In this document: piece by piece, positions 1-64,000 of the stretch
How the letters are laid out: each line of letters starts with the position of its first letter
How positions within the stretch are numbered: the stretch's first letter is position 1
DNA from: an uncultured candidatus Porisulfidus sp.
Lineage (GTDB): Bacteria; Pseudomonadota; Gammaproteobacteria; Poriferisulfidales; Poriferisulfidaceae
Reading direction: 5' to 3'
NCBI GenBank assembly: GCA_958431155.1
Contig: OY288106.1
Coordinates: 905,161-969,160 of the forward strand
DNA length: 64,000 nt
Notes under the pieces: generated by a model
The model's database searches: none
Seen by the model: the letters and a program-made list of their open reading frames with translations, nothing else
What the model was told of the DNA's origin: nothing
Program-made: the position numbers and the translations under genes

Positions 1-1682
1 TCGCCCGAGACCTTGTCGCCAAGATCTTCCATCGTCTTGGTGGTGGCGTGAACGAGAGCGTCTGCGGTATTGCGCGCCTGCACCAGCTCCTGGAACTTGC
101 GGTCCTCCTCGGCATGCGCCTCGGCATCCTTGACCATCTGCTCGATCTCGTCCTCCGAAAGTCCGCTGGAGGCCTTGATGATGATCGACTGCTCCTTGCC
201 GGTGGCCTTGTCCTTGGCCGACACGCTGAGGATGCCGTTGGCGTCGATATCGAAGGACACCTCGATCTGCGGCACGCCGCGCGGTGCGGGTGGCAGGTCC
301 GTCAGGTCGAAGCGGCCCAGCGACTTGTTGGCGTCAGCACGCTCCCGCTCGCCCTGCAGCACGTGCACCGTGACGGCAGGCTGGTTGTCCGCCGCCGTCG
401 AGAATACCTGCGTCTGGGTGGTCGGAATGGTGGTGTTCTTCTCGATCAGCTTGGTCATCACGCCCCCCAGGGTCTCGATGCCGAGCGACAGCGGGGTCAC
501 GTCCAGCAGCAGGACGTCCTTGACGTCGCCGCCGAGCACGCCGCCCTGGATAGCCGCACCGATCGCGACCGCCTCATCGGGATTGACGTCCTTGCGCGGC
601 GCCTTGCCAAACAGGCCTTCGACCGCTTCCTGGACCTTCGGCATCCGGATCTGGCCGCCGACCAGGATGACCCCTGAGATGTCCCCGGCCGACACGCCAG
701 CATCCCGCATCGCGATCCGGCACGGCTCCATGGTGCGCTCGATCAGGTCCTCGACCAGGGATTCGAGCTTGGCGCGCGTGATCTTCGCGTTCAGATGCTT
801 CGGCCCACTGGAGTCGGCCGTAATGTACGGCAGGTTCACCTCGGTCTGCTGTGCACTGGACAACTCGACCTTGGCCTTCTCGGCCGCCTCCTTCAGGCGC
901 TGTAGGGCGATCGGGTCATTGTGCAGGTCCACCCCGTGCTCCTTCTGGAAGCCGTCCGCCAGATGGTCGATCAGGCGCAGGTCGAAATCCTCGCCGCCCA
1001 GGAAGGTATCGCCGTTGGTCGCCAATACCTCGAACTGGTGTTCGCCATCGACTTCGGCGATCTCGATGATCGAGATGTCGAAGGTCCCGCCGCCGAGGTC
1101 GTACACCGCGATCTTGGTGTCACCGTGCTTCTTGTCCATGCCGTAGGCCAGCGCGGCCGCGGTCGGCTCGTTGATGATGCGCTTGACCTCAAGCCCGGCG
1201 ATGCGCCCGGCGTCCTTGGTCGCCTGGCGCTGCGAATCGTTGAAATACGCCGGCACCGTGATCACCGCCTCGGTCACCTCTTCTCCGAGGTATTCTTCGG
1301 CCGTCTGCTTCATCTTGCCGAGCACCCGCGCCGAGATCTCCGGCGGCGCCATCTTCTTGCCGTGCGCCTCGACCCAGGCATCGCCGTTGTCGGCCTTGAC
1401 GATGCCGAACGGCACCAGCTTGATATCCTTCTGCACCTCGCCCTCGTCGAAGCGCCGGCCGATCAGCCGCTTGACGGCGAACACCGTGTGCCTCGGGTTG
1501 GTCACCGCCTGGCGCTTGGCGGTCTGCCCGACCAGCACCTCGCCGCCGTCCTCGGTGAACGCCACGACCGACGGCGTGGTCCGGTCGCCTTCGCTGTTCT
1601 CGATGACGCGCGCGCCGGAACCTTCCATCACCGCGACGCAGGAATTCGTGGTTCCTAGATCAATACCGATTATTTTTCCCAT
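1..1682 (-). CDS. dnaK: DnaK, Hsp70 chaperone (C-terminal end outside window)
   Basis: ATP-dependent cytosolic chaperone that binds exposed hydrophobic peptides with DnaJ and is recycled by GrpE. The frame opens with [18 protein letters not shown], the Hsp70 phosphate-1 motif, and runs about 560 codons to the window edge. The family is about 640 residues, so only the end of the lid is missing. The start ATG at 1682 follows an AGGAG Shine-Dalgarno. It lies 71 bases downstream of grpE on the same strand, as in the usual grpE-dnaK(-dnaJ) operon. A candidate internal heat-shock promoter precedes it. Identity is certain. Confidence 0.98.
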
Positions 1683-1729
1683 GGGGTCTGATTCTCCTAA
1701 GATCGGCCGCCCTCGGCCGGTTTATTCAT

Positions 1730-1758
1730 AAATGCGGATTAATAGTTGAAAAATCAAG
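1730..1758 (-). promoter_or_regulatory. Candidate internal sigma-32 promoter for dnaK
   Basis: Read on the minus strand, CTTGATT (1752-1758) is followed 14 bases later by CCGCATTT (1730-1737). The heat-shock consensus is CTTGAAA-N13/15-CCCCATNT. The -35 element overlaps the grpE stop codon. Transcripts would start near 1722 with a leader of about 40 bases containing the inverted repeat CGGCCG-AGGG-CGGCCG. Matches and spacing are seen; the function is inferred. Confidence 0.4.
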
Positions 1759-2380
1759 CCGGATCTGCGGATTCACCCGAAGATCCGGAGCCGCCCTCAT
1801 CGTCCCCGCCGTCCGGCTTCTCCGACACCGGCTCGGACGCCACCACGACCCGGGCCGGGCGCAGCAGCCGGTCATGCATCCGGTAGCCCTTCCGGAACAC
1901 CTCCATCACGCTCCCAGAGGCAACTTCCTCGGTCGGCTGCATCGCCACCGCTTCATGCAGTTGCGGGTCGAAAACTTTCCCTTTTGGATCAATGGCTTCT
2001 ATTGAGAATCGGTCGAGTATCTGCATCATGTGCCGCAGGGTTAGCGCCTGTCCCTCGCGCACGGCTTCCGGGACACTCTCTTCTCGCGTCATCGCATCCT
2101 GGGCCTCCTCCATCGCATCGAGGATTTCCAAGAGTTCTCGCGCCAACGGCTCGACCCGGTAGCGCGCCGCCGTCTCGCGCTCGCGCTCGTGACGCTTATG
2201 CAGGTTCACCAGTTCCGCCTGCGCTCGTGCCAATCCGTCCTGAAGCTGCTGCACTTCCTCGTGCAGGCGCTCGACCTCCGTCTCCTCCTCGGGCTGATCC
2301 GGCGGGATATCCTCGGATTTAGGCTCCTCGGGCTCAGCCGCCGTTTCGGGCGAGGGTTTCTTCGATTTGGTGGGTGCCAT
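1754..2380 (-). CDS. grpE: GrpE nucleotide exchange factor
   Basis: Co-chaperone that releases ADP from DnaK and acts as a thermosensor. The 208-residue protein has a low-complexity acidic N-terminus (about residues 1-40), then a long charged coiled-coil helix and the C-terminal beta domain containing DPKGKVFDPQLHEAVAMQ, the GrpE signature region. It is first in the grpE-dnaK operon and divergent from nadK. A strong sigma-32-type promoter lies immediately upstream. Length and position fit the family, which is typically about 190-210 residues. Confidence 0.97.
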   Translation of the reverse strand: MAPTKSKKPSPETAAEPEEPKSEDIPPDQPEEETEVERLHEEVQQLQDGLARAQAELVNLHKRHERERETAARYRVEPLARELLEILDAMEEAQDAMTREESVPEAVREGQALTLRHMMQILDRFSIEAIDPKGKVFDPQLHEAVAMQPTEEVASGSVMEVFRKGYRMHDRLLRPARVVVASEPVSEKPDGGDDEGGSGSSGESADPA

Positions 2381-2406
2381 GGGTCGGGAGTGGCGAATTG
2401 CCGTTA

Positions 2407-2435
2407 ATTATGGGCGCGAATCGTACAGATTCAAG
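2407..2435 (-). promoter_or_regulatory. Sigma-32 heat-shock promoter of grpE-dnaK
   Basis: On the minus strand CTTGAAT (2429-2435) is followed, after exactly 14 bases, by CCCATAAT (2407-2414). This closely matches the RpoH consensus. It lies 27 bases upstream of the grpE start. The 3' end of rpoH itself is at the far end of this window. Confidence 0.75.
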
Positions 2436-2511
2436 GGGCCGGCCTGCCACCGGCCAATCTTTATTGCAGGGATTACAATACTTGCACCGATCACCGGACA
2501 CAAATTTTCTG

Positions 2512-3375
2512 ATGGCCGAATTCAGGCACATCGGCATCGTCTCCCGCCCCAGCCGCAAAACCACCGCGGAATCCATCCGCCGGGTGGCCCGGCTGGTCGA
2601 GAAGAAAGGATGCGAGTTGCTGGTGGACGAGCAGACCGCCCGCGTGCTCGAAATGCCGAAGGGACTGGAACTGCCCGAACTGGCCGAACGAGCCGACCTC
2701 GGCGTGGTCGTCGGGGGAGACGGTACGTTGCTGCGCGCGGTCCGCCACATGGCTCCGCAGGGGGTTCCGGTCTGCGGCGTCAACCGGGGTCGACTGGGCT
2801 TCTTGGCGGACATCTATCCGGAACAAATCCCGAGCATCTTGGGTGCCATTTTGGACGGGGAATACGAGACTGATCAGCGTTCGATCCTGGTCGGCGAAGT
2901 ACTGCGCGGCGAGGAGCAGTTATGCGTCTCGGATGCGCTCAACGATGTGGTGGTGCACAGCTACCGGGACCTGCACATGATTGAGCTGCAAACCCTGATC
3001 AGCGGGCAGGCATTGAGTGCGCTGCGTGCGGACGGGCTGATTATTTCCACGCCGACCGGCTCCACCGCCTACGCCCTGTCCGGCGGCGGCCCGATCCTGC
3101 ATCCGTCGCTGCAAGTGCTGGTGATGGTACCCATCTGCCCCCACATGCTGAGTAGCCGTCCCATCGTGGTCGATCTGGACAGCGAAATCGAACTGGAAGT
3201 GATCGGCCGTCCGGAAAGCCGCGGGGTGGTATCTTTCGACGGTTCCGCCAACCAGGAGCTGACGATCGGCGACCGCATCCGCATCCGCCGGCAGGATTAC
3301 CCGCTGACCCTGGTCCAGCCCGCGGGTCACGACTACTACGAAATTCTGCGGCGCAAGCTATCCTGGAACCTGTAG
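2512..3375 (+). CDS. nadK: NAD kinase
   Basis: Phosphorylates NAD to NADP with ATP or polyphosphate; cytosolic. The start is taken at ATG 2512 (MAEFRHIGIVSRPSRK), which gives 287 residues, the usual size. An upstream in-frame ATG at 2374 would add an unlikely 46-residue leader. Visible motifs are GGDGTLLRA (about residues 63-71), NDVVV and the glycine-rich GSTAYALSGGGPI. It is divergent from grpE and 6 bases upstream of recN, the standard gammaproteobacterial nadK-recN pair. The shared grpE-nadK spacer has no clear vegetative promoter on this strand beyond a TACAAT at 2474-2479. Confidence 0.96.
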   Translation: MAEFRHIGIVSRPSRKTTAESIRRVARLVEKKGCELLVDEQTARVLEMPKGLELPELAERADLGVVVGGDGTLLRAVRHMAPQGVPVCGVNRGRLGFLADIYPEQIPSILGAILDGEYETDQRSILVGEVLRGEEQLCVSDALNDVVVHSYRDLHMIELQTLISGQALSALRADGLIISTPTGSTAYALSGGGPILHPSLQVLVMVPICPHMLSSRPIVVDLDSEIELEVIGRPESRGVVSFDGSANQELTIGDRIRIRRQDYPLTLVQPAGHDYYEILRRKLSWNL

Positions 3376-3381
3376 CCGTCG

Positions 3382-5052
3382 ATGCTGCGCGCCCTGACGA
3401 TTCGCGGTCTGGCCGTCATCGAAAAGCTGGACCTGGAGTTTCACTCGGGCTTGAGCGTCTTCAGCGGGGAGACCGGAGCCGGAAAATCCATCCTGGTCGG
3501 CGCTATCGGTCTCGTACTCGGCAATCGCGCGACCCAGAACCTGATTCGCCGTGATGCCGAACGGGCAGAGGTGATCCTGGAGTGCGATCCCGCCGCGCGG
3601 CCCGAAGCCTGTACATGGCTCGAGCAGCATGAATTCGATTTCAGTGACGGCTTGCTGCTGCGGCGCGTCATCTCCCGGGGCGGCTCATCCCGCGCCTACA
3701 TCAACGATACGCCCGCCTCGGTCGGCACCCTGCGCACGATTGGCCAGCAACTGATCGAGATCCATGGCCAGCAGGAACACCAGCGCCTGTTGCGCCGAGA
3801 CCAGCAGCGAACCATCCTGGATGCCGCCTGCGGGCATGGCGAGACGCTGACCGCGCTGAGCGACTGCTACCAGCGCTGGAACGAGACGCAGGCACGGCTG
3901 GCCGCACTCAGCGGGGATGCCGAGCGGCATGCCCAAGCCCTGTCCCTGCTGAAGTTCCAAGTTGAAGAACTCAGTGCTCTCGAGCTTGCAGACGGGACCT
4001 ACGAGGACCTGGATGCCCGACAGCACACACTTGCCGGAGCGGACGAATTGAAGGCGCTTTGCCAAGAACTGATCGACACCCTTTACGAACACGACGAGTA
4101 CGCCGAGTACGCACGGCTGGCCGCAGCCGCGGACCGGTTAGAGCAGGCGGCGCAAATCGACCCGAAGCTGGATTCCGCCCGGGAATTGCTGCCGCAGGCG
4201 ATGAACTGCGTGGAGGAGACGGTCGGCCTGCTGCGCGCCGCACTGGACCGGGTGGACCTCGACCCCGAGAGCCTGGCCGAAATCGAGCAGCGTCTGGGAA
4301 CAGTTCACGACCTTGCCCGCAAGCATCAGGTCGCCCCGAGAGAACTGTGGCGGCACGCCCAAGACCTGAACGAAAAACTGGAACAGTGGCAATCGCCGGA
4401 GTACGATGCCGAAGCGCTGGCCGAAGAGGTGGCCCGGTTGGAACAGGATTATCTCGCCCTGGCCCAAAAGGTACATCAAGCCCGCGCCAAGGCAGCTGAA
4501 CGCATTTCAGGGCAGGTCACCGAAGTCCTGCACCGGCTCGGCATGCCGTATAGTGAGTTCCAGATCGTGGTGGGTCACGACCCGCAACGCGCATTCGGTC
4601 CGCACGGGCTGGACGACATCGACTACCGCCTTGCCACCGGGCCCGGGCAGAACCCTGGTCCGATCAGCGAGATTGCCTCGGGTGGCGAACTGTCGCGCCT
4701 GTCTCTCGCTATCCAGCAATCGCTGACCGGTGACGATGAACCGCCGGTCATGATTTTCGATGAGGTGGATGCAGGCATCGGTGGCAGTGCCGCGGAGATC
4801 GTCGGACAACTGCTGGCTCAGCTCGCCGATCGCCTGCAGGTGCTGTGCGTCACCCACCTGCCACAGGTAGCGGTGCAGGCCCACCATCAGTATTGCGTAC
4901 GCAAGAACGACGGCGTGCGCACCGAGGTCGCGCTGCTCAGCGAAGATGGTCGGGTGGAAGAACTCGCCCGCATGCTCTCGGGAGTCGAGAAAACCCGCAC
5001 GGCGCGCGAGCATGCCGAGGCGCTCCTGCGGCACAGCCACGGCAATCCCTGA
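3382..5052 (+). CDS. recN: RecN, SMC-like DNA repair ATPase
   Basis: Cohesin-like ATPase needed for double-strand-break repair; acts on DNA in the cytosol. The protein has 556 residues, as expected. Walker A GETGAGKS is at residues 29-36. A long coiled-coil region follows, then the C-terminal ABC signature SGGELSRLSL and Walker B MIFDEVDAGIGG. It starts 6 bases after nadK, so the two are probably cotranscribed. No LexA-type CTGT-N8-ACAG box is visible just upstream, so SOS control is not supported by the sequence seen here. Confidence 0.97.
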   Translation: MLRALTIRGLAVIEKLDLEFHSGLSVFSGETGAGKSILVGAIGLVLGNRATQNLIRRDAERAEVILECDPAARPEACTWLEQHEFDFSDGLLLRRVISRGGSSRAYINDTPASVGTLRTIGQQLIEIHGQQEHQRLLRRDQQRTILDAACGHGETLTALSDCYQRWNETQARLAALSGDAERHAQALSLLKFQVEELSALELADGTYEDLDARQHTLAGADELKALCQELIDTLYEHDEYAEYARLAAAADRLEQAAQIDPKLDSARELLPQAMNCVEETVGLLRAALDRVDLDPESLAEIEQRLGTVHDLARKHQVAPRELWRHAQDLNEKLEQWQSPEYDAEALAEEVARLEQDYLALAQKVHQARAKAAERISGQVTEVLHRLGMPYSEFQIVVGHDPQRAFGPHGLDDIDYRLATGPGQNPGPISEIASGGELSRLSLAIQQSLTGDDEPPVMIFDEVDAGIGGSAAEIVGQLLAQLADRLQVLCVTHLPQVAVQAHHQYCVRKNDGVRTEVALLSEDGRVEELARMLSGVEKTRTAREHAEALLRHSHGNP

Positions 5053-5069
5053 CTGCTAGAATTGGAGCC

Positions 5070-5618
5070 ATGAAAATTTTCCAGGCCAAGTCGGGCCTCG
5101 CCCGCCTGACGTTGCTGTGCGGTTGCGTGATGGCGGCGGGTTGCGAATACATGCTGCCGGGAGACATTGATCTGGGCCAGCATCGGGTCGCCGTGCAACA
5201 GGGCAATACGCTGACGGAGGAATCGATTCGCAACCTGCGCACCGACATGGACATCAAGCAGGTGTTGTTCCTGCTGGGAACGCCCATGGTCAGGGATCCG
5301 TTCCATCCCGAACGCTGGGACTACCCGCTTTACGTGGAAGCGACCGAGACCGGCGAGAAATCCCGACTGGACGTAGTCAGCCTGTATTTCAAGAACGGCA
5401 GGCTCAAGGAGGTCCGCAGGCTGGTGCCGATTGATCCGGAGGTGGCGAAAATCGAGCCTGGCGGCGAACTTGATGCAGAAGCCGAATGGTTCGAACCTGG
5501 CGATGCCCTAGCCGTGGAGGAGACTTCCGGAACCGAGGTTCCGGCTCCTGATTTACCAACTCCCGAGATGATCGAGGATGAGGCGGTTGCAGAACCTGAA
5601 CAGACACCCCGGAACTAA
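5070..5618 (+). CDS. bamE: BamE outer-membrane assembly lipoprotein
   Basis: Lipoprotein of the BAM complex that inserts beta-barrel proteins into the outer membrane. The start ATG 5070 gives a 182-residue precursor with a signal peptide ending in the lipobox MAAGC, so Cys-27 or nearby is lipidated. The BamE fold region follows (RTDMDIKQVLFLLGTP ... WDYPLYV). The acidic, proline-rich tail of about 60 residues is longer than in enteric BamE. It follows recN by 17 bases and probably shares its transcript. Its usual convergent neighbour rnfH is displaced by the hipBA pair. Confidence 0.94.
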   Translation: MKIFQAKSGLARLTLLCGCVMAAGCEYMLPGDIDLGQHRVAVQQGNTLTEESIRNLRTDMDIKQVLFLLGTPMVRDPFHPERWDYPLYVEATETGEKSRLDVVSLYFKNGRLKEVRRLVPIDPEVAKIEPGGELDAEAEWFEPGDALAVEETSGTEVPAPDLPTPEMIEDEAVAEPEQTPRN

Positions 5619-5794
5619 TCGCAAACGGCCACTTCGTCATCTGCGCCTCATACCACCCTCTTTCTCGGATGGAACTTCTGTCACCAGAAGCCAGAAATTA
5701 AGGTAAACCGTCGAGCCATAAACTCGGCTTTCACGGTATCCAGAAAAGAGGAATGCGTACACCAAATAACATATAAAGTCCATAATAATTTACA

Positions 5795-5829
5795 ATATAG
5801 TCTGTTTTATGTTTTATAATAGACTATAT
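5795..5829 (+). promoter_or_regulatory. hipBA promoter with inverted-repeat operator
   Basis: A perfect 9-base inverted repeat, ATATAGTCT (5795-5803) and AGACTATAT (5821-5829), encloses a 17-base spacer ending in the -10 hexamer TATAAT (5815-5820). Transcription would start around 5827, almost at the hipB ATG (5831), so the mRNA is probably leaderless or nearly so. The likely role is an autoregulatory site for HipB, an inference from position. The preceding 5619-5794 stretch is AT-rich and shows nothing else recognisable. Confidence 0.6.
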
Positions 5830-5830
5830 A

Positions 5831-6187
5831 ATGAAAGTTAGCTTAGATTCAATCTCGCCAATCCCGGTCAGGCGGGCTCTGCGGAAGCTTGGCCAGGACA
5901 TTCGAAATGCTCGGCTCAGGCGGAGGATTTCGACTGCCGTCATGGCCGAGCGGGCATCTATCAGCCGAACCACCCTGAACAAAATAGAGAAGGGTAATCT
6001 TGGTGTTGCGCTCGGACACTACGCCACTGTTCTGTTTGCCCTCGGCATGGTTGAGCGTTTGGCCGACATTGCCGACGTTAAGAATGATCAATTGGGATTG
6101 GATCTGGCGGAAGAATTCCTGCCGCAACGTATCCGCCGGCCGCGAGCGCAGCCAAGTCTCCGCAACCGAACCGGGAAGCACACCTGA
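5831..6187 (+). CDS. hipB: HipB-like antitoxin, XRE-family repressor
   Basis: DNA-binding antitoxin that represses its own operon and neutralises HipA. The 118-residue protein has an XRE helix-turn-helix (about residues 18-75: LGQDIRNARLRRRIS, then MAERASISRTTLNKIEKG). The C-terminal tail is basic. Its stop overlaps the next ATG (TGATG), so the two genes are translationally coupled. There is no Shine-Dalgarno before ATG 5831 and the -10 element is only 10 bases upstream, consistent with a leaderless message. The pair lies between bamE and rnfH and is probably an insertion. Confidence 0.85.
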   Translation: MKVSLDSISPIPVRRALRKLGQDIRNARLRRRISTAVMAERASISRTTLNKIEKGNLGVALGHYATVLFALGMVERLADIADVKNDQLGLDLAEEFLPQRIRRPRAQPSLRNRTGKHT

Positions 6188-7428
6188 TGGACAGACAGGT
6201 TCTGGTCCATGTGGATTTCGAAGGAGCCACACACTTCGTAGGGCGTCTGTGGACTCATGCCCGTAACGGTCGGGAGAGTGCCACTTTCGAATACGACCCC
6301 AGTTGGCTCCATGCTAGAGATCGTTTTGCACTGGATCCCTCGCTGATGCTAACTCCCGGACCCTTCCACACGTCTGGAGACAAACCTTTATTCGGGGCAT
6401 TCGATGATTCAGCACCGGATCGCTGGGGTCGAGAGCTGATGCGGCGCTCGGAACGCCGGCGTGCCGAAAAGGAAAGCCAGCCCCCCCACTCCCTAATGGA
6501 AATCGACTATTTGCTCCAAGTCGACGACGAGACTCGGCAAGGTGCCCTGCGCTTCACATCGACCGAAGGCGGTCCATTTCTTGCATCCGGCATTGGCGCG
6601 ACTCGCATCCCTCCACTGATCGACCTGCCCCATCTGCTGGCAGCAGCTGAATGCGTGGTCGCGGATGTCGACACCGACGAAGACCTTCGCTTGTTGGCGG
6701 CACCAGGATCATCACTGGGAGGCACCCGACCTAAGGCATCGATTCGCGATCGTAACGGCCATCTCCTGATCGCCAAGTTCCCTCATCGAGACGATGGCAT
6801 AGATGCAGTCCGATGGGAGGCCGTCGCACTGCGTCTTGCCGAACGTGCTGGCCTTGTCGTGCCTGACTGGCGACTTGAACAGGCGATGGGCGAACCTGTT
6901 CTCCTGCTGCGCCGGTTTGACCGACAAGGCAGAGTCCGGATTCCTTTTCTATCGGCCATGAGCATGCTCGGAGCCCGAGACAACGAAACTCGCAGCTACT
7001 TGGAGCTTGTCGATGTGCTGCGACAATACGGTGCCAGCCTGAAAGACGACATGCATTCGCTGTGGCGTCGTATCGTCTTCAATATCCTCATCTCCAATAC
7101 TGACGACCATTTGCGCAACCACGGCTTCCTATTGGAAAGCCCGAATGGCTGGCGGTTGGCTCCCGCCTACGACCTCAACCCGGTTCCCGCAGATGTTAAA
7201 GCCCGTGTGCTGGCCACCAACATCGATTTTGACGACGGTACTGCCTCGCTGGAACTGGCAATGAGCGTGGCAGGGTATTTCGACTTGACACAAGAAGCGG
7301 CGCTTAGCATCACATCCGAAGTGAAGCGCGCCGTAGCGGCCTGGCGTGAAGAGGCATCCCGGCTAGGCCTGAAGCAGGTTGAAGTCGAGCGCGTGTCCTC
7401 GGCGTTCGAGCAAAATGACTGGCAGTGA
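6187..7428 (+). CDS. hipA: HipA-like serine/threonine kinase toxin
   Basis: Member of the HipA kinase family; characterised members phosphorylate aminoacyl-tRNA synthetases, halt translation and promote persistence. The 413-residue protein has an N-terminal HipA_N-type domain (about 1-130). Then come GGTRPKASI (about 178-186, the ATP-loop region), LIAKFP, the catalytic loop NTDDHLRNHGF (about 303-313) and the metal-binding LAPAYDLNP. All key kinase motifs look intact, so the toxin is likely active. It overlaps hipB by one base. The target substrate cannot be read from sequence. Confidence 0.88.
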   Translation: MDRQVLVHVDFEGATHFVGRLWTHARNGRESATFEYDPSWLHARDRFALDPSLMLTPGPFHTSGDKPLFGAFDDSAPDRWGRELMRRSERRRAEKESQPPHSLMEIDYLLQVDDETRQGALRFTSTEGGPFLASGIGATRIPPLIDLPHLLAAAECVVADVDTDEDLRLLAAPGSSLGGTRPKASIRDRNGHLLIAKFPHRDDGIDAVRWEAVALRLAERAGLVVPDWRLEQAMGEPVLLLRRFDRQGRVRIPFLSAMSMLGARDNETRSYLELVDVLRQYGASLKDDMHSLWRRIVFNILISNTDDHLRNHGFLLESPNGWRLAPAYDLNPVPADVKARVLATNIDFDDGTASLELAMSVAGYFDLTQEAALSITSEVKRAVAAWREEASRLGLKQVEVERVSSAFEQNDWQ

Positions 7429-7473
7429 GCGCAGGCCGCACAGCACTGCACAGCAGACCAAGCGTAGCTAACT

Positions 7474-7758
7474 TCACCGTGTAGTCTTTCGCCTCTCCTC
7501 TGCCGCCGCACGGCGGCGACGCGCTTCCTGCGGAGACATCTCCAGCGGCGGGCAAATCTCGAGCCGGTCACCCTCCTGCAATACATACTCGGCGGAGACT
7601 TCGCGACCGAACACGCCAAATCCCCATTCGCCCTCCCCTTGCGCCGACACCGTCCAACCGCAGCAGGCCAGTGCCTCGGATACGCGCGTCCCTTCCGGCA
7701 GCGTCAGAGTCTGCGCCGCTGGACGCGGCGCGCTGGCATCGACCACCTCAATTTTCAC
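7474..7758 (-). CDS. rnfH: RnfH family protein (RatB/UPF0125)
   Basis: Small ubiquitin-fold protein found beside ratA in many gammaproteobacteria; its biochemical role is unsettled. The start is taken at GTG 7758 (VKIEVVDASAPRP), which overlaps ratA by 11 bases and gives 94 residues. An upstream frame would extend into ratA and is unlikely. The beta-grasp pattern, with LPEGTRVSEAL and LQEGDRLEICPPL, is typical, and the basic tail (RRRRAAAEERRK) is common. It is convergent with hipA. Confidence 0.87.
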   Translation of the reverse strand: MKIEVVDASAPRPAAQTLTLPEGTRVSEALACCGWTVSAQGEGEWGFGVFGREVSAEYVLQEGDRLEICPPLEMSPQEARRRRAAAEERRKTTR

Positions 7759-8188
7759 CTTCGCTCCGCGCGCGCCGATGAGCTTCCGCGACGAACGACT
7801 GCACCAGCCGGCTGCATACTTCGGCGAACACAACCGGCAGCAGCAGAAAGCGAAACGACCCCTTGACCTCGAATTCCATGTCCAGCGCGACCCGGCAGCC
7901 ATGTGGCTGCTCAGTGAAGGACCAGACCCCGTGCAGGTGCTGGAACGGGCCGTCCTGCAAATGCATGTCGATGCGCTCGTTCGGAATCAGTGCATTGCGC
8001 GTGGTAAACGACGTGTGCAGGCCTCCGCGGGCGAGCGTCAACTGGGCCGTCACCTCAGCGTCACCGCGGCCCAGCACATCCGCCCGAGGGCACCACGGAA
8101 GGAATTTTGGATAGGATTCGACGTCGTTGACCAACTCGTACATCCGGGATGCTGGATACGGTACCCGAGCCTCGCGGTGGATGCGCAC
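7748..8188 (-). CDS. ratA: RatA/Coq10-type START-like protein
   Basis: A 146-residue polyketide-cyclase/START-fold protein of the family that includes ubiquinone-binding Coq10 and E. coli RatA, which has been reported as an inhibitor of ribosomal subunit association. The N-terminal pattern ELVNDVESYPKFLPWC and the C-terminal helix FAEVCSRLVQSFVAEAHRR are characteristic. It starts 12 bases after the transporter gene and overlaps rnfH, so the three form one minus-strand unit. The quinone-related role is the more conserved one; which applies here is open. Confidence 0.88.
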   Translation of the reverse strand: MRIHREARVPYPASRMYELVNDVESYPKFLPWCPRADVLGRGDAEVTAQLTLARGGLHTSFTTRNALIPNERIDMHLQDGPFQHLHGVWSFTEQPHGCRVALDMEFEVKGSFRFLLLPVVFAEVCSRLVQSFVAEAHRRARSEGEN

Positions 8189-8200
8189 GGTACCAGCCGG

Positions 8201-9568
8201 TCAGACCCACCCGAAGCCGTGCAGCAGGATCAGGAAAACTGCTGCCGGGACGAGCAACCGCACCAGCCATAGCCAGCTTTTGAACAACCAGCCGTTCCCC
8301 ATGTCCGCCTGGTCCTCGAGTACGGAGCGCTTGACCATCCAGCCGGCGTAGATGGCGATCAGGATGCCGCCGACCGGCAGCATGACATTCGAGGTCAGGT
8401 AGTCCATCCACTCGAAGAAGTTTCGACCGTACACCGTCCAATCGCTGCCGACATTGAACGAAATCACCGTACCCAGTCCTGCAATCCAGATCACCGCCGA
8501 ACTGCCCAGGGTCGCGGTACGCCGGCGCATCCCGCGCGAATCCACCAGCCAGGAGACGGCCGGTTCCAGCAGTGAAATTGCCGAGGTCCAGGCGGCGATC
8601 AAGGTCAGCGCGAAAAACAGGATGCCGACCAGCCAGCCTCCGGGCATCTGCCCGAATGCGATCACGAGGGTCTGGAAGATCAACCCCGGCCCGGTGCCCG
8701 GCTCCATGCCGCTTGCGAAGACGATCGGAAACAGGGCGATGCCCATCAGTATCGCGACCAGCATATCCGCCGTGACGACGACGACGGCCGCCTCCGGGAT
8801 GGAGAACTGGCGCGGCAGGTAGGCGCCGTAGACCATGATCGCGCCCATGCCGATGCTCAGCGAGAAAAATGCCTGGCCCATCGCCTTGAGCACAACCTCC
8901 GACGAGATTTGCGCATAGTCGAACGCAAACAGGTAGTTGATTCCTCTGCCAAAATCTCCATACAGCACCGCGTAGCCGACCAGCAGCAGCAACAGCGCGA
9001 AGAGAGAGGGAATGAGGACGGTCGTGGCCTGCTCGATGCCCCGGTTGACGCCGCGCAGAATGACCCAAGCGACCAGTATCACCATCAGGGTGTGCCAGCC
9101 GAGCAACCGCCAGGGACTGTCGACCAGATGCTTGAAGTGGTCCTCTGCGGACGCCTGATCGAACCCCTGGAACGTGTTGAACAGACTGTCCATCAGGTAG
9201 GCGGCGGTCCAGCCCGAGATCACCACGTAGAACGACAGGATCATCACCCCGGCCAGCATGCCGAGCCAGCCAATCACCTGCCAATTCGTCGAGTGACCGT
9301 CCTGTTCGGCCAAGCGGCGCATGGTGTGCACCGGGCTGTGGCGGCCGCGCCGACCCAGCACGATTTCAGCCATCATGATCGGCAGGCCGATCAAAACCAC
9401 ACAGGCCAGGTACACCAGGACGAATGCGGCCCCGCCGTTCTCCCCGGTCATGTAAGGGAATTTCCAGATGTTGCCCAATCCCACCGCGGAGCCGATGGCG
9501 GCAAACATGAACGCGGTGCGCCGCGACCAAAGCCCGTGCTGTGAAATCTCGGAAGAAGACCTATTCAT
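8201..9568 (-). CDS. Sodium-dependent transporter, NSS (SNF) family
   Basis: Inner-membrane Na+-coupled symporter of the LeuT fold, probably for an amino acid or related solute. The 455-residue sequence has about 11-12 hydrophobic segments. The diagnostic TM1 segment GSAVGLGNIWKFPYMTGENG (about residues 26-45) contains the unwound substrate- and Na+-binding site. The substrate cannot be assigned. It is upstream of ratA-rnfH with a 12-base gap, an arrangement seen in related bacteria. Confidence 0.92.
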   Translation of the reverse strand: MNRSSSEISQHGLWSRRTAFMFAAIGSAVGLGNIWKFPYMTGENGGAAFVLVYLACVVLIGLPIMMAEIVLGRRGRHSPVHTMRRLAEQDGHSTNWQVIGWLGMLAGVMILSFYVVISGWTAAYLMDSLFNTFQGFDQASAEDHFKHLVDSPWRLLGWHTLMVILVAWVILRGVNRGIEQATTVLIPSLFALLLLLVGYAVLYGDFGRGINYLFAFDYAQISSEVVLKAMGQAFFSLSIGMGAIMVYGAYLPRQFSIPEAAVVVVTADMLVAILMGIALFPIVFASGMEPGTGPGLIFQTLVIAFGQMPGGWLVGILFFALTLIAAWTSAISLLEPAVSWLVDSRGMRRRTATLGSSAVIWIAGLGTVISFNVGSDWTVYGRNFFEWMDYLTSNVMLPVGGILIAIYAGWMVKRSVLEDQADMGNGWLFKSWLWLVRLLVPAAVFLILLHGFGWV

Positions 9569-9589
9569 TGGAATGAGGATGAAAGGATT

Positions 9590-9609
9590 CGCCCGGCCGA
9601 AGCCGGGCG
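9590..9609 (-). terminator. Stable hairpin with UUCG loop after the Bax-inhibitor gene
   Basis: On the minus strand, CGCCCGGC-TTCG-GCCGGGCG forms a perfect 8-bp stem closed by a UUCG tetraloop, between the stop of the BI-1 gene (9685) and the start of the transporter (9568). It is followed by AATCCTTTC rather than a clean T-run, so it is at best a weak intrinsic terminator or an RNA-stabilising hairpin. Confidence 0.45.
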
Positions 9610-9684
9610 TATCGAAACTACCGTGATCTCTCCCTGATCATGGCGACTTGCGCGTGCGACAAATCCGGCGGGAATCCCCGGATG

Positions 9685-10362
9685 TCAGTCGTCCCCGAAT
9701 GCGCCGAGCAGATGCAGCAGACTGGTGAACAGGTTGTACAGCGACACGTACAGGGTGACGGTTGCCATGATGTAGTTGGTTTCGCCACCGTGGATGATGG
9801 CGCTGGTCTGGTACAGGATCAGGCCGCACATCAGCAGGACGAACAGGGCCGAGATCCCCAGCATGGCGCCGGACACCTCCATGCCGAACATCGAGGCGAC
9901 GACCAGGCCCAGCCCGGACAGGAAAGCGACCAGGATGCCGACCATCAGCATCCCGCCCATGAAACTGAAGTCACGGCGCGTAGTCAACACGTAGCCGGAC
10001 AGCACCAGGAAAATGCCGCCGGTCATGCCGAGGGCCGTGGCCACCAGTTGCGAGCCGTTCTGCGTGGCCGTCAGGTAGTAGTCGATGATCGGACCCAGCG
10101 TGAGCCCCATGAAGCCGGTCAGGGCGAACACGCACAGCAGGCCCCAACCGCTGTTGCGGAACCGGGTGGTCAGGAACAGCAAGCCGAAATAGCCGACCAG
10201 AGTCAGAATCAGGCCGGGATGCGGCCAGTTATACGCCATGGAAAGCCCTGCCGTCAACGCGCTGAACAGCAGCGTGAGGGAAAGCAGCGCATAGGTATTG
10301 CGCAGAACCCGGTTGGTGGCGATCGCCGGGGCCGTGGCAGAGATCGTGCGAGGCTGGCTCAT
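9685..10362 (-). CDS. Bax inhibitor-1 / YccA family membrane protein
   Basis: Integral inner-membrane protein of the TMBIM/BI-1 family (YccA, YbhL relatives); YccA modulates FtsH proteolysis and other members leak Ca2+. The 225-residue protein has seven hydrophobic segments, starting with LLSLTLLFSALTAGLSMAY and including FALTGFMGLTLGPI and GMTGGIFLVLSGYVL. The N-terminal cytosolic stretch is about 20 residues. It is transcribed separately from the transporter downstream. The specific function is unknown. Confidence 0.88.
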   Translation of the reverse strand: MSQPRTISATAPAIATNRVLRNTYALLSLTLLFSALTAGLSMAYNWPHPGLILTLVGYFGLLFLTTRFRNSGWGLLCVFALTGFMGLTLGPIIDYYLTATQNGSQLVATALGMTGGIFLVLSGYVLTTRRDFSFMGGMLMVGILVAFLSGLGLVVASMFGMEVSGAMLGISALFVLLMCGLILYQTSAIIHGGETNYIMATVTLYVSLYNLFTSLLHLLGAFGDD

Positions 10363-10442
10363 TCGAAAATCCTCTCTGGAAAGTGAATACTCAGTTTACC
10401 AAATTGGGGGCCGCCGAGTGTTGCTGGTTCCAGTGGTTCGGG

Positions 10443-11594
10443 TCAAGGCAAAGCCATTTCCCGGCAGAAAATCCCGAACGGCAGGACGCGCGTACCATCA
10501 TGCGCGACATAATCCCGCTTTCCCAAGTGAACCTGATAGAAAGCGGGAATTTCGGTTCTCTGACGAAAGTAGTCGATGGCCGCGCTCGGAGATTTCTCGC
10601 CTGATTTGCACTCGACGGCGAACCGCGGTTTCTGGTTCTGGAGCACGACAAAATCGATTTCGCGCCGATCAGTATCACGCAGAAACCTAAGTTCCATCCG
10701 ATAGCCCTCCGTGTCTTCCAGGTGGTGGCAGTATTTCAGCAGGTGGCAGGCGACCAGATTCTCGAAACACTCACCCTGATTCCGCACCTGAGACCAGTCC
10801 CAGAAGTAGAGTTTGGTCTCCTTCTTGACCGCGCGAATGCGGGGTGCGCCAAAAGGCGGGATACGGAAGCACACGTACATGTTCTCAAGTATCCCCAGCC
10901 AACGATCAGTTGTCGCATGTGCAACTTGCAGATCCTCGCTCAGGCTTTTGACCGACAGAGGCGATCCGACCCGCTCCGGCAACGCTTCCAGCAGGAGCTC
11001 GATCAGCGCGACCTGCCGAACGTTTTCGAGGTCGCGAAGGTCTTCGTACACCACGCGCGACAATCTTTCCCGCTGCCACCGCCGCCATGCCCGCACCTCT
11101 CCGGAGAGTAGCGGTTCGGGGAATCCCCCGAACTGCATCAGGGCTTCAAGGTCGCCTTTCGACGCGGTGGCGTTCAGCTCGCCCAAGGAAAAGGGATGCA
11201 GACGGTAATGGTGATAGCGCCCCTGCAGAGAATCCCCACCCTTGCGGTAATGATCCAGGCGCGCGGATCCGGCCACGAGAAAGGAAACGTGATCCCCCTG
11301 GGTGTCGTAGAACCCTTTGACCAAGTTTCGCCATCGAGGGTACTTGTGGATTTCATCCAAGACCAGAAGACTTTCATCGCCAGGCAGATTGCCATGCAAG
11401 AGTTCCGGTCGGGCCCTCGGGTCGTCCCAATTCAAATGTCCAGGATGCCGCCTTTTCTCGGTGCCCAAGAGGTCTAACGCCAAAGTCGTCTTGCCAACCT
11501 GTCTCGGCCCCCCCAAGAAGACCATCTTGTGTTGCAAATCGTCCGTGATCGGAGCGGCGAGATAGCGCGGAAGCGGTTTTGATTTGCTTGCCAT
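10443..11594 (-). CDS. AAA ATPase with DUF4143-type nuclease-like C-terminus
   Basis: P-loop ATPase of the widespread AAA_14/DUF4143 family, whose cellular role is largely unknown. Walker A GGPRQVGKTT is near residues 29-38 and Walker B LLVLDEIHKYPRW near 75-87. The C-terminal DUF4143 part contains EIDFVVLQNQKPRFAVECK, a PD-(D/E)XK-like strand arrangement. The ATG at 11594 (MASKSKPLPRYL) is chosen because family members start near the PRYL motif; ATG 11615 or TTG 11618 would add 7-8 residues. A promoter with an internal palindrome lies upstream. It is a solitary gene and probably horizontally mobile. Confidence 0.85.
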   Translation of the reverse strand: MASKSKPLPRYLAAPITDDLQHKMVFLGGPRQVGKTTLALDLLGTEKRRHPGHLNWDDPRARPELLHGNLPGDESLLVLDEIHKYPRWRNLVKGFYDTQGDHVSFLVAGSARLDHYRKGGDSLQGRYHHYRLHPFSLGELNATASKGDLEALMQFGGFPEPLLSGEVRAWRRWQRERLSRVVYEDLRDLENVRQVALIELLLEALPERVGSPLSVKSLSEDLQVAHATTDRWLGILENMYVCFRIPPFGAPRIRAVKKETKLYFWDWSQVRNQGECFENLVACHLLKYCHHLEDTEGYRMELRFLRDTDRREIDFVVLQNQKPRFAVECKSGEKSPSAAIDYFRQRTEIPAFYQVHLGKRDYVAHDGTRVLPFGIFCREMALP

Positions 11595-11641
11595 GAGAAG
11601 GTTGACCCGACACATCAAGGGCTATGAGTAAAATCACATAC

Positions 11642-11669
11642 GTTATAAAATACTCATGAGTAAAGTCAA
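11642..11669 (-). promoter_or_regulatory. Promoter of the DUF4143 ATPase gene
   Basis: On the minus strand TTGACT (11664-11669), a 16-base spacer and TATAAC (11642-11647) form a good sigma-70 promoter. The spacer holds the perfect 10-base palindrome ACTCATGAGT (11652-11661). The sequence TTTACTCAT recurs about 30 bases downstream on the same strand. The palindrome could be an operator. Confidence 0.55.
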
Positions 11670-11794
11670 GTCAATATTAAATTAGTCAGGGATATCGAAG
11701 TGCGGTGGGCTTGCGACGGAGCATGCGAGTATGGCAAAATCGTCTTTTAGCCCGCCCGGCGGGCTTCCCGACAAAACCAATCAGGTTAAACACC

Positions 11795-12067
11795 ATGCCT
11801 AAATACATCATCGAACGCGAAATCCCCGGCGCCGGCGACCTGTCGGCCGAAGACCTGCACGGCATCTCCCAGAAATCCTGCAGCATCCTCAATTCCATGG
11901 GACCGCAGATCCAGTGGGTCGAGAGTTACGTGACCGACGACAAGGTCTACTGCACCTACATCGCCCCCAACGAGGCCGCCATCCGCGAACACGCCGAACA
12001 GGGCGGATTCCCGGCCAACCGCATCTCCGAGGTGCGGGCGGTGATCGACCCCACGACCGGCGAATAA
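11795..12067 (+). CDS. DUF4242 (SCO4226-like) small protein
   Basis: A 90-residue cytosolic protein of the DUF4242 family. The family includes Streptomyces SCO4226, a nickel-binding ferredoxin-fold protein; metal binding here is not shown. The sequence runs MPKYIIEREIPGAGDL, then SQKSC and QWVESYVTDDKVYC. The start ATG 11795 is chosen because the upstream in-frame ATG at 11705 adds 30 residues of unrelated, basic sequence. It lies 14 bases upstream of grxD and probably shares its transcript. No strong Shine-Dalgarno is visible. Confidence 0.8.
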   Translation: MPKYIIEREIPGAGDLSAEDLHGISQKSCSILNSMGPQIQWVESYVTDDKVYCTYIAPNEAAIREHAEQGGFPANRISEVRAVIDPTTGE

Positions 12068-12081
12068 GCGCAGGACCGAAA

Positions 12082-12408
12082 ATGAGCACACTGGATCGAA
12101 TCCGGGAGCAGGTCGCCGGCAACCCGGTGATCCTGTACATGAAAGGCACGCCGCAGATGCCGCAGTGCGGCTTCTCCAGCCGAGCCGCGCAGGCACTGAT
12201 GGAATGCGGCGAGGAATTCGCTTACGTCAATATCCTGATGGACCCGGAGATCTTCCAGGACCTGCCGAAATTCGCCGACTGGCCGACTTTTCCTCAGTTG
12301 TACATCAACGGCGAGTTGATCGGCGGCTGCGACATCACGCTGGAGCTGCACCAGAAAGGCGAGCTTCAGCAGATGGTGCGCCAAGCGCACGGCGGCGGCA
12401 GCGCCTAG
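12082..12408 (+). CDS. grxD: Monothiol glutaredoxin GrxD
   Basis: Binds a glutathione-ligated [2Fe-2S] cluster as a dimer and takes part in Fe-S cluster delivery. The 108-residue protein carries the monothiol active site CGFS (about residues 30-33), preceded by ILYMKGTPQMPQ. The glutathione-binding WPTFPQLY and GGCDI are also present. The start ATG is at 12082; longer frames overlap the DUF4242 gene. It is convergent with rnt, the stop codons abutting at 12408/12409. Confidence 0.96.
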   Translation: MSTLDRIREQVAGNPVILYMKGTPQMPQCGFSSRAAQALMECGEEFAYVNILMDPEIFQDLPKFADWPTFPQLYINGELIGGCDITLELHQKGELQQMVRQAHGGGSA

Positions 12409-13068
12409 TCAACCTGCGGATTCTTTCTCCGACTGCGGGAAGCGGGCCTCGCCGGCCAGTTTCCGGTACTCGTGCTGCCAGCGATTGACGATGCCGCAGA
12501 ACACGCGTGCCGTCATGGTCGCATCGTAGCAGGCGCTGTGCGCCCGGTCCTCATCCCAACCCAAGCCGGCCTGCTCCGCAATCCGCGACAGCACCGTCTG
12601 CCCGAACGCCACGGCCCCCAGGCTGACCGTATCCAGCGTGCTGAACGGATGAAACGGATTCCGCTTGATCCGGCAACGCTCGCAGGCCGCGTTCACGACC
12701 GCCAGGTCGAACGCCGCATTGTGGCCGAGCAGCACGGCCCGTTGGCAGTGATGCTCGCGAACCGCCTGGCGGATCACCTTGAACACGGCTTCCAGTGCCT
12801 CCTTCTCGGACACTGCCTCGCGTTCCGGGTCGTGCGGGTCGATGCCGATTAACTTGAGCGATGCCGGGTCGACGCGTGCCCCCTCGAACGGGCGAACCGC
12901 CAAGGTTAGGGAGTCTCCCGGAAACAGGTCGCCCTCGGCGTCCATGCGCAACAGCACCACCGAGATCTCCAGCAGCGCATCGGTCTGCGGGACCAGGCCT
13001 CCCGTCTCCACGTCCACCGCGACCGGGAGGAATCCGCGGAACCGGTTCTCCAGGCTGATTTCGGTCAT
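12409..13068 (-). CDS. rnt: Ribonuclease T
   Basis: DEDD-family 3'-5' exoribonuclease that trims tRNA and stable RNA 3' ends. The 219-residue protein shows Exo I VAVDVETGG (about residues 16-24), Exo II GHNAAFDLAVVN (about 117-128) and Exo III ARAHSACYDA-type HSACYDA (about 184-190), with the catalytic acidic residues and His present. It is convergent with grxD, which is also a near neighbour of rnt in enterobacteria, and divergent from argG. Confidence 0.95.
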   Translation of the reverse strand: MTEISLENRFRGFLPVAVDVETGGLVPQTDALLEISVVLLRMDAEGDLFPGDSLTLAVRPFEGARVDPASLKLIGIDPHDPEREAVSEKEALEAVFKVIRQAVREHHCQRAVLLGHNAAFDLAVVNAACERCRIKRNPFHPFSTLDTVSLGAVAFGQTVLSRIAEQAGLGWDEDRAHSACYDATMTARVFCGIVNRWQHEYRKLAGEARFPQSEKESAG

Positions 13069-13143
13069 GTCGATTCCCCTGCGCCAAAGCTGGCCCCTTT
13101 ATAATACAGGGGTTTTACAGGCACTTGGCCAAATCCCTACACC

Positions 13144-14346
13144 ATGCCTCAATATCGCAAAGTCGTGCTCGCCTATTCGGGCGGCCTGGATACCTCGATC
13201 ATCCTGAAGTGGCTCCAGGACCGCTACAGTTGCGAGGTCGTGACGTATACCGCCGACCTCGGCCAGCAGGAAGACCTTGAGCCGGCTCGGCGGAGGGCGC
13301 AGGCGCTGGGCGTCCAGGACATCCGCATTGCGGACCTGCGCGAGACGTTCGCCCGCGACTACATCTTCCCGATGTTGCGCGCCAATCCCCTGTACGAGGG
13401 ACAGTACCTGCTCGGCACCGCCATCGCCCGGCCGCTGATCACGGCGGGCATGGTGCAGGCGGCACGGGAGTCGGGCGCGGATGCGATCGCCCACGGTGCG
13501 ACCGGGAAAGGAAACGACCAGGTGCGCTTCGAACTGGCCGCCCGGGCGCTGGAACCGGATCTGGCGGTCATCGCCCCCTGGCGGGAATGGGACCTGAACT
13601 CCCGGGCCGACCTGCTCGCATACGCCCGGCAGCACGGCATCGAGGTGGAGCAGAATCCGGACGGCGGCAGTCCCTATTCGATGGACGCCAACCTGCTGCA
13701 CATCTCCTACGAGGGAGGCGTGCTGGAAGACCCGGATGCCGCCCCGCCCGCCGACATGTGGCGCTGGACCACGGACCCGCAGGAGGCGCCGGACGAGCCG
13801 CAGATTTTGCGCGTCGCGTTCGAGAACGGCGATCCGGTTGCCGTCGACGGCCAGGTGCTGGAACCGGCCGCGCTGATGGAAGCGGTCAATGCGGTTGCCG
13901 CCCGCCATGGCATCGGCCGGGTCGATATGGTCGAGAACCGGTATCTGGGCCTCAAGTCGCGGGGATGCTACGAGACCCCGGGCGGCACCGTGCTGATGGC
14001 CGCGCATCGGGCCGTCGAGTCGCTGACCCTGGATCGCGAGGTCGCGCATCTCAAGGAGTCGCTGATGCCGCAGTACGCGACGCTGGTCTACAACGGCTAC
14101 TGGTTCAGCCCGGAGCGCGAGGCCCTGCAGCAGATGATCGACCACTCCCAGCAAGAGGTCTGCGGAGAGGCCCGGCTGCGCCTGTACAAGGGCTCGGTCA
14201 CCGTGGAGGGCCGGCAGTCCCCGAACAGCCGGTACGATCCAGCCCAAGCGACCTTCGAGGACGACCAAGGCCGGTTCGACCAGACCGACGCGACCGGATT
14301 CATCCGGCTGTCCGGCCTGCGGCTCAAGCCGAAGGAGAAGGAATAG
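13144..14346 (+). CDS. argG: Argininosuccinate synthase
   Basis: Joins citrulline and aspartate with ATP in arginine biosynthesis; cytosolic. The 400-residue protein has the PP-loop AYSGGLDTS (residues 10-18) and the family signature [13 protein letters not shown] (about 119-131), with [10 protein letters not shown] near the citrulline/aspartate site. Length is typical of the short bacterial type. It is divergent from rnt with 75 bases between. No ArgR box was recognised. Confidence 0.98.
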
Positions 14347-14435
14347 TTATGCTCCCGATCGCGGGTTTTTCCGATGCCTGATGGCGCCCGGGTAGGAAAA
14401 GCCCTCCTCGGCAAATAGGTATAATGGTCATCCTT

Positions 14436-15185
14436 ATGACATCTTCCATGTCGCAGCAATTCATGCTCCACCGATCCCGTCCTTCCGCCCTCGCCCTGGT
14501 TTGCCTGTTGGCGTTTTCCGGCTCCGCACTGGCCGACAACCATGCGCCTGCCGACCCGCGCGATCCCTGGGAAGGCTACAACCGTGCAATGTACGGGTTC
14601 AACAAGGGCATCGATTCGCTGTTCCTGAAACCGGCCGCTGAAACTTACGACACGCTGGTCCCGGAAGTCGTGGATCAAGGCGTCACCAACTTTTTTGCCA
14701 ACATCGGCGACATCCGGAATTCGCTCAACAATTTCCTGCAGGGCAAACCGGACGAAGGGGTCAATTCACTCGCCCGCCTGCTGATCAACAGCACGGTGGG
14801 GCTGCTCGGGTTCATCGACGTGGCCACGGAAATGGGAATCCGCAAATCGGAAGAGGACTTCGGCCAAACCTGGGGGGCTGGAGGAGCCGAGCCCGGCCCT
14901 TATTTCGTGTTGCCGTTTTTAGGCCCGAGCACGTTACGCGACGCGCTTGCCCGACCGTTCGATCTTGCTGCCAATCCTTTCACCTGGGCGGATGACAGTG
15001 CCGTCAGGGCGACCGCCTTGGGCGTTCAAGTCATCGATTACCGGGCCGGTCTGCTGGACACCGAGGAGGCCGTGGAAGGGATTGTCGAGGACGAATACAT
15101 CCTGGTGCGCAATGCCTATCTGGACCAGCGTCAGTTCGAGGTGAGCGACGGCGCGGTCACCGACGCCTACGAAATCGAAGAATAA
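14436..15185 (+). CDS. mlaA: MlaA (VacJ) phospholipid-transport protein
   Basis: Outer-membrane component that removes mislocalised phospholipids and passes them to MlaC. The conserved core DPWEGYNRAMYGFNKGID, then NFFANIGDIRNSLNNFLQG and EDFGQTWGAGG, is present. The N-terminus has a signal peptide (LALVCLLAFSGSALADN) that appears cleavable by signal peptidase I. The usual lipobox cysteine is missing, unlike most MlaA. The start is uncertain: TATAAT at 14420-14425 overlaps the first ATG (14424), so ATG 14436, 14448 or 14463 is more likely. No other mla genes are nearby. Confidence 0.9.
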   Translation: MTSSMSQQFMLHRSRPSALALVCLLAFSGSALADNHAPADPRDPWEGYNRAMYGFNKGIDSLFLKPAAETYDTLVPEVVDQGVTNFFANIGDIRNSLNNFLQGKPDEGVNSLARLLINSTVGLLGFIDVATEMGIRKSEEDFGQTWGAGGAEPGPYFVLPFLGPSTLRDALARPFDLAANPFTWADDSAVRATALGVQVIDYRAGLLDTEEAVEGIVEDEYILVRNAYLDQRQFEVSDGAVTDAYEIEE

Positions 15186-15234
15186 GAAACCTGCCCTGCC
15201 CGGGCAGGCGTTACATCAGCAGTTTTGCCGCGGC

Positions 15235-15417
15235 TCAGCCGCAGAACAGTTTTTTCAGCCAGCCGAACAGTCCGCCACCTTGGTCGCTTTCGCTACTCGA
15301 ACTGGGACTGGGTGCACTGGAACTGGATGCAGCAGGCGCAGGCGCGCTGTCGTCGCCACCCCGGCTCATCATTTGTTCGTGATGGCGTTTGAGAACGGAA
15401 TCCGTGGGTACGCTCAT
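15235..15417 (-). CDS. Small hypothetical protein with amphipathic C-terminus
   Basis: A 60-residue frame preceded by a GAGGG Shine-Dalgarno nine bases before the ATG. It has a charged N-terminus (MSVPTDSVLKRHHEQMMSRG), then a low-complexity Ala/Ser/Pro linker (about residues 21-45), and ends in GGGLFGWLKKLFCG. The last 11 residues could form a short amphipathic or membrane-binding helix with a terminal Cys. No family is recognised. It is convergent with mlaA. The ribosome binding site and modular composition favour a real gene, but this is not proven. Confidence 0.5.
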   Translation of the reverse strand: MSVPTDSVLKRHHEQMMSRGGDDSAPAPAASSSSAPSPSSSSESDQGGGLFGWLKKLFCG

Positions 15418-15572
15418 TGAAATCGGCCCTCATGCCGTTATTGTGTCGCCATTGTACATAATTGCACGTTCCGGCAAATGTCCGTCTCATTTCATGGAAT
15501 TTCAGCATGGTTCTGGTTGACAGGGTGGGCTGCCGCTCTCACAATGGACGCATCATTCAGCATTGATTCGGA

Positions 15573-16388
15573 ATGACTCAGGCACGCACCCTGAAGCCGG
15601 AAGAATACACGGTCGAACAAGAACCTTACTACGAGCCAATCGGCTCGGAAATCGAGGTGTTCGAGGCAGCCTGGAAAAACCAGTTGCCGGTCCTTCTCAA
15701 AGGGCCGACAGGTTGCGGGAAAACCCGCTTCATGGAATACATGGCATGGCGGCTCAAACGCCCCTTGATTACGGTCTCATGCCACGATGACCTGACCTCC
15801 TCGGATCTGGTCGGTCGCTACCTGATCGCGAGTGGTGAGACGGTATGGGTGGACGGGCCGCTGGCCCGCGCTGTGCGCTCCGGCAGCATCTGCTACTTGG
15901 ATGAAATCGTGGAGGCGCGCAAGGACACCACGGTCGTCATCCATCCCCTGTGCGATGACCGCCGGGTTCTCCCGATGGAAAAGCACGGCGAACTGCTGGA
16001 GGCTCCGGACGAGTTCTGCATGGCGATTTCCTACAACCCGGGCTACCAGAGTGTCCTCAAGGATCTCAAGCAAAGCACCCGGCAGCGTTTCGTGGCACTG
16101 GAGTTCGACTATCCTCAAGCGGAAATAGAACAGAAGATCGTGATTCAGGAAACCTCGGTGGATGCCGAGACCGCCAGGCTCCTGGTCAAATTCGCCGAAA
16201 TGACCCGTAACCTCAAAGGCAACGGCCTGGACGAAGGCGCCAGCACACGGCTTCTGGTCCATGCGGGAAAACTCATTCGATCGGGAGTGGATCCGACGGC
16301 GGCCTGCACGAGTGCGGTGTCGCAGGCATTGACGGATGACCCGGAGATGCTCCAGGCTGTCAACGAGTTGGGGTCGTCAGTGTTCTGA
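15573..16388 (+). CDS. cbbQ: CbbQ/NirQ/NorQ-family AAA+ ATPase
   Basis: MoxR-type AAA+ ATPase. Family members act with a VWA partner (CbbO or NorD) to activate RuBisCO or nitric oxide reductase. The 271-residue protein has Walker A GPTGCGKT (about 44-51), Walker [11 protein letters not shown] (about 107-116), the sensor region ISYNPGYQS and arginine-finger segment KQSTRQRF. The sequence resembles CbbQ more than NorQ. No cbbO, RuBisCO or nor gene is in the window, so the partner must be elsewhere. It overlaps the convergent acylase gene by 12 bases. Confidence 0.85.
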
Positions 16389-18728
16389 CGGCGCAAGCGT
16401 CATTGTCACCGAGGCAGGCCCCGGCAGGAACGGTGCCGGTTTCCCCTCCAACCAATCATTGTGCCCAACGTTGTAAAACGGCGATAAAGGATGGCCCGAC
16501 TGCCCGGTGGGCATGTTCATGATGCCGTCTTCTTCCCGGCCGGGGGAAACGACCGTGCGATGCGAAGCACCGAATGCCCGATGTTCAACCCGGGGAAGGT
16601 TGAGGTCGCCGGATAAGGGAGACGGCGGCACGTCCAGCAATCCTCCAAGAAACGGCAAGGCATGAGATAGCGGGTGGCGTATCTGGGTATAGTTGCGCGC
16701 ACCCCAAGTCGCCTCCGCCATGTCTCGCCCTCCCATTGTCATGTCCTCGATGGTCAGTTTCAACGCGAGCGCCAGGAATTCATCCCAGTGCTGCATGCCC
16801 TTGGGAAGGAAATGCTGAGCCCCGCTGTCCAGGATGCGAGTCAGGGGACCGTCCAGCTGCCACCGGAGGTGCCGGGTGTGCCGATCCGGAAACAACCCCA
16901 ACCGGGTCTGGAGCGCCAGCAGAAAGAGCTCGTGAGCACGCTTCCGGAATGTCCGAATGATTCGATAACCGACACTGTCGGCATTGCTGTGTCCATCCCA
17001 TTCGGCGAGCCATTCGCGGATGCGGTGACGTTCCGCCAGAGGGGAGATGCTGGCTTCATTCAGTGCCCGTTCCAGCCGAGGTCTCCATTCGTCCAGGTAG
17101 TCGGCCCGATTGTCGAGCTGCAAAGCCAATAGATCGGATTCGCTGAACGTGGTTTTTTCTCTCAGGCGGTTTCGGATCTGCCGGGCGCGCATCCCGGCGG
17201 TGTAGCGGCCATCCCCCAGCAGAGCGTACCTTTCATCGCCGATATGGCGGCTGTTGGCGGACCAGAGACGCTGGCCGGGAGGATTGAAGACCACAGGATA
17301 CTCGGCCGGACGCAGCCATTGAGGGGCAGGATCTTCAAGCATGGTGCTCTTGATCGGGATTCGGCCGCTGTAGCCTTTTCTCCTGGGTAAGGACCCGGCA
17401 ATGGTCCAACCGATATTGCCCTCGCGATCGGCGAGAAGCACGTTTTGCCACGGGATCGCGGATTGCTGGAACAAGACCATTGCGGAGTGTATCTCTTCGG
17501 ATGTTTCCAGTTGGCTGAAATTGATATGAGCTCCCGTCAGCCAGTGAGAAGCCCAACGCAAGGCGCGCTTTCGGTTTCGAGAGTCTTTGCCGACCACAGG
17601 TCCCCAAGAGGAGCTTTCATAGACAAGCTTCTCGTCCGAACCCAAGCGGACTTCCAGCACTTCCTCGATCACGGTCAGCGAAGGCTCCGCGGAATCCAGC
17701 ACAATCAAATCCTGGGTGTCGACATTGCTGTTGGTAAACCCCCAGGCGATTTTCCCGCTGCTGCCTGCGATCAACCAAGGCAGCCCCGGGAGGGTGAGGC
17801 CGCTGGCTATGCGCTCTTTCCCAGCATCGACCCATTGCCAATGCATCCGGTACCAGATGTTCGGCACCAATAAGACCAAGTGCATGTCATTGGCCAGCAA
17901 GGCACCGCCGTGGGAGGTCAGCTTGCCGCTGACGGCGAAGGCGTTGCTGCCGGGATTTTCCCACGACATCCGTACGTCCTTGAGGTTTTCCGGATTCAGG
18001 GGGGTGTCGCGCAGGTCTATTTCATGCGCTTCAGGTACGCGCGGGGCATAAAGCGGGATCGGGGTGTCATCCAGCGGAGCGTCGTAGTGAGTGCCGACCG
18101 GTGCCAGGAAATTCGCGACATCGACCCCGAAGGTCTCATGAAGAAACCCCACCACGGAATCGTACTTCCAGTGCCCGCCCTGAAGAACCAGGTGCATGGC
18201 AAAGAGCGACAGGATGCTGTCTTCCGGCTTCCACGGCTCGGGCCGGGTCAGAAACAGGACATAGGGGAATGGCCGGACGGGAAGTGCCTCCAGTCCCTGG
18301 TTGACTCCTTCGGTATAGGCCTGCAGGATGGCATGTTCGGTATCGGAGAGCCCGGCGACGATTCTCCGCGCCTGCTCGCGAAAACGATGCGATCGGTTTT
18401 CGCGGTCCCGCTCCAATACAAAGGGCCCCAGCAAAGCGGCCAATTCGCCCGCCGCGAACCGGCGGCGAGCATCCATGGAGAGAAAGCGTTCCTGGGCATG
18501 GATGAATCCCGTCGCCCGGGCGAGATCCGGCCGGGACTGGGCCTGAACCGTGGTATGGCCTATGGCATCGCGGGAGACGGCAACGGGAAAATGCAGGCCA
18601 GAGAGCCTCACAGTGCCCGAAATCTGTGGGCGACTTGAGTAGAGAACCGTTGTGAGAACCGAAACAAAGACGATGACGACAACCAGCGCAGCCCACAGTG
18701 CCACGCGCAACCGCTTTCGCATTCCCAT
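16377..18728 (-). CDS. Penicillin acylase family N-terminal-nucleophile hydrolase
   Basis: Amidase of the Ntn-hydrolase superfamily (penicillin, cephalosporin and acyl-homoserine-lactone acylases). The 783-residue precursor has an N-terminal hydrophobic segment ([20 protein letters not shown], about residues 13-32), so it is exported or membrane-anchored. It should self-cleave before Ser in [10 protein letters not shown] (about residue 261), the conserved GSNAF nucleophile. [15 protein letters not shown] lies in the alpha chain. The substrate is unknown; quorum-signal or peptide amides are possible. It overlaps the upstream slyD-like gene by one base (TGATG), implying coupled translation. Confidence 0.88.
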
Positions 18729-19225
18729 CAGTGCAAGGCGGGAGAATTCAATGCTTCCGGATTATGGATCTCTTCCTCGGTCGCGTCCCGCACATTCAGG
18801 ATATTGAGGAAAAACTTCAGGGTCTTGCCGGCAAGAGGATGGTTGCCGTCCAAGGTGAGTCTGTCTCCGTCGATGGAAATGACGCGAAATCGATGGACAT
18901 CCCCCATTTCGTTCTCGAAGTCCGCTTCAGCGCCAACATGATGGAACTGCTCAGGGACATCGGACAGGCTCTGCGTCAACTGCAGGGTCGGGTCCAGATC
19001 TCCAAAGGCATCTTCGGGGCGAATCAGAACTTCGACGGTATCGCCTGCCCGTCGGTTTTCCATAGCAGACTCAATCCGTTGCCACAGGCCGAATTCGCTG
19101 CCGTGCACATAGGAGACGGGCAAATCAATCTGCTCCAGGACCTGGCCGCTTTCGTCTAGGATGCGGTAAGTGAATTCGACCAGTTTGTTTGGGCGGATGG
19201 ATGTGCCGGCAGTGTGGGGAGTCAT
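18728..19225 (-). CDS. SlyD-like FKBP peptidyl-prolyl isomerase
   Basis: Two-domain FKBP (FK506-binding fold with an inserted chaperone flap) that catalyses prolyl cis-trans isomerisation. The 165-residue protein has VEFTYRILDESGQVLEQ, then SYVHGSEFGLWQRIESAM, and ends the fold with DGNHPLAGKTLKFFLNIL, the SlyD/FkpB signature. It lacks the His/Cys-rich nickel tail of enteric SlyD and a signal peptide, so it is probably cytosolic. It is translationally coupled to the downstream acylase gene, which suggests a folding role for that unit. Confidence 0.88.
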   Translation of the reverse strand: MTPHTAGTSIRPNKLVEFTYRILDESGQVLEQIDLPVSYVHGSEFGLWQRIESAMENRRAGDTVEVLIRPEDAFGDLDPTLQLTQSLSDVPEQFHHVGAEADFENEMGDVHRFRVISIDGDRLTLDGNHPLAGKTLKFFLNILNVRDATEEEIHNPEALNSPALH

Positions 19226-19424
19226 AGGCGATAAGGCCCGAATTTGTTGCCAAGTAGGAAAAGTTCGCTGTCAGGTCATTTTACCCGATAGAGTATTACG
19301 CCAAGATTTATTTACCGTAGATGATTCTTGGGCCTTAGAAGGGTTTTAGGGCTTCTGCCCGCGGTTAAAAAAACAGGCGCCCCGAAGGGCGCCTGCTTGT
19401 TTGGGGTGCCTTAGCTAGACTGAA
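19226..19424. other. Spacer between slyD-like gene and porin 1
   Basis: About 200 bases between the divergent-facing ends. The porin 1 terminator occupies 19367-19395. The remaining 19226-19366 should hold the promoter of the slyD-acylase unit, but no clear -35/-10 pair was recognised. Confidence 0.4.
19367..19395 (-). terminator. Intrinsic terminator of porin 1
   Basis: On the minus strand, CAGGCGCCC-TTCG-GGGCGCCTG forms a perfect 9-bp stem followed by seven T residues (19367-19373). The identical hairpin follows porin 2 at 26847-26875, so the terminator is part of the duplicated unit. Confidence 0.93.
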
Positions 19425-19760
19425 TCAGTCGAACCAGTGCACGATACCCACTGCGAACATCTCGATCTCCGCACCGGGTGAACCCAGTCCGGTACCGGAG
19501 ATGCCCTGACCGTAGGTTCCGTTGTCGTCGTTGTCGACTTCGGAGTAGGTCAGACGCAGTTCCGTACCGGCCGGCATGGTGTAGAACAGGCCTACGTTCC
19601 ATGCGTCAGCTGCGGTTTCGTCCCAGTCGCCCGAGCAGGATCCGCAGGAGACCTCGAGGTCATCCGCATCCATGTAGGAGAAGCGGAAGTCCACGGGACC
19701 GCCGAACTTGATCTTGCCGGATACCATCCAGGCGTCACGCTCGATCTTGACGTTCTGGCC
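19367..19760 (-). repeat. C-terminal arm of porin inverted repeat, copy 1
   Basis: The last 111 codons of porin 1 plus its terminator. The encoded residues are identical to those of porin 2 (26482-26875), and I count about seven base differences in the coding part, all synonymous. Homology stops at the end of the T-run. The two copies are in opposite orientation about 6.7 kb apart. Confidence 0.9.
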
Positions 19761-21302
19761 TGCGGTGGGAGGCATATACGTGTCTACCGCGTCCTGGTGC
19801 GCTTTCATGGCAGCAGTATTGGCTATCGGGAGAGCCAAATCAACCGCCGCAGATCTTAGTGCGTCGTATTTTGCTACGAACTCCAATTCTGCAGCACTCG
19901 CACCCTCGTCAGTACCAGTAGTCTCCGGGTCATCCATCTTCATCCTGAAGTACTCTGCGGCAGCGCCCATTTCCATGAGATAGCTGCCTAGAGCATTTTG
20001 GACTTCATCCATATCGGGATCCTCATCCGCAAGCATATTCGTACCTGCGTTGAGGAAAGTAGGCGTGGGAGCCGCTTGCGAAGTCTCTGTTCCACCCGTA
20101 CCGGGCACTCCATTTGCATTAACAATACCGAAGTGCGTAGCTGATTCGTCCACATCTGTAGTAGACGTATCGTCCGCTATGACACGCTTAAAAACGGTTT
20201 CTGCTGCGCTAGCACCGGTGCCTAGAATGCTTCTGAAAAGCCCATAGGTTTTCTGGTTTTGGACCTGCATCTCTGAGAGATCGCCAGCCATAAGTGCCTC
20301 AAAGTCTCCCGGAGGAGCGTCCTCCATGCCCGCCATCAGGTTGCCGGATGTACCGAAGTTCGAATATCCGAACGCAGCCATCGCCTTCTCGACGCTGGAC
20401 ACGTCGTTGAACTCGTACTCCAGGTCTTCCCACATGGCCGAGATCTGAACGCTCATGCCGTCACCCATATCCATGATGTAGCGGCCTGCAACACGGAAAC
20501 TTTCCGCATCTGAACTGTCCATTTCGCCAACAGAAACTGCGGTCCAGTCCTCATGGTCCTGCCAGGTCACCGCCAGCCACAGCGGGCCGTTGGTGTACGC
20601 CAGGCTGCTTGAACGGATTACCGGATCGATATCTCCACAATGTGAAATACAATTTCCATCAGCGTCGGTCATGCGACGCGGGCTGTTGCCTTCGTCACGA
20701 TTGCCAGCGGTCCATGCGAAGCGGAACACGAAACCGTTCCAGTTCGGAGACCAGTACTGGATGATGTTCTCCTGACGACGGTTGAAGCCCGTGTCATAGC
20801 CTCCGCCCGCGTAGTTGAACTCAGCTCCACTGAAATCGGTGCCCGGCCCCGAGCCCGAGGCCTGGATGTCGAAGTCACCGGTGTTGTAAAAGATGGTGTG
20901 GGCGCCGACCGAACCCATGATGCTGGTATGCGAATCCGCACCGGCATCGTAGAACGGGTCGACCCACTGTGCTACGCCCTCGTTGTAGGGCAGCAGCCAG
21001 GTGGCAAGCATAATCTCACCCATCTGGGGATGAGACAAACCAATCTTGGAATTACGGTTACACCAGCCGGTGCCGCCCGCAAAGTGGTTAAAGTAGGTGA
21101 ACTGCTCGCATCGCACGTTGACCATGATGCCGTCCATGCCGGTGTCAACGCTGGCTGTGAAGCCAATGTTGCCGGCATTAGAACTTATCCGGTCGAAGCT
21201 GCGTCCACCATCTATATCCACAAAATCCCAGGAATGATTCTGCCATCCATAGATATTCCATGTCTCGGCTTGCGCCGCAAACGGCGCGACGGCCAGAGCC
21301 AT
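19425..21302 (-). pseudogene. Porin 1: open frame without normal start (silent copy candidate)
   Basis: Outer-membrane beta-barrel porin homologous to porin 2 (25033-26817). The frame is open for 625 codons. It shares about 315 N-terminal residues (mature start AETWNIYGWQNHSW) and an identical 111-residue C-terminus, but the central 196 residues (19761-20348) are unrelated. Where porin 2 has ATGAGAAAACC, porin 1 reads ATACC: the ATG and the basic MRKPFLIA part of the signal peptide are lost. The first in-frame ATG (21302) has no Shine-Dalgarno and would give a signal peptide without positive charges. A stop codon lies 8 codons upstream. It is probably not expressed in this configuration, yet it carries no internal stop, so selection or recent exchange is implied. 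Confidence 0.8.
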
Positions 21303-21325
21303 GGCGATTAGAAATGGTATTTTTT
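20349..21325 (-). repeat. N-terminal arm of porin inverted repeat, copy 1
   Basis: About 0.95 kb matching 25033-25977 in inverted orientation. The protein sequences differ at scattered positions only (for example WDF/WEF, FTYFN/FMYLN) until FGYSNFGT, after which similarity ends abruptly. On the 5' side similarity ends at the start codon; the sequences further upstream are unrelated. Confidence 0.88.
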
Positions 21326-21411
21326 ACTTTCGACAACTCTGAAAACCCTTCGGCAAAGGCCTACCGATCCCGTAAACTGAGGCTCCAGCCGGGATAGTCT
21401 GCTGTCGCTTC

Positions 21412-22314
21412 ATGTCTGACTCCACGCATCTTTTAAAGTTCGGCCATGCCCGGTTGAACGGGCGCCAAATTTCCGAATTGCTGGGATTATGCAGGGGCCT
21501 GATCGCTGACGGGAAGATCGTCCAAAGCGAAGCAGAGTCGCTTTACGCCTGGCTAATAGACCAAGAAGGAATGGGGCACCCTCTCGTAGAAACCCTGCGA
21601 ACTCAAGTTGGACAAATGCTCGAAGACGAAGTGCTGGACACTGGTGAAAGTGAGGAATTGATGTGGCTGGTGCAGAGCCTTATCGACAACCGCCTGGAAA
21701 CAGAAGTTCCTCTAAGTCGTAATGGTCTGCCAATCCACAATCTGGACGACTACCAGATTTCCGCGTTGCTTGGATTGTGCCGGGGTTTGATCGCGGATGG
21801 AAAAGTCGACCGGAACGAAGCGGATATGCTTCACATATGGTTAACGGCTCATAAAGAGACGATTCACAACCCGGTAATGTTGGCATTTCGAAACAAATTA
21901 AGTACTTTTATGGACAAAAACCCTGAAGATGCAGACAATAATGTGCAATTATTGCAGTTACTGAGCGGATTGATCGGTGGAAAAACGGAGGTCGGGGAAT
22001 GCCTCCGCGCAACGATGCTGTGGCTGGATGACCCACCACCAGAGGTTGTGTTCGAGGGTCGGAAATTCTGCCTGACTGGCAAATTCTCCTGCGGCAAGCG
22101 CATCCAATGCGAGGATAAGGTTCGAGCCCGCGGGGGAGCCTGCCAATCGTCTCCGAACAAAGCAACGGATTATTTGGTTATCGGATCCTATGCGGAAAAA
22201 ACCTGGATACAGTCCGCATACGGGCGCAAAATCGAGAAAACCGTGGAGTTGCGTGCTGGCGGATCACCCATCCGGATTATCTCCGAGGAACATTGGCTAG
22301 CGAGCATGGTGTAG
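21412..22314 (+). CDS. BRCT-domain protein with two TerB-like repeats
   Basis: A 300-residue protein of unknown role. Two copies of a helical unit share GLCRGLIADGK (about residues 26-36 and 122-132), each preceded by QIS-LL and followed by acidic helices, resembling TerB/tellurite-resistance-type helical domains. The C-terminus (about 215-300) is a BRCT domain with VFEGRKFCLTGKFSCGKR, KVRARGGACQSS and TDYLVIGSYAEKTW, as at the end of DNA ligase. BRCT domains bind phosphoproteins or DNA ends, so a DNA-associated role is possible. It lies between the two porins, with its promoter in the 86 bases next to the damaged porin 1 start. Confidence 0.75.
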   Translation: MSDSTHLLKFGHARLNGRQISELLGLCRGLIADGKIVQSEAESLYAWLIDQEGMGHPLVETLRTQVGQMLEDEVLDTGESEELMWLVQSLIDNRLETEVPLSRNGLPIHNLDDYQISALLGLCRGLIADGKVDRNEADMLHIWLTAHKETIHNPVMLAFRNKLSTFMDKNPEDADNNVQLLQLLSGLIGGKTEVGECLRATMLWLDDPPPEVVFEGRKFCLTGKFSCGKRIQCEDKVRARGGACQSSPNKATDYLVIGSYAEKTWIQSAYGRKIEKTVELRAGGSPIRIISEEHWLASMV

Positions 22315-22331
22315 CCGGCCTCTTGCGGCAA

Positions 22332-22557
22332 CCGGCTGCAGAGATCAGGATACCTCAATCTTTTGCAACAGCAGACCATCAAAGAATCTCGGGCTGGTTA
22401 CCGATACGGCCTGTAAAAATGTCGCGGAGCCAAGCCTTTGTCTAATTGCATGGATCACGACGCCAGACATGCCAACTTAGGCATGAGCGACTTCGCGCCG
22501 ATGTAGAAATGCCAAGGGTTCTCCGACAGACTGAAGCATCCTGATCTCTGCAGCCGG
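22332..22557. repeat. 226-base element bounded by perfect 20-base inverted repeats
   Basis: CCGGCTGCAGAGATCAGGAT (22332-22351) recurs as its exact reverse complement at 22538-22557, with 186 bases between. The interior has no gene but includes a smaller hairpin (CATGCC-N6-GGCATG). No target-site duplication is visible. It fills the space between the BRCT gene and the recombinase stop. It may be a miniature element, a recombination site pair or a structured RNA. Confidence 0.7.
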
Positions 22558-22572
22558 ACGTTCGATCAAGGG

Positions 22573-23745
22573 CTAGACCTCCTGCACTATGCGATTGATT
22601 CGGGTTTTCTCATGGCAGACGATATCCCAGACGAACCCAGTCAATTCACGGGCGATCGCGACGCAAACCACCTTTTGATTCTTCCCCGCCGTGATTAGTT
22701 TCCGATACCGCCCGCACAGCCGTTTTTGTGCCTTCCAAGCGATTGCCTGAGCATAGGCGGAGGCGCCTTCCGCCTTCCGATTCATGTAGGCGGTCTGACG
22801 TGCCGGGAAGCGGTAGCACCAGGCCGACTCGACCAGCACCTGCCGAGCATGACGGTTTCCCGCTTGCGTGACACCACCGGTGCGATGATGAGGTCCGGAA
22901 CTGTAGACGCAAGGCACTAATCCCAAGTAACCCATCAGCTGATTGGGGGAATTAAACCGACTGATGTCGCCCAGCTCGGACAGCAGTGTGACAGCGGACA
23001 GCTGATCGAACCCGCGCAGTGCTATCAGACTGTTGGCCAGAGGCGCCCAGGACCAGTTCTGCAGGGCTTGATTCAGTTTTTGATCCAGGTCGATCATCCG
23101 CGAGGATGACAGGCGAACGGCCGCGATGTATTCGTCTCGGACTTCAGTCTGAGATCCATACGGAAAATCAAGACTCTCCAACCATTCGAGGTGTTTTTGC
23201 GTCCAGCGTTTCCGGTTGGTCGGCCAATGATGTCCATGACGCAGAACAAAGGCATTGAGCTGCTGGCGCAGTTTTTGCTGCTGCGCCTTGAAATCTGCGC
23301 GGCAGCGGCATAGATCTCGAACCGCCTCTTGTTCCCGGTCCGGCACCCAAACCTCTATCAACTCTCCGGCACGCAACAGTCGTGCCAGACGTAACGCATC
23401 CCTGCGGTCCGTCTTGATCTTTTCATTGCGTGGAGGGACTACAACCTGGCAATCCATGCCCATGGCCGTCAGGTTCTGGTACAGAGTGTACCCGCAAGGG
23501 CCGGCCTCGTAGCAAAGTAGAAAAGCCTTTTTCTCCAAATACAGGCAGTCCACGAGCTTGGTGACTGCTTTCTTTGTATGCGGAATCGTACCGAGGGACT
23601 TCGGGGCTTCCCGGCCCGCATAGGCAACCGCAACAGCAATACTGTCCTTGTGGACATCCAGTCCAACATAACCCGCATACGGCCTGGAGAGAACCGAGTC
23701 GTTGGCAGACGTGCTCCGTGTTGCTTCAGAAGTTTGTTCTTTCAT
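22573..23745 (-). CDS. IS110/Piv-family DEDD recombinase (transposase)
   Basis: Site-specific recombinase of the IS110 family, which includes the Piv invertase of Moraxella; several IS110 elements are directed by a bridge RNA. The start ATG 23745 (MKEQTSEATR) follows AGGAGAG, giving 390 residues. The RuvC-like N-terminal part shows YVGLDVHKDSIAVAV, CYEAGPCGYTLY and KTDRRDALRLARLL, the DEDD residues. The C-terminal Transposase_20 part has LIALRGFDQLSAVTLLSELG, LGLVPCVYSSG and GNRHARQVLVESAW. The frame is intact. It sits between two inverted porin genes. Element ends are not defined here. Confidence 0.92.
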   Translation of the reverse strand: MKEQTSEATRSTSANDSVLSRPYAGYVGLDVHKDSIAVAVAYAGREAPKSLGTIPHTKKAVTKLVDCLYLEKKAFLLCYEAGPCGYTLYQNLTAMGMDCQVVVPPRNEKIKTDRRDALRLARLLRAGELIEVWVPDREQEAVRDLCRCRADFKAQQQKLRQQLNAFVLRHGHHWPTNRKRWTQKHLEWLESLDFPYGSQTEVRDEYIAAVRLSSSRMIDLDQKLNQALQNWSWAPLANSLIALRGFDQLSAVTLLSELGDISRFNSPNQLMGYLGLVPCVYSSGPHHRTGGVTQAGNRHARQVLVESAWCYRFPARQTAYMNRKAEGASAYAQAIAWKAQKRLCGRYRKLITAGKNQKVVCVAIARELTGFVWDIVCHEKTRINRIVQEV

Positions 23746-24019
23746 TTGATTGTCTCTCCTTGAAGTCAAGAGTTGTAAGGGGTAAACACCGCGGATGCAT
23801 CCGAGTGCAACGGTGCGGGCTATGATGAGAACCAGTTTTCACGGAACGTTATTATTGTCTCGGTTCATGCCCCGCATATCGTTGGTCTTGATTTGAGGGG
23901 AGACAGTTCAGGGGGGATGGGGGTACGAATCGGTGCTTGTCCAATCCTTGCACTCGCTGATTGCAATCCAAATCGACTAGCCGTGTGATCTCGTCTGAAT
24001 TTTCGTCCAGGAGATGATG
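23746..24019 (-). other. Non-coding region upstream of IS110-type recombinase (bridge-RNA candidate)
   Basis: About 270 bases without a gene. It contains a perfect 12-base palindrome, CGGATGCATCCG (23792-23803), enclosed by CACCG (23787-23791) and CGGTG, which could fold into a longer hairpin. In the IS110 subgroup the guide (bridge) RNA is encoded upstream of the recombinase, in the IS1111 subgroup downstream. The location and structure potential fit, but no loop-target match was checked. The Shine-Dalgarno of the next gene is AGGAG at 24009-24013. Confidence 0.35.
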
Positions 24020-24262
24020 ATGGAAATGATTGGAGTTTGTGAGGCCAAAACATATTTGCCTAAATTGCTTGATCGCGTGGCACGGGGAGAGAATCTGGCC
24101 ATTACAAGGCATGGCAAACCTGTTGCGAAACTGGTGCCTGTGACCACAGATCGGGAGCAGGCGAAGGAAACACTTGGCCAGATCGCCGAACTCCGCCGGC
24201 ATGTCAAACTAGTGCCGCTGGCGGAACTGATGGCTACAGTTCACGAAAGGCACCGCTGTTGA
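24020..24262 (+). CDS. Phd/YefM-type antitoxin
   Basis: DNA-binding antitoxin of the Phd/YefM fold, 80 residues from ATG 24020 (spaced 6 bases from AGGAG; ATG 24014 and 24017 are too close). The sequence IGVCEAKTYLPKLLDRVARG then NLAITRHGKPVAKLVPV is the canonical prevent-host-death domain. The C-terminal half (EQAKETLGQIAELRRHVKL) should bind the toxin. The overlapping downstream PIN toxin is frameshifted, so this antitoxin now has no full-length partner at the locus. Confidence 0.88.
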   Translation: MEMIGVCEAKTYLPKLLDRVARGENLAITRHGKPVAKLVPVTTDREQAKETLGQIAELRRHVKLVPLAELMATVHERHRC

Positions 24263-24664
24263 TCGTCGCAGACCATTCCGTATTTCTGGCTTGGTGCATG
24301 GGGGATGAGGGAGATCTTTCGGGCTAGAGGCAATGCCGCACGTTTCCGGGGAAGGCGGGGTTGTGCCGCACATCTGGTGGTATGAATTTCGTAATGCCCT
24401 ACTGATGAACGAGCGGCGTGGACGGATCTCTTCGCAGCAGGTCGCGAAAACCTTAGCAGCCAGCTCTGCTCTAAAAATCGAGATTGACGAGAGTCATGAC
24501 GAATTGCAGATTCTGGGTTTCTGCCGCGGTTTGATCTGACCGTCTACGATGCCGCGTATTTGGAAGTAGCTTTCCGACGCAGCCTGCCTCTGGCGACGCT
24601 TGATCACCAGCTACGCAAGGCCGCAGACGTGATTGGAATTGCTACGGTTCACCGACAAGACTGA
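24259..24664 (+). pseudogene. PIN-domain toxin, broken by two frameshifts
   Basis: VapC-type RNase fragments lie in three successive frames. The first begins at TTG 24259 overlapping the antitoxin stop (LIVADHSVFLAWCMGDEGDL) and stops near 24326. The second runs about 24327-24539 (VPHIWWYEFRNALLMNERRG). The third ends at 24664 (LTVYDAAYLEVAFRRSLPLA then TLDHQLRKAADVIG). All four PIN acidic positions (VAD, YEF, YDA, TLD) are still present, so inactivation appears recent, or one of the shifts is a sequencing error. It was probably a functional phd-vapC pair. Confidence 0.8.
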
Positions 24665-25032
24665 AGTGGCCGAAAGGTTGTCGAGAAACCCGGGCCACCA
24701 AAACCCGCAGGCGAACCTACAACGGGCAGGTATACGGCCTTACCACGACGACCGAAAAAGCAGGCATTAATATTTTCTTACATATCAATGTTTTATCAAT
24801 CGAGGAAAATTTTTGAAGTAGATATTGCGTGACGTTGTTTTTTATTAACGAGAGGATTTGAATTACTGATTTCTCGCTGATTTTCTTGAGTTGCAAAAAA
24901 ACAACACCAAGAAAATTTGACAATTCCTTTAAGGCTATAGACAATTCGCAATTGAGTATGGCAGTTTTGCCAGATTCCCGTGGGGCATGATCACCTCGCG
25001 GTACTACTAATATTTTTAGGAGTCCTAAAAAA
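24665..25032. other. AT-rich regulatory spacer upstream of porin 2
   Basis: 368 bases. 24665-24879 holds nothing recognisable beyond AT-rich sequence. A 113-codon minus-strand frame at 24717-25058 has no family features and overlaps the porin 2 start, so it is not called. 24880-24945 holds a hairpin and promoter (separate entry). TGGCA-GTTT-TGCCA near 24959 is a small inverted repeat in the leader. AGGAG at 25018-25022 is the porin Shine-Dalgarno. Confidence 0.6.
24880..24945 (+). promoter_or_regulatory. Porin 2 promoter with adjacent hairpin/operator
   Basis: TTGACA (24917-24922), a 17-base spacer and GACAAT (24940-24945) form a plausible sigma-70 promoter with a leader of about 80 bases. 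Directly upstream is the inverted repeat ATTTTCTTG (24880-24888) / CAAGAAAAT (24908-24916). The pairing can extend inward through GTTG/CAAC. It abuts the -35 element, where a regulator of porin expression could bind. This promoter lies inside the segment between the inverted porin arms. Confidence 0.55.
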
Positions 25033-25977
25033 ATGAGAAAACCATTTCTAATTGCCATGGCTCTGGCCGTCGCGCCATTTGCGGCGCAAGCCGAGACATG
25101 GAATATCTATGGATGGCAGAATCATTCTTGGGAGTTTGTGGATATTGACGGCGGACGCAGTTTCGACCGAATCCAGTCCAACGCCGGCAACATTGGCTTC
25201 GCGGCCAGCGTCGACACCGGCATGGACGGCATCATGGTCAATGTCCGATGCGAGCAGTTCATGTACTTGAACCACTTCGCGGGCGGCACCGGCTGGTGCA
25301 ACCGTAACTCCAAGATTGGTTTGTCTCATCCGATGATGGGTGAGATCATGTTTGCCACCTGGCTGCTGCCCTACAACGAGGGCGTGGCGCAGTGGGTCGA
25401 CCCGTTCTACGATGCCGGTGCGGATTCGCATACCAGCATCATGGGGTCGGTCGGCGCACACACCATCTTCTACAACACTGGTGACTTCGACTTTCAGGCA
25501 TCTGCTTCGGGGCCGGGCACCGGCTTTAGTGGGGCTGAGTTCAACTACGCGGGTGGAGGCTACGACACGGGCTTCAACCGTCGTCAGGAGAATATCATCC
25601 AGTACTGGTCCCCGAACTGGAACGGTTTCGTGTTCCGCTTCGCATGGACTGCTGGTTTTCGTGACGAGACAGCTGCGCCTACTGGCGGTGGCGACATCGA
25701 TCCGGTAATCCGTTCAAGCAGCCTGGCCTACACCAACGGCCCGCTGTGGCTGGCGGTGACTTGGCAGGATCATGAGGACTGGACTGCGGCTTCCGTGGGC
25801 CAGATGAACAGTTCGGACGCGGAGAGTTTCCGTGTTGCAGGTCGCTACATCATGGATATGGGTGACGGCATGAGCGTTCAGATCTCGGCCATGTGGGAAG
25901 ACTTGGAGTACGAGTTCAACGGCGTGACCAACGTTGATGCGGCTATGTCTGCATTCGGGTATTCCAACTTTGGTACC
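25033..25977 (+). repeat. N-terminal arm of porin inverted repeat, copy 2
   Basis: Codons 1 to about 315 of porin 2, matching 20349-21325 on the opposite strand. This copy carries the intact ATG and signal peptide that copy 1 lacks. Confidence 0.88.
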
Positions 25978-26817
25978 TACGACCTGCTAGACAGTGCCGG
26001 CAGTGTCATCGGAATGACTCCGGAGATGCCAGGCACTCCATCTATGCAGGTACCGGTCGACCAAGATGATATCGATGCTGAGAAGACCTATGACCTGATT
26101 CTGAGATTGTTTCCTGACTGCTTCGATGGAGCCGATGCAAGTTCGGATCAGTGTCCGGGATCCTTTGATGCGGTACTTGGATACACAACACCTACTACAG
26201 TCGAGGACTTGCCTTTGACTGAAGAGGATGAGTCTCTAACCTCTACCCCAGGCAACGGCGGCACGAGTATCGCTGATGAGGATGGTACCGACCTAGCTAC
26301 CGCTGTGGCGGCACTGAAAGCTTTAGCCGAGGCCGACACCCCGGACGCCAATGATGTTTACCAGTACAACACGCTGGTTAACGCGGCTAGAATGGCTGCT
26401 GAAGAAACAGCTGGGATGACGGATGCCGTGCCGGATACGCCAGCAGTCAGTATGGCTGACAACAGAGCTATGATGACTATGGGCCAGAACGTCAAGATCG
26501 AGCGTGACGCCTGGATGGTGTCCGGCAAGATCAAGTTCGGCGGTCCCGTGGACTTCCGCTTCTCCTACATGGATGCGGATGACCTTGAGGTCTCCTGCGG
26601 ATCCTGCTCGGGCGACTGGGACGAAACCGCTGCTGACGCATGGAACGTAGGCCTGTTCTACACCATGCCAGCCGGCACGGAACTGCGTCTGACCTACTCC
26701 GAAGTCGACAACGACGACAACGGCACCTACGGTCAGGGCATCTCCGGTACCGGACTGGGTTCACCCGGTGCGGAGATCGAGATGTTCGCAGTGGGTATCG
26801 TGCACTGGTTTGACTGA
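25033..26817 (+). CDS. Porin 2: outer-membrane porin with variable central segment
   Basis: Predicted outer-membrane beta-barrel channel. The 594-residue precursor begins MRKPFLIAMALAVAPFAAQA, a complete Sec signal peptide cleaved before ETWN. Alternating hydrophobic strands follow (NGFVFRFAW, PLWLAVTW, SVQISAMW). Residues from about 316 to 483 (25978-26481) are acidic, low in barrel pattern and unrelated to the same region of porin 1. The last 111 residues are identical to porin 1. The C-terminus HWFD is unusual because most porins end in an aromatic residue. The strongly acidic surface composition would suit a saline habitat. It has its own promoter, an AGGAG Shine-Dalgarno and a strong terminator. 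Confidence 0.85.
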   Translation: MRKPFLIAMALAVAPFAAQAETWNIYGWQNHSWEFVDIDGGRSFDRIQSNAGNIGFAASVDTGMDGIMVNVRCEQFMYLNHFAGGTGWCNRNSKIGLSHPMMGEIMFATWLLPYNEGVAQWVDPFYDAGADSHTSIMGSVGAHTIFYNTGDFDFQASASGPGTGFSGAEFNYAGGGYDTGFNRRQENIIQYWSPNWNGFVFRFAWTAGFRDETAAPTGGGDIDPVIRSSSLAYTNGPLWLAVTWQDHEDWTAASVGQMNSSDAESFRVAGRYIMDMGDGMSVQISAMWEDLEYEFNGVTNVDAAMSAFGYSNFGTYDLLDSAGSVIGMTPEMPGTPSMQVPVDQDDIDAEKTYDLILRLFPDCFDGADASSDQCPGSFDAVLGYTTPTTVEDLPLTEEDESLTSTPGNGGTSIADEDGTDLATAVAALKALAEADTPDANDVYQYNTLVNAARMAAEETAGMTDAVPDTPAVSMADNRAMMTMGQNVKIERDAWMVSGKIKFGGPVDFRFSYMDADDLEVSCGSCSGDWDETAADAWNVGLFYTMPAGTELRLTYSEVDNDDNGTYGQGISGTGLGSPGAEIEMFAVGIVHWFD

Positions 26818-26875
26818 TTCAGTCTAGCTAAGGCACACCAAACAAGCAGGCGCCCTTCGGGGCGCCTGTTTTTTT
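26482..26875 (+). repeat. C-terminal arm of porin inverted repeat, copy 2
   Basis: Last 111 codons of porin 2 and its terminator, matching 19367-19760 in inverted orientation. The 3' untranslated sequence GATTCAGTCTAGCTAAGG is shared too. Similarity stops after the T-run. Confidence 0.9.
26847..26875 (+). terminator. Intrinsic terminator of porin 2
   Basis: CAGGCGCCC-TTCG-GGGCGCCTG hairpin (26847-26868) followed by seven T residues. It is the same hairpin as after porin 1. Confidence 0.94.
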
Positions 26876-27018
26876 GTGCCTCAACCTCCCAGTAAAGCTT
26901 GTCACAATTTGCCCGAAATCTCGTGTCCCTTCCCCTCTATGTTTTATAATTTGAATCCTGCCATGGCATCCCAGTTTCCCAACCCAACCCGGCCGCAACC
27001 CGGCCGGTCCTGCCCTAC

Positions 27019-27993
27019 ATGACCCTAGAACAGATTCGTGCGCTGGTCACTGACGACCTTGCCGCGGTGGACCGTCTATTGCGTGAACGATCGCGCTCCG
27101 AGGTCGGCCTGGCGGATCAAGTCGCTCGCTACATCATGGGAGCCGGAGGCAAGCGCCTACGCGCTGTTCTCGTGCTTTTGTGCGGACGCGCACTGGGCGG
27201 ACTGCGCCATCCGGATGCCTCTTTTCTGCTGGCTGCAGTTATCGAGTTCATTCACACTGCCTCTCTCTTGCACGACGACGTGGTCGACGATTCGGAAGTT
27301 CGGCGAGGCCGGGCCACTGCAAACAAGGTCTGGGGTGACGAGGCCAGCGTGCTCGGCGGAGATTTCTTCTACTCTCGCGCATTCGGCATGATCGCTGAAA
27401 TAGACCACTCTGAGGTTACTCGAATTCTGGCCAATGCCTCCAACGCGATCGCGGAAGGCGAATTGCTGGAGTTAATGCATGCCAGGCGGGTGGGAATGGA
27501 TGAAACCCAGTATCTGACCATCATCGAGGGCAAGACAGCCAAACTGTTCGAAGCCTCCTGCATAGCAGCTGCCCGGATCGAGGGGGCAAGCGACGAATGC
27601 GCCCGCGAGTTGACTGATTTCGGCCGACTGCTTGGCGCGGCGTTCCAGATCGCGGACGATGCCATCGACTATTTGGAAGACAACCCGGAAGCAGATAAAA
27701 GCGTCGGGGATGACCTCGCGGGCGGTCGCCTGACCTTACCCTACATCTACGCCCTGCGCGAAGCCTCGGAAAAAGACCGGGAATTCCTCCACCATGCAAT
27801 CCAGTCCGGTCAGCGCGAACACATCCAGGAGGTCTGCGCGATCATGCACCGGTCCGGAGCCATCGATTATGCCTGGAAGCGTGCTGGGGAATTCGCACAG
27901 CGGGCTCGAGAACGGTTAGATATTCTGAATCCCTCACCGTGGCGGGATGCGCTAGACGGCGTGACTGAGTTTTCAGTCTCCCGAAGGTATTAA
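27019..27993 (+). CDS. ispB: Octaprenyl (polyprenyl) diphosphate synthase
   Basis: Trans-prenyl transferase that makes the isoprenoid tail of quinones. The 324-residue protein has the first aspartate-rich motif LHDDVVDDSEVRRG (about residues 84-97) and the second, QIADDAIDYLEDN (about 213-225), with GGKRLRAVLVLL near the N-terminus. Length and motifs match IspB. Quinones would serve the DsrMKJOP membrane complex encoded downstream. A TATAAT at 26945-26950 is the only promoter-like element seen in the preceding spacer; no convincing -35 accompanies it. Confidence 0.92.
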   Translation: MTLEQIRALVTDDLAAVDRLLRERSRSEVGLADQVARYIMGAGGKRLRAVLVLLCGRALGGLRHPDASFLLAAVIEFIHTASLLHDDVVDDSEVRRGRATANKVWGDEASVLGGDFFYSRAFGMIAEIDHSEVTRILANASNAIAEGELLELMHARRVGMDETQYLTIIEGKTAKLFEASCIAAARIEGASDECARELTDFGRLLGAAFQIADDAIDYLEDNPEADKSVGDDLAGGRLTLPYIYALREASEKDREFLHHAIQSGQREHIQEVCAIMHRSGAIDYAWKRAGEFAQRARERLDILNPSPWRDALDGVTEFSVSRRY

Positions 27994-28132
27994 GTTAATT
28001 CACCCAAGACCCGACCAGGGTTTTTCACCTTTCGCCCTGTCCCCGAAGCCGTCCCTCGGCATTAATTACTGTCATATTTCACATTTGCGTTATATTCGGG
28101 CAGGATACTGATTCACTGCTAGAGTATGCAGT

Positions 28133-30229
28133 ATGGCGGATAAAAAAGAATTAATCCAGCGCTATAACTGTCGCGAAATCTCGCAATTGCAGTTCAACCT
28201 GCGGGTCGTCATGCAGGGGGCGGACAAGAGCACCCCGGTGCTGGAGCGCCTGCGCTTCCTGTGCATCGCAAGCCGCAACCTGGACGAGTTCTTCGAGGTG
28301 CGGGTCGCCGCCCTGCACCAGCTGGTCAAGTACGGCACCGAAGCGCAGAGCGGCGAAGGCCTGACCGCCCAGGAGATCCTCGCGGAAATCTCCAGGCAGG
28401 CGCACACCATCGTCAAGCTCCAGTATCGACTGCTGCAGAGAAGCGTGCTGACCGCGTTGCGGACGCGCGACATCTGCTTTCTGCGCCGCCACGAGTGGAA
28501 CAAGGCCCAGCGACAGTGGATCCGCCAGTATTTCCGCCGCAATATCCTGCCCATTCTCTCTCCGCTCGGACTCGACAGCCGCCATCCGTTCCCGCGCGTG
28601 CAAAACAAGAGCCTCAACTTCATGGTCAAGCTCGCCGGCAAGGATGCCTATGGCCGGAGCACCGAGTATGCCGTCGTCACCGCGCCGCGCTCCCTGCCTC
28701 GCATCGTACGTCTGCCGGACGAGGTCGGCAACAAGCGCGACAGTTACGTCTTCCTGTCCTCGATCATCCACGACAACCTCGAGGACCTGTTCCCCGGGCT
28801 CAAGATCAAGGGCTGCCACCAGTTCCGGGTCACCATGGACAGCAACCTGTTCTACGACGAGGAGGAAGTGGAAAGCCTGCGTGATGTCCTGGCTGGTGTT
28901 CTGCCAGAACGCCAGTACGGCGAAGCGGTGCGCCTGGAGGTGGTCAACGACTGCCCGCGCGACATCATTCGCTTCCTGCGCGAACAGTACCAACTCGACG
29001 CCGACAGCGTCTACGAAGTCAACGGTCCGGTCAACCTGTACCGGCTGATGAACTTCCCGGAACTGATCGACCGCCCGGACCTGCGTTATCCCCCCTACCG
29101 CCCGAAGACGCCCAAGGTCTTCAGGAGCCTGCCGACCTCGAGCCGGCTGTTCGACCTCCTGGACCGGCAGGACATCCTGCTGCACCACCCGTTCAATTCG
29201 TTCAAGTGGACCATCCGGTTCCTGCGCGAGGCTGCCGCGGATCCCAAGGTGGTCGCCATCAAGCAGACGATCTACCGGACCGGGCTCGAGTCCGACCTGA
29301 CCGACATCCTGGAATCGGCGGCCCGGTCGGGCAAGGAGGTCACCGTAATCATCGAACTGAGCGCACGCTTCGACGAAGAAGCCAACATTCAGCTGGCCCA
29401 ACGACTGGAGCAAGCCGGTGCCCAAGTATTGTACGGCGTGGTCGGACACAAAACCCACGCCAAGATGATGTTGGTCGTCCGCCGCGGCGAGGAGGACCTG
29501 CACCGCTATGCGCACCTCGGTACAGGCAACTACCATCCGGTCACAACCCGCCTGTACACCGACTACGCCCTGCTGACGGCCAACCAGGACCTGTGCGAGG
29601 ACGTACACAAGATCTTCCTGCAGGTGGCCAGCCTCGGCCGAGCTCCCAAGCTCAGCCTGATGTACCAGTCGCCGCTGACCCTGGGCCAGGGAATCATCAA
29701 GAAGATCCAGGCGGCTGCAGAACGGGCCCAAAAAGGGGAAAAAGCGATCATCTACGGCAAGATGAACGCCTTGACCGAATACGGGATCGTCGACGCCCTC
29801 TACGAGGCCTCTCGGGCCGGTGTCACCATCGATCTGCTGGTGCGCGGCGAATGTCGCCTGCGCCCCGGCGTCAAGGGCCTCTCGGACAATATCCGCGTCC
29901 GCTCCATCGTCGGGCGCTTTCTGGAACACACCCGGGTATTCTATTTCCGCATCGGCGAGGACGAAGAGATGTACCTCTCAAGTGCCGACTGGATGACCCG
30001 GAACATTCACCGCCGCGTGGAAACGATGTTCCCAGTACTGGACGAGGGCATCAAGAAACGGATCATGCGGGAGATTTTCGAGACTTACTCTGCAGACAAC
30101 TGCCAGAGCTGGCAGATGGAACCCGACGGCACCTACACCAAGACCGCTATCGGCCGCGGGCACAAGCGCTTCTCCGCACAGGAGGCACTGATGGCAATGC
30201 ATGGAGAAATCGATGAATCCCACCTATAG
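28133..30229 (+). CDS. ppk1: Polyphosphate kinase 1
   Basis: Reversibly polymerises the ATP gamma-phosphate into polyphosphate at the inner face of the membrane. The 698-residue protein shows the N-terminal helical domain (SRNLDEFFEVRVAALHQL) and the phospholipase-D-like catalytic domains with GHKTHAKMMLVVRRGE, which includes the autophosphorylated His. Length is typical. It overlaps ppx by 17 bases, so synthesis and breakdown of polyphosphate are cotranscribed. The spacer 27994-28132 has TATATT at 28091-28096 but no convincing -35 or Pho box. Confidence 0.97.
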   Translation: MADKKELIQRYNCREISQLQFNLRVVMQGADKSTPVLERLRFLCIASRNLDEFFEVRVAALHQLVKYGTEAQSGEGLTAQEILAEISRQAHTIVKLQYRLLQRSVLTALRTRDICFLRRHEWNKAQRQWIRQYFRRNILPILSPLGLDSRHPFPRVQNKSLNFMVKLAGKDAYGRSTEYAVVTAPRSLPRIVRLPDEVGNKRDSYVFLSSIIHDNLEDLFPGLKIKGCHQFRVTMDSNLFYDEEEVESLRDVLAGVLPERQYGEAVRLEVVNDCPRDIIRFLREQYQLDADSVYEVNGPVNLYRLMNFPELIDRPDLRYPPYRPKTPKVFRSLPTSSRLFDLLDRQDILLHHPFNSFKWTIRFLREAAADPKVVAIKQTIYRTGLESDLTDILESAARSGKEVTVIIELSARFDEEANIQLAQRLEQAGAQVLYGVVGHKTHAKMMLVVRRGEEDLHRYAHLGTGNYHPVTTRLYTDYALLTANQDLCEDVHKIFLQVASLGRAPKLSLMYQSPLTLGQGIIKKIQAAAERAQKGEKAIIYGKMNALTEYGIVDALYEASRAGVTIDLLVRGECRLRPGVKGLSDNIRVRSIVGRFLEHTRVFYFRIGEDEEMYLSSADWMTRNIHRRVETMFPVLDEGIKKRIMREIFETYSADNCQSWQMEPDGTYTKTAIGRGHKRFSAQEALMAMHGEIDESHL

Positions 30230-31142
30230 CATTCTGGATCTCGGATCCAACAGTTTTCACATGATCTACGCCCGCGTGGAGGAGGACGGGAACATCTCCG
30301 TGCTCGACAAATTCAAGCAGTACGTCTCGCTCGGGGCCGGCCTCAAGAAGAACGGCGAGATCCGGGAACGCTACCAGCATGCCGCTGTCAACTGCCTCAG
30401 AGAGGCATCCAAGGTGATCCGCCGACAGAATCCGACCTATTTCTCCGCAGTCGCCACCAATGCCTTCCGCTGCCAGAAGGACGACAATTTCAAGAACCTG
30501 TGCGAGCGCGCGCTGGGTCATCCGATCCGCGTCCTGAGCAGCGAGGAGGAAGGCGACTACATCTACCGTGGCGTGGTGCAGACCACTCCCCTGTCTGGTC
30601 GGGATCACTGCATCCTCGACATCGGCGGCAGCAGCACCGAATTCATCCTCGGCAGCGGTGCCCGCGCCAGCTGCATCTTGAGTTGGCAACTCGGCAGCGC
30701 CGTCTTGACCGAACGCTTTTTCGACACCCGCACACTGCGGTCCGCCAACTGGCAGGCCGCGGTCGATTATGCGGACGAGACCATCACGCTGGCTGGCAAA
30801 GGCCGCATTCATTTGCCCGGCATCCAGACCATGTACGGTGCCTCCGGAGCTATCCGCGCCATCAGCAACACCATGATCAAACTGGGCATCAACGACACCG
30901 GAATCATTGATGCCGAAGCGGTGGAAGAATTGGTTCAGAGGCTGCTGAACATCCGCCTCGGATCTCACTTCAAACACCTGGACCGCTACCGGGTACAGGT
31001 TTTCCTAGGCGGACTCGCCATTCTTCACGCCCTGTTCGAGCTACTGGATGTCCACGACTTGAAGCCAGCCCGAGGTGCGATCCGGGAAGGCGTACTGCTT
31101 GAGCTGCACCAGCAGGCTCATACTACGGCGAAAGCCGCGTAA
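30213..31142 (+). CDS. ppx: Ppx/GppA family exopolyphosphatase
   Basis: Hydrolyses terminal phosphate from polyphosphate or pppGpp. The start ATG 30213 is chosen because GGAG lies 6 bases upstream (inside the last codons of ppk1); ATG 30201 would add four residues. The 309-residue protein has ILDLGSNSFHMIYARV and ILDIGGSSTEFILG, the two phosphate-binding loops of the ASKHA fold. It contains only the catalytic half: enteric Ppx is about 510 residues with a C-terminal HD domain that is absent here. Confidence 0.93.
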   Translation: MNPTYSILDLGSNSFHMIYARVEEDGNISVLDKFKQYVSLGAGLKKNGEIRERYQHAAVNCLREASKVIRRQNPTYFSAVATNAFRCQKDDNFKNLCERALGHPIRVLSSEEEGDYIYRGVVQTTPLSGRDHCILDIGGSSTEFILGSGARASCILSWQLGSAVLTERFFDTRTLRSANWQAAVDYADETITLAGKGRIHLPGIQTMYGASGAIRAISNTMIKLGINDTGIIDAEAVEELVQRLLNIRLGSHFKHLDRYRVQVFLGGLAILHALFELLDVHDLKPARGAIREGVLLELHQQAHTTAKAA

Positions 31143-31192
31143 CCCTCTCGCGGCCTACGATGTCCGCCAGGCCTCGGGGAATAGACCGAGCC

Positions 31193-31399
31193 TCAGCCAA
31201 GTCGAGCGTCGCGCATGGCGGCAAGAGTCTCTTCGTTTGGCACCAAAGGCTCGAAAGGCAACGCTTTCTCGACGGCCACGCGAGTCAACATCATTCGAAA
31301 GGCATCGGAAACCGTCAGACCCATGCTGGCCAGCACGATGACGGCCTCTTTCTTGATTTCCTCGTTGATGCGAGCACGGACGACAGCATTTGCAGACAT
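31193..31399 (-). CDS. Orphan RelB/DinJ-type antitoxin
   Basis: A 68-residue ribbon-helix-helix antitoxin: MSANAVVRARINEEIKKEA, then LASMGLTVSDAFRMMLTRVA and ending AAMRDARLG, the DinJ/RelB pattern. ATG 31399 is preceded by GAGG. Only 50 bases separate its stop from ppx, so no RelE/YafQ toxin gene fits downstream. It is therefore a solitary antitoxin. An inverted repeat upstream probably serves autoregulation. Confidence 0.85.
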   Translation of the reverse strand: MSANAVVRARINEEIKKEAVIVLASMGLTVSDAFRMMLTRVAVEKALPFEPLVPNEETLAAMRDARLG

Positions 31400-31424
31400 G
31401 ATTTGATCCTCTTCGATAATTAAG

Positions 31425-31443
31425 TGAGCTATATCGTAGCTCA
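31425..31443 (-). promoter_or_regulatory. Operator-like inverted repeat of the RelB/DinJ antitoxin
   Basis: TGAGCTA (31425-31431) and TAGCTCA (31437-31443) form a perfect 7-base inverted repeat with a 5-base spacer, 25 bases upstream of the antitoxin start. Ribbon-helix-helix antitoxins bind such sites; the role is inferred. Confidence 0.5.
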
Positions 31444-31541
31444 AAAACAAACTTCAAGACGCATGCAGGTGCTTCTGATAACTTCCGGATGAGAGCAGAT
31501 TGCAAGGTAAACTGTATTCCTCTTAGATATCGATTTCAGGT

Positions 31542-31769
31542 ATGAACTTAACCATCTCTGTCGATGATGACGTTTTGAGACGAGCCCGCGCTCGAGCGAA
31601 TCAAGAAAATACGTCCATAGAAATACTGCTTCAAAAGTATTTGGAAGAATACGGCGGAACTGGCCATCATCGCGCCAAAGCTTGCGATCGATTGCTGGCC
31701 TTGTCTCGGTCTAGCCAAGCACGCCGCGGCAATGCCAAGTGGACCCGGGAAGAGCTCTATGAGCGTTAG
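31542..31769 (+). CDS. Orphan VapB-like antitoxin (ribbon-helix-helix)
   Basis: A 75-residue protein starting MNLTISVDDDVLRRARARAN, the N-terminal ribbon-helix-helix of many VapB antitoxins. It ends in NAKWTREELYER, the typical toxin-binding tail of this subgroup, which is normally followed directly by a PIN toxin. Here 108 non-coding bases and then ilvD follow, so the toxin is missing. It lies 142 bases from the divergent RelB-like orphan. Lower GC and position suggest remnants of mobile toxin-antitoxin modules between ppx and ilvD. Confidence 0.78.
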   Translation: MNLTISVDDDVLRRARARANQENTSIEILLQKYLEEYGGTGHHRAKACDRLLALSRSSQARRGNAKWTREELYER

Positions 31770-31877
31770 GCTAAATCTGATATATGCGAATTGATATGAC
31801 CAAAACCAAAGAAAGTCAGCAAAAACTCTAGTCTTTATAATTAGCACCGCAACAAAACCGCCCACTCCGGATCCAAC

Positions 31878-33563
31878 ATGCCCCGCTTGCCGCGCCCGCA
31901 CTCCAGCGTGATTGTCGACGGCCTGGAACGAGCACCCGCCCGCTCCATGCTGCGCGCCGTCGGTTTCGGCGACGACGACTTTCGCCGGCCTCAGGTCGGC
32001 ATCGCCTCCACCTGGAGCGAAGTGACGCCCTGCAACATGCACATCGACCGGCTGGCCCGCCAGGCGGCCGCAGGGGCCAACCAGGCTGGTGGAAAATCCG
32101 TCACCTTCAACACCATCACCGTGTCCGACGGCATCTCCATGGGCACGGAAGGCATGAAATACTCCCTGGTGTCGCGAGAACTGATCGCCGACAGCATCGA
32201 GGCGGTGACGGCGGGAGAAGGTTTCGACGCGCTGGTGGCGATCGGCGGCTGCGACAAGAATATGCCGGGATGCCTGATGGCGATCGCGCGGCTCAATCGC
32301 CCGGCCGTCTTCGTCTACGGCGGCACCATCGCTCCCGGCCGACACCGCGGGAAGAACATCGACGTGGTCTCGGTATTCGAGGCCGTCGGAGAGCGGGCCA
32401 AGGGCCGTATCTCTGCACGGGAATTATCTGCAATCGAGTCTTGCGCCATCCCCGGAGCCGGGTCGTGCGGCGGCATGTACACCGCCAACACCATGGCCTC
32501 GGCAATTGAAGCGCTGGGCATGAGCCTGCCTGGCAGTTCGGCACAGATGGCAACCTCCAAGGCCAAACGCGAAGATTGCCGCCAGGCCGGCGAGATGGCG
32601 GTCCAGTTGCTGAAGCTCGGCATCACCCCCCGCGACATCATGACGCGCAAGGCTTTCCTCAATGCCATCGCCGTGGCGACCGCCCTGGGCGGTTCCACCA
32701 ATGTCGTCCTGCACCTGCTGGCCATGGCTCGCTCCATGGGCGTGCGCCTTTCGCTGGATGACTTCACGAGGGTCGGCCGCAAAGTGCCCGTGGTCGCGGA
32801 CCTGCGCCCATCCGGGCATTACATGATGTCGGAACTGGTACGGATCGGAGGGATCCGTCCTCTGATGAAACGCCTGCTGGATGCCGGACTCCTGCATGGG
32901 GAATGCCGGACGGTCACCGGACGCACCATGGCCGAGGATCTCAGCGAGGCACCCGACTACCCGGAAAAACAGGAGATCATCCGCCCGTTCTCCGACCCGA
33001 TCAAACCGGACAGTCATCTGGTCATCCTGCGTGGCAACCTGGCACCCGAGGGTGCCGTGGCCAAGATCACCGGCAAGGAAGGTTCTACTTTTGCCGGACG
33101 TGCCCGCGTGTTCGATTCCGAGGAGCGGGCTCTGCGCGCAATTCTGGGCGGCTCCATCCGTGCCGGCGACGTGGTGGTGATCCGCTACGAAGGTCCCCGC
33201 GGCGGGCCCGGCATGCGCGAAATGCTCGCCCCGACTTCCGCCATCATGGGCCGGGGTCTCGGCAGCGACGTGGCCCTGATTACCGACGGACGCTTCTCCG
33301 GCGGCTCGCACGGATTCGTGATCGGACACATCACCCCGGAGGCTGCCGTCGGCGGCCCGCTGGCCTTGGTGAAAAACGGTGACCGTATCGCCATCGACGC
33401 CACCAGCCGGGAGATCACCCTGAAGGTTCCGAAGAGAGAACTAAATCGACGACGCAAGGCCCTGAAGCCGCGCCGCCCGCGTTACCGTACCGGCGTGCTT
33501 GCAAAATATTCGCGCAGCGTGCGCTCCGCGTCGGAAGGCGCCGTGACGGATATGCCAGACTGA
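31878..33563 (+). CDS. ilvD: Dihydroxy-acid dehydratase
   Basis: Fe-S dehydratase of valine, isoleucine and leucine biosynthesis. The 561-residue protein has the cluster-ligating cysteines in [16 protein letters not shown] and [14 protein letters not shown], with [19 protein letters not shown] near the C-terminus. Length is typical of the ILVD/EDD family. No Shine-Dalgarno stronger than GGATCC is visible before ATG 31878. It is monocistronic here and followed by the convergent cysteine-less dsrC homologue. Confidence 0.96.
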
Positions 33564-33614
33564 ATCTCTCCCTGTCCTCCCCCTCCATTGAAGCGTTAAT
33601 GCTTCCGCCGAAAC

Positions 33615-33953
33615 TCAGTAGCCTCCCTTGCGGCGGCTCTCGGGCAATCCTGCTATACGCCCTCCCTGCTTGCTCGGATCACCAGGGAACAGATCGTAGA
33701 GGGTCTTGGCGTTGATTTTCTCGTTCCAGAGTTTTCCAAAGTGCTTGACCAGGTTGCGGGTGTTCGGCTGGTTCCCGGCATTCTGGAAGAATTCCTCGCG
33801 CAGGTGCTTGATGACATCCCAATGGCGCGACGTCAGTTCCAAGTCTTCAGATTGTGCGATGTGCTCGGCCAAGCCCTCGCTCCAATCATCCGCATTGACC
33901 AAGTAGCCGGTCGGCGTGGTCTCTATCGTCTTTCCGTCAAGTTCAATGCTCAT
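33615..33953 (-). CDS. rspA: DsrC/TusE-fold protein lacking both C-terminal cysteines (RspA-like)
   Basis: A DsrC-family protein of 112 residues from ATG 33953 (GGAGG Shine-Dalgarno). The fold region is conserved (GYLVNADDWSEGLAEHIA, ELTSRHWDVIKHLREEFF, NAKTLYDLFPGDPSKQ). The C-terminal arm reads QGGRIAGLPESRRKGGY: both positions that are Cys in DsrC (ACK and GCV) and the single Cys of TusE are absent. It cannot form the DsrC trisulfide or carry persulfide in the usual way. Cysteine-less homologues have been proposed as regulatory proteins (RspA). It is divergent from dsrA, which supports a link with Dsr. Confidence 0.85.
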   Translation of the reverse strand: MSIELDGKTIETTPTGYLVNADDWSEGLAEHIAQSEDLELTSRHWDVIKHLREEFFQNAGNQPNTRNLVKHFGKLWNEKINAKTLYDLFPGDPSKQGGRIAGLPESRRKGGY

Positions 33954-34001
33954 GCAGTCCTCCGTGAATTTTCGAAGAAAAGATTGAAAAATGGTGTCCA
34001 A

Positions 34002-34007
34002 ATTATA
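34002..34007 (-). promoter_or_regulatory. -10 element of the rspA-like gene
   Basis: TATAAT on the minus strand, 48 bases upstream of the ATG. The matching -35 is weak. It lies in the shared rspA-dsrA spacer. Confidence 0.45.
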
Positions 34008-34081
34008 GCGAGTGCTCCACCCGTATCTATCGGATCCTGCATTTGCCGTTTAAATCCGGTCCCCCAAGCCAACCTCCCCTA

Positions 34082-34099
34082 CCCCTTAGGGGATATAAT
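34082..34099 (+). promoter_or_regulatory. dsr operon promoter region with CCCCTTAGGGG palindrome
   Basis: The palindrome CCCC-TTA-GGGG (34082-34092) is followed at once by TATAAT (34094-34099), about 98 bases before dsrA. No good -35 hexamer is present at the correct distance, which suggests activator-dependent transcription. The palindrome sits in the spacer where a regulator could bind. Confidence 0.5.
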
Positions 34100-34196
34100 A
34101 GTCAGTTCCCGGCTTACCCCATAGTGAAATTTATATCTGCTTCAAAATCATTTATCCTACGCACTGGACACGTGTTTGACAGGAGGACCGTGAACC

Positions 34197-35459
34197 ATGA
34201 CAGACGAACAGCATAAAACGCCGATGCTGGACGAGCTGGAGCAAGGCCCCTGGCCGAGCTTCATCTCCGGTATTAAACGGCTTCGCGACCAACACCCTGA
34301 CAAACGGGTCAACGGCGTCGCAAACGACCTTCTGGGTCAATTGGAACATTCCTACGAAACCCGCAAGGGCTACTGGAAAGGAGGCACGGTCAGCGTCTAC
34401 GGTTACGGCAGCGGCATCATCCCGCGATTCTCCGAAGTCGGCGCCACGTTCCCCGCCTCCAAGGAATTCCATACCCTGCGCGTGCAACCGCCCGCAGGTA
34501 ACTACTACACCACCGACGTCCTCCGCCAGCTCGGCGATAGCTGGGAACGCTGGGGCTCCGGCCTGGTGACCTTCCACGGTCAGACCGGCAACATCATGTT
34601 CATCGGCGCCAGCACGGAAAACACCCAGCATTTCTTCGACGAGATCAACGACTACGGGTTCGACCTCGGCGGGGCCGGTCCTTGCGTGCGCACCGGGATG
34701 TCCTGCGTCGGCGCGGCCCGCTGCGAACAGTCCAACACCGACGAGATGCGGGTCCACCGCACCCTGCTCAACAACTTCACCGACGACGTGCATCGCCCGG
34801 CGCTGCCGTACAAGTTCAAGTTCAAGGTGTCCGGCTGCGGTAACGACTGCATGAATTCGATCGAGCGTTCCGACTTCTCCATCATCGGCACCTGGCGTGA
34901 CGACATGAAGGTGGATCAGGACGCCATCGCGGGCTACCTTGAGACCAAGGGCCGCCAGTACCTGATCGACAACGTGATCGCGCGCTGTCCGACGAATGCC
35001 CTGTCCCTGTCGGACGACGATCAGCTGGAGGTCGACAACCGCAATTGCGTCCGGTGCATGCACTGCCTGAACGTACTACCCAAGGCCCTGTCGCCGGGAG
35101 ACGACAAAGGCGTCTCTATCCTGATCGGCGGCAAGCGCACGTTGAAGATCGGTGACCTGATGGGCACCATGATCGTGCCGTTCATGAAGCTCGAAACCGA
35201 GGAAGACTACGAGCAGTTGGTCGAGCTCGCCGAGGAAACCATCGACTTCTGGGCCGAGAACGGTCTGGAGCACGAGCGTTGCGGTGAGATGATCGAGCGC
35301 ATCGGCCTGGTCAACTTCCTGGAAGGCATTGGCGTGGAAGTAGATCCCAACATGATCAACGAGCCACGCACCAGTTCCTACGTCCGCATGGACGACTGGG
35401 AGGAAGAGGCCGAGAAGTGGTTCCAGCGCAAGGCCGAACAATCCCAGGCTGCGGCCTGA
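34197..35459 (+). CDS. dsrA: Dissimilatory sulfite reductase alpha subunit
   Basis: Catalytic subunit of the siroheme-[4Fe-4S] reverse sulfite reductase that oxidises sulfane sulfur to sulfite in the cytosol. The 420-residue protein has the siroheme/cluster cysteines CVGAARC (C-X5-C) and CGNDC (C-X3-C), and an inserted ferredoxin domain with CVRCMHC. ATG 34197 follows GGAGG. It is the first gene of a same-strand array running to dsrN at 46101. The accompanying dsrEFH and dsrL indicate the oxidative type found in sulfur oxidisers rather than sulfate reducers. Confidence 0.98.
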   Translation: MTDEQHKTPMLDELEQGPWPSFISGIKRLRDQHPDKRVNGVANDLLGQLEHSYETRKGYWKGGTVSVYGYGSGIIPRFSEVGATFPASKEFHTLRVQPPAGNYYTTDVLRQLGDSWERWGSGLVTFHGQTGNIMFIGASTENTQHFFDEINDYGFDLGGAGPCVRTGMSCVGAARCEQSNTDEMRVHRTLLNNFTDDVHRPALPYKFKFKVSGCGNDCMNSIERSDFSIIGTWRDDMKVDQDAIAGYLETKGRQYLIDNVIARCPTNALSLSDDDQLEVDNRNCVRCMHCLNVLPKALSPGDDKGVSILIGGKRTLKIGDLMGTMIVPFMKLETEEDYEQLVELAEETIDFWAENGLEHERCGEMIERIGLVNFLEGIGVEVDPNMINEPRTSSYVRMDDWEEEAEKWFQRKAEQSQAAA

Positions 35460-35477
35460 ACGCGGAGGGATTGATTC

Positions 35478-36551
35478 ATGGCCACTGAACATCGCTCGCC
35501 GGTCGAATCCGGTTGCCCGGACGGCTTCCAGTACCTGCACCCGTTGATGCGCAAGCATTACGGGAACTGGGCCTATCACGAAGACCCCCGCCCCGGCGTG
35601 CTGCGCCATGTCGCGCACAACGGGGAAGCCATCTGGACCGTTCGCGCCGGCACCCAGCGCATCCTGGACGTGTTCACCCTGCGCAAGCTGTGCGACATCG
35701 GGGACGAATTCGGCGATGGCTACGTGCGCTTCACCATCCGCAGCAACATCGAATACATGGTGGCGGACCAGGATAAGGTCGAGCCGCTGATCGATGCACT
35801 GGAAGATTCCGGCTTCATCGTCGGCGGCACCAAGAACTCGGTGGCGATGATTTCGCACACCCAGGGCTGGCTGCACTGCGACATCCCCGGCACCGACGCC
35901 TCCGGCGTGGTCAAGGCGATGATGGACGAGTTGATCGACGAGTTCCGCGGCTGGAACATGCCTAACCGGGTGCACATGACCACGTCCTGCTGCCAGATCA
36001 ACTGCGGCGGCCAGGGCGACATCGCGATCAATGTCCAGCACACCAAGCCGCCCAAGATCAACCACGACCTGGTCTCCAATGTCTGCGAGCGCCCGTCGGT
36101 AGTGGCCCGCTGCCCGGTCGCGGCAATCCGCCCGGCCCTGGTCAACAACAAGCCTTCGCTTGAGGTCGACGAGAAGAAATGCATCTGCTGCGGGGCCTGC
36201 TATCCGCCCTGCCCGCCCATGCAGATCAACGACCCGGAGCATACCAAGCTGGCCATCTGGGTCGGCGGCAACCATTCCAACGCCCGCGGCAAGCCCACGT
36301 TCCAGAAACTGGTTGCGGCCGGCATCCCGAACAATCCGCCGCGATGGCCGGAAGCCACCGCCGTGGTTAAGCGCATTCTGCGCGCCTACCGCGACGACGC
36401 CCGGGACTGGGAGCGCATGAACGACTGGATCGAGCGGATCGGTTGGCCTCAGTTCTTCGAGCGCGCCGGCCTGCCGTTCACCAAGTTCCATATCAACAAC
36501 TGGCGCGGCTCCCGGGCCAGCCTCAATGCCTCGGCGCATATCCGCTTCTGA
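35478..36551 (+). CDS. dsrB: Dissimilatory sulfite reductase beta subunit
   Basis: Second subunit of the alpha2beta2 sulfite reductase. The 357-residue protein contains the cysteine-rich motif TSCCQINCGGQGDIA (about residues 171-185) and a ferredoxin domain with CICCGACYPPCPPMQ (about 235-249). It starts 18 bases after dsrA, with GGAGG upstream, so the two are cotranscribed. It is fully intact. Confidence 0.98.
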   Translation: MATEHRSPVESGCPDGFQYLHPLMRKHYGNWAYHEDPRPGVLRHVAHNGEAIWTVRAGTQRILDVFTLRKLCDIGDEFGDGYVRFTIRSNIEYMVADQDKVEPLIDALEDSGFIVGGTKNSVAMISHTQGWLHCDIPGTDASGVVKAMMDELIDEFRGWNMPNRVHMTTSCCQINCGGQGDIAINVQHTKPPKINHDLVSNVCERPSVVARCPVAAIRPALVNNKPSLEVDEKKCICCGACYPPCPPMQINDPEHTKLAIWVGGNHSNARGKPTFQKLVAAGIPNNPPRWPEATAVVKRILRAYRDDARDWERMNDWIERIGWPQFFERAGLPFTKFHINNWRGSRASLNASAHIRF

Positions 36552-36576
36552 GCCTTGATTCCTGGGAAGTGTCGCC

Positions 36577-36969
36577 GTGAAATTCGGAATCCTGGTCAAC
36601 GAGGGTCCTTACCAGCACCAAGCCTCTGACAGCGCCTATCTATTCACTCGCGCGGCACTGGCCGCCGGGCACGAGGTGTTTCGGATCTTCTTCTACCACG
36701 ACGGGGTCAACAACGGCACCCGTCTGACCGTGCCGCCGCAGGACGACCGCAACGTCGTGGATCGCTGGTCGGAGTTGGCCCAAGAACACAGCCTGGACCT
36801 GGTCCTTTGCGTGGCTGCGGCACAGCGCCGCGGGCTCCTAGACGCCGACGAGGCCAAACGCCATAAAAAGGACGCCGACAACATCGCCCCGGGGTTCCGC
36901 ATCTCGGGACTGGGGCAGTTGATCGAAGCCGCCATCCAGTCGGATCGGCTGGTGACTTTCGGAGATTGA
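36577..36969 (+). CDS. dsrE: DsrE sulfurtransferase subunit
   Basis: Subunit of the DsrE2F2H2 hexamer that passes persulfide sulfur to DsrC. The 130-residue protein starts at GTG 36577 and contains the conserved reactive Cys in DLVLCVAAAQRRGLLD (about residue 78), the essential Cys78 equivalent of Allochromatium vinosum DsrE. Presence of a trustworthy DsrE with this Cys is a marker of the sulfur-oxidising direction. It is followed after 2 bases by dsrF. Confidence 0.96.
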   Translation: MKFGILVNEGPYQHQASDSAYLFTRAALAAGHEVFRIFFYHDGVNNGTRLTVPPQDDRNVVDRWSELAQEHSLDLVLCVAAAQRRGLLDADEAKRHKKDADNIAPGFRISGLGQLIEAAIQSDRLVTFGD

Positions 36970-36971
36970 GG

Positions 36972-37388
36972 ATGAGCGAAGAAGGCACCATCAAGAAACT
37001 CATGTACGTCAACCGCAAGGCGCCATACGGCACCATCTATGCGCTGGAGTCGCTGGAGGTGGTCCTGATCGGCGCGGCGTTCGACCAGCAGGTCAGCCTG
37101 GCCTTCGTCGACGACGGCGTGTACCAGTTGGCCCGCAACCAAAGCACCGACGGCATCGGCATGAAGAACTTCTCCCCCACCTACGCGGCACTCGGCGACT
37201 ACGACGTCCGCCACATCTATGTGGAACGCGAATCACTGGAAACGCGCGGGCTGACCGTCGAGGATCTGATGCCGCTCACCTACGAGGACGAGGACGACGA
37301 CTGGGCGGAGAAAGACTCGCTCCGAGTCGTCGACAGCAGGGAACTGGCCGCGCTGATGAGCGAACAAGACGTGGTGCTGAGTTTCTGA
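36972..37388 (+). CDS. dsrF: DsrF subunit of DsrEFH
   Basis: TusC-like member of the DsrEFH hexamer. The 138-residue protein from ATG 36972 shows the DsrE/F fold: KLMYVNRKAPYGTIYALESL and VSLAFVDDGVYQLARNQ. As usual for DsrF there is no catalytic Cys, so it plays a structural role. An in-frame ATG at 36966 overlaps the dsrE stop and is less likely. dsrH follows after 2 bases. Confidence 0.95.
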   Translation: MSEEGTIKKLMYVNRKAPYGTIYALESLEVVLIGAAFDQQVSLAFVDDGVYQLARNQSTDGIGMKNFSPTYAALGDYDVRHIYVERESLETRGLTVEDLMPLTYEDEDDDWAEKDSLRVVDSRELAALMSEQDVVLSF

Positions 37389-37390
37389 CC

Positions 37391-37699
37391 ATGAGCCTGC
37401 TGCATACCGTCAACAAGTCTCCGTTCGAGCGCAACGGCTTGCAGTCCTGCCTGCGGCTCGCGGAAGACGGGCATGCGGTCCTGCTGATCGAGGACGCCGT
37501 AGTGGCGGCCCTGGACGGGACCGAGCATGCCGAAACCATCAAGAATTCAGCGGAACGCCTGTCCGTGTACGTGCTGGGTCCAGACCTGGACGCGCGCGGA
37601 CTTCCGAAGGATCGCATCATCGACGGCATCGAAGTCGTCGATTACGACCGATTTGTAGCGCTCGCATGCGAGCACGACAGCATTCAATCCTGGTTATAA
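37391..37699 (+). CDS. dsrH: DsrH subunit of DsrEFH
   Basis: TusB-like subunit, 102 residues: MSLLHTVNKSPFERNGLQSC, then HAVLLIEDAVVAAL and YVLGPDLDARGL. The Cys at about residue 20 corresponds to the conserved DsrH cysteine. Its neighbours dsrE and dsrF make the complete sulfur-relay complex that delivers sulfur to DsrC. Confidence 0.94.
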   Translation: MSLLHTVNKSPFERNGLQSCLRLAEDGHAVLLIEDAVVAALDGTEHAETIKNSAERLSVYVLGPDLDARGLPKDRIIDGIEVVDYDRFVALACEHDSIQSWL

Positions 37700-37731
37700 C
37701 TAAACAGTCTCAATGAGACGGGAGTCACATC

Positions 37732-38064
37732 ATGCCCCTTGAAGTCAACGGAAAAAGTTACGAAACCGACGAGGAAGGCTACCTGGCCAATATTACCGAA
37801 TGGGAGCCCGATTTGGCAGACGCCATGGCCGAAGCCGACGGCGCTGCTCTGGGCGAGAACCACTGGGAGGTCATCAACTTCCTTCGTGAGTACTACGAGG
37901 AATACCAGATCGCCCCGGCAGTCCGCGTCCTGACCAAGGCGATCGGCAAGAAACTGGGCAAGGACAAGGGCAACAGCAAGTACCTGTACGAGCTCTTCCC
38001 CTACGGTCCGGCCAAACAGGCCTGCAAATACGCCGGTCTGCCGAAACCGACCGGTTGCGTCTGA
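37732..38064 (+). CDS. dsrC: DsrC sulfur carrier protein
   Basis: Cytosolic sulfur carrier and substrate of DsrAB; its trisulfide form is processed by the DsrMKJOP complex. The 110-residue protein has the flexible C-terminal arm KQACKYAGLPKPTGCV, with both redox cysteines (CysB and CysA) present. This is a true DsrC, in contrast to the cysteine-less homologue at 33615. GGGAG precedes ATG 37732. Confidence 0.97.
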   Translation: MPLEVNGKSYETDEEGYLANITEWEPDLADAMAEADGAALGENHWEVINFLREYYEEYQIAPAVRVLTKAIGKKLGKDKGNSKYLYELFPYGPAKQACKYAGLPKPTGCV

Positions 38065-38106
38065 CCTGCGCCCGGCCGCCTGTCAGCGGTTCCGGCGCAA
38101 ACTGAT

Positions 38107-38844
38107 ATGGATGCGGCAAGCCTGGCTTTGACCTTCCTCTACTACGGCGCCGCCCTAGTGCTGGCGCTCGGGCTTGCCCTGCGCATCCGCCGGTATGCCG
38201 CGGTCCCGGCCCCGCTGAAAATCCCGACCACGCCGGCACCAACCAATCGCACCGGCGTCGTCCTGCGCATGATCCGGGAACTGACCCTGTTCGAAAGCCT
38301 GTTCAAGTCGAACAAGTGGATCTGGCTGTTCGGCTGGATGTTCCACTTCGGCCTGCTGCTGGTGCTGCTGCGCCATCTGCGTTATTTCACCGATCCCGTC
38401 TGGGGCTGGGTGGCGTTCCTGCAACCGTACGGAAAATATGCCTCCCTGATGATGGTGCTCGGACTGCTCGGACTCTGGTTCCGGCGCGTGATGGTGGACC
38501 GGGTACGCTATATCTCCGCGCTGTCCGACCACCTGATGCTGGCCCTGCTGATCGCCATCGGCGTGACCGGTATCGCCATGAGCTTCGCTGTCGGCACGGA
38601 CGTGGTGGCCGTCAAGGCGTTCTTCCTGGGACTCATGTGGTTCGACTGGCAACCGCTGCCGTCCGACCCGCTGCTGTATGTACATCTCGTCCTCGTTGCA
38701 CTGCTGATGCTGATATTTCCGTTCAGCAAGCTGCTGCATGCCCCAGGCGTGTTCTTCAGCCCCACCCGCAACCAGGCCGACAATCCCAGGGAACACCGCC
38801 ATGTCTCCGCCTGGGCACTGAAACTTGAGAAAGGCAATGGCTGA
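38107..38844 (+). CDS. dsrM: DsrM, haem b membrane subunit
   Basis: NarI-like inner-membrane quinone-interacting subunit of DsrMKJOP. The 245-residue protein has about five to six hydrophobic segments (SLALTFLYYGAALVLALGLA, MFHFGLLLVLLRHLRYF, LVLVALLMLIFPFSKLLH). Histidines in MFHFG, LRHLR and KLLHAPG probably ligate haem b. It overlaps dsrK by 8 bases, in keeping with their tight DsrMK module. Confidence 0.95.
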   Translation: MDAASLALTFLYYGAALVLALGLALRIRRYAAVPAPLKIPTTPAPTNRTGVVLRMIRELTLFESLFKSNKWIWLFGWMFHFGLLLVLLRHLRYFTDPVWGWVAFLQPYGKYASLMMVLGLLGLWFRRVMVDRVRYISALSDHLMLALLIAIGVTGIAMSFAVGTDVVAVKAFFLGLMWFDWQPLPSDPLLYVHLVLVALLMLIFPFSKLLHAPGVFFSPTRNQADNPREHRHVSAWALKLEKGNG

Positions 38845-40369
38845 GCAACCCGCTTTCGACGTCCCGGAACTCAAGCCCTATCCGGTCATCCCGAAACTGG
38901 TCGAGGATGCGATGGCGCACAGCCAGCCGTTCGTCGCCAAGCCCAACTTCCAGGGTCCGCTCGGCTTCCCGGGCGAACTGGTGGACGACTGGCAGGACGT
39001 CGCGGTGAAGAAGATGGGCGAGTTGACCGACCGCTACCGCTCGCTGCAGGTGTTCCTTGATTCCTGCGTCAAATGCGGCGCCTGCACCGACAAGTGCCAT
39101 TACTATCTCGGCACCACCGACCCCAAGAACATGCCGGTGGCCCGCCAGGACCTGTTCCGCAAGGTGTACCGGCGTCACTACACGTTCGCCGGAAAGTACC
39201 TCCCATGGCTGGTCGGAGCCGAAGACCTGACCGAAGAAGTGCTCGACGACTGGTACAAGTATTTCCACCAGTGCTCGCAGTGCCGCCGCTGTTCGGTGTA
39301 CTGCCCCTACGGCATCGACACCGCGGAAATCTCAATGGCGGCGCGCGAGGTCATGGATTCGATCGGGAAAGGCCAGAAGTACTGCAACGAAATCATTGGC
39401 AAGGTGCACACCATTGGCAATAACCTGGGTTTGCCGGAGCCGGCCCTCGTGGACACGCTGGAAGGCCTGGCCGAAGAGATCGAGGAAGACACCGGCGTCG
39501 CGGTCCAGTTCCCGCTGGACCAGAAAGGAGCCGACATCCTGCTGGTCACCCCTTCCGCCGACTTCTTCGCCGAACCCCATGTCGACGGCCTGATCGGGTA
39601 TGCCAAGGTCCTGCACGAGGCAGGGCTGTCGTGGACCCTGAGTTCGCACGCCTCCGAGGCCGCGAACTTCGGCATGTTCATCGGCAGCTACGAAAACATG
39701 CGCAAGGTCGCGTTGCGCATCCGGGAGGCGGCACTGGACCTCGGTGTGAAGCGCATCGTGTTCGGCGAATGCGGGCATGCCTGGCGAGTCGCCTACAGCT
39801 TCCTCAATACGCTGGCCGGTCCCTTCGATTTCCTGGATCCGAACTATCCGATCCCCCAGCACATCTGCGAGGTCACCCACGGACTGATCCAAGAAGGGAA
39901 GCTACGCCTGGACAAGTCGCAGAATGACGACATGGTGCTGACCTATCACGACTCCTGCAACGTGGCCCGTGCCTCGCGCATGGGAGACGTCCCGGGCGGA
40001 CAGTTCACAATCCCGCGCGACGTCATCCGCGCCAGTTGTAACCATTTCTACGACATGCCGGCCGACACCGTGCGCGAAGCGACATACTGCTGCGGCGGCG
40101 GCGGCGGGCTTCTGACCGACGACCTGATCGAGTTGCGCGTCAAGGGCGCCCTGCCCCGCATGGAGGCCCTCAAGCAGGTTGTCGATGACCATGGCGTCAC
40201 CCATATGGCCGCCATCTGCGCGATCTGCAAGAGCCAGTTCGCCAAGGTCCTGACTTACTATGGATTCCAGATGGATCAGATTGTCAGTGTTCACCAGTTG
40301 GTGAGCAACGCGATCATCCTGACCGGAAGCGAACAAGAGAAAGAGGCCGAGCTGAGCGAGGCCGCCTGA
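38837..40369 (+). CDS. dsrK: DsrK, HdrD-like iron-sulfur subunit
   Basis: Cytosolic catalytic subunit of DsrMKJOP that handles the DsrC trisulfide/disulfide. The start ATG 38837 overlaps the end of dsrM, giving 510 residues. Two ferredoxin motifs are visible, CVKCGACTDKCHYY (about residues 78-91) and CSQCRRCSVYCPYG (about 145-158). The CCG-type domain that binds a noncubane cluster ends in TYCCGGGGGLLTDD. All metal-ligating cysteines look present. Confidence 0.96.
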   Translation: MAEQPAFDVPELKPYPVIPKLVEDAMAHSQPFVAKPNFQGPLGFPGELVDDWQDVAVKKMGELTDRYRSLQVFLDSCVKCGACTDKCHYYLGTTDPKNMPVARQDLFRKVYRRHYTFAGKYLPWLVGAEDLTEEVLDDWYKYFHQCSQCRRCSVYCPYGIDTAEISMAAREVMDSIGKGQKYCNEIIGKVHTIGNNLGLPEPALVDTLEGLAEEIEEDTGVAVQFPLDQKGADILLVTPSADFFAEPHVDGLIGYAKVLHEAGLSWTLSSHASEAANFGMFIGSYENMRKVALRIREAALDLGVKRIVFGECGHAWRVAYSFLNTLAGPFDFLDPNYPIPQHICEVTHGLIQEGKLRLDKSQNDDMVLTYHDSCNVARASRMGDVPGGQFTIPRDVIRASCNHFYDMPADTVREATYCCGGGGGLLTDDLIELRVKGALPRMEALKQVVDDHGVTHMAAICAICKSQFAKVLTYYGFQMDQIVSVHQLVSNAIILTGSEQEKEAELSEAA

Positions 40370-40391
40370 AGACCACTCCCAGGAGAACCCT

Positions 40392-42350
40392 ATGAGTACC
40401 TCAAACGAATCCCCATCAGACCAGAAACTCACGTTTCGTCGTTTCGAAGACGACGACTACCAGTGGACCAAGCCAGGAGATTCGATCTTCGAGGCGGATC
40501 ATTCACATAAGTGTCCGACCTACGTACACCGCACCCCGCCGTGCCAGGGCAGCTGCCCGTCCGGCGAAGACATCCGCGGCTGGCTCGACATCGTGCGCGG
40601 CATCGAAACCCCGCCGGAAGGCATGAGCATGCAGGAATACGCCTTCCGCCGCTCGACCGACGCCAACCCGTTCCCGTCCATGATGGGCCGGGTCTGTCCG
40701 GCCCCGTGCCAGGACGGCTGCAACCGTAATCATGTCGAGGACTTCGTCGGCATCAATTCGGTAGAACAGTACATCGGCGACGAAGCCTACAACGAGGGCT
40801 TCAAGTTCGAATCCCCCGAGAAGACCAGCGGCAAGCGGGTCGCCATCATCGGGGGCGGGCCGGCGGGCCTGGCGGGCGCCTACCAGTTGCGCCGTCGCGG
40901 CCATGCCTGCACCATCTTCGAAGGCCAGGAGGAACTCGGCGGCATGATGCGCTACGGCATCCCCGGCTACCGCACGCCCCGCTCCTACCTGGACCGCGAA
41001 ATCGAGCGTATCCTGGAAATGGGCGACATCGAGGTGCGCAACAACACCAAGGTCGGAACCGATGTCACCATCGAGGAAATTGAGAAGGAATTCGACGCCA
41101 TTCTCTGGGCGGTCGGCTGCCAGACCGGGCGAAAGCTTCCGGTCCCCAACAGTGATGCCCCGAACTGCATCTCCGGCGTGGCCTTCCTGGAAGCGTTCAA
41201 CAAGGGCCACCTGCAGGTGACCGCCGACCGCGTCATCTGCGTCGGTGGCGGCGACACCTCTATCGACGTGGTTTCTGTCGCCAGACGTCTCGGCAATATC
41301 CCGAGCATGGAAGAGAAACTGCGGCCCGAACATGTCGTCGGCGGCTACGTGGCACACGATGCCGCAATGGCCGCAGCCCGTGAAGGGGCTAACGTGACGC
41401 TGACCTCCCTTTTCCCCAAGGAGGAAATGACCGCGGCCGAGCACGAAGTGCACGATGCCATGCGTGAAGGTGTCGATATTCGCGATGGTGTCATGCCGGT
41501 CGAGGTGCTGCTGGACGATACCGGCCGGGCCCGCGCCCTGAAAATGGCGGAATGCACCATAGAAGAAGGCCGTCCGAGTCCCGTGGAAGGCACGGAGTTC
41601 GAAATCGAGGCGGACCTGATCGTGTCCGCCATCGGCCAGGGCGGCGACCTCAGCGGCGGCCTGGCGGAACTCGACAACGGCCGCGGCCTGATCGATGCCA
41701 GCAAGTTCTTCGAGGTCGACGGTCGGCCCGGGCACTTCGTGGCTGGCGACATCATCCGCCCGCATCTGCTGACCACCGCCATCGGGCAGGCGTCCATCGC
41801 CGCCGAGGGCATCGACCAGTACCTGAAAGATGCCGAACTCCGCAAGCGCCCGAAAGTGGATGTACATCACTTCGACCTGCTGGCGAAGCTGAGCGAGGCC
41901 GGGCTGGATCCCAAGCCTTACGAGATCGGCGAGACCCGGGGCACCGACGGCAGCGATTTCTCGGTGCACAACTACGAAGATCGCTCCAGCCAGGAAATCA
42001 TCACCCACGAAAAACTGTTCCTTGCCCACTTCCCCTTCCAGGCCCGTGTCCTGCGTGGCGAGTCCGGACCCGACAGCGAGGCGGTGCTGGGCCACTTCGA
42101 GGAACGCGTGGTGGGCTTGAATGAAGAGGAGGCGGTCTCCGAGGCCGGGCGCTGCATGAGCTGCGGCATGTGCTTCGAATGCGACAACTGCGTCGTGTTC
42201 TGTCCGCAGGACGCCGTGTTCCGGGTCAAGAAGGACGAGCATACGACCGGACGTTACGTCGACACCGACTACGACCGGTGCATCGGCTGCCATATCTGCG
42301 CCGACGTCTGCCCGACCGGCTACATCGACATGGCTCTGGGAGAGCATTGA
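40392..42350 (+). CDS. dsrL: DsrL, NAD(P)H:acceptor oxidoreductase
   Basis: Iron-sulfur flavoprotein that interacts with DsrAB and passes electrons from sulfur oxidation to NAD+; essential for sulfur-globule oxidation in Allochromatium. The 652-residue protein has a GltD-like N-terminal FeS region (CPAPCQDGCNRNHV), FAD-binding VAIIGGGPAGLAGAYQL (about residues 153-169) and NAD-binding VICVGGGDTSIDV (about 282-294). A C-terminal double-cluster ferredoxin has CMSCGMCFECDNCVVFCP and CIGCHICADVCP. Its presence supports the oxidative direction. Confidence 0.96.
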   Translation: MSTSNESPSDQKLTFRRFEDDDYQWTKPGDSIFEADHSHKCPTYVHRTPPCQGSCPSGEDIRGWLDIVRGIETPPEGMSMQEYAFRRSTDANPFPSMMGRVCPAPCQDGCNRNHVEDFVGINSVEQYIGDEAYNEGFKFESPEKTSGKRVAIIGGGPAGLAGAYQLRRRGHACTIFEGQEELGGMMRYGIPGYRTPRSYLDREIERILEMGDIEVRNNTKVGTDVTIEEIEKEFDAILWAVGCQTGRKLPVPNSDAPNCISGVAFLEAFNKGHLQVTADRVICVGGGDTSIDVVSVARRLGNIPSMEEKLRPEHVVGGYVAHDAAMAAAREGANVTLTSLFPKEEMTAAEHEVHDAMREGVDIRDGVMPVEVLLDDTGRARALKMAECTIEEGRPSPVEGTEFEIEADLIVSAIGQGGDLSGGLAELDNGRGLIDASKFFEVDGRPGHFVAGDIIRPHLLTTAIGQASIAAEGIDQYLKDAELRKRPKVDVHHFDLLAKLSEAGLDPKPYEIGETRGTDGSDFSVHNYEDRSSQEIITHEKLFLAHFPFQARVLRGESGPDSEAVLGHFEERVVGLNEEEAVSEAGRCMSCGMCFECDNCVVFCPQDAVFRVKKDEHTTGRYVDTDYDRCIGCHICADVCPTGYIDMALGEH

Positions 42351-42371
42351 TTTCGGGGTGATCTGCGCGCT

Positions 42372-42800
42372 ATGCGGGCAATGCTGTTCATGCTGTCAGT
42401 TGTCGCACTGATAGCGTTCACGGGCGCTTCGGCTGAAGGTCTCGGGCCGTTTATTCCCAAGGCCAAGGGCGAGCAATGCGTGGAACCCACCCAGGTGATG
42501 CGCGAACGACACTGGGAATTCATCCTGCATCAGCGCGACGAGACCGTACACAAGGGCATCCGCACCACCCGCCACTCCCTGAAGAACTGCTTGGAGTGCC
42601 ACGTGCAACCGGACGAGGAAGGGCGATTTCCGCGGAGTTCCGAGCCGACCCATTTCTGCACCAACTGCCACGTTTTCGCCGGCATCCGCATCGACTGCTT
42701 CGAATGCCATGCCGATCGCCCGCATGAGGCCTACGGCGCGATCTCCCGCCACTCCCGGCTGAGCCTGAACGACATGTTCCGCAAGAGGCCCGTCCGATGA
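42372..42800 (+). CDS. dsrJ: DsrJ, triheme cytochrome c
   Basis: Periplasm-facing cytochrome of the DsrMKJOP complex. The 142-residue protein has an N-terminal hydrophobic signal/anchor (LFMLSVVALIAFTGASA) and three CxxCH sites: CLECH, CTNCH and CFECH. A Cys in KGEQCVEPTQ (about residue 36) matches the position that gives the unusual His/Cys haem ligation in purple sulfur bacteria. Its 3' end overlaps dsrO by 4 bases. Confidence 0.95.
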   Translation: MRAMLFMLSVVALIAFTGASAEGLGPFIPKAKGEQCVEPTQVMRERHWEFILHQRDETVHKGIRTTRHSLKNCLECHVQPDEEGRFPRSSEPTHFCTNCHVFAGIRIDCFECHADRPHEAYGAISRHSRLSLNDMFRKRPVR

Positions 42801-43519
42801 GCCTGGGTCTCACCCGGCGCGAATTCCTGCAAGGTGCCGGTGCGGCCGGGGCCTTGACCCTTGCGCCCGGCGTGTTCCTGTACGCCAAGGACCCGGAAGC
42901 CCCGGTGACCGACGCCGTACGCTGGGGACTGCTGGTGGACACCCGACTGTGCCAGGAAGACTGCAATGCCTGCGTGGACGCCTGCAATGAAGAGCACAAC
43001 CTGCAGGACCTTGGCCGCCCCGAAACCGATGCACAGTGGATCCGGAAACTGACCGTGCGCGACCCGCTTGGCGGGAGGACCATCTCGCTGCCGATGATGT
43101 GCCAGCACTGCGAGAATCCCCCTTGCGTGGACGTCTGCCCGACGGGTGCCTCGTTCCGCCGCGAAGACGGCATCGTGCTCGTCGACAAACATACCTGCAT
43201 CGGCTGCCGCTACTGCATGATGGCCTGCCCCTACAAGGCGCGTTCATTCATCCATGAGAACCTGACCGAGCAGTTGCCCGACGCGCCGCGTGGCAAAGGC
43301 TGCGTCGAGAGCTGCACCCTATGCGTGCACAAGGTCGATGCCGGGGAAAACACGACCGCCTGTGCGGAAGCCTGTCACAAGGACGGACACCAGGCCATTT
43401 TGTTCGGAGACCTGAACGACCCGGACAGCGAGATCTCCAAGCGAATCCGGGAATTCGGCGCCACCCAGATCCGGGCCGACCTCGGGCTCAACACCGGCGT
43501 ACGCTACCAGAACCTATGA
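42797..43519 (+). CDS. dsrO: DsrO, Tat-exported ferredoxin subunit
   Basis: Periplasmic four-cluster iron-sulfur subunit of DsrMKJOP. The 240-residue precursor has the twin-arginine motif TRREFLQGAGAAG at residues 6-18, so it is exported folded. Several ferredoxin cysteine groups follow (CQEDCNACVDAC, CQHCENPPCVDVCP, CIGCRYCMMACP, CTLCVHKV). Start and stop overlap dsrJ and dsrP by 4 bases each, showing tight coupling. A Tat component gene (tatA) is present at 57786. Confidence 0.96.
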   Translation: MSLGLTRREFLQGAGAAGALTLAPGVFLYAKDPEAPVTDAVRWGLLVDTRLCQEDCNACVDACNEEHNLQDLGRPETDAQWIRKLTVRDPLGGRTISLPMMCQHCENPPCVDVCPTGASFRREDGIVLVDKHTCIGCRYCMMACPYKARSFIHENLTEQLPDAPRGKGCVESCTLCVHKVDAGENTTACAEACHKDGHQAILFGDLNDPDSEISKRIREFGATQIRADLGLNTGVRYQNL

Positions 43520-44715
43520 GCATCGCCTCGACCCGTTACGCCACGCTGGACGCCGGCCGCAACTACTGGGGCCTGCTCGCCGTCCTGGCGGGTGTGGTGC
43601 TGGCTGGATTCGCTGGATTCCTCCACCTGGAGCACGAGGGCCATTGGATCACCGGCATGAACAACCAGGTCGTGTGGGGCATCCCGCATGTCTTCGCCGT
43701 GTTCCTGATCGTCGCGGCTTCCGGCGCGCTGAATGTCGCCTCCATCGCTTCCGTGTTCGGCCAGGTTGCCTACAAGCCACTGGCCCGCCTGTCCGGGCTT
43801 CTGGCCGCCGCCCTACTGTCCGGCGGTTTGGCCATCCTGGTACTGGACCTCGGTCGGCCGGATCGGCTGATCGTGGCCATGACCTACTACAACTTCAAGT
43901 CCATCTTCGCCTGGAACATCTTCCTGTACACCGGGCTGCTGGCGGTGATCGCCGTCTACCTGTTCGTGCTGTTCCAGCCTGCACTGGCCCGCTGGACCCG
44001 GGCCGCCGGCATCATGGCCCTGCTGTGGCGCCTCATCCTGACCACCGGCACCGGCGCCATCTTCGGTTTTCTGGTCGCCCGCCAAGGATACGACGCGGCC
44101 ATCATGGCACCCCTGTTCATCATCATGTCGTTCTCGTTCGGCACGGCCGTATTCCTGCTGGTCCTGGCCGCGGCCTGCCGGGGCTCCGGGAGGGTGCTTG
44201 GCGATGCCCTGCTGTTCCGCCTGAAGAACCTGCTCGCCGTGTTTGTCTCCGCGGTGCTTTATTTCGTCCTGGCCTACCACCTCACCAATCTCTACGCCAC
44301 CGAGCACCATGGCTTCGAGGCATTCATCCTGAATTTCGAGAGCCTGTATTCGAAACTCTTCTGGCTCGGGCAGGTTGGCCTCGGTTCTCTCCTGCCGCTC
44401 GCCCTGTTCTACTCGCCGAAGACCCGGAACTGCCGCGTCAGCACGCTTGTTGGCGCGAGCCTGGTCATCATCGGCGGCCTGATTCAGATGTACGTCATCA
44501 TCATCGGCGGACAGGCATACCCGCTGGTCTTGTTCCCCGGCATGGAAGAAAGCAGTTCGTTCTATGACGGTGTAGTTGCGTCCTACGTGCCAAGCTTCTG
44601 GGAATTTTTGCTGGGCATCACCGGAGTCGGCATCGGCCTGATCCTGACCGTCGCGGGCCTGGGTGCACTGGATATCCTCCCCGAGGACCTGTCGGATCCC
44701 AAGCCGGCCAGCTAA
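43516..44715 (+). CDS. dsrP: DsrP, NrfD-like membrane subunit
   Basis: Inner-membrane subunit that exchanges electrons with the quinone pool. The start ATG 43516 overlaps the dsrO stop (ATGA), giving 399 residues; a longer frame from 43321 is an overlap artefact. About ten hydrophobic segments are present (YWGLLAVLAGVVLAGFAGFL, GIPHVFAVFLIVAASGALNV, VFVSAVLYFVLAYHL). The NrfD/PsrC-type arrangement is clear. No cytochrome motifs occur. Confidence 0.95.
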   Translation: MSIASTRYATLDAGRNYWGLLAVLAGVVLAGFAGFLHLEHEGHWITGMNNQVVWGIPHVFAVFLIVAASGALNVASIASVFGQVAYKPLARLSGLLAAALLSGGLAILVLDLGRPDRLIVAMTYYNFKSIFAWNIFLYTGLLAVIAVYLFVLFQPALARWTRAAGIMALLWRLILTTGTGAIFGFLVARQGYDAAIMAPLFIIMSFSFGTAVFLLVLAAACRGSGRVLGDALLFRLKNLLAVFVSAVLYFVLAYHLTNLYATEHHGFEAFILNFESLYSKLFWLGQVGLGSLLPLALFYSPKTRNCRVSTLVGASLVIIGGLIQMYVIIIGGQAYPLVLFPGMEESSSFYDGVVASYVPSFWEFLLGITGVGIGLILTVAGLGALDILPEDLSDPKPAS

Positions 44716-44724
44716 GTTTTAGTC

Positions 44725-46101
44725 ATGGCCGGCCAACACCGCCGGATCTACCTGTCGGCAAGCCGGAAGTCCAGCGGCAAGACCTGCCTCTCCATCGGCC
44801 TCCTGCATACGCTTGCCCGGCAAGGCGTAAAGACCCAACCGTTCAAGAAAGGGCCCGACTACATTGATCCAATGTGGCTGTCCCGCGCCGCCGGACGACC
44901 CTGCTACAACCTGGACTACAACACGCAAACCAGCCAGGAGATCCTTGAGACTGTCGCCCGTGGTTCCGTGGCCGATTACGCCCTGATCGAGGGCAACCTC
45001 GGATTGTTTGACGGCATGGCAGCCGACGGCTCCGACAGCAACGCCGCCTTGGCCAAGCTTCTGCAGGCGCCCATCGTACTCATACTGGATTGCGAGGGAA
45101 TGACCCGTGGCATCGCACCGCTGGTTCTCGGCTATCAGCAATTCGATCCTGAACTGCAATGGGCTGGCGTAATCCTCAATAGAACCGCCGGCAGCCGACA
45201 CGAATCCAAACTCGTCCATGCCGTGGAACAGCACACCGATTTGCCGGTGCTTGGTGCCGTCGGGAGATCCCCGGACATGCAACTCGCGGAACGCCACCTT
45301 GGGCTCATCACCCATGCCGAGCAGGCCGACGCAGACCAGCGCATCGAAAAGATGGGTCGAGTCGTGGCCGAGAGTGTCGATGTCGAAAGATTGCTTGATC
45401 TAGCGGGTGACCCGGTTGCAGAATCGGAGGCAGGAATTCCAGCATCGGTGCCTGCGCCTGACCTGCGCATCGGCTATGCCCAAGATGCCGCATTCGGGTT
45501 TTACTACGCGGACGATCTGGAATGGTTCGCCCGGCTAGGAGTTGAACTGATCCCGTTCGATGCGCTACACGACACCGATCTTCCTGAAATCGACGGCCTG
45601 TGGATCGGCGGCGGGTTTCCGGAAACCCAAGCCGAAGCCCTGTCGGCCAACGCCCCGATGAAGGAAGCCCTGCGCGACCGTATCACCTCTGGGTTGCCGG
45701 CCTACGTCGAGTGTGGTGGTCTCATGTACCTATCCCGACAAATCTCCTGGGAAGGCCAAACTCATGGCATGGTAGGCGTCGTCCCCGGTGATTGCGTGAT
45801 GGACTCGCGCCCGCAAGGGCGAGGGTTGGTGGAACTGGAAGCCACGAGTGACTTCCCATGGCCCGAAGTGCCCTCAGGGTTGCAAGTGCCCGCACACGAA
45901 TTTCATTACTCGCGCCTGGAAAACCTGAGTGGCGATCTTCGCTGGGGCTGGCAGGTTCGGCGCGGAACTGGCACGGCCGAGGAAATGGACGGATTGATTT
46001 TAGGCAATCTGTTTGCCAACTACTGCCACTTGCGTCACACAAAGCGTTTTGAATGGGTTCAGCACTTTATCGGGCATGTGCGGAAAAGTTCAGAAAAATA
46101 A
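44725..46101 (+). CDS. dsrN: DsrN, siroheme amidation enzyme (CbiA-like)
   Basis: Homologue of cobyrinic acid a,c-diamide synthase, thought to amidate siroheme for DsrAB. The 458-residue protein has an N-terminal P-loop (SRKSSGKTCLSIGLL, about residues 10-24) and the GPDYIDPMWLSRAAGR motif. The C-terminal class I glutamine amidotransferase domain carries nucleophile Cys in PAYVECGGLMYLSRQI. It is the last dsr gene here; dsrR and dsrS, which follow in Allochromatium, are absent from the window. Confidence 0.94.
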   Translation: MAGQHRRIYLSASRKSSGKTCLSIGLLHTLARQGVKTQPFKKGPDYIDPMWLSRAAGRPCYNLDYNTQTSQEILETVARGSVADYALIEGNLGLFDGMAADGSDSNAALAKLLQAPIVLILDCEGMTRGIAPLVLGYQQFDPELQWAGVILNRTAGSRHESKLVHAVEQHTDLPVLGAVGRSPDMQLAERHLGLITHAEQADADQRIEKMGRVVAESVDVERLLDLAGDPVAESEAGIPASVPAPDLRIGYAQDAAFGFYYADDLEWFARLGVELIPFDALHDTDLPEIDGLWIGGGFPETQAEALSANAPMKEALRDRITSGLPAYVECGGLMYLSRQISWEGQTHGMVGVVPGDCVMDSRPQGRGLVELEATSDFPWPEVPSGLQVPAHEFHYSRLENLSGDLRWGWQVRRGTGTAEEMDGLILGNLFANYCHLRHTKRFEWVQHFIGHVRKSSEK

Positions 46102-46148
46102 GGGAGTCCCAAAAATTATCTCCAACACTTCCTGCATGGGAGCTTTCC

Positions 46149-46176
46149 TTGACATATAGAAAAAGTAATGTATATT
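46149..46176 (+). promoter_or_regulatory. Promoter of the AbrB/PIN toxin-antitoxin operon
   Basis: TTGACA (46149-46154), a 16-base spacer and TATATT (46171-46176) form a near-consensus sigma-70 promoter 30 bases before the antitoxin ATG, in a locally AT-rich stretch. Confidence 0.65.
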
Positions 46177-46206
46177 TATAAAGGTAAGGATTTCTTCCAA
46201 TAAGTA

Positions 46207-46446
46207 ATGATCGAATCAACAATTACGTCAAAGGGACAAACCACTTTGCCAAAGCCTGTACGGGAAGCTCTTGGGGCTTCCCCGGGAGACCGTGTGCGCT
46301 ATGTCATCCTTGATGACGGTATTTGGATCCTGCCCATACGATCCATCAAAAGTTTGTTTGGTGCATTCAAATCTCAATATAGTGGGCCACCGGCAACGCT
46401 AGAAGATATGGACCGCGCCATAGCGGAAGGAGCTTGCGAGGAATGA
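46207..46446 (+). CDS. AbrB/SpoVT-type antitoxin
   Basis: A 79-residue swapped-hairpin DNA-binding antitoxin: MIESTITSKGQTTLPKPVRE then LGASPGDRVRYVILDDG is the standard AbrB/MazE-like fold. The C-terminal tail (LEDMDRAIAEGACEE) should clamp the toxin. Its stop overlaps the toxin ATG (ATGA), so the two are translationally coupled. It stands between the dsr and sox clusters. Confidence 0.9.
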   Translation: MIESTITSKGQTTLPKPVREALGASPGDRVRYVILDDGIWILPIRSIKSLFGAFKSQYSGPPATLEDMDRAIAEGACEE

Positions 46447-46847
46447 TCGCGCTTGATACAAATGTATTAGCCCGTTATCTACTTGAGGACGATGAGCAGC
46501 AAGCAGAAGCCGCCCGGGATCTTCTTTCGAGACTAACTCCCGATCAACCCGGTTTTATTTGCCGTGAAGTGACAATTGAACTCACTTGGGTTCTTCAGCG
46601 TATATACGGGTTCTCCCGAGACTTGATTGCGGAAGCCCTAGAAAAACTGATTGCCGCTAAGGAACTTAAATTCGAGGCTGTCGACGATCTGATTCCCGCT
46701 ATCATCCATTACAGACAAGGGGGAGCCAACTTGGCTGACCGGATGATTGTTGCGGCGTCAAAGCGGCGCGGAGCATATCCCCTTTATACTTTCGATCAAA
46801 AGTTAGCACGTCTTGAAGGGGTCTCTCTGCTAGAAGAGCCAACTTGA
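46443..46847 (+). CDS. PIN-domain (VapC-type) toxin
   Basis: Predicted Mg2+-dependent RNase toxin, 134 residues from ATG 46443. PIN acidic residues are visible: MIALDTNVLARYLLEDD (Asp-5), REVTIELTWVLQ (Glu), ANLADRMIVAAS (Asp) and TFDQKLARLE (Asp). All four are intact, so the pair is likely functional. An in-frame GTG/ATG further upstream overlaps the antitoxin and is less likely. Targets of PIN toxins are usually tRNA or rRNA; the target here is unknown. Confidence 0.9.
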   Translation: MIALDTNVLARYLLEDDEQQAEAARDLLSRLTPDQPGFICREVTIELTWVLQRIYGFSRDLIAEALEKLIAAKELKFEAVDDLIPAIIHYRQGGANLADRMIVAASKRRGAYPLYTFDQKLARLEGVSLLEEPT

Positions 46848-46917
46848 AGAGACTCTAAGCGAAAGTCTACTTCATCAAATCATCGACACTACGATAATGA
46901 ATCAACCCTTCTCCTGT

Positions 46918-47115
46918 CTAGGCCTGGCGAATAGCTTCACGAGTCTCTGCGTTGGGGATCTTCGTTGAAAATGGTAAACCCTGGCACAAAGCGACTTGTC
47001 TATAGAACAATGTGATTGCTTCAGTCGCAGATAAACCGAGACTCGAAAAAACCTCTTCAGCATCACGCTTGATTTCAGGCTCCATGCGAGCTTGGACTGT
47101 TTCGGTCTTGGCCAT
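46918..47115 (-). CDS. Orphan RelB/DinJ-type antitoxin after the sox operon
   Basis: A 65-residue ribbon-helix-helix antitoxin (MAKTETVQARMEPEIKRDAE, then SSLGLSATEAITLFYRQVAL) beginning 7 bases after the stop of the thioredoxin-like gene. It may therefore be read from the sox transcript. It ends at AETREAIRQA, shorter than most relatives, which suggests truncation of the toxin-binding tail. Only 70 bases separate it from the convergent PIN gene, so no toxin is present. Confidence 0.8.
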   Translation of the reverse strand: MAKTETVQARMEPEIKRDAEEVFSSLGLSATEAITLFYRQVALCQGLPFSTKIPNAETREAIRQA

Positions 47116-47122
47116 GAAATCC

Positions 47123-48157
47123 CTATTCCATCAAGTTGACCGCCACGCCCTCTTCGCGCAACCGATCTGCGCGCGCCTGAATATACCGCTGGAAATCTTC
47201 ATACTCCGTATACGCGCCTGAAGCCACGTAGTCCAAGATGGACTGCACATGGAATGCCTTGACGTAACCCTCGTTCCGAAAAACTTCCTCACCTTTCGAA
47301 TTGAACATCACCTGCGTGGGAACCGTCTTGACTCCCAGGCGCATGGCCCAATTCAAGGAATCCGTCTCTTTCCCTGACGGGGTCGTCAGCGCCTCCCGCG
47401 CCCGGATGTCCACCACCGCGACCTCGAACTGTTCGAGGATGTCCTGGGTTTCCGATCGGCGAAAAATGTCCTGGTGCAATTCATCGCAACCCAAGCATTC
47501 TTTCTGCTCGAACATGACCAATAGAGGCTTGTCGCGGTCGCGCTTCGTCAGATCGAATGGGGGTCCGGACAGGGTCGAAGACTCGACATGCAGGACACCG
47601 TTTCCGGCCTGCTTATCCTGGCTCCCGTAGTATTCGACAAACCGTTCATTCGTATAGCGCCGCTCCGCGATAAAGCGCGTCACTGCTCGAAACCGGGGCG
47701 GTGGATAGTAGCCGTTCATGCGGAATACGACCGAACCATCCTCACCAAAGACCAGCAGTGTCGGAGTGAACATCACTTTGGTTTTCATCGCGTATTTCCC
47801 TTCGGGCAAAGCTTCCCCGTCCACATCGGTCACTTCCAGGGCGCCGAACATATTGATTGCGACGACATCGAAGTGCTGCTGGACATACTCGGCAATGTCG
47901 TACTGGCCCAGATCGTTCTCGATGAACATCTTGCAGTACGGACAACCGTCCTGATAGAAATACAACATCAGATGGCGGCTCTCTGCGGAAGCCTCCTCGA
48001 TATCTTCATTCAAGTCCAAGAACGACTGTTTGAACCACTCCGGGTGAGGCACATAACCCGGATTCGCCATATCCGCGCCCAGTGCGGGTTCCGACTCGGC
48101 CCAGGCCGCAGGCCATGCCAGCGTCCAGATCAGGAAAGCGGCAGACAGCCTGCGCAT
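47123..48157 (-). CDS. Exported protein with two thioredoxin-like domains (SoxW-related)
   Basis: A 344-residue protein with a Sec signal peptide (LSAAFLIWTLAWPAAWA). Two thioredoxin-fold domains follow. The first (about residues 40-170) has FYQDGCPYCKMF, the second (about 205-310) FEQKECLGCDELH, and each has a cis-Pro loop (FTPTLLVFG, TVPTQVMFN). It is the last metabolic gene of the sox operon. SoxW and SoxS thioredoxins keep SoxYZ and SoxAX thiols reduced; a tandem version is unusual. The role is inferred from context. Confidence 0.8.
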   Translation of the reverse strand: MRRLSAAFLIWTLAWPAAWAESEPALGADMANPGYVPHPEWFKQSFLDLNEDIEEASAESRHLMLYFYQDGCPYCKMFIENDLGQYDIAEYVQQHFDVVAINMFGALEVTDVDGEALPEGKYAMKTKVMFTPTLLVFGEDGSVVFRMNGYYPPPRFRAVTRFIAERRYTNERFVEYYGSQDKQAGNGVLHVESSTLSGPPFDLTKRDRDKPLLVMFEQKECLGCDELHQDIFRRSETQDILEQFEVAVVDIRAREALTTPSGKETDSLNWAMRLGVKTVPTQVMFNSKGEEVFRNEGYVKAFHVQSILDYVASGAYTEYEDFQRYIQARADRLREEGVAVNLME

Positions 48158-48164
48158 AACCCGG

Positions 48165-48632
48165 TTATTCTTCGAACTCCAAGTCGTCCGCTACCGCATC
48201 GAGGCCAGCCTGCGCACAGGCTTCGTCAATTTCTCCGGTCGCACCGGAAACCCCGACTCCTCCGTAGAACTGGCCTCCCGCCTCGATCGGCAATCCGCCG
48301 CGCAAGCGAGTCAACTTCTTGCTGGCGCGCGCCAGGGGTTTTGCAAGATCTGCGCTCGGCTGGCGCATGTTCGCCGAAGTCTTGGCCTTTTTCTTGGCGA
48401 TCTTGAGCGTGACCGGCGAGGCCAGCGCATGACGCAGCAACGCCTGAATCCGGCCATCGCGCGCCACGACTACGGCCGTGACCTGATAACCTGTCTCGGC
48501 ACAATGCTGCAAGGCGGCATTCACGATCCGCTGGGCAATGTCCGCAGTGATCAACTTGACCGTGACCGTATTGCCTGCAACGGCCGGTGCCGTCAAGCAC
48601 AGCAGAAACAGACCTGTAATTGCTCGCTTCAT
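48165..48632 (-). CDS. Exported GlcG/HbpS-like (DUF336) protein in the sox operon
   Basis: A 155-residue protein with a Sec signal peptide (AITGLFLLCLTAPAVAG) and the GlcG/HbpS fold: ITADIAQRIVNAALQHC, VVVARDGRIQALLRHA, RLRGGLPIEAGGQFYGGVGV and DEACAQAGLDAV. Some family members bind haem or sense redox state; the family name does not fix a function. It lies 14 bases after soxB and 7 bases before the thioredoxin-like gene, so it is cotranscribed with sox. Confidence 0.78.
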   Translation of the reverse strand: MKRAITGLFLLCLTAPAVAGNTVTVKLITADIAQRIVNAALQHCAETGYQVTAVVVARDGRIQALLRHALASPVTLKIAKKKAKTSANMRQPSADLAKPLARASKKLTRLRGGLPIEAGGQFYGGVGVSGATGEIDEACAQAGLDAVADDLEFEE

Positions 48633-48646
48633 GAGTCCCTCCTTGC

Positions 48647-50392
48647 TCAGATTCCAAGCCCAGGATTGTCTTGGATATTCAACAAATTAGGCTTGTTCAA
48701 CACCGGAAGGTTGACTTCCTTCTTCGAGAGCAGCCATTCCCGTACTATATCCCAGACCGGCGGCCCCGGCGCCACCGTGCCGACCACTCCCCAGCCGGTC
48801 ACCTTGTAGCGACGCTTCGGATCCAATGCAGCACCATCGCGAGTACGTAAATCACGGATCCTGTCTCCGACCGGCGCCGTAGGATCAAGGCTGTATTCGA
48901 TCCCGGCCACGCGCACCATATCCCCGCCCTGCTGCTGGTAGGGATCCAGGTTGAAGAGGTTGTCCGCCACATCCTCCAGAATCAACTTGATCTGCTCTCC
49001 GCTCATTTCGTTCATGTACGTTTCCGGATACGTGATCGCAGTCTGATCCAGCACGTGTTCCATAGTCAGGGTTTCTCCAGGCAGAACGGTCGTCCCCCAC
49101 CGAAAACCCGGCGACAGGGCGATTTCGGCATCGTAATGCTCCAGGAGCGCCTCGCAGATCACCTGGTCGAAAGTCCCGTTGAAATTACCCCGGCGATACA
49201 AGGTCTGGCCAGCCACGGCCAGCGGCTGACTCAAGGTTTCCAGATGCGGCTCTCGCATCCGCTCGATCCAGGCCTGCATTTCAGGGTCCGGCGGCAACAT
49301 GGAAGAGAACACCGGAAGCAGACGGTAGCGAAATCCAGCCAAGCGACCCTGTTTCACCTGGAAATCCATCACCCCCAGAAACTTCCCGTTCGACCCCGCA
49401 TTGGTCACCAGCGTCATCCCGCCGGGATTCTGCACCTCGATGGCCGCCGGCACTCCATCGTGGGTATGCCCTCCGAAGATGGCATCCAGCCCCGACACTC
49501 GAGAGGCGAGTTTGAGGTCCACGTCCATGCCGTTGTGCGACAGCAGCAGAACCAGGCCCGGATTGTGACGTGACCGAATCTCTTCCACCAGTGCCTGCAA
49601 GGGGGCCTCCTGAATGCCGTAACTCCAGTTGGGAACGAACCGCTTGGGGTTCGCGACCGGCGTGTACGGAAACGCCTGTCCGATCACGGCCACCTGAACA
49701 CCTCCGACTTCGCGCAGGGTATAAGGCCGAAACGCGTGCCCGGTGTCCTCGTCGAAGGCCGGCAATTCATCGAATATCGCTTCCTCCGTCAGGTAGATGT
49801 TCTGAGCCACGAATTCGGCGTTTGACTGCGCCAGATTGGCGCGCAGCGCTTCTTCCCCGTACGTGAATTCCCAGTGTCCGGTCATCACGTCGACTCCAAG
49901 ACGGTTGCATGCCTCCACCATGTCCGTGCCTCGGCTCCACAGGGCCGTGCCTGATCCTTGCCAGGTATCTCCGCCGTCCAGCAACAAAGTCTGCTCCACG
50001 CCTGCGGCATCCCGCAAGCGCGCGATCAGCGTCGACAGGTGCGCAAAGCCCCCGACCTTGCCGTAGGTCTCGGCCAAGGACGGAAAATTCAGATAGGTCA
50101 GCGCATGCGCCTCCGGGCTGCCTGCAGCCAAACTAAAATGATCCAGGAAAGCTTGTCCCACCAGATGCGGCGGCCGCCCCAGCGCTGCTCCAAGCCCTAG
50201 GTTGGTATCCGGCTCGCGGAAGTAGACCGGCAACAACTGCGCGTGGCAGTCGGTGAAATGCAGAATCCGGACATTGCCGAATGGGGGAAGGTCGTACAGA
50301 GCATTCGCGGCTTGTGCGCCACGATGCGGCAGCATCCCTGCCGCTGAGGCCGCCACCATCACCGACAAGAATTCGCGCCGGCTCAGGTGCAT
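48647..50392 (-). CDS. soxB: SoxB sulfate thiohydrolase
   Basis: Periplasmic dimanganese enzyme that hydrolyses sulfate from SoxYZ-bound thiosulfonate. The 581-residue precursor has a twin-arginine signal (SRREFLSVMVAASAAGM). Metal ligands of the 5'-nucleotidase family are visible in HFTDCHAQLLP, LLDGGDTWQGSG, LLSHNGMDVDLK and IFGGHTHDGVP. It follows soxK by 8 bases. The gene is intact. Confidence 0.97.
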   Translation of the reverse strand: MHLSRREFLSVMVAASAAGMLPHRGAQAANALYDLPPFGNVRILHFTDCHAQLLPVYFREPDTNLGLGAALGRPPHLVGQAFLDHFSLAAGSPEAHALTYLNFPSLAETYGKVGGFAHLSTLIARLRDAAGVEQTLLLDGGDTWQGSGTALWSRGTDMVEACNRLGVDVMTGHWEFTYGEEALRANLAQSNAEFVAQNIYLTEEAIFDELPAFDEDTGHAFRPYTLREVGGVQVAVIGQAFPYTPVANPKRFVPNWSYGIQEAPLQALVEEIRSRHNPGLVLLLSHNGMDVDLKLASRVSGLDAIFGGHTHDGVPAAIEVQNPGGMTLVTNAGSNGKFLGVMDFQVKQGRLAGFRYRLLPVFSSMLPPDPEMQAWIERMREPHLETLSQPLAVAGQTLYRRGNFNGTFDQVICEALLEHYDAEIALSPGFRWGTTVLPGETLTMEHVLDQTAITYPETYMNEMSGEQIKLILEDVADNLFNLDPYQQQGGDMVRVAGIEYSLDPTAPVGDRIRDLRTRDGAALDPKRRYKVTGWGVVGTVAPGPPVWDIVREWLLSKKEVNLPVLNKPNLLNIQDNPGLGI

Positions 50393-50400
50393 GGCAAAAC

Positions 50401-50712
50401 TTATTGCAAAAAGGGTTCGAGCCCGACTTTGCCGGCCTGCGAGGTCATCTGCTCATAACCCCGGTGCCCTTGCTGTTCGGCCTTCCTCGCCAGCTTTACG
50501 GCCGCTTCGAAATCACCCGCCTCAGCGAGCTTCTTGGCTTCCTTCAGGAACTTTCCGGTGTCCCGCCATTCACCGCTGACCGAAGCCGCCTGCTGCTGCG
50601 CGGCAACCGCCGCTTCGTATGCCATATCGAAGTCCGACTGGTCGGCCGCAGACGCAACTGCGGCAGCCCCGCACAAGGCCAAAGCGGCGAGAGCTGGCGT
50701 ACAGAATTTCAC
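50401..50712 (-). CDS. soxK: SoxK, SoxAX-binding protein
   Basis: A small periplasmic protein of 103 residues with a signal peptide (ALAALALCGAAAVASAAD). The mature part is helical and charged (MAYEAAVAAQQQAASVSGEW, KLAEAGDFEAAVKLARKAEQQ). Size, helical repeats and position between soxA and soxB match SoxK, which binds SoxAX and raises its activity in purple sulfur bacteria. The assignment rests on context as well as sequence. Confidence 0.85.
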   Translation of the reverse strand: MKFCTPALAALALCGAAAVASAADQSDFDMAYEAAVAAQQQAASVSGEWRDTGKFLKEAKKLAEAGDFEAAVKLARKAEQQGHRGYEQMTSQAGKVGLEPFLQ

Positions 50713-50719
50713 GCCAGCC

Positions 50720-51574
50720 TCACTTCCGTGCCGCCGGCCCGTTCAGGGGCAGGCCATTGCTCATGCGGGTGTGGAAGTATTCCAGATTCCGGTACTCTTC
50801 GCCCTGAGCCTTGAACGGCTTGGCCCGTACCTGCTTGTTGCAACCGGTATAGCGGCGGTGCAGGGTTCCAATCGCGCCCCACTTCGACCGGTAGACCGGC
50901 CAGCCGGTTGCCTGGCCCAGCGCCGGACTCAAGGATTCGGTGCGCAACTTGCGCCCCGCCATGCTGAAATGACAGTGCGCGCAGGCAAAATTCAACTGGC
51001 CGCGGCGCGTGAAATAGAATTCGCGCCCTTTCTTGTACGCTTCCAGTGCACGAGGATCGTCTTCGGGCACCACCACGTTGATGATCTGGCCTCGCGACTC
51101 GTATGCCATGTAAGCCAGGATGTCCACGATCGCACCTTTCTTGTACTTCAGAGGCTCCTCGCCATTGGCCTCGCGGCACTGGTTGATCGCAAGCGCCAGG
51201 GTCAGCACCTGCCCCTGATCCCTGTCCCACCTCGGGTAGTGATGCTGCACTCCCGGCTCCCCGAAACAGTCCGCATAGGATTTCCCGTTGGCGAACGGAG
51301 TGTTCCACATCTCTTCGCCGTTGGCGATCGCCACCTCATACGGGGGGAATTCTTCGATCAGCTCCCAGTTCGCCCGCCAGGCCGGATCCAAAGCGTATGA
51401 ACCGTTGGCGAATTCCTCCCAGGGAAGGTCGGGAAACTTGTTCTTGAAGAACTGCTGAATCCCCTCCAGGTCCTTGTCGGGGTCCACCTCGCCATCCGCA
51501 CCCACGTTGGCATTGACCACCAGCCCCGCAAACAGCAGGCAAACTGAGCAGGCCAAAGCCTTCCGGGAAATCAC
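50720..51574 (-). CDS. soxA: SoxA cytochrome c
   Basis: Catalytic haem subunit of SoxAX(K), which attaches thiosulfate to the SoxY cysteine. The 284-residue precursor has an N-terminal signal peptide and a single CAHCH haem site (about residues 197-201). The ligating and substrate-accepting Cys lies in YTGCNKQVRAK (about 244), and a probable disulfide in ADCFGE/INQCREAN. This is the single-haem SoxA type. Its start overlaps soxZ by 4 bases. Confidence 0.96.
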   Translation of the reverse strand: MISRKALACSVCLLFAGLVVNANVGADGEVDPDKDLEGIQQFFKNKFPDLPWEEFANGSYALDPAWRANWELIEEFPPYEVAIANGEEMWNTPFANGKSYADCFGEPGVQHHYPRWDRDQGQVLTLALAINQCREANGEEPLKYKKGAIVDILAYMAYESRGQIINVVVPEDDPRALEAYKKGREFYFTRRGQLNFACAHCHFSMAGRKLRTESLSPALGQATGWPVYRSKWGAIGTLHRRYTGCNKQVRAKPFKAQGEEYRNLEYFHTRMSNGLPLNGPAARK

Positions 51575-51879
51575 TTGACTTCCACCTCCAGTGCATCGGA
51601 GTGACCCTGATTATCGGTCCAGGCCAGAGTCAGGAGATCGCCCTTGGAGCCTTTGTACTTGAACGACAGGTACGGATTCTTGGCGACACCGGTTCCCCAG
51701 TTCGCGGTGAAGACGACCTCGCCTCCAACCGTCGCCGTCACCTCCTGTATGAAATGCGCCGGAATGACGTTGCCGTCACCATCTTTGCGCAGTCCCGTCT
51801 CCATCGGATGGGTAATTAGGGCCTTCACGGTCACGACGCCGTCTTTTTCCTTGGCCCGTACGCGCATGCTTCCCGCCAT
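51571..51879 (-). CDS. soxZ: SoxZ
   Basis: Partner subunit of the SoxYZ sulfur carrier in the periplasm. The start ATG 51879 (MAGSMRVRAKEK) follows AGGAG and gives 102 residues; a longer frame would add an unlikely alanine-rich start. ALITHPMETGLRKDGDGNVI and HFIQEVTATVGG are typical of SoxZ. It has no signal peptide of its own and is exported with SoxY by the Tat route. Confidence 0.96.
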   Translation of the reverse strand: MAGSMRVRAKEKDGVVTVKALITHPMETGLRKDGDGNVIPAHFIQEVTATVGGEVVFTANWGTGVAKNPYLSFKYKGSKGDLLTLAWTDNQGHSDALEVEVK

Positions 51880-51895
51880 GATTTTGTCTCCTTGT

Positions 51896-52333
51896 TTAGC
51901 CGCCGCAGCCGCCAATGGTTACTTTGACTTCCCGTACACCGGAATATGATTTGCCACCCGCTTCCACCAATGCCACGACATTGGATGTTTTTTGCATCTT
52001 CACCCGGGTCGAAACATACGGGACCGAATCGGGGGTCAGATCGTATGTCGACGTCAGCGGTAGAGGGTTCTGCTCGACCACGATGCTGATCCGGGTTACA
52101 TCTTCAAGCGTCGTGGAAACTGCAATCGGGACCACCGCGCCGTTTTCCGCAATGTCAGGTGCGGTAATGGTGATGGCATCGCTGGGTGCCGGCTTGCTGC
52201 CTGCCAGCATGTCAATAAGCGCGCCAGACTCTTGCGCCTCGAATGCGTCCTTGGGCCAGGCGGCATGCACGGAACCTGCAACGAACAGTGTCCCGAGACC
52301 CAGGCCCGCAGTTAGAAAAGTTCTTCGATCCAT
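51896..52333 (-). CDS. soxY: SoxY sulfur-compound carrier
   Basis: Carries all pathway intermediates on the Cys of its swinging C-terminal arm. The 145-residue precursor has a Tat signal (MDRRTFLTAGLGLGTLFVAG) and ends in the diagnostic GGCGG. It is 16 bases upstream of soxZ. The lack of soxCD in the window means that the sulfane sulfur on this Cys would need another outlet, presumably sulfur globules and the Dsr route. Confidence 0.97.
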   Translation of the reverse strand: MDRRTFLTAGLGLGTLFVAGSVHAAWPKDAFEAQESGALIDMLAGSKPAPSDAITITAPDIAENGAVVPIAVSTTLEDVTRISIVVEQNPLPLTSTYDLTPDSVPYVSTRVKMQKTSNVVALVEAGGKSYSGVREVKVTIGGCGG

Positions 52334-52351
52334 GGTCTCATTCTCTCCCAG

Positions 52352-52693
52352 TTATAGGGTGTAAAGAAACTCGACAATCTTGTCGATTTCTTCTTCCGTC
52401 AGAATTTGGTGCTTGCCGAACGGCGGCATCATGGCATGAGGGCGAAATTGTGGCTGATTCCAGACATTCTGCCGTAAAACTTCCTTGTCGGGAAAACGCA
52501 TTTGCATGGCTACCAGCGGCACGGAAATGTTGCCCGACGCTTGGCCCCCCGGAATGTTATGGCAGGAAAGACAATTTCCTTTTTTGACGTCGAAGGCGAT
52601 TTTTCGCCCTTCTTCGACCATCTGATCATCCGCTTGCGCCAGCGGTGCGAAGCCCACGCATACGGTCACGAACAACAGCCGAAAGCCTTTCAC
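52352..52693 (-). CDS. soxX: SoxX cytochrome c
   Basis: Small haem subunit of SoxAX. The 113-residue precursor starts at GTG 52693 after AGGA and has a signal peptide (LLFVTVCVGFAPLAQA). It holds one haem site, KKGNCLSCHNIPGG, and distal-ligand region PHAMMPPFGKHQIL with the axial Met. It is the first gene of the sox operon; a TACAAT (52729-52734) upstream is the only promoter-like element noticed. Confidence 0.95.
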   Translation of the reverse strand: MKGFRLLFVTVCVGFAPLAQADDQMVEEGRKIAFDVKKGNCLSCHNIPGGQASGNISVPLVAMQMRFPDKEVLRQNVWNQPQFRPHAMMPPFGKHQILTEEEIDKIVEFLYTL

Positions 52694-52825
52694 TTGGGGG
52701 TTCCTGCAACAATCTGTTTGGTCGATGTATTGTACACAACGAAAGGAAAAAAATGTTACGGATTGACCGAAATTTCCGCTGGATTTTGGAGAAAATCGCG
52801 GCTGCTGATAGACTGTTTTCCGGAT

Positions 52826-52900
52826 GGGCGATTAGCTCAGGGGGAGAGCGCTGCCTTCACACGGCAGAGGTCGCTGGTTCAATCCCAGCATCGCCCACCA
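52826..52900 (+). tRNA. tRNA-Val (anticodon CAC)
   Basis: A 75-base cloverleaf with encoded CCA. Acceptor stem GGGCGAT/ATCGCCC is perfect. The anticodon arm CTGCC-TTCACAC-GGCAG gives anticodon CAC, reading GTG. The T arm contains GGTTCAATCC. No intron and no integrase remnant is nearby. Confidence 0.96.
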
Positions 52901-52966
52901 CCCCCGCGGCATCCTGTAATCCGGCGATCGCGCCACGCTTTGCCTGTTAGAATTCGTGTGAGTTCC

Positions 52967-53042
52967 GCCCCCATCGGTTAAGCGGATAAACCACGGGATT
53001 CCTAATCCCGGACTGGTGGTTCGAATCCACCTGGGGGCGCCA
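52967..53042 (+). tRNA. tRNA-Arg (anticodon CCT)
   Basis: A 76-base cloverleaf with encoded CCA. Acceptor GCCCCCA/TGGGGGC is perfect and the discriminator is G. The anticodon arm CGGGA-TTCCTAA-TCCCG gives CCT, reading AGG. The T arm has GGTTCGAATCC. It is 66 bases after tRNA-Val and convergent with the acetolactate-synthase-like gene. Confidence 0.96.
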
Positions 53043-53046
53043 CCCC

Positions 53047-54699
53047 TCAGATCGGGCAGACGATCTCGCCGAGGTGCTTGATGAGGCGCATGTTCTCCTC
53101 ATAGTCGATCGGCACGACAACCAGAGACGGCCCCTCTTCCTCAAATGCAGCCTCCAGCGTCGCCTCGAGGTCCCGGCTGGCCGTCACCACATGCCCGTGC
53201 CAGCCGAACGCCCGGGCCAGACCCAGCCAGTCCGGATTCGTGAACTCCAGCTCCGTATGGCTGTTGAATTGCTGTTCCTGCTTCCATGAAATCAGCCCGT
53301 AGCCGCCATCCTCCCAGACCATTACCACGATCGACACCCCCAAGCGGCTGGCGGTCTCCATCTCCTGCACATTCATCAGGAACCCGCCATCGCCGCAGAT
53401 CGCCAGGATCCGGCGGGTCGGATGCACGAGACCGGCCGAGATCGCGCCGGGCAGCGCGAACCCCATTGAGCAAAATCCGTTTGGAATCAAGCATGTATTG
53501 GGCTCATGGCAGTGATAATGGCGGGCAATCCACATCTTGTGCGCCCCCACGTCGGACAGCAGGATGTCCGACGGACCCATGACCTCGCGCACGTCCCAAA
53601 GCACCTTCTGCGGACGCAGCTTGCCTTCCGTGTCGTCGTTCTTGTAGGCCGCGAATTCGCCCAGCATTTCTTCCCGAACCCTTTTTTCCCGGCTCAGGTC
53701 CCAGTCCATCTTTCCATGCGCCCGCGCCCGCTCGTTGAGCATGGCCAGGGTCTGGGCCAGATCACCGACCAGTTCTACCTCGGGATGGTAGTGCAGATCG
53801 ATCTCCGCCGGCAGGAAATCGGCATGGATGATGGTTTTGATCCCGTCCGGATTCCACAGATACGGGTGATACTCGACCATGTCGTAGCCCAGCGCCAGCA
53901 CCACATCCGCCGCATCGATCGCACAAGCCACCAAATCCTTGGATCCAAGGCCAATGGTGAACAGGCAGTAGTCTTCCTCCATATCGACACAGCCTTTCGC
54001 CATGAACGTACTGATGACACCAATGTTGGTCTGCTCGCAGAACATGCGCAATTGCTGGCTGGCTCGAGTCCGGATACAACCATTGCCGGCAAGAATCACC
54101 GGGCGTCGTGCCCGACACAACATTTCAAAGGCCCGGTCGATTTGCTCCCCAGCCGGAATCGGCCGCCGGAAGCGGATCGGAGAAATCGGCTTCGCGTCTG
54201 TCTCGTGTTTCGCGACATCCTCCGGCAGTTCGAGATGAACGGCACCAGGTTTTTCGCTGCGCGCGATGCGAACTGCCTTGCGCACGATTTCCGGGAGGCT
54301 GTCCGCCTGAATGATGCTGGTGGACCATTTCGTCACTGCACGGAACATGCTCACGGCATCCATGATCTGGTGGGATTCCTTGTGCTGCCGGGCGGTGGAG
54401 CCCTGGCCGGTCAGCACCAGCAGTGGCGATCGGTCCATGTTGGCGTTCGCCACGCCCGTCACCAGGTTGGTCGCGCCCGGGCCCAATGTCCCCAAACAAC
54501 CTGCAGGCTGCCCGGTGAGCCGGCCGTACACCTCGGCCATGAAGGCCGCCCCCTGTTCGTGCCGGGTCAGGATGAATTGGATCTTGTCCGACTTCGACAG
54601 GGACATGACGAAATCCGCGTTCTCTTCTCCGGGAACGCCGAATACGTACTCGATGCCCTCGACCTCGAGGCAACGGACGAACAGGTCAGACGCTTTCAT
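53047..54699 (-). CDS. Thiamine-diphosphate-dependent acetolactate-synthase-like enzyme
   Basis: Decarboxylating enzyme related to the large subunit of acetolactate synthase. The 550-residue protein has the catalytic Glu in FGVPGEENADFV (about residues 20-31), the PP domain TLGPGATNLVTGVANANMD and the ThDP/Mg motif ICGDGGFLMNVQEMETA. No regulatory IlvN-type subunit gene follows, so it may be the catabolic (AlsS-type) or another IlvB-like enzyme. It lies 29 bases after the O-methyltransferase gene in the same operon. Confidence 0.88.
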   Translation of the reverse strand: MKASDLFVRCLEVEGIEYVFGVPGEENADFVMSLSKSDKIQFILTRHEQGAAFMAEVYGRLTGQPAGCLGTLGPGATNLVTGVANANMDRSPLLVLTGQGSTARQHKESHQIMDAVSMFRAVTKWSTSIIQADSLPEIVRKAVRIARSEKPGAVHLELPEDVAKHETDAKPISPIRFRRPIPAGEQIDRAFEMLCRARRPVILAGNGCIRTRASQQLRMFCEQTNIGVISTFMAKGCVDMEEDYCLFTIGLGSKDLVACAIDAADVVLALGYDMVEYHPYLWNPDGIKTIIHADFLPAEIDLHYHPEVELVGDLAQTLAMLNERARAHGKMDWDLSREKRVREEMLGEFAAYKNDDTEGKLRPQKVLWDVREVMGPSDILLSDVGAHKMWIARHYHCHEPNTCLIPNGFCSMGFALPGAISAGLVHPTRRILAICGDGGFLMNVQEMETASRLGVSIVVMVWEDGGYGLISWKQEQQFNSHTELEFTNPDWLGLARAFGWHGHVVTASRDLEATLEAAFEEEGPSLVVVPIDYEENMRLIKHLGEIVCPI

Positions 54700-54728
54700 T
54701 CTGGAGGTCTCGCCTGCTCATTTTAGAC

Positions 54729-55391
54729 TCAATGTTTGCGTGCCAAGGTCAGGCCATCGCCGATCGGCACCAAGCTGACCATGACCCGCGAATCGTTCGC
54801 CAGCATTCGATTGAACTCCCGAATGGAAACCGTGTCGGGTTCCTGCTCGGAAGGGTCCGCCACGCGTCCGGACCACAAGGTATTGTCCACCGCAATCACC
54901 CCACCGGGCCGTATCAAGTCCAGAAGGTGCTCGTAATACGCCTGGTAGTTCTCTTTATCGGCATCGATGAAGGCAAAGTCGAAACGCCCGGCCTCCCCGG
55001 CCTGGCGCATCTGCTCCAAGGTTTTGAGCGCCGGAGCCAGACGCAGGTCGATCCGCTCCGCGACTCCGGCCTGCTGCCAGAATTCCCTTCCAATCGCTGT
55101 CCATTCCTCACTGATGTCACAGCAAACCACCCGCCCGCGAGCACCGGCCGCCTGGGCCAAGCACAAGGCACTGTAGCCGGTATAAGTGCCGACCTCGATC
55201 ACCTGTCGTGCATTCATCAATCTCAGCAATAACTTGAAGAATTGCCCCTGTTCGGGGCTGATTTGCATGTAGTGCTCCTCCAGCGTCGCCGTACGGGCAC
55301 GCAAGGCGCGAGCCACTGGATCCTCATCCACCGAAACATCCAGCAGGTACTGATGGATCTCGTCGTCGAGACCAAGGGTCCGCGTACTTAT
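54729..55391 (-). CDS. Class I SAM-dependent O-methyltransferase
   Basis: Related to caffeoyl-CoA/catechol O-methyltransferases. The motif I region is QVIEVGTYTGYSALCLAQ; the metal/SAM residues follow in FDFAFIDADKENY and GGVIAVDNTLWSGRV. The family N-terminus TLGLDDEIHQYLLDV is present, but no ATG, GTG or TTG precedes it in frame after the carbonic-anhydrase stop. The start is placed at ATA 55391, which overlaps that stop and follows GGGAGGG. GTG 55331 would cut off about 20 conserved residues. The substrate is unknown. Confidence 0.82.
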   Translation of the reverse strand: MSTRTLGLDDEIHQYLLDVSVDEDPVARALRARTATLEEHYMQISPEQGQFFKLLLRLMNARQVIEVGTYTGYSALCLAQAAGARGRVVCCDISEEWTAIGREFWQQAGVAERIDLRLAPALKTLEQMRQAGEAGRFDFAFIDADKENYQAYYEHLLDLIRPGGVIAVDNTLWSGRVADPSEQEPDTVSIREFNRMLANDSRVMVSLVPIGDGLTLARKH

Positions 55392-56170
55392 GATCCCTCC
55401 CGCAGAACCGTGTGTACAGTTCGGCTGCCAAGCGGCTGAACCGGGCGGGCATTCTGCCCCATTTGCTGCTCCAACCAACGCTGTTCCACCGACCCCACCG
55501 CCATCGGCTCCATCGCCAGCAACCAATGCACGCCTTCGGTGCACGGCGGAGTCGTCAGGGAACCCCGATAACCCAGAAACTGATCCTGTCCGGGAACCAG
55601 ATCCGTCGGATCGAGCATCAACGCCTCACCTGTCTCGGCTGTCTGCAGCCAGTTCCAAAAGGATTCTGGAAAAGCCTGTGGCGCATCGGGGCGCAGTGCG
55701 ACTCCCAGCACGGCGATCTCACCCGAATCCGCCGCATGGACCAGATGAAGCTCCCCCACATCCGCTGCGTCCGACCAAAGATGTTCGCTCGGAGTATGGA
55801 AATGGAACTGCTTGAGGGAGAAAGCCCGATCACCAAGGACCAATTGGCAACCCGGCGACATGTCCACCTGTACGGTGTGCGTCTTGTCGCTCAGTCGCCC
55901 GGTCGTGGCCCGATAATCAAGCGTGAAACGTTCATCGGCCGATACAGTTTCCCCACCCGGTAAGGCGATCGGGGATTGCTCCGAGCCCTCGGCACACGCC
56001 GCCCAATCCGGATGAAGGCGTCCCCAGTGGTCCGGACCTTCGCCTCCGTGATAGCCCCAGCAGGGCCGCTCTTCAGGCTTGCAGGAGGTCACAGCAAGGG
56101 CCCGGCCCGCTGCGAGGGACAACCCGAAGCATGCGAACGAGCCTAGGAAATTCCGCCGATTCCACGCCAT
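55388..56170 (-). CDS. Alpha-class carbonic anhydrase, Tat-exported
   Basis: Periplasmic zinc enzyme that interconverts CO2 and bicarbonate. The 260-residue precursor has a twin-arginine signal (NRRNFLGSFACFGLSLAAG). Zinc-ligand histidines are in LKQFHFHTPSEHLW (two) and GELHLVHAAD (one). GSLTTPPCTEGVHWLL is the conserved core with the active-site Thr. Extracytoplasmic CO2/bicarbonate handling would suit an autotroph. It is first in an operon with the methyltransferase and acetolactate-synthase-like genes. Confidence 0.94.
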   Translation of the reverse strand: MAWNRRNFLGSFACFGLSLAAGRALAVTSCKPEERPCWGYHGGEGPDHWGRLHPDWAACAEGSEQSPIALPGGETVSADERFTLDYRATTGRLSDKTHTVQVDMSPGCQLVLGDRAFSLKQFHFHTPSEHLWSDAADVGELHLVHAADSGEIAVLGVALRPDAPQAFPESFWNWLQTAETGEALMLDPTDLVPGQDQFLGYRGSLTTPPCTEGVHWLLAMEPMAVGSVEQRWLEQQMGQNARPVQPLGSRTVHTVLREGS

Positions 56171-56307
56171 GGAAACCTCCGGTTGATGAGAAGAACACTC
56201 GATTCGCTCTCGGCATCAAGATTACGGTTCATTGTACCCGTCCACTCTCGGCATCCCGAGCGGTGGGGTCGCATAAGTGGTAGAGTATGCGCGCCTGAGG
56301 ATTCGCC

Positions 56308-56979
56308 ATGCCTCTTCCTGACCAGATCGCTCCGTCCATTCTGTCTGCGGACTTCGCGCGCCTCGGCGCAGAGGTGGACGCGGTCGTAGAAGCCGGGGCC
56401 GACATGATCCATTTTGACGTGATGGATTACCACTATGTTCCCAACCTCACCATCGGCCCGCTGGTCTGCGAAGCCTTGCGCAAGCATGGCGTCACCGTAC
56501 CCATCGACGTTCACTTGATGGTAACCCCGGTGGACGGGCTGATTAACGACTTTGCCAAGGCGGGCGCCAGTTCCATCACGTTCCATCCGGAAGCGACCCA
56601 GCACGTGGACCGCAGCCTGCAACTGACCCGCGACCTCGGCTGCAAGAACGGGCTGGTACTCAACCCGGCTACGCCTTTGAGCGCCTTGGATCACGTCCTG
56701 GACAAGATCGACATGGTGCTGCTGATGTCCGTCAATCCCGGATTCGGGGGGCAATCCTTCATCCCCCAAACGCTGGAAAAGATTCGTCAGGTCCGGGCTC
56801 GGCTCGATACCTGCGATCACCCGATACGCCTAGAGGTCGATGGTGGCATCAAAGTGGACAATATTGCCAGCGTGAAAGAGGCTGGTGCGGATACATTCGT
56901 TTGCGGCTCCGCGGTTTTCGACAGCAGCGATTACCCCGCCACCTTGGCTTCGCTGCGCACCGAACTCGCCCGGGTCTGA
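56308..56979 (+). CDS. rpe: Ribulose-phosphate 3-epimerase
   Basis: Interconverts ribulose-5-phosphate and xylulose-5-phosphate in the Calvin and pentose phosphate cycles. The 223-residue TIM barrel starts [19 protein letters not shown]-like after MPLPDQI. It has [19 protein letters not shown] (metal-binding His and Asp) and [16 protein letters not shown], with [11 protein letters not shown] near the end. It normally precedes gph and trpE; here gph is absent and higBA and tatA lie between. Confidence 0.97.
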
Positions 56980-57087
56980 GGGCTGCCAATCCAACACCAT
57001 ACGGCGCGTCGTTTACAAGACGTTCCTACACGTCCTGAATCTATACAGGAAAACTAGGGGCTCCACTCCCAAACTATTATTGTGCCC

Positions 57088-57375
57088 TCAAGCCGGGGCG
57101 AAATGTTCGACTGAAATCTTTTCGGCACGGTCTTGAGCCTGCCACAGGTCGTACGCCATCTGCATCCCAAGCCAAGTTTCAGGGGTCGAGCCAAATGCCT
57201 TTGACAGGCGTATTGCCATATCAATGGAAACACCTGTGCGCTCGTTTACGAGTTCGGAAAGTGCCTGGCGTGTAACCCCCAAGCCCTGAGCGGCTCGGGT
57301 AACGGAAAGCCCCAGAGGCTCAAGACATTGCCTTTTTACGATCCCACCTGGATGTGGAGGATTCTGCCTCGCCAT
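57088..57375 (-). CDS. higA: HigA-type antitoxin
   Basis: XRE-family antitoxin of the HigBA system, 95 residues from ATG 57375 (GAGGAG Shine-Dalgarno). HPGGIVKRQCLEPLGLSVTR then AAQGLGVTRQALSELVNER is the HigA helix-turn-helix, and FGSTPETWLGMQMAYDLWQA is the diagnostic C-terminal motif. It is the second gene after higB with an 11-base gap, the usual inverted toxin-first order. Confidence 0.95.
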   Translation of the reverse strand: MARQNPPHPGGIVKRQCLEPLGLSVTRAAQGLGVTRQALSELVNERTGVSIDMAIRLSKAFGSTPETWLGMQMAYDLWQAQDRAEKISVEHFAPA

Positions 57376-57386
57376 ATTTGATCTCC

Positions 57387-57665
57387 TCAATGATAGTCCG
57401 CGTAATCAACTTCGACAGCCGATCCATCCTCGAATCGGAATGCTACTCTCCAGTTCCCAGGCACCGAAACTGCATAGTAACCTTTTTTCTGACCTTTTAA
57501 TTCGTGCAACCGGAATCCCGGCAAGTCCATGCCTTTCGGTGTCCTGCTGGAGTCAAGGGCAGCCAAAATGTCCACCAGTTTTTGTACATGCTCCGGTTTC
57601 ACGCGTCGCGTCGTTTTACGATCGTATAACGCTTTGAGCCCACGATGCCTAAACGACCCAATCAT
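57387..57665 (-). CDS. higB: HigB-type mRNA interferase toxin
   Basis: Ribosome-dependent mRNA endonuclease of the RelE fold. The 92-residue protein from ATG 57665 has FRHRGLKALYDRKTTRRVKP, FRLHELKGQKKGYYAVSV and NWRVAFRFEDGSAVEVDYADYH, the HigB signature including the terminal catalytic region. A TTG two codons upstream (57671) is an alternative start. The toxin looks intact. Confidence 0.94.
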   Translation of the reverse strand: MIGSFRHRGLKALYDRKTTRRVKPEHVQKLVDILAALDSSRTPKGMDLPGFRLHELKGQKKGYYAVSVPGNWRVAFRFEDGSAVEVDYADYH

Positions 57666-57687
57666 ATGCAAATATTATCATGTCGCC

Positions 57688-57706
57688 CGTCAATTGACAA
57701 TTGACG
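57688..57706 (-). promoter_or_regulatory. higBA operator palindrome
   Basis: CGTCAATTG-A-CAATTGACG is a perfect 9-base inverted repeat around one central base, 22 bases upstream of higB. On the minus strand it contains TTGTCA, which with GATAAT 15 bases later gives a plausible promoter. HigA binding here is inferred. The same site also contains TTGACA/TTGACG reading toward tatA. Confidence 0.6.
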
Positions 57707-57785
57707 TATGATGGATATGAAGCCAAGATATTCAGTTCAAATAAGGTACAATGCCGACATTCACGTTGGCTGACGAAATAGGCTT

Positions 57786-57989
57786 ATGGGCGGCATCAGC
57801 ATCTGGCAGATTCTTATCATTCTGGCCATTGTGCTGTTGCTGTTCGGCACCAAGCGCCTGCGCAATATCGGCGGTGATCTCGGTGAGGCCATCAAGGGTT
57901 TCAAGCAATCCATGCAGTCTGCCTCACAGACGGACAAGTCCGAGACTGACGATTCCGCCGAATCCAAGAAAAACCCGTCGGACAGCTGA
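57786..57989 (+). CDS. tatA: TatA twin-arginine translocase subunit
   Basis: Pore-forming subunit of the Tat system. The 67-residue protein has one N-terminal transmembrane helix ([18 protein letters not shown]), the hinge [10 protein letters not shown], an amphipathic helix ([15 protein letters not shown]) and a charged tail. No tatB or tatC follows; trpE comes after 53 bases. Tat substrates encoded in this window include SoxB, SoxY, DsrO and the carbonic anhydrase. Confidence 0.95.
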
Positions 57990-58042
57990 TTTCCCGGCTC
58001 GGCGGCATCGCGCCGCGTTGATTTCAGTTTCTGGAAACTGGC

Positions 58043-59518
58043 ATGGACGATCACCCTACCCTGAGTCAGGCTCGGTTTGAGCGCTACCGCTCCGAAGGCT
58101 ACACACATATCCCGCTGGTAACCGCACTACCGGCAGGTCAGCACTCGGCTTCGGCCCTGTATGTGCCGGTCGCGGATCAACCGGGCAGTTACCTGCTGGA
58201 ATCCGGGGAAACCGACACCCACGCCGGGCGATACTCGATCATCGGCCTGCCCACGGCGGTAGAACTGATTTACCAGGACGGCCAATTTCGCGTCGTGGAA
58301 GGAGGCGAAACCAAAAGCTCCCTGGAGACCTCCGACCCGCTTCCTTGCGTGGAAGACTACCTGCACAGCCACAAAGTCGCCCCCCTCTCGGAGGACCTGC
58401 GCTTTGGAGGCGGCCTGGTCGGATACTTCGGCTACGACCTGATCCGGACCATCGAGCCGGTTCTGGCCGGAGGACAGCCGGAGGACCTGCTCGGCCTGCC
58501 TGACATGTGGTTGTTGCAATCAACCGAATTGATCATGCTGGACAACCAGACCGGAAAGATTCTGCTGATCGTCAACCAACCGGCCGATGTGCCGGATGCC
58601 TATGCAGCGGGCTGCCGGCGATTGGAGGAACTGCGCGCCCAGGTCGAGGAGACCTCAGAACCGGAACCGCTGACGGAAACACCCGACCGAGAATCTTCAT
58701 TCACATCAGGGTTTACCGAAGCCGGATTCTGCGAAGCGGTACGAACGGCCCGCGAATACATCACTGCGGGGGACCTGATGCAGGTCGTGCTCTCACAGCG
58801 GCTCAGCCGGCCCTTCGAGAGCGATCCGTTCCATATGTACCGAGGTCTGCACGCGCTTAACCCTTCCCCCTATATGTACTTCCTGAACCTCGGCCCAGTC
58901 CAGGTGATCGGCTCCAGTCCGGAGATCCTGGTGCGCCGCGAGGGCGATACCGTCACGGTTCGCCCGATCGCCGGCACTCGCTGGCGCGGCACGACCGAGG
59001 AGGAAGACCTGCAACTGGAAGCAGAGCTCCTAGCCGACCCGAAGGAACGTGCCGAACACCTGATGCTGATCGACCTGGGACGCAACGATATCGGCCGGGT
59101 CTGCCAGCCAGGCACGGTCCGGTTGACCGAGCAGATGGTGGTCGAACGTTACTCTCATGTGATGCACATTGTCTCGAACGTAGAAGGCAAATTGACGCCG
59201 GGCACCTCGACCCAGGATGTGCTGCGGGCGACCTTCCCGGCCGGTACGGTCAGCGGAGCCCCCAAAATACGTGCGATGGAGATCATCGACGAACTGGAAC
59301 CGACTAGCCGTGGCATCTATTCCGGGGCCGTCGGCTACTTCGGATGGGGTGGGAACCTCGACACCGCTATCGCCATTCGCACCGCAATCGTTCACAATGG
59401 GCAGATTCACGTGCAGGCCGGAGCCGGAATCGTTTACGATTCAATCCCGGAACGGGAATGGCACGAAACCATGCACAAGGCGCAAGCCCTGCTTCAGGTC
59501 GCCGACCGCTACTGTTGA
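58043..59518 (+). CDS. trpE: Anthranilate synthase component I
   Basis: Makes anthranilate from chorismate using ammonia from TrpG. The 491-residue protein has the regulatory N-terminal half with LLESG (tryptophan site). The catalytic domain includes LMQVVLSQRLSRPFE, RPIAGTRWRGTTEEED, LIDLGRNDIGRVC and TFPAGTVSGAPKIRAMEII. No leader peptide with Trp codons or attenuator was seen in the 53-base gap after tatA. Confidence 0.97.
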   Translation: MDDHPTLSQARFERYRSEGYTHIPLVTALPAGQHSASALYVPVADQPGSYLLESGETDTHAGRYSIIGLPTAVELIYQDGQFRVVEGGETKSSLETSDPLPCVEDYLHSHKVAPLSEDLRFGGGLVGYFGYDLIRTIEPVLAGGQPEDLLGLPDMWLLQSTELIMLDNQTGKILLIVNQPADVPDAYAAGCRRLEELRAQVEETSEPEPLTETPDRESSFTSGFTEAGFCEAVRTAREYITAGDLMQVVLSQRLSRPFESDPFHMYRGLHALNPSPYMYFLNLGPVQVIGSSPEILVRREGDTVTVRPIAGTRWRGTTEEEDLQLEAELLADPKERAEHLMLIDLGRNDIGRVCQPGTVRLTEQMVVERYSHVMHIVSNVEGKLTPGTSTQDVLRATFPAGTVSGAPKIRAMEIIDELEPTSRGIYSGAVGYFGWGGNLDTAIAIRTAIVHNGQIHVQAGAGIVYDSIPEREWHETMHKAQALLQVADRYC

Positions 59519-59533
59519 CTTCGCACCACCATC

Positions 59534-60102
<569 letters not shown>

Positions 60103-60106
<4 letters not shown>

Positions 60107-61149
60107 CCCCGGAACGTGCCCTTGCCACCGCCCAGGCCGGCTCGGATCTCGGCGCCGAACAGATGGAAGCGCTGATGCGCTCGATCATGGCAGGCGACGT
60201 GGAGCCCGCGATGCTCAAATCCCTGCTGATCGCTTGGCGCGACAAGGGAGAAGCGGTTTCGGAAATCGTCGGCGCCGCAAGGGCCATGCGGGCCTGTTCC
60301 GTACGCATCCAAGTCCATGCCCCACAGATTCTCGACACCTGCGGCACCGGCGGCGATGGGTTGGGAACCTTCAATGTTTCTACCGCCGTGGCGATTGTCG
60401 CCGCAGCGGCAGGCATCACGGTGGCCAAGCACGGCAATCGTGCGGTCAGTTCCAGCAGCGGCAGTGCCGATGTGCTCGCCGCAGCCGGCCTCGCGATCGA
60501 CCTGCAGCCGGATTCGGTTCGCCACTGCATCGAGGAGACCGGTATCGGCTTCCTGTTCGCCCCCTCCCACCATCCGGCCATGCGGCATGCCGCGCCGGTC
60601 CGCAAGGAAATCGGGACCCGCACGCTGTTCAACCTGCTGGGTCCGCTGACCAACCCGGCCGGTGCCACCCATCAGCTGATTGGGCTGTTCGATGCCCGCT
60701 GGCTGATCCCTTATGCCGAGACCCTGGCGGAACTAGGCAGCACGCGCGCCATGGTGGTGCACTCGCGGGATGGCATGGACGAACTCTCGCTGAACGCGCC
60801 GACCGATTACGCCCTCCTGGATCAGGGAGAAATCTCCACTGGCACGCTAGACCCCCAGACATACAGGCTTGGCCCTGTAGACCCTGCGTCGCTGCAGGCC
60901 GGCTCTGCCGAAGACAGCCTTGCCATGATTCGCGAGGCATTTTCCGGAAAACCCTCGCCCGCGGCCGACCTGATCTGCCTGAACGCCGGTGCGGCACTGC
61001 ACACCGTCGGAAGCGTCGCGGATATCGCCGACGGCATCCACCAGTCCCGCATCATCCTCGAAGACGGCTCCGCCACCGTGGAACTGGATCAACTTGCGCG
61101 GGTCACCCAGCGCTTGCAGCAGGAGGAAGCCGATGCAGATGCTGGATGA
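60103..61149 (+). CDS. trpD: Anthranilate phosphoribosyltransferase
   Basis: Transfers phosphoribose from PRPP to anthranilate. The 348-residue protein has the PRPP-binding [17 protein letters not shown] (about residues 79-95), the [19 protein letters not shown] motif, and [20 protein letters not shown]. Its 3' end overlaps trpC by 17 bases. Confidence 0.97.
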
Positions 61150-61924
61150 GATCCTGGCGCACAAACGCGACGAGATCGTACGGCGAAAGCGCAAGGTCAC
61201 AGAAGCAGGATTCCGGGAGATGGCGCATGAGAATCCATCACCCGGCGGTTTCCGCGACGCCCTCCAAGCCTCCATCGAACGGAGCCGCCCGGCGGTCATT
61301 GCCGAACTCAAAAAGGCTTCCCCGAGTCGCGGCGTAATCCGCGAGGACTTCGACCCGACCGCCATCGCCGGCAGCTACCAGCGCGGCGGGGCCACCGCCC
61401 TGTCGGTGCTGACCGATGCACGTTATTTCAAGGGCTCTGGAGTGGTTTTGGAGCTGGCTAGGCGGGGCTCCACCCTGCCCATCCTGCGCAAGGACTTCAT
61501 ACTCGACCCCTATCAGGTCTACGAAAGCTGCGCCATGGGGGCAGCAGCCATCTTGTTGATTGTTGCGGCTCTATCCGATGATGAGCTCAAAGAGCTCCAG
61601 CAACTGGCACGGACCTTCGGGCTGGATGTGCTGGTGGAAGTGCACGATGGTGAGGAACTGGACCGCGCGGCATCGGCCGGCGCAGATCTGATCGGCATCA
61701 ACAACCGTGACCTGCAAACTTTCGACGTGAGCCTGGACACAACCATTCAGTTGGCCCCGCAGGCACCCGAAAGCGCCGTCGTGGTTGCGGAAAGCGGCAT
61801 TCACTCATCGCAGGACATCGCCAAGATTCGCGCCTGCGGCGTGCATGCCTTTTTGATCGGCGAGAGCCTGATGCGTGCAGACGATCCCGGTACTCGCTTG
61901 GCCGAACTGCTGCAGGAAGCATGA
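61133..61924 (+). CDS. trpC: Indole-3-glycerol-phosphate synthase
   Basis: TIM-barrel enzyme closing the indole ring. The start ATG 61133 lies 7 bases after AGGAGG inside the end of trpD and gives 263 residues. Motifs include PAVIAELKKASPSRGVIRED, LPILRKDFILDPYQVYES, LIGINNRDLQTF and VVAESGIHS. It is not fused to trpF, which is absent here. It overlaps the osmC-like gene by 4 bases. Confidence 0.97.
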   Translation: MQMLDEILAHKRDEIVRRKRKVTEAGFREMAHENPSPGGFRDALQASIERSRPAVIAELKKASPSRGVIREDFDPTAIAGSYQRGGATALSVLTDARYFKGSGVVLELARRGSTLPILRKDFILDPYQVYESCAMGAAAILLIVAALSDDELKELQQLARTFGLDVLVEVHDGEELDRAASAGADLIGINNRDLQTFDVSLDTTIQLAPQAPESAVVVAESGIHSSQDIAKIRACGVHAFLIGESLMRADDPGTRLAELLQEA

Positions 61925-62337
61925 AAGCGCGCGTCATCTGGCAGGAACACCGCACGTTCGTCGGTGAATCCGGCAGCGGGCACACGGTCGTAATGGACGG
62001 TGCGCCGGAACATGGCGGACGCAACCTCGCCGCGCGCCCGATGGAAATGCTGCTGCTCGGCATGGGCGGATGCAGTGCATTCGATATAGTCGGCATGCTG
62101 GAACGCGCCCGCCAGCCTCTGGACCGGCTGGAACTGGAAATCGAGGCTGATCGTGCCGAGGATATCCCGCAGGTATTCACCCGCATCCACATACTCTACC
62201 GGGCGTTCGGCAATGGCCTGTCGGAAGCGCAGGTACGCCGGGCGATCGATCTCTCGGTCACCAAATACTGCTCCGCCTCCCTGATGCTCGGGGAGACCGC
62301 CGAAATCACCTATGATCTGGAGTTGATAGAGAGCTGA
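61921..62337 (+). CDS. OsmC/Ohr family protein
   Basis: Thiol-dependent peroxidase-fold protein of 138 residues. The two reactive cysteines are in LGMGGCSAFDIVG (about residue 50) and VTKYCSASLML (about 115), the standard OsmC spacing. It is translationally coupled to trpC and to bioA by overlapping stop/start codons. This position after trpC is common in gammaproteobacteria; the substrate is unknown. Confidence 0.9.
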   Translation: MKARVIWQEHRTFVGESGSGHTVVMDGAPEHGGRNLAARPMEMLLLGMGGCSAFDIVGMLERARQPLDRLELEIEADRAEDIPQVFTRIHILYRAFGNGLSEAQVRRAIDLSVTKYCSASLMLGETAEITYDLELIES

Positions 62338-63620
62338 TGGGCACCCCGCCCGCATGGACTGCCCTAGACCCACGCCATCTGTGGCATCCGTACGCGCCTG
62401 CCCCTGATTCTCTCCCGGCGCATCCGATCATCGGCAGCGAAGGCGTCCACCTGATACTGGCTGACGGACGTCGGCTGGTCGACGGAATGGCTTCCTGGTG
62501 GTGCGCCATACACGGCTACCGGCACCCGAAGATGTTGCAGGCCCTGCATGAACAGGTCGATATCCTGCCGCATGTCATGTTCGGCGGATTGACCCACGAA
62601 CCCGCTGCACGGCTGGCCGAACGGTTGGCTCAAATCTCTCCCGGCGACCTCAGCCGAGTCTTCTTCTGCGATTCCGGCTCTGTCTCGGTCGAGGTTGCCT
62701 TGAAACTGGCCGTACAGTACTGGCAGGCGCGCGGAAACCCGGAGAAATGCCGCTTCCTTGCCCTGCGCGGAGGCTATCACGGCGATACTTTCACCGCCAT
62801 GTCGGTCAGCGATCCGGACAACAGCCTGCACCATCGCTTCCGCAGCCTGCTGCCGCAGCAGTATTTCACACCGCGCCCACCGGACGCAGGTTGCAGCGCA
62901 TCCGAACTGGAAGACGCCTGCGCGCGGTTCGAGGCCGACCTTGTTGCCCACCAGTTTGAACTTGCCGGAGTCGTGCTCGAGCCGGTGCTCCAAGGGGCCG
63001 GGGGATTCCACCACTACCCACCCGCGTTCCTGACGCAGGTCTCCGCCTTGTGCACCCGGCACGACACGCTCCTCATCGCCGATGAAATCGCGACTGGATT
63101 CGGGAGGACCGGAGCCATGTTCGCCTGTGAACATGCCGATGTCGTTCCAGACATCATGTGTCTCGGCAAGGCACTGACGGGCGGCATGCTCAGCCTGGCC
63201 GCCACGCTGACCCGCGAGGAAATCGCCAGTGTCATCAGCAAAGCCGGACCGTTCCTGCACGGCCCTACGTTCATGGCGAATCCGACAGCCTGCCGGACGG
63301 CGCTGGCCAGCCTGGATCTCTTGGAGTCCCGGAATTGGAAAGGCGAAGTGGCGGCAATCGAGGGAATCCTGCAACAGGAACTACTGCCGCTTCAGCCAGC
63401 AAAAGGCGTGGCAGGAGTCCGTGCATTCGGTGCGTTTGCCGTTGTCGAAACTTCTGAACCGGTGGATGTTCAGGCTTGGCAAGCGCTGGCCTTGCAGCAC
63501 AAGGTCTGGCTGCGGCCGTTCCAGAATTTCGTTTACCTGATGCCGCCTTTCATCATTCAGGAGCCGGAACTGATGCAGCTGACCGGCACCATTCAAGCCG
63601 GCGTGTCAGAACTACTGTAA
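62337..63620 (+). CDS. bioA: Adenosylmethionine-8-amino-7-oxononanoate aminotransferase
   Basis: PLP enzyme of biotin synthesis that aminates KAPA to DAPA using SAM. The 427-residue protein begins LDPRHLWHPYAP-like, with VDGMASWWCAIHGY near the substrate site, LIADEIATGFGRTGAMF (PLP-binding Asp) and the Lys in CLGKALTGGMLSLAATL (about residue 281). The WHPY and WWC motifs favour BioA over other class III aminotransferases. It overlaps the osmC-like stop by one base. Confidence 0.95.
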   Translation: MGTPPAWTALDPRHLWHPYAPAPDSLPAHPIIGSEGVHLILADGRRLVDGMASWWCAIHGYRHPKMLQALHEQVDILPHVMFGGLTHEPAARLAERLAQISPGDLSRVFFCDSGSVSVEVALKLAVQYWQARGNPEKCRFLALRGGYHGDTFTAMSVSDPDNSLHHRFRSLLPQQYFTPRPPDAGCSASELEDACARFEADLVAHQFELAGVVLEPVLQGAGGFHHYPPAFLTQVSALCTRHDTLLIADEIATGFGRTGAMFACEHADVVPDIMCLGKALTGGMLSLAATLTREEIASVISKAGPFLHGPTFMANPTACRTALASLDLLESRNWKGEVAAIEGILQQELLPLQPAKGVAGVRAFGAFAVVETSEPVDVQAWQALALQHKVWLRPFQNFVYLMPPFIIQEPELMQLTGTIQAGVSELL

Positions 63621-63651
63621 AATCAATAGTCTTCTAGAACCAGGTTATTCA

Positions 63652-63852
63652 ATGGGAGCAAAATCATACACCGTCAAACGGGGCCGCAGTTTAGCGAACC
63701 GCAGTTCCAAACCTGTTTCAGAATCGTGGGCTGATCATGTAGTAGCGCGCAAGAAAACCTATCGCCTTGATGACATGCTGGCCCAAATAACACCTGAAAA
63801 CCGCCCCCCCGAACAATACATCGGCCCCTCTCGGGGTGCTGAAGAGTGGTAA
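63652..63852 (+). CDS. Antitoxin-like protein with MazE-type C-terminal tail, no toxin
   Basis: A 66-residue frame. Its second half, YRLDDMLAQITPENRPPEQY then ending GAEEW, matches the toxin-binding tail of MazE-type antitoxins (LDELLAQITPENRH...W). The first half (MGAKSYTVKRGRSLANRSSK) does not resemble the AbrB-like DNA-binding domain. No MazF-like gene follows before rpoH. It could be a remnant, or a short domesticated antitoxin. Confidence 0.55.
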   Translation: MGAKSYTVKRGRSLANRSSKPVSESWADHVVARKKTYRLDDMLAQITPENRPPEQYIGPSRGAEEW

Positions 63853-63924
63853 GAAGATCTCGCCCCGGGTGGTGGGCGAAATTCTAGAAAAGTTGTCGCC
63901 CTTTTGGGCTTTAAGGAGAGAAGG
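63853..63924. other. Spacer between antitoxin-like gene and rpoH
   Basis: Contains two short inverted repeats (TCGCCC...GGGCGA near 63867-63886 and GCCC-TTTT-GGGC near 63898-63909) that could act as weak terminators for the convergent genes. Neither is followed by a clear T-run. Confidence 0.3.
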
Positions 63925-64000
63925 TTAAGCCAGCGCGCCGCGCAGCTTCTTCATTGCGGCGGCTTCGATCTGCCGAATCCGCTCACCTGAAACACCAAAC
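63925..64000 (-). CDS. rpoH: RNA polymerase sigma factor RpoH, C-terminal end
   Basis: The last 24 codons at the window edge read FGVSGERIRQIEAAAMKKL-RGALA-stop. This is the region 4.2 helix-turn-helix end of a heat-shock-type sigma factor; the SGERIRQIE and AMKKLR pattern is typical of RpoH. The rest lies outside. If correct, RpoH recognises the grpE-dnaK promoter at the other end of the window. Other sigma-70 members have similar ends, so certainty is limited. Confidence 0.8.
   Translation of the reverse strand, partial: FGVSGERIRQIEAAAMKKLRGALA

What the first reader, a model, noticed from the sequence alone, without database searches (positions are those of the whole stretch)
19367..26875. 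Candidate promoter-inversion switch between two porin genes
Seen: porin 1 (minus) and porin 2 (plus) face away from each other. They share near-identical N-terminal arms (20349-21325 / 25033-25977) and C-terminal arms plus terminators (19367-19760 / 26482-26875), with unrelated centres. Only porin 2 has a promoter, Shine-Dalgarno, ATG and full signal peptide, and these sit on the segment between the arms. Inference: one crossover between the inverted N-arms flips about 3.7 kb and joins the same promoter and start to the other variable centre, so the cell expresses one porin or the other. A DEDD recombinase of the Piv/IS110 family, known for inverting pilin genes in Moraxella, lies inside the segment. 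I know of no such porin system in sulfur oxidisers.
Basis: partly seen in the sequence, partly recalled or inferred. Interest (0 to 1): 0.88.

Follow-up and report, generated by a model that had tools for sequence, protein, structure and literature searches.

The report
Candidate RNA-guided porin gene switch
A bacterium related to sponge symbionts appears to carry one working start site for an outer-membrane pore gene, a silent version of that gene, and a tamed mobile-element enzyme whose guide RNA seems to match the exact spot where the versions join, which suggests RNA-guided switching of the cell surface.

Summary
In detail: two oppositely facing porins share inverted arms with divergent centres, and only one has promoter, Shine-Dalgarno and ATG. 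Relatives turn it into a system. An exact expression-site pattern occurs once in four of six genus genomes and not in two. Eighteen further copies lack a start; at unrelated loci their homology begins abruptly at ATTTCTAAT, one degenerate copy GTTTCTAAT. All 12 complete bodies I had are open. In G002 the segment lies inverted relative to its flanks. An IS110-family recombinase homologue occurs in six of six genus genomes, at the switch in five; no IS ends were recognised and catalytic residues are kept. Beside it lies a structured RNA (z -7.3) whose internal loop sits where bridge RNAs hold their target guides; its strands read CATTTCTA and, reverse-complemented, TCTAATTGC: the porin junction. 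CATTTCTAATYGC occurs twice in the 1.59 Mb genome, at the two porins. Best reading: a domesticated, bridge-RNA-guided invertase. The guide match is short, RecA remains a serious rival, and inversion within a population is not shown.

The parts
19367..19760 (-). C-terminal arm and terminator of silent porin 1
   Evidence: 98% inverted match to 26482-26875
19425..21314 (-). silent porin 1 body: open from TTTCTAAT to stop, no start codon at the homologous place
21304..21316 (-). silent-side candidate recombination site CATTTCTAATCGC (core CT 21310-21311)
   Evidence: one of two genome copies of CATTTCTAATYGC
21412..22314 (+). BRCT-domain gene beside the silent copy
   Evidence: Pfam PF00533; same place in 7 loci, a further partial match in L044 without IS110
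22332..22557 (-). candidate bridge-type guide RNA, 3' of the recombinase gene
   Evidence: conserved in 7 loci plus L079, fold z -7.3, 15 of 69 pairs with a two-sided change in at least one of 8 sequences
22504..22513 (-). left guide strand GGCATTTCTA of the internal loop
   Evidence: 10 of 10 positions invariant in 7 loci; contains the site's left half CATTTCTA
22439..22448 (-). right guide strand CAATTAGACA (GCAATTAGA with the preceding G)
   Evidence: 10 of 10 positions invariant in 7 loci; reverse complement of the expression site's right half TCTAATTGC
22573..23745 (-). IS110-family DEDD recombinase gene
   Evidence: PF01548 + PF02371, NF033542, DEDD and SG residues kept, fold nearest ISCro4/IS621
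24014..24262 (+). Phd/YefM antitoxin gene carried in the segment
   Evidence: PF02604
24917..25032 (+). the porin promoter, leader and Shine-Dalgarno (read by eye)
   Evidence: TTGACA-17-GACAAT and AGGAGTCCTAAAAAA; similar leader in G002, G003, G004, exact pattern once in each of these and in G000
25033..26817 (+). porin 2, the copy with a start
25043..25055 (+). expression-side candidate recombination site CATTTCTAATTGC (core CT 25048-25049)
26482..26875 (+). C-terminal arm and terminator of porin 2

Best explanation
This is a surface-porin variation system with one expression site (promoter, SD, ATG and first codons MRKPFLI) and one or more start-less porin bodies. Shown by sequence: the anatomy, its recurrence in relatives, open silent frames, species-level inversion, centres that change locus between species, and a structured RNA with guide strands matching the junction. 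Inferred: the resident IS110-family recombinase, guided by that RNA, binds CATTTCT|AATYGC at the expression site and at a silent copy, exchanges strands at the CT core and inverts the 3.74 kb between them, so the same start becomes joined to the other porin body. Because the donor-guide motif of cousin elements is not kept here while the target-loop guides are invariant, I infer a homotypic synapse (two target loops on two like sites). RecA crossover or gene conversion in the long arms probably adds mosaicism and reaches distant silent copies.
For: Exact expression-site pattern once in 4 of 6 genus genomes and never more than once. 18 start-less copies: 17, one. 12 of 12 complete bodies open, 9 of them start-less. 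Junctions: full information from -1 to +7, low from -8 leftwards (10 of 21 junctions, orthologues dropped). Inverted orientation in G002. The expressed G003 centre is nearest a silent G002 centre, 103/169. Recombinase homologue in 6 of 6 genus genomes, one copy in five and two in G004; 0 of 14 other genomes of the order (E <= 1e-30). Guide-loop topology. Guide slot supported on cousin elements: left guide vs actual left flank mean 5.0/8 against 3.4/8 for mismatched pairs, 6 of 8 elements at 5 or more. 13-mer only at the two porins, control 0; the two sites rank first and second among window positions. Joint match to the expression site reached by 4 of 5000 shuffles.
Against: The match is short. 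Both sites mismatch the first left-guide base; the silent site mismatches once more, and its right half alone is not significant (6 nt, p 0.48). Allowing two mismatches to the composite guide gives 8 genome places against 7 for the reversed control, so at that stringency the silent site does not stand out. In one search, 8 of 5000 random window 45-mers reached the joint score (best 17, above the observed 15; I did not check whether these overlap the RNA or the sites). The base after AAT is C in 7 of 7 BRCT-side copies but in 1 of 4 expression-side copies (Fisher about 0.02 by hand), as if it stays with its flank, which favours crossover further right. Two of eight cousin elements fail the slot test. 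The RNAalifold covariation term is small (-3.2). Arm B shows no significant match to the site, so bispecific guiding as in IS621 is not seen. G005's guide predicts CATTTCTAATCAC, which could not be checked; its only TTTCTAATYRY match is not a porin. No reads were available.
Confidence: 0.63

Rival explanations
1. RecA-dependent inversion and gene conversion between the long porin arms do the switching; the IS110 gene and its RNA are a resident element that happens to target porin signal-peptide DNA.
For: Arms are long and 89-98% alike; the G003 BRCT-side and expressed N arms are 100% identical in several 50-column windows; centres differ in locus between species, also at distant loci; the post-core base tracks the flank.
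Against: Does not explain a common left boundary at the guide-defined left half in unrelated flanks, nor single-copy retention at the switch without recognisable IS ends and with invariant guides.
Confidence: 0.27
2. No active switching now: a duplicated porin family with one live gene and dying copies, rearranged slowly between species.
For: No within-population inversion was seen; the window contig shows one orientation; one G003 copy is degenerate.
Against: 12 of 12 complete bodies, 9 of them start-less, are free of internal stops, and an expressed centre in one species is nearest a silent one in another.
Confidence: 0.08
3. The segment is still a mobile IS110-type element with cargo that inserts at porin sites, and the porin effect is a by-product.
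For: Cousins with a similar RNA include a multi-copy one (G374, five copies).
Against: No match to cousin IS ends within three mismatches in 7 porin loci apart from one on the wrong side in the window; one copy at the switch with the same neighbours in 7 loci.
Confidence: 0.02

Closest known systems
IS110/IS1111 bridge RNA (seekRNA) recombinases, e.g. IS621, ISCro4 (PMC11208160, PMC11187229, PMC11208158; passages seen)
   Same: DEDD + PF02371 recombinase; ncRNA beside the gene with an internal loop whose left strand equals the target's top-left and whose right strand is the complement of its top-right, both including the core; CT core; guide order as described for IS110.
   Different: Those are mobile elements with ends and a donor loop; here no ends were recognised, the donor motif is not conserved, and the sites lie at both ends of a host gene switch. 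RNA lies 3' of the gene, as in IS1111 and some IS110.
Piv invertase of Moraxella (named in passages of PMC11187229; details of the pilin switch recalled)
   Same: IS110-family relative at an inverting surface-protein locus.
   Different: Porin not pilin; a guide RNA is proposed here; recombinase about 390 aa against 315-330 aa for the branch with IS492, IS621 and Piv (PMC11187229).
Campylobacter fetus sap S-layer switch (recalled, no paper seen)
   Same: One promoter on an invertible segment, promoterless homologues with a shared 5' region, repertoire.
   Different: Recalled as RecA-driven, without a resident RNA-guided recombinase.
Mycoplasma pulmonis vsa (recalled, no paper seen)
   Same: One expression site, silent copies joined at a short box near the signal peptide.
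   Different: Recalled as using a tyrosine recombinase; lipoprotein; no guide RNA.

Membership tests
IS110-family bridge RNA recombinase | DEDD RuvC-like domain plus C-terminal domain with conserved serine | tested here: met
   PF01548, PF02371; D38, E88, D121, D124 invariant in 15 sequences, S291 kept; fold E 2e-11 to ISCro4/IS621
IS110-family bridge RNA recombinase | adjacent structured ncRNA with target-binding internal loop | tested here: met
   by sequence and predicted fold only; expression not testable
IS110-family bridge RNA recombinase | second loop matching the donor DNA | tested here: not met
   ATATCAG-type motif of cousins absent by eye; arm B 22 of 54 columns invariant in 7 loci; no significant match to the porin site
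mobile insertion sequence (IS110/IS1111) | element ends / subterminal repeats and movable copies | tested here: not met
   ends more diverged than three mismatches would be missed
Piv/MooV site-specific invertase | inverts a segment between inverted sites | tested here: inconclusive
   inverted sites and species-level inversion seen; activity not tested
Piv/MooV site-specific invertase | groups with Piv in a phylogeny | not tested
   no Piv sequence was fetched
single-expression-site antigenic variation system | one promoter/start, silent homologues sharing its 5' end | tested here: met
single-expression-site antigenic variation system | switching within a population | not testable with these tools
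   no reads available

The most novel reading that the evidence does not exclude
A natural, domesticated bridge-RNA recombinase that no longer moves itself but performs RNA-guided inversion and cassette joining at a host surface gene, using two identical target loops (a homotypic synapse) and a guide that has co-evolved with the signal-peptide codons of the porin family: RNA-guided phase and antigenic variation in an animal symbiont.
Probability: 0.48. Interest if true: 0.95.

Novelty: new variant of a known kind. Interest (0 to 1): 0.87.

Why it matters
Bridge RNAs are known from mobile elements and from engineered inversions (PMC11208160 passages). A host switch that uses one would show that RNA-guided recombination has been recruited for gene regulation, as has been reported for RNA-guided TldR proteins that control flagellin (PMC13418256, abstract in a search listing). 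It also gives a concrete hypothesis for how an uncultured symbiont varies a pore that phages and host cells may meet, and it makes the old question of how Piv-type invertases find their sites testable: look for the guide. My searches (open-licence PMC papers, no bioRxiv collection) listed no natural RNA-guided phase-variation invertase.

Tried and rejected
Rfam had no match to 21300-25100 up to E 1. phmmer of the recombinase against PDB sequences found nothing up to E 0.1; the fold search did. AlphaFold of the porin from 12 sequences was poor (pLDDT 39.9), so I say nothing about where the variable centre lies. A clean empty site for the MoxR-side silent copy was sought: the window lacks the copy, but G002 has extra flank there (about 150 bp by eye), so it is not a clean insertion. 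G005 guide-site covariation could not be tested. Arm and centre comparisons could not place the G000/G002 crossover: E_G0 centre scores 210 with the expressed G002 centre and 177 with the IspB-linked silent one, and N-arm windows point both ways. A second guide in arm B for the porin site was looked for and not found. By eye no motif is shared after the terminators; that sharp 3' edge stays unexplained. In one search the copy S_G1_a was lost because the script missed its C-arm motif, and one G003 centre was partial. In one search the further copies L095-L097 of the G374 element were left out of the count, L094 was masked, and L080 and L090-L093 were not scored. NCBI taxonomy holds no name starting with Candidatus Porisulfidus; two papers mention Porisulfidus, seen as a listing only.
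Full report
What is in the window. The inverted arms are as described and both porins match Porin_4. Porin 2 at 25033-26817 has a sigma-70-like promoter (TTGACA-17-GACAAT, read by eye), a strong SD and an ATG. Porin 1 on the minus strand begins after an in-frame TAA and reads AAA ATA CCA TTT CTA, without ATG or SD. Between them lie a BRCT gene, an IS110-type recombinase and a phd antitoxin gene. The genome is one contig of 1.59 Mb with two copies of this porin at E <= 0.001 and one copy of the recombinase.

The family of loci. Named records with the porin include 'Candidatus Porisulfidus sp. TsSOB', whose title says sponge, and several MAGs. Of 39 genomes searched, own included, 17 have a porin match, in three genera. 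I read 25 porin 5' ends: 4 are expression sites; 17 are start-less copies in this genus or in two contigs binned elsewhere (L057, L059); 4 come from other families of the order. None of the 17 has an in-frame ATG between the preceding stop and the site; some have an internal ATG at codon 9. One more start-less copy sits at a contig end in G001. The exact expression-site pattern occurs once each in G000, G002, G003 and G004, and not in G001, G005, G006, G007 and G008; the reversed control gave 0 in all nine. No mismatch was allowed, and G001 (30 contigs) and G005 (210 contigs) may lack the site in their assemblies. All 12 complete bodies that I had, 9 of them start-less, read open from TTTCTAAT to the stop.

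The boundary. Start-less copies at different loci show no common sequence upstream, yet begin at the same place; BRCT-side copies share their flank with each other, as do L027, L030 and L035. Over ten junctions (eight distant loci plus the two window sites) information is 2 bits at every position from -1 to +7, falls through an A/Y-rich stretch at -7 to -2, and from -8 leftwards is under 0.3 bit except one position at 0.64. Of the 21 junctions I dropped the other BRCT-side and expression-side copies and two orthologues; the degenerate G003 copy was not among the 21. The 3' edge is equally sharp, just after the terminator T-run.

Inversion and reshuffling. In the window the order is FKBP, silent body, BRCT, IS110, expressed body, IspB. 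In G002 it is FKBP, expressed body, IS110, BRCT, silent body, IspB: the block is inverted relative to both flanks. G003 has the expressed body beside IspB, as in the window. So two of three resolvable genomes agree and one is inverted. This does not say whether crossover was in the N arms, which would switch expression, or the C arms, which would not. Variable centres do not follow position: the expressed G003 centre is nearest the silent MoxR-linked centre of G002 (103/169), and the expressed window centre is nearest silent centres of G003. Within G003 the BRCT-side and expressed N arms are 100% identical in several 50-column windows.

The recombinase. Homologues at E <= 1e-30 occur in 6 of 6 genus genomes, once in five and twice in G004, and in 0 of 14 other genomes of the order and 0 of 19 from the class in that call. 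In five genus genomes and in L057 and L059 it sits beside BRCT at a start-less N arm: 7 of 7 loci where BRCT lies next to an N arm, with about 1 kb of extra DNA in L042. One further partial BRCT match, L044 of G004, has no IS110 on its 4.1 kb contig. G005's homologue (66% identical) is on a contig without porin or BRCT match. D38, E88, D121 and D124 are invariant in 15 sequences and S291 is kept (roles recalled, the DEDD domain and the serine being given in the PMC11187229 and PMC11208160 passages). The AlphaFold model (pLDDT 81.9) is closest to the bridge recombinases ISCro4 and IS621. NCBIfam calls it an IS110 family RNA-guided transposase. Cousins at 35-61% identity, some with stops, were found in 12 of 369 class genomes besides two of this genus, G374 with five copies. 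The G374 ends (LE TAGACATGATGTTTTGACC, RE GGTCAAAACATATCA) have no match within three mismatches in six porin loci nor in L079; in window 21300-25100 there is one RE match on the wrong side, inside phd.

The RNA. Downstream of the recombinase gene lies a region conserved in 7 loci and in L079. It folds into a 27-bp outer stem holding two arms; RNAalifold gives 69 pairs, 15 with a two-sided change in at least one of 8 sequences, with a small covariation term. Single-sequence z is -7.3 on the gene-sense strand and -6.4 on the other, so the strand rests on guide order and on cousins. Arm A has an internal loop: left strand GGCATTTCTA, right strand CAATTAGACA. In IS621 the left target guide pairs with the bottom strand at the left of the target and the right guide with the top strand at the right, both including the core (PMC11208160 passage). 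Here the left strand holds the site's top-left CATTTCTA and the right strand, with its preceding G, is the reverse complement of TCTAATTGC; they overlap at the CT core. The slot is supported from outside: in cousin elements the same slot predicts the real left flank (mean 5.0 of 8 against 3.4 for mismatched pairs at the best of ten offsets; 6 of 8 at 5 or more, two fail). In 7 porin loci all 20 guide-loop positions are invariant, against 26 of 55 in the upper hairpin and 22 of 54 in arm B; the lower stems are also well kept, 12 of 14 and 14 of 18.

How strong is the match. CATTTCTAATYGC occurs twice in the genome, at the two porins, control 0. For the composite guide GCATTTCTAATTGC with up to two mismatches there are 8 places, against 7 for the reversed control; the expression site is the only one with one mismatch, the silent site is one of seven with two. 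In the window the two sites rank first and second of all positions on both strands. A joint match as good as that of the expression site arises in 4 of 5000 shuffles of arm A and in 8 of 5000 random window 45-mers, the best of which scored higher; singly, the left match has p 0.03 and the right 0.006, and for the silent site the right half is not significant. With the slots fixed by homology, 10 of eleven non-core guide positions match the expression site; by hand that is about 5e-6 for one given site. The evidence is good, not overwhelming, and I weigh it together with the resident, conserved recombinase.

Mechanism. Shown by sequence: one start, silent open bodies, a sharp common junction, inverted orientation in a relative, guide strands matching that junction. 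Inferred: recombination at the CT core of two like sites. The cousins' donor-side motif (GGTAACCAAYCC.CG.ATATCAG) keeps only its first part here (by eye), so a donor loop for the porin site is missing. IS621's synapse probably takes its loops from two different RNA molecules (PMC11208158 passage), so a synapse of two target loops is conceivable; that is inference. Distant silent copies may be reached by the same reaction or by homologous exchange.

Against. The base after AAT is C in 7 of 7 BRCT-side copies and in 1 of 4 expression-side copies, which suggests that these bases often stay with their flank; frequent exchange at the core should mix them. RecA crossover in the arms therefore stays a serious rival (0.27). 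No population data, no RNA data and no activity data exist here.

Novelty. Searches in the open-licence PMC library returned bridge RNA papers that mention Piv and programmable inversion, and an Eggerthella preprint on megabase inversions that cites bridge recombinases as engineered tools (passages). I saw no description of a natural RNA-guided phase switch in the listings and passages; bioRxiv as a collection and most subscription papers were not searched. I rate it a new variant of a known kind, because both halves (IS110-type invertase, bridge RNA) are known; the union, if real, would be new.

Noticed in passing
24259-24664: After the phd gene there is PIN-like sequence that looks frameshifted, so the toxin partner may be broken (by eye, not tested).
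   Followed up: no
21412-22314: A BRCT gene with what look like duplicated N-terminal repeats lies beside the start-less copy in 7 loci; its role in the switch, if any, is unknown.
   Followed up: partly
L042 (G004:C87): A 13.8 kb contig ends in an N arm on both sides, so its invertible segment would be about 13.3 kb; it carries three Phd-like matches.
   Followed up: partly
L027, L030, L035: One silent porin has the same flanks in G001, G002 and G003, with GCCAATATAA on both sides, possibly an insertion scar.
   Followed up: no
L047 (G007:C12): Another family of the order has two tail-to-tail porins, one with a degraded start, and no IS110 match at E <= 1e-30 in that genome.
   Followed up: no
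porin copies, 3' edge: Homology between copies ends just after the terminator T-run, as sharply as at the 5' site, without an evident motif beyond.
   Followed up: partly
L057, L059: Contigs of this switch are binned in MAGs titled Rhodothermales and Rhodobacter, probably misbinned.
   Followed up: no
L095 (G374): One copy of the multi-copy cousin carries an extra direct copy of about 298 bases of its own RNA end.
   Followed up: no

What the first reader, a model, noticed from the sequence alone, without database searches (positions are those of the whole stretch)
21303..21345. Porin 1 lost exactly its start codon and expression signals
Where porin 2 reads ATGAGAAAACCATTT, porin 1 reads ATACCATTT: six bases (GAGAAA) including the G of the ATG are missing, and homology ends here. 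Upstream there is no Shine-Dalgarno, no shared promoter, and a stop codon 8 codons before the first ATG. The rest of the 1.9 kb frame has no stop. A promoterless, startless but otherwise open copy is what a silent storage cassette looks like.
Basis: seen in the sequence. Interest (0 to 1): 0.6.

Follow-up and report, generated by a model that had tools for sequence, protein, structure and literature searches.

The report
RNA-guided switch for porin genes
A sponge-symbiont-type bacterium keeps one promoter and start codon for a family of outer-membrane porins, and the DNA carrying them appears to be flipped from one porin body to another by a domesticated transposase whose own RNA matches the exact joining point.

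Summary
In detail: porin 1 (21302..19425, minus strand) has no start codon, Shine-Dalgarno or promoter, yet an intact frame. "Silent cassette" is right but incomplete. In the genus (sponge sulfur-oxidiser MAGs, e.g. Ca. Porisulfidus) the expression leader occurs once per genome where assembled; all other porin copies are start-less. Homology begins at the same place, ATTTCTAAT, below ten unrelated upstream sequences: a recombination-site signature. The window's two porins face outward around a 3.7-kb segment which, compared with Porisulfidus, is inverted, moving the leader between the IspB-side and the SlyD-side porin. The segment encodes a single-copy IS110-family "RNA-guided transposase" lacking IS ends. 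Just downstream is a conserved, covarying 226-nt RNA whose internal loop carries CATTTCTA and GCAATTA, matching both halves of the junction CATTTC-TA-ATTGC. With one mismatch allowed, that sequence occurs only twice in the 1.59-Mb genome: the two porin junctions, inverted. In most mobile relatives tested the same loop strand matches their insertion sites. Best explanation: a domesticated, bridge-RNA-guided DNA invertase driving porin switching (confidence about 0.62). Catalysis and expression are untested. Homologous recombination also homogenises the copies and is the main rival.

The parts
19425..21302 (-). Porin 1 body as listed from its first in-frame ATG; open frame without start signals (coding homology really begins at the site 21304-21316)
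19367..19395 (-). Own terminator of the porin 1 cassette (hairpin and T run); homology between cassettes ends here
21304..21316 (-). Recombination site of porin 1, CATTTC-TA-ATCGC; core TA at 21309-21310; one mismatch to the guides
21310..25049 (.). Invertible segment between the two cores, carrying BRCT gene, RNA, recombinase and leader; opposite orientation in G001
21412..22314 (+). BRCT-domain gene that travels with the recombinase; its 5' flank is the silent left half upstream of porin 1
22332..22557 (-). Conserved, covarying non-coding RNA (bridge/seek-type) directly 3' of the recombinase gene
22504..22513 (-). Left internal-loop strand GGCATTTCTA: guide matching the CATTTC-TA side of the site
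22439..22449 (-). Right internal-loop strand GCAATTAGACA: guide antisense to the TA-ATTGC side of the site
22573..23745 (-). IS110-family DEDD recombinase, single copy; start ATG at 23745 after AAGGAG (the ORF list starts at a TTG at 23769)
24917..24945 (+). Promoter-like site TTGACA-17-GACAAT in the single expression leader, conserved in four genomes
25014..25035 (+). Leader end TTTTTAGGAGTCCTAAAAA with Shine-Dalgarno, and ATG; one place per genome
25043..25055 (+). Recombination site of porin 2, CATTTC-TA-ATTGC; core TA at 25049-25050; perfect match to the guides
25033..26817 (+). Porin 2, the copy now joined to the leader
26818..26875 (+). 3' end of the porin 2 cassette with its own terminator

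Best explanation
The locus is a DNA-inversion switch for porin variants. Each porin cassette begins at a short site inside the signal-peptide code (CATTTC-TA-ATYGC) and ends with its own terminator; only one left half in the genome carries promoter, ribosome-binding site and start codon. The segment between two outward-facing porins encodes a domesticated IS110-family DEDD recombinase and its bridge/seek-type RNA. The two strands of the RNA's internal loop pair with opposite strands of the site, overlapping at the core (TA or CT); the recombinase brings the two inverted sites together and exchanges their halves, so the leader moves from one porin body to the other. Recombination with inverted sites elsewhere would bring further silent porins under the leader. 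SHOWN: one leader per genome, start-less cassettes with a common break point, opposite orientation of the segment in two species, a conserved covarying RNA, guide-site complementarity and its near-uniqueness in the genome. INFERRED: that recombinase and RNA catalyse the inversion, that both sites are bound by the same loop (the second, donor-like hairpin is variable), that silent porins are not expressed, and that the benefit is variation of an exposed surface protein.
For: Leader at one place per genome; 21 junctions with one break point below ten unrelated left halves, with conserved ATTT in non-coding DNA; segment inverted between window and G001 with collinear outer flanks; recombinase single-copy in five of six genomes and at this locus in all but G002, catalytic residues invariant, third-position excess, no IS ends; NCBIfam 'IS110 family RNA-guided transposase' 221 bits against 140; RNA with 15 compensated pairs, 0/500 shuffles, z -6.5; loop strands match both halves of the junction, top of a 64-kb scan; genome-wide 14 of 15 one-mismatch hits are porin junctions, 2 of 2 in the own genome; in mobile relatives the same loop strand matches the insertion flank in four of five elements with readable ends and guides.
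Against: No activity, transcription or within-population switching was shown; the orientation difference is between two species, one of them a MAG. Copies within a genome evolve in concert, so homologous recombination acts too and the crossover of past events cannot be placed. Unrestricted shuffling of the RNA gives only p about 0.009. Porin 1 and several other sites have one mismatch to the guide. One mobile relative (L108) does not fit, and pairing on the other side of the core is weak in the relatives. The proposed target x target reaction is not the described IS110 reaction, which uses a donor loop.
Confidence: 0.62

Rival explanations
1. RecA-type homologous recombination across the long inverted porin repeats flips the segment and converts silent copies, as known for Campylobacter fetus sapA (general knowledge); the IS110-type gene and its RNA are passengers or serve something else.
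For: Inverted repeats of 654, 294 and 394 nt at 89-98%; copies within a genome are more alike than orthologues in all regions tested.
Against: Does not explain one break point below ten unrelated left halves, an RNA loop that matches that point, or a conserved single-copy recombinase in the segment.
Confidence: 0.25
2. The recombinase and RNA acted in the past to spread start-less porin cassettes through the genome, as rare insertions, and no regular inversion happens now.
For: Explains the common break point below unrelated left halves and the RNA match; cassette number differs between genomes.
Against: The recombinase is under strong constraint and the leader sits on different porins in G000 and G001.
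Confidence: 0.08
3. Ordinary decay or artefact: porin 1 is a dead duplicate that lost its start by rearrangement, and the orientation difference is an assembly error in one genome.
For: Inverted repeats can mislead assemblers; several MAG contigs end inside porins.
Against: Nearly all complete start-less bodies are open from the junction, differences concentrate at third codon positions, and the single leader, common break point and RNA match do not depend on the orientation in any assembly.
Confidence: 0.05

Closest known systems
Bridge RNA / seekRNA systems of IS110 and IS1111 elements (IS621, ISEc11; PMC11208160, PMC11187229)
   Same: DEDD recombinase family, adjacent structured RNA with an internal loop whose two strands match opposite strands of the target and overlap at the core.
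   Different: Those are mobile elements with ends and a donor loop; here the gene is single-copy, has no conserved ends, and both recombining sites match the same loop. In IS621 the RNA lies 5' of the gene; here it is 3', as in IS1111 and some IS110 members.
Piv invertase of Moraxella (IS110-related; cited in PMC11187229)
   Same: An IS110-related enzyme inverts a segment and so switches a surface-protein gene (pilin).
   Different: Piv groups with the 315-330 aa IS492/IS621 branch; this protein is 390 aa and closest to mobile elements with a 3' RNA, so it is probably a separate domestication. No guide RNA for Piv is described in the papers read.
Campylobacter fetus sapA S-layer inversion (general knowledge)
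   Same: One promoter, several promoterless homologues, inversion of a segment carrying the promoter.
   Different: There the process is attributed to RecA-dependent recombination over shared 5' sequence; here a dedicated recombinase and a matching RNA lie in the segment.
Shufflons and mycoplasma Vpma/Vsa lipoprotein switches (tyrosine recombinases)
   Same: One promoter shared by a family of silent surface-protein genes through site-specific inversion.
   Different: Unrelated recombinase class (DEDD protein with RNA here).

Membership tests
IS110-family RNA-guided recombinase (protein) | DEDD RuvC-like domain plus Transposase_20 domain with SG motif | tested here: met
   Pfam PF01548 and PF02371 above cut-off; NCBIfam NF033542 221 bits against 140; D38, E88, D121, D124 and SG291-292 invariant
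IS110-family bridge/seek RNA | Structured non-coding RNA next to the gene, internal loop with two guides matching opposite strands of the site and overlapping at the core | tested here: met
   calibrated on relatives. Biochemical pairing not tested
IS110/IS1111 mobile insertion sequence | Defined element ends and transposition (several copies or varying sites) | tested here: not met
   single copy in G000 and at the porin locus in all but G002; flanks not conserved as element ends, unlike G374 and G727
Piv-type DNA invertase | Catalyses inversion of a segment between inverted sites at a surface-protein gene | tested here: inconclusive
   Inverted sites and opposite orientations found; catalysis not testable here
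Piv-type DNA invertase | Belongs to the Piv/IS492/IS621 branch (315-330 aa) | tested here: inconclusive
   390 aa and closest relatives are 3'-RNA mobile elements; no direct comparison with Piv was made
sapA-type one-promoter cassette system | Single promoter, several promoterless homologues, promoter segment inverts | tested here: met
sapA-type one-promoter cassette system | RecA-dependent | not testable with these tools
   needs an experiment
Tyrosine/serine recombinase shufflons | Tyrosine or serine recombinase in or beside the invertible segment | tested here: not met
   Recognised genes between the porins are BRCT, IS110 and Phd; only the segment was examined

The most novel reading that the evidence does not exclude
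A natural, domesticated, RNA-guided DNA invertase: an IS110-type recombinase that has lost transposition and whose target-binding RNA loop addresses both recombination sites (target x target, donor loop degenerate), used to rotate one promoter among a genome-wide set of porin cassettes in animal-associated bacteria.
Probability: 0.55. Interest if true: 0.9.

Novelty: new variant of a known kind. Interest (0 to 1): 0.8.

Why it matters
Bridge/seek RNAs are known from mobile elements, and Piv from pilin inversion. A phase-variation switch whose recombination site is written in a guide RNA joins the two: it would be a physiological role for RNA-guided recombination and a route by which a transposon becomes a gene switch, and it is testable because the sites, guides and enzyme are all named. 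It also suggests that beneficial sponge symbionts vary a major surface protein, perhaps against phage or host recognition (inference).

Tried and rejected
Deletion of the start codon (left halves are unrelated). Mobile IS (single copy, no conserved ends). Placing the crossover by comparing porin bodies across species: concerted evolution erases the signal. The first version of the guide significance test had a slicing error (discarded); the corrected unrestricted test is weak (p about 0.009) and the loop-restricted one strong. Target prediction for a 54% paralogue in G004 (L080): nothing clear. G002 guide variant: porin start not assembled. AlphaFold model of the recombinase: pLDDT 48, not used. 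No PDB sequence match, no Rfam match for the RNA. No recombinase relative at E <= 1e-80 outside the genus within the order. Searches of the held papers found no RNA-guided invertase in phase variation; preprints are not held, so priority is not established.

Full report
OBSERVATION. Porin 1 (minus strand, 21302..19425) and porin 2 (25033..26817) face away from each other and form inverted repeats of 654, 294 and 394 nt at 89-98%. Porin 2 has a leader with Shine-Dalgarno and ATG; porin 1 has TAA AAA ATA CCA TTT where the start should be, and an otherwise open frame of 625 codons. Both are Porin_4 proteins. They are the only copies in the 1.59-Mb single-contig genome.

ONE LEADER, MANY START-LESS COPIES. 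Relatives are MAGs of sponge sulfur-oxidisers (Candidatus Porisulfidus and others). Of 21 copies with a readable 5' end, only one per genome has the ATG and the sequence TTTTTAGGAGTCCTAAAAA. That leader lies at a single place in each of G000, G001, G004 and G005, and is not assembled in G003 or G002. It carries a conserved TTGACA-17-GACAAT site. All other copies lack a start. Upstream sequences fall into ten unrelated families, yet homology begins at one place, ATTTCTAAT; left of it only ATTT and a weak tract to about -10 are kept. Non-coding left halves have no protein reason to keep ATTT. Each body ends with its own terminator, after which flanks differ. Start-less bodies are open from the junction, apart from a stop at the junction itself in one orthologue group, and differences concentrate at third codon positions, so they are not decaying.

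INVERSION. Neighbour genes fix the orientation. Window: SlyD - porin 1 (start-less) - BRCT - IS110 - leader - porin 2 - IspB - PPK. G001: SlyD - porin with leader - IS110 - BRCT - start-less porin - IspB - PPK. Alignment blocks: 14002-19764 and 26488-30685 collinear, 20334-23679 and 24833-25919 inverted. The leader sits on a different porin in the two lineages.

RECOMBINASE. The segment encodes an IS110-family DEDD protein ('IS110 family RNA-guided transposase', 221 bits against a cut-off of 140). It is single-copy in G000, G001, G002, G003 and G005, and sits at this locus at 84-89% identity in all but G002, where a 66% relative lies elsewhere. Catalytic D38, E88, D121, D124 and SG291-292 are invariant, and differences are mostly third-position. 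Several relatives elsewhere are multicopy mobile elements with subterminal inverted repeats; here no ends are conserved. This reads as domestication.

GUIDE RNA. Directly 3' of the recombinase lies a conserved non-coding stretch, 22557..22332. Eight sequences fold alike: a 30-bp closing stem, a hairpin with a 10+10-nt internal loop, and a second hairpin; 15 pairs show compensatory change, 0 of 500 shuffles do as well, and sliding the partners destroys the pairing (single-sequence z -6.5). The loop strands are GGCATTTCTA and CAATTAGACA: sense to the left part and antisense to the right part of CATTTC-TA-ATTGC. This is the arrangement described for bridge RNAs and seekRNAs (PMC11208160, PMC11187229). 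Searching six genomes for CATTTCTAATTGC with one mismatch gives 15 hits, 14 of them porin junctions; in the own genome just two, porin 2 (perfect) and porin 1 (one mismatch), inverted. A scan of 64 kb restricted to the loop strands ranks the porin 2 junction first (the only equal score is the guide's own gene). If the whole RNA is free to match, significance is only about 0.009, so the claim rests on the match lying in the loop and on near-uniqueness in the genome.

CALIBRATION. In mobile relatives the left loop strand pairs with the DNA just past the element's end: G374 four insertions with 7, 7, 7 and 6 of 7 pairs (G-U allowed), L110 6 of 7, L111 6 of 7. In G727 the strand AGGGCGT faces ACGCCC in three insertions and ACGCCG in the fourth (read by eye). 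L108 fails (2 of 7). All carry TA next to the guide, suggesting a TA core. Pairing on the other side is weak in these relatives.

MECHANISM AND LIMITS. I propose that the recombinase with its RNA joins the two inverted sites and exchanges halves, moving the leader. Both sites match the same loop, and the second hairpin is variable, so the reaction may be target x target. Homologous recombination is also at work, since copies within a genome are more alike than orthologues; it may homogenise bodies and could also invert the segment. It does not explain the common break point or the RNA. No activity, expression or within-population switching was shown.

VERDICT.

Noticed in passing
25014-25032: TTTTTAGGAGTCCTAAAAA around the Shine-Dalgarno of porin 2 is a 9-bp perfect inverted repeat with a 1-nt centre, identical in four genomes: possible operator or translational control.
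   Followed up: partly
21412-22314: A gene with a C-terminal BRCT domain and an apparently repeated N-terminal motif (GLCRGLIADGK) accompanies the recombinase at the porin locus in the relatives; its role is unknown.
   Followed up: partly
24014-24660: Phd-type antitoxin followed by what looks like a decayed toxin frame; Phd relatives lie near the recombinase in G003, G004, G005 and L008 too.
   Followed up: no
L008, L010: Contigs binned as Rhodothermales and Rhodobacter carry this gammaproteobacterial locus: probably mis-binned.
   Followed up: no
L079:5006-6426: G002 holds a 66% relative of the recombinase at another locus with the same left guide (CATTTCTA) but a changed right guide (GTGATTA), predicting the site CATTTC-TA-ATCAC.
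   Followed up: partly
L121, L125, L127, L129 (G727): A 41% relative with four copies appears to insert into integron attC-like sites; its left loop strand matches ACGCCC.
   Followed up: partly
19761-20344 and 25982-26481: The middle of the porins is hypervariable between conserved ends, with differences at all codon positions and many length changes; probably exposed loops.
   Followed up: partly
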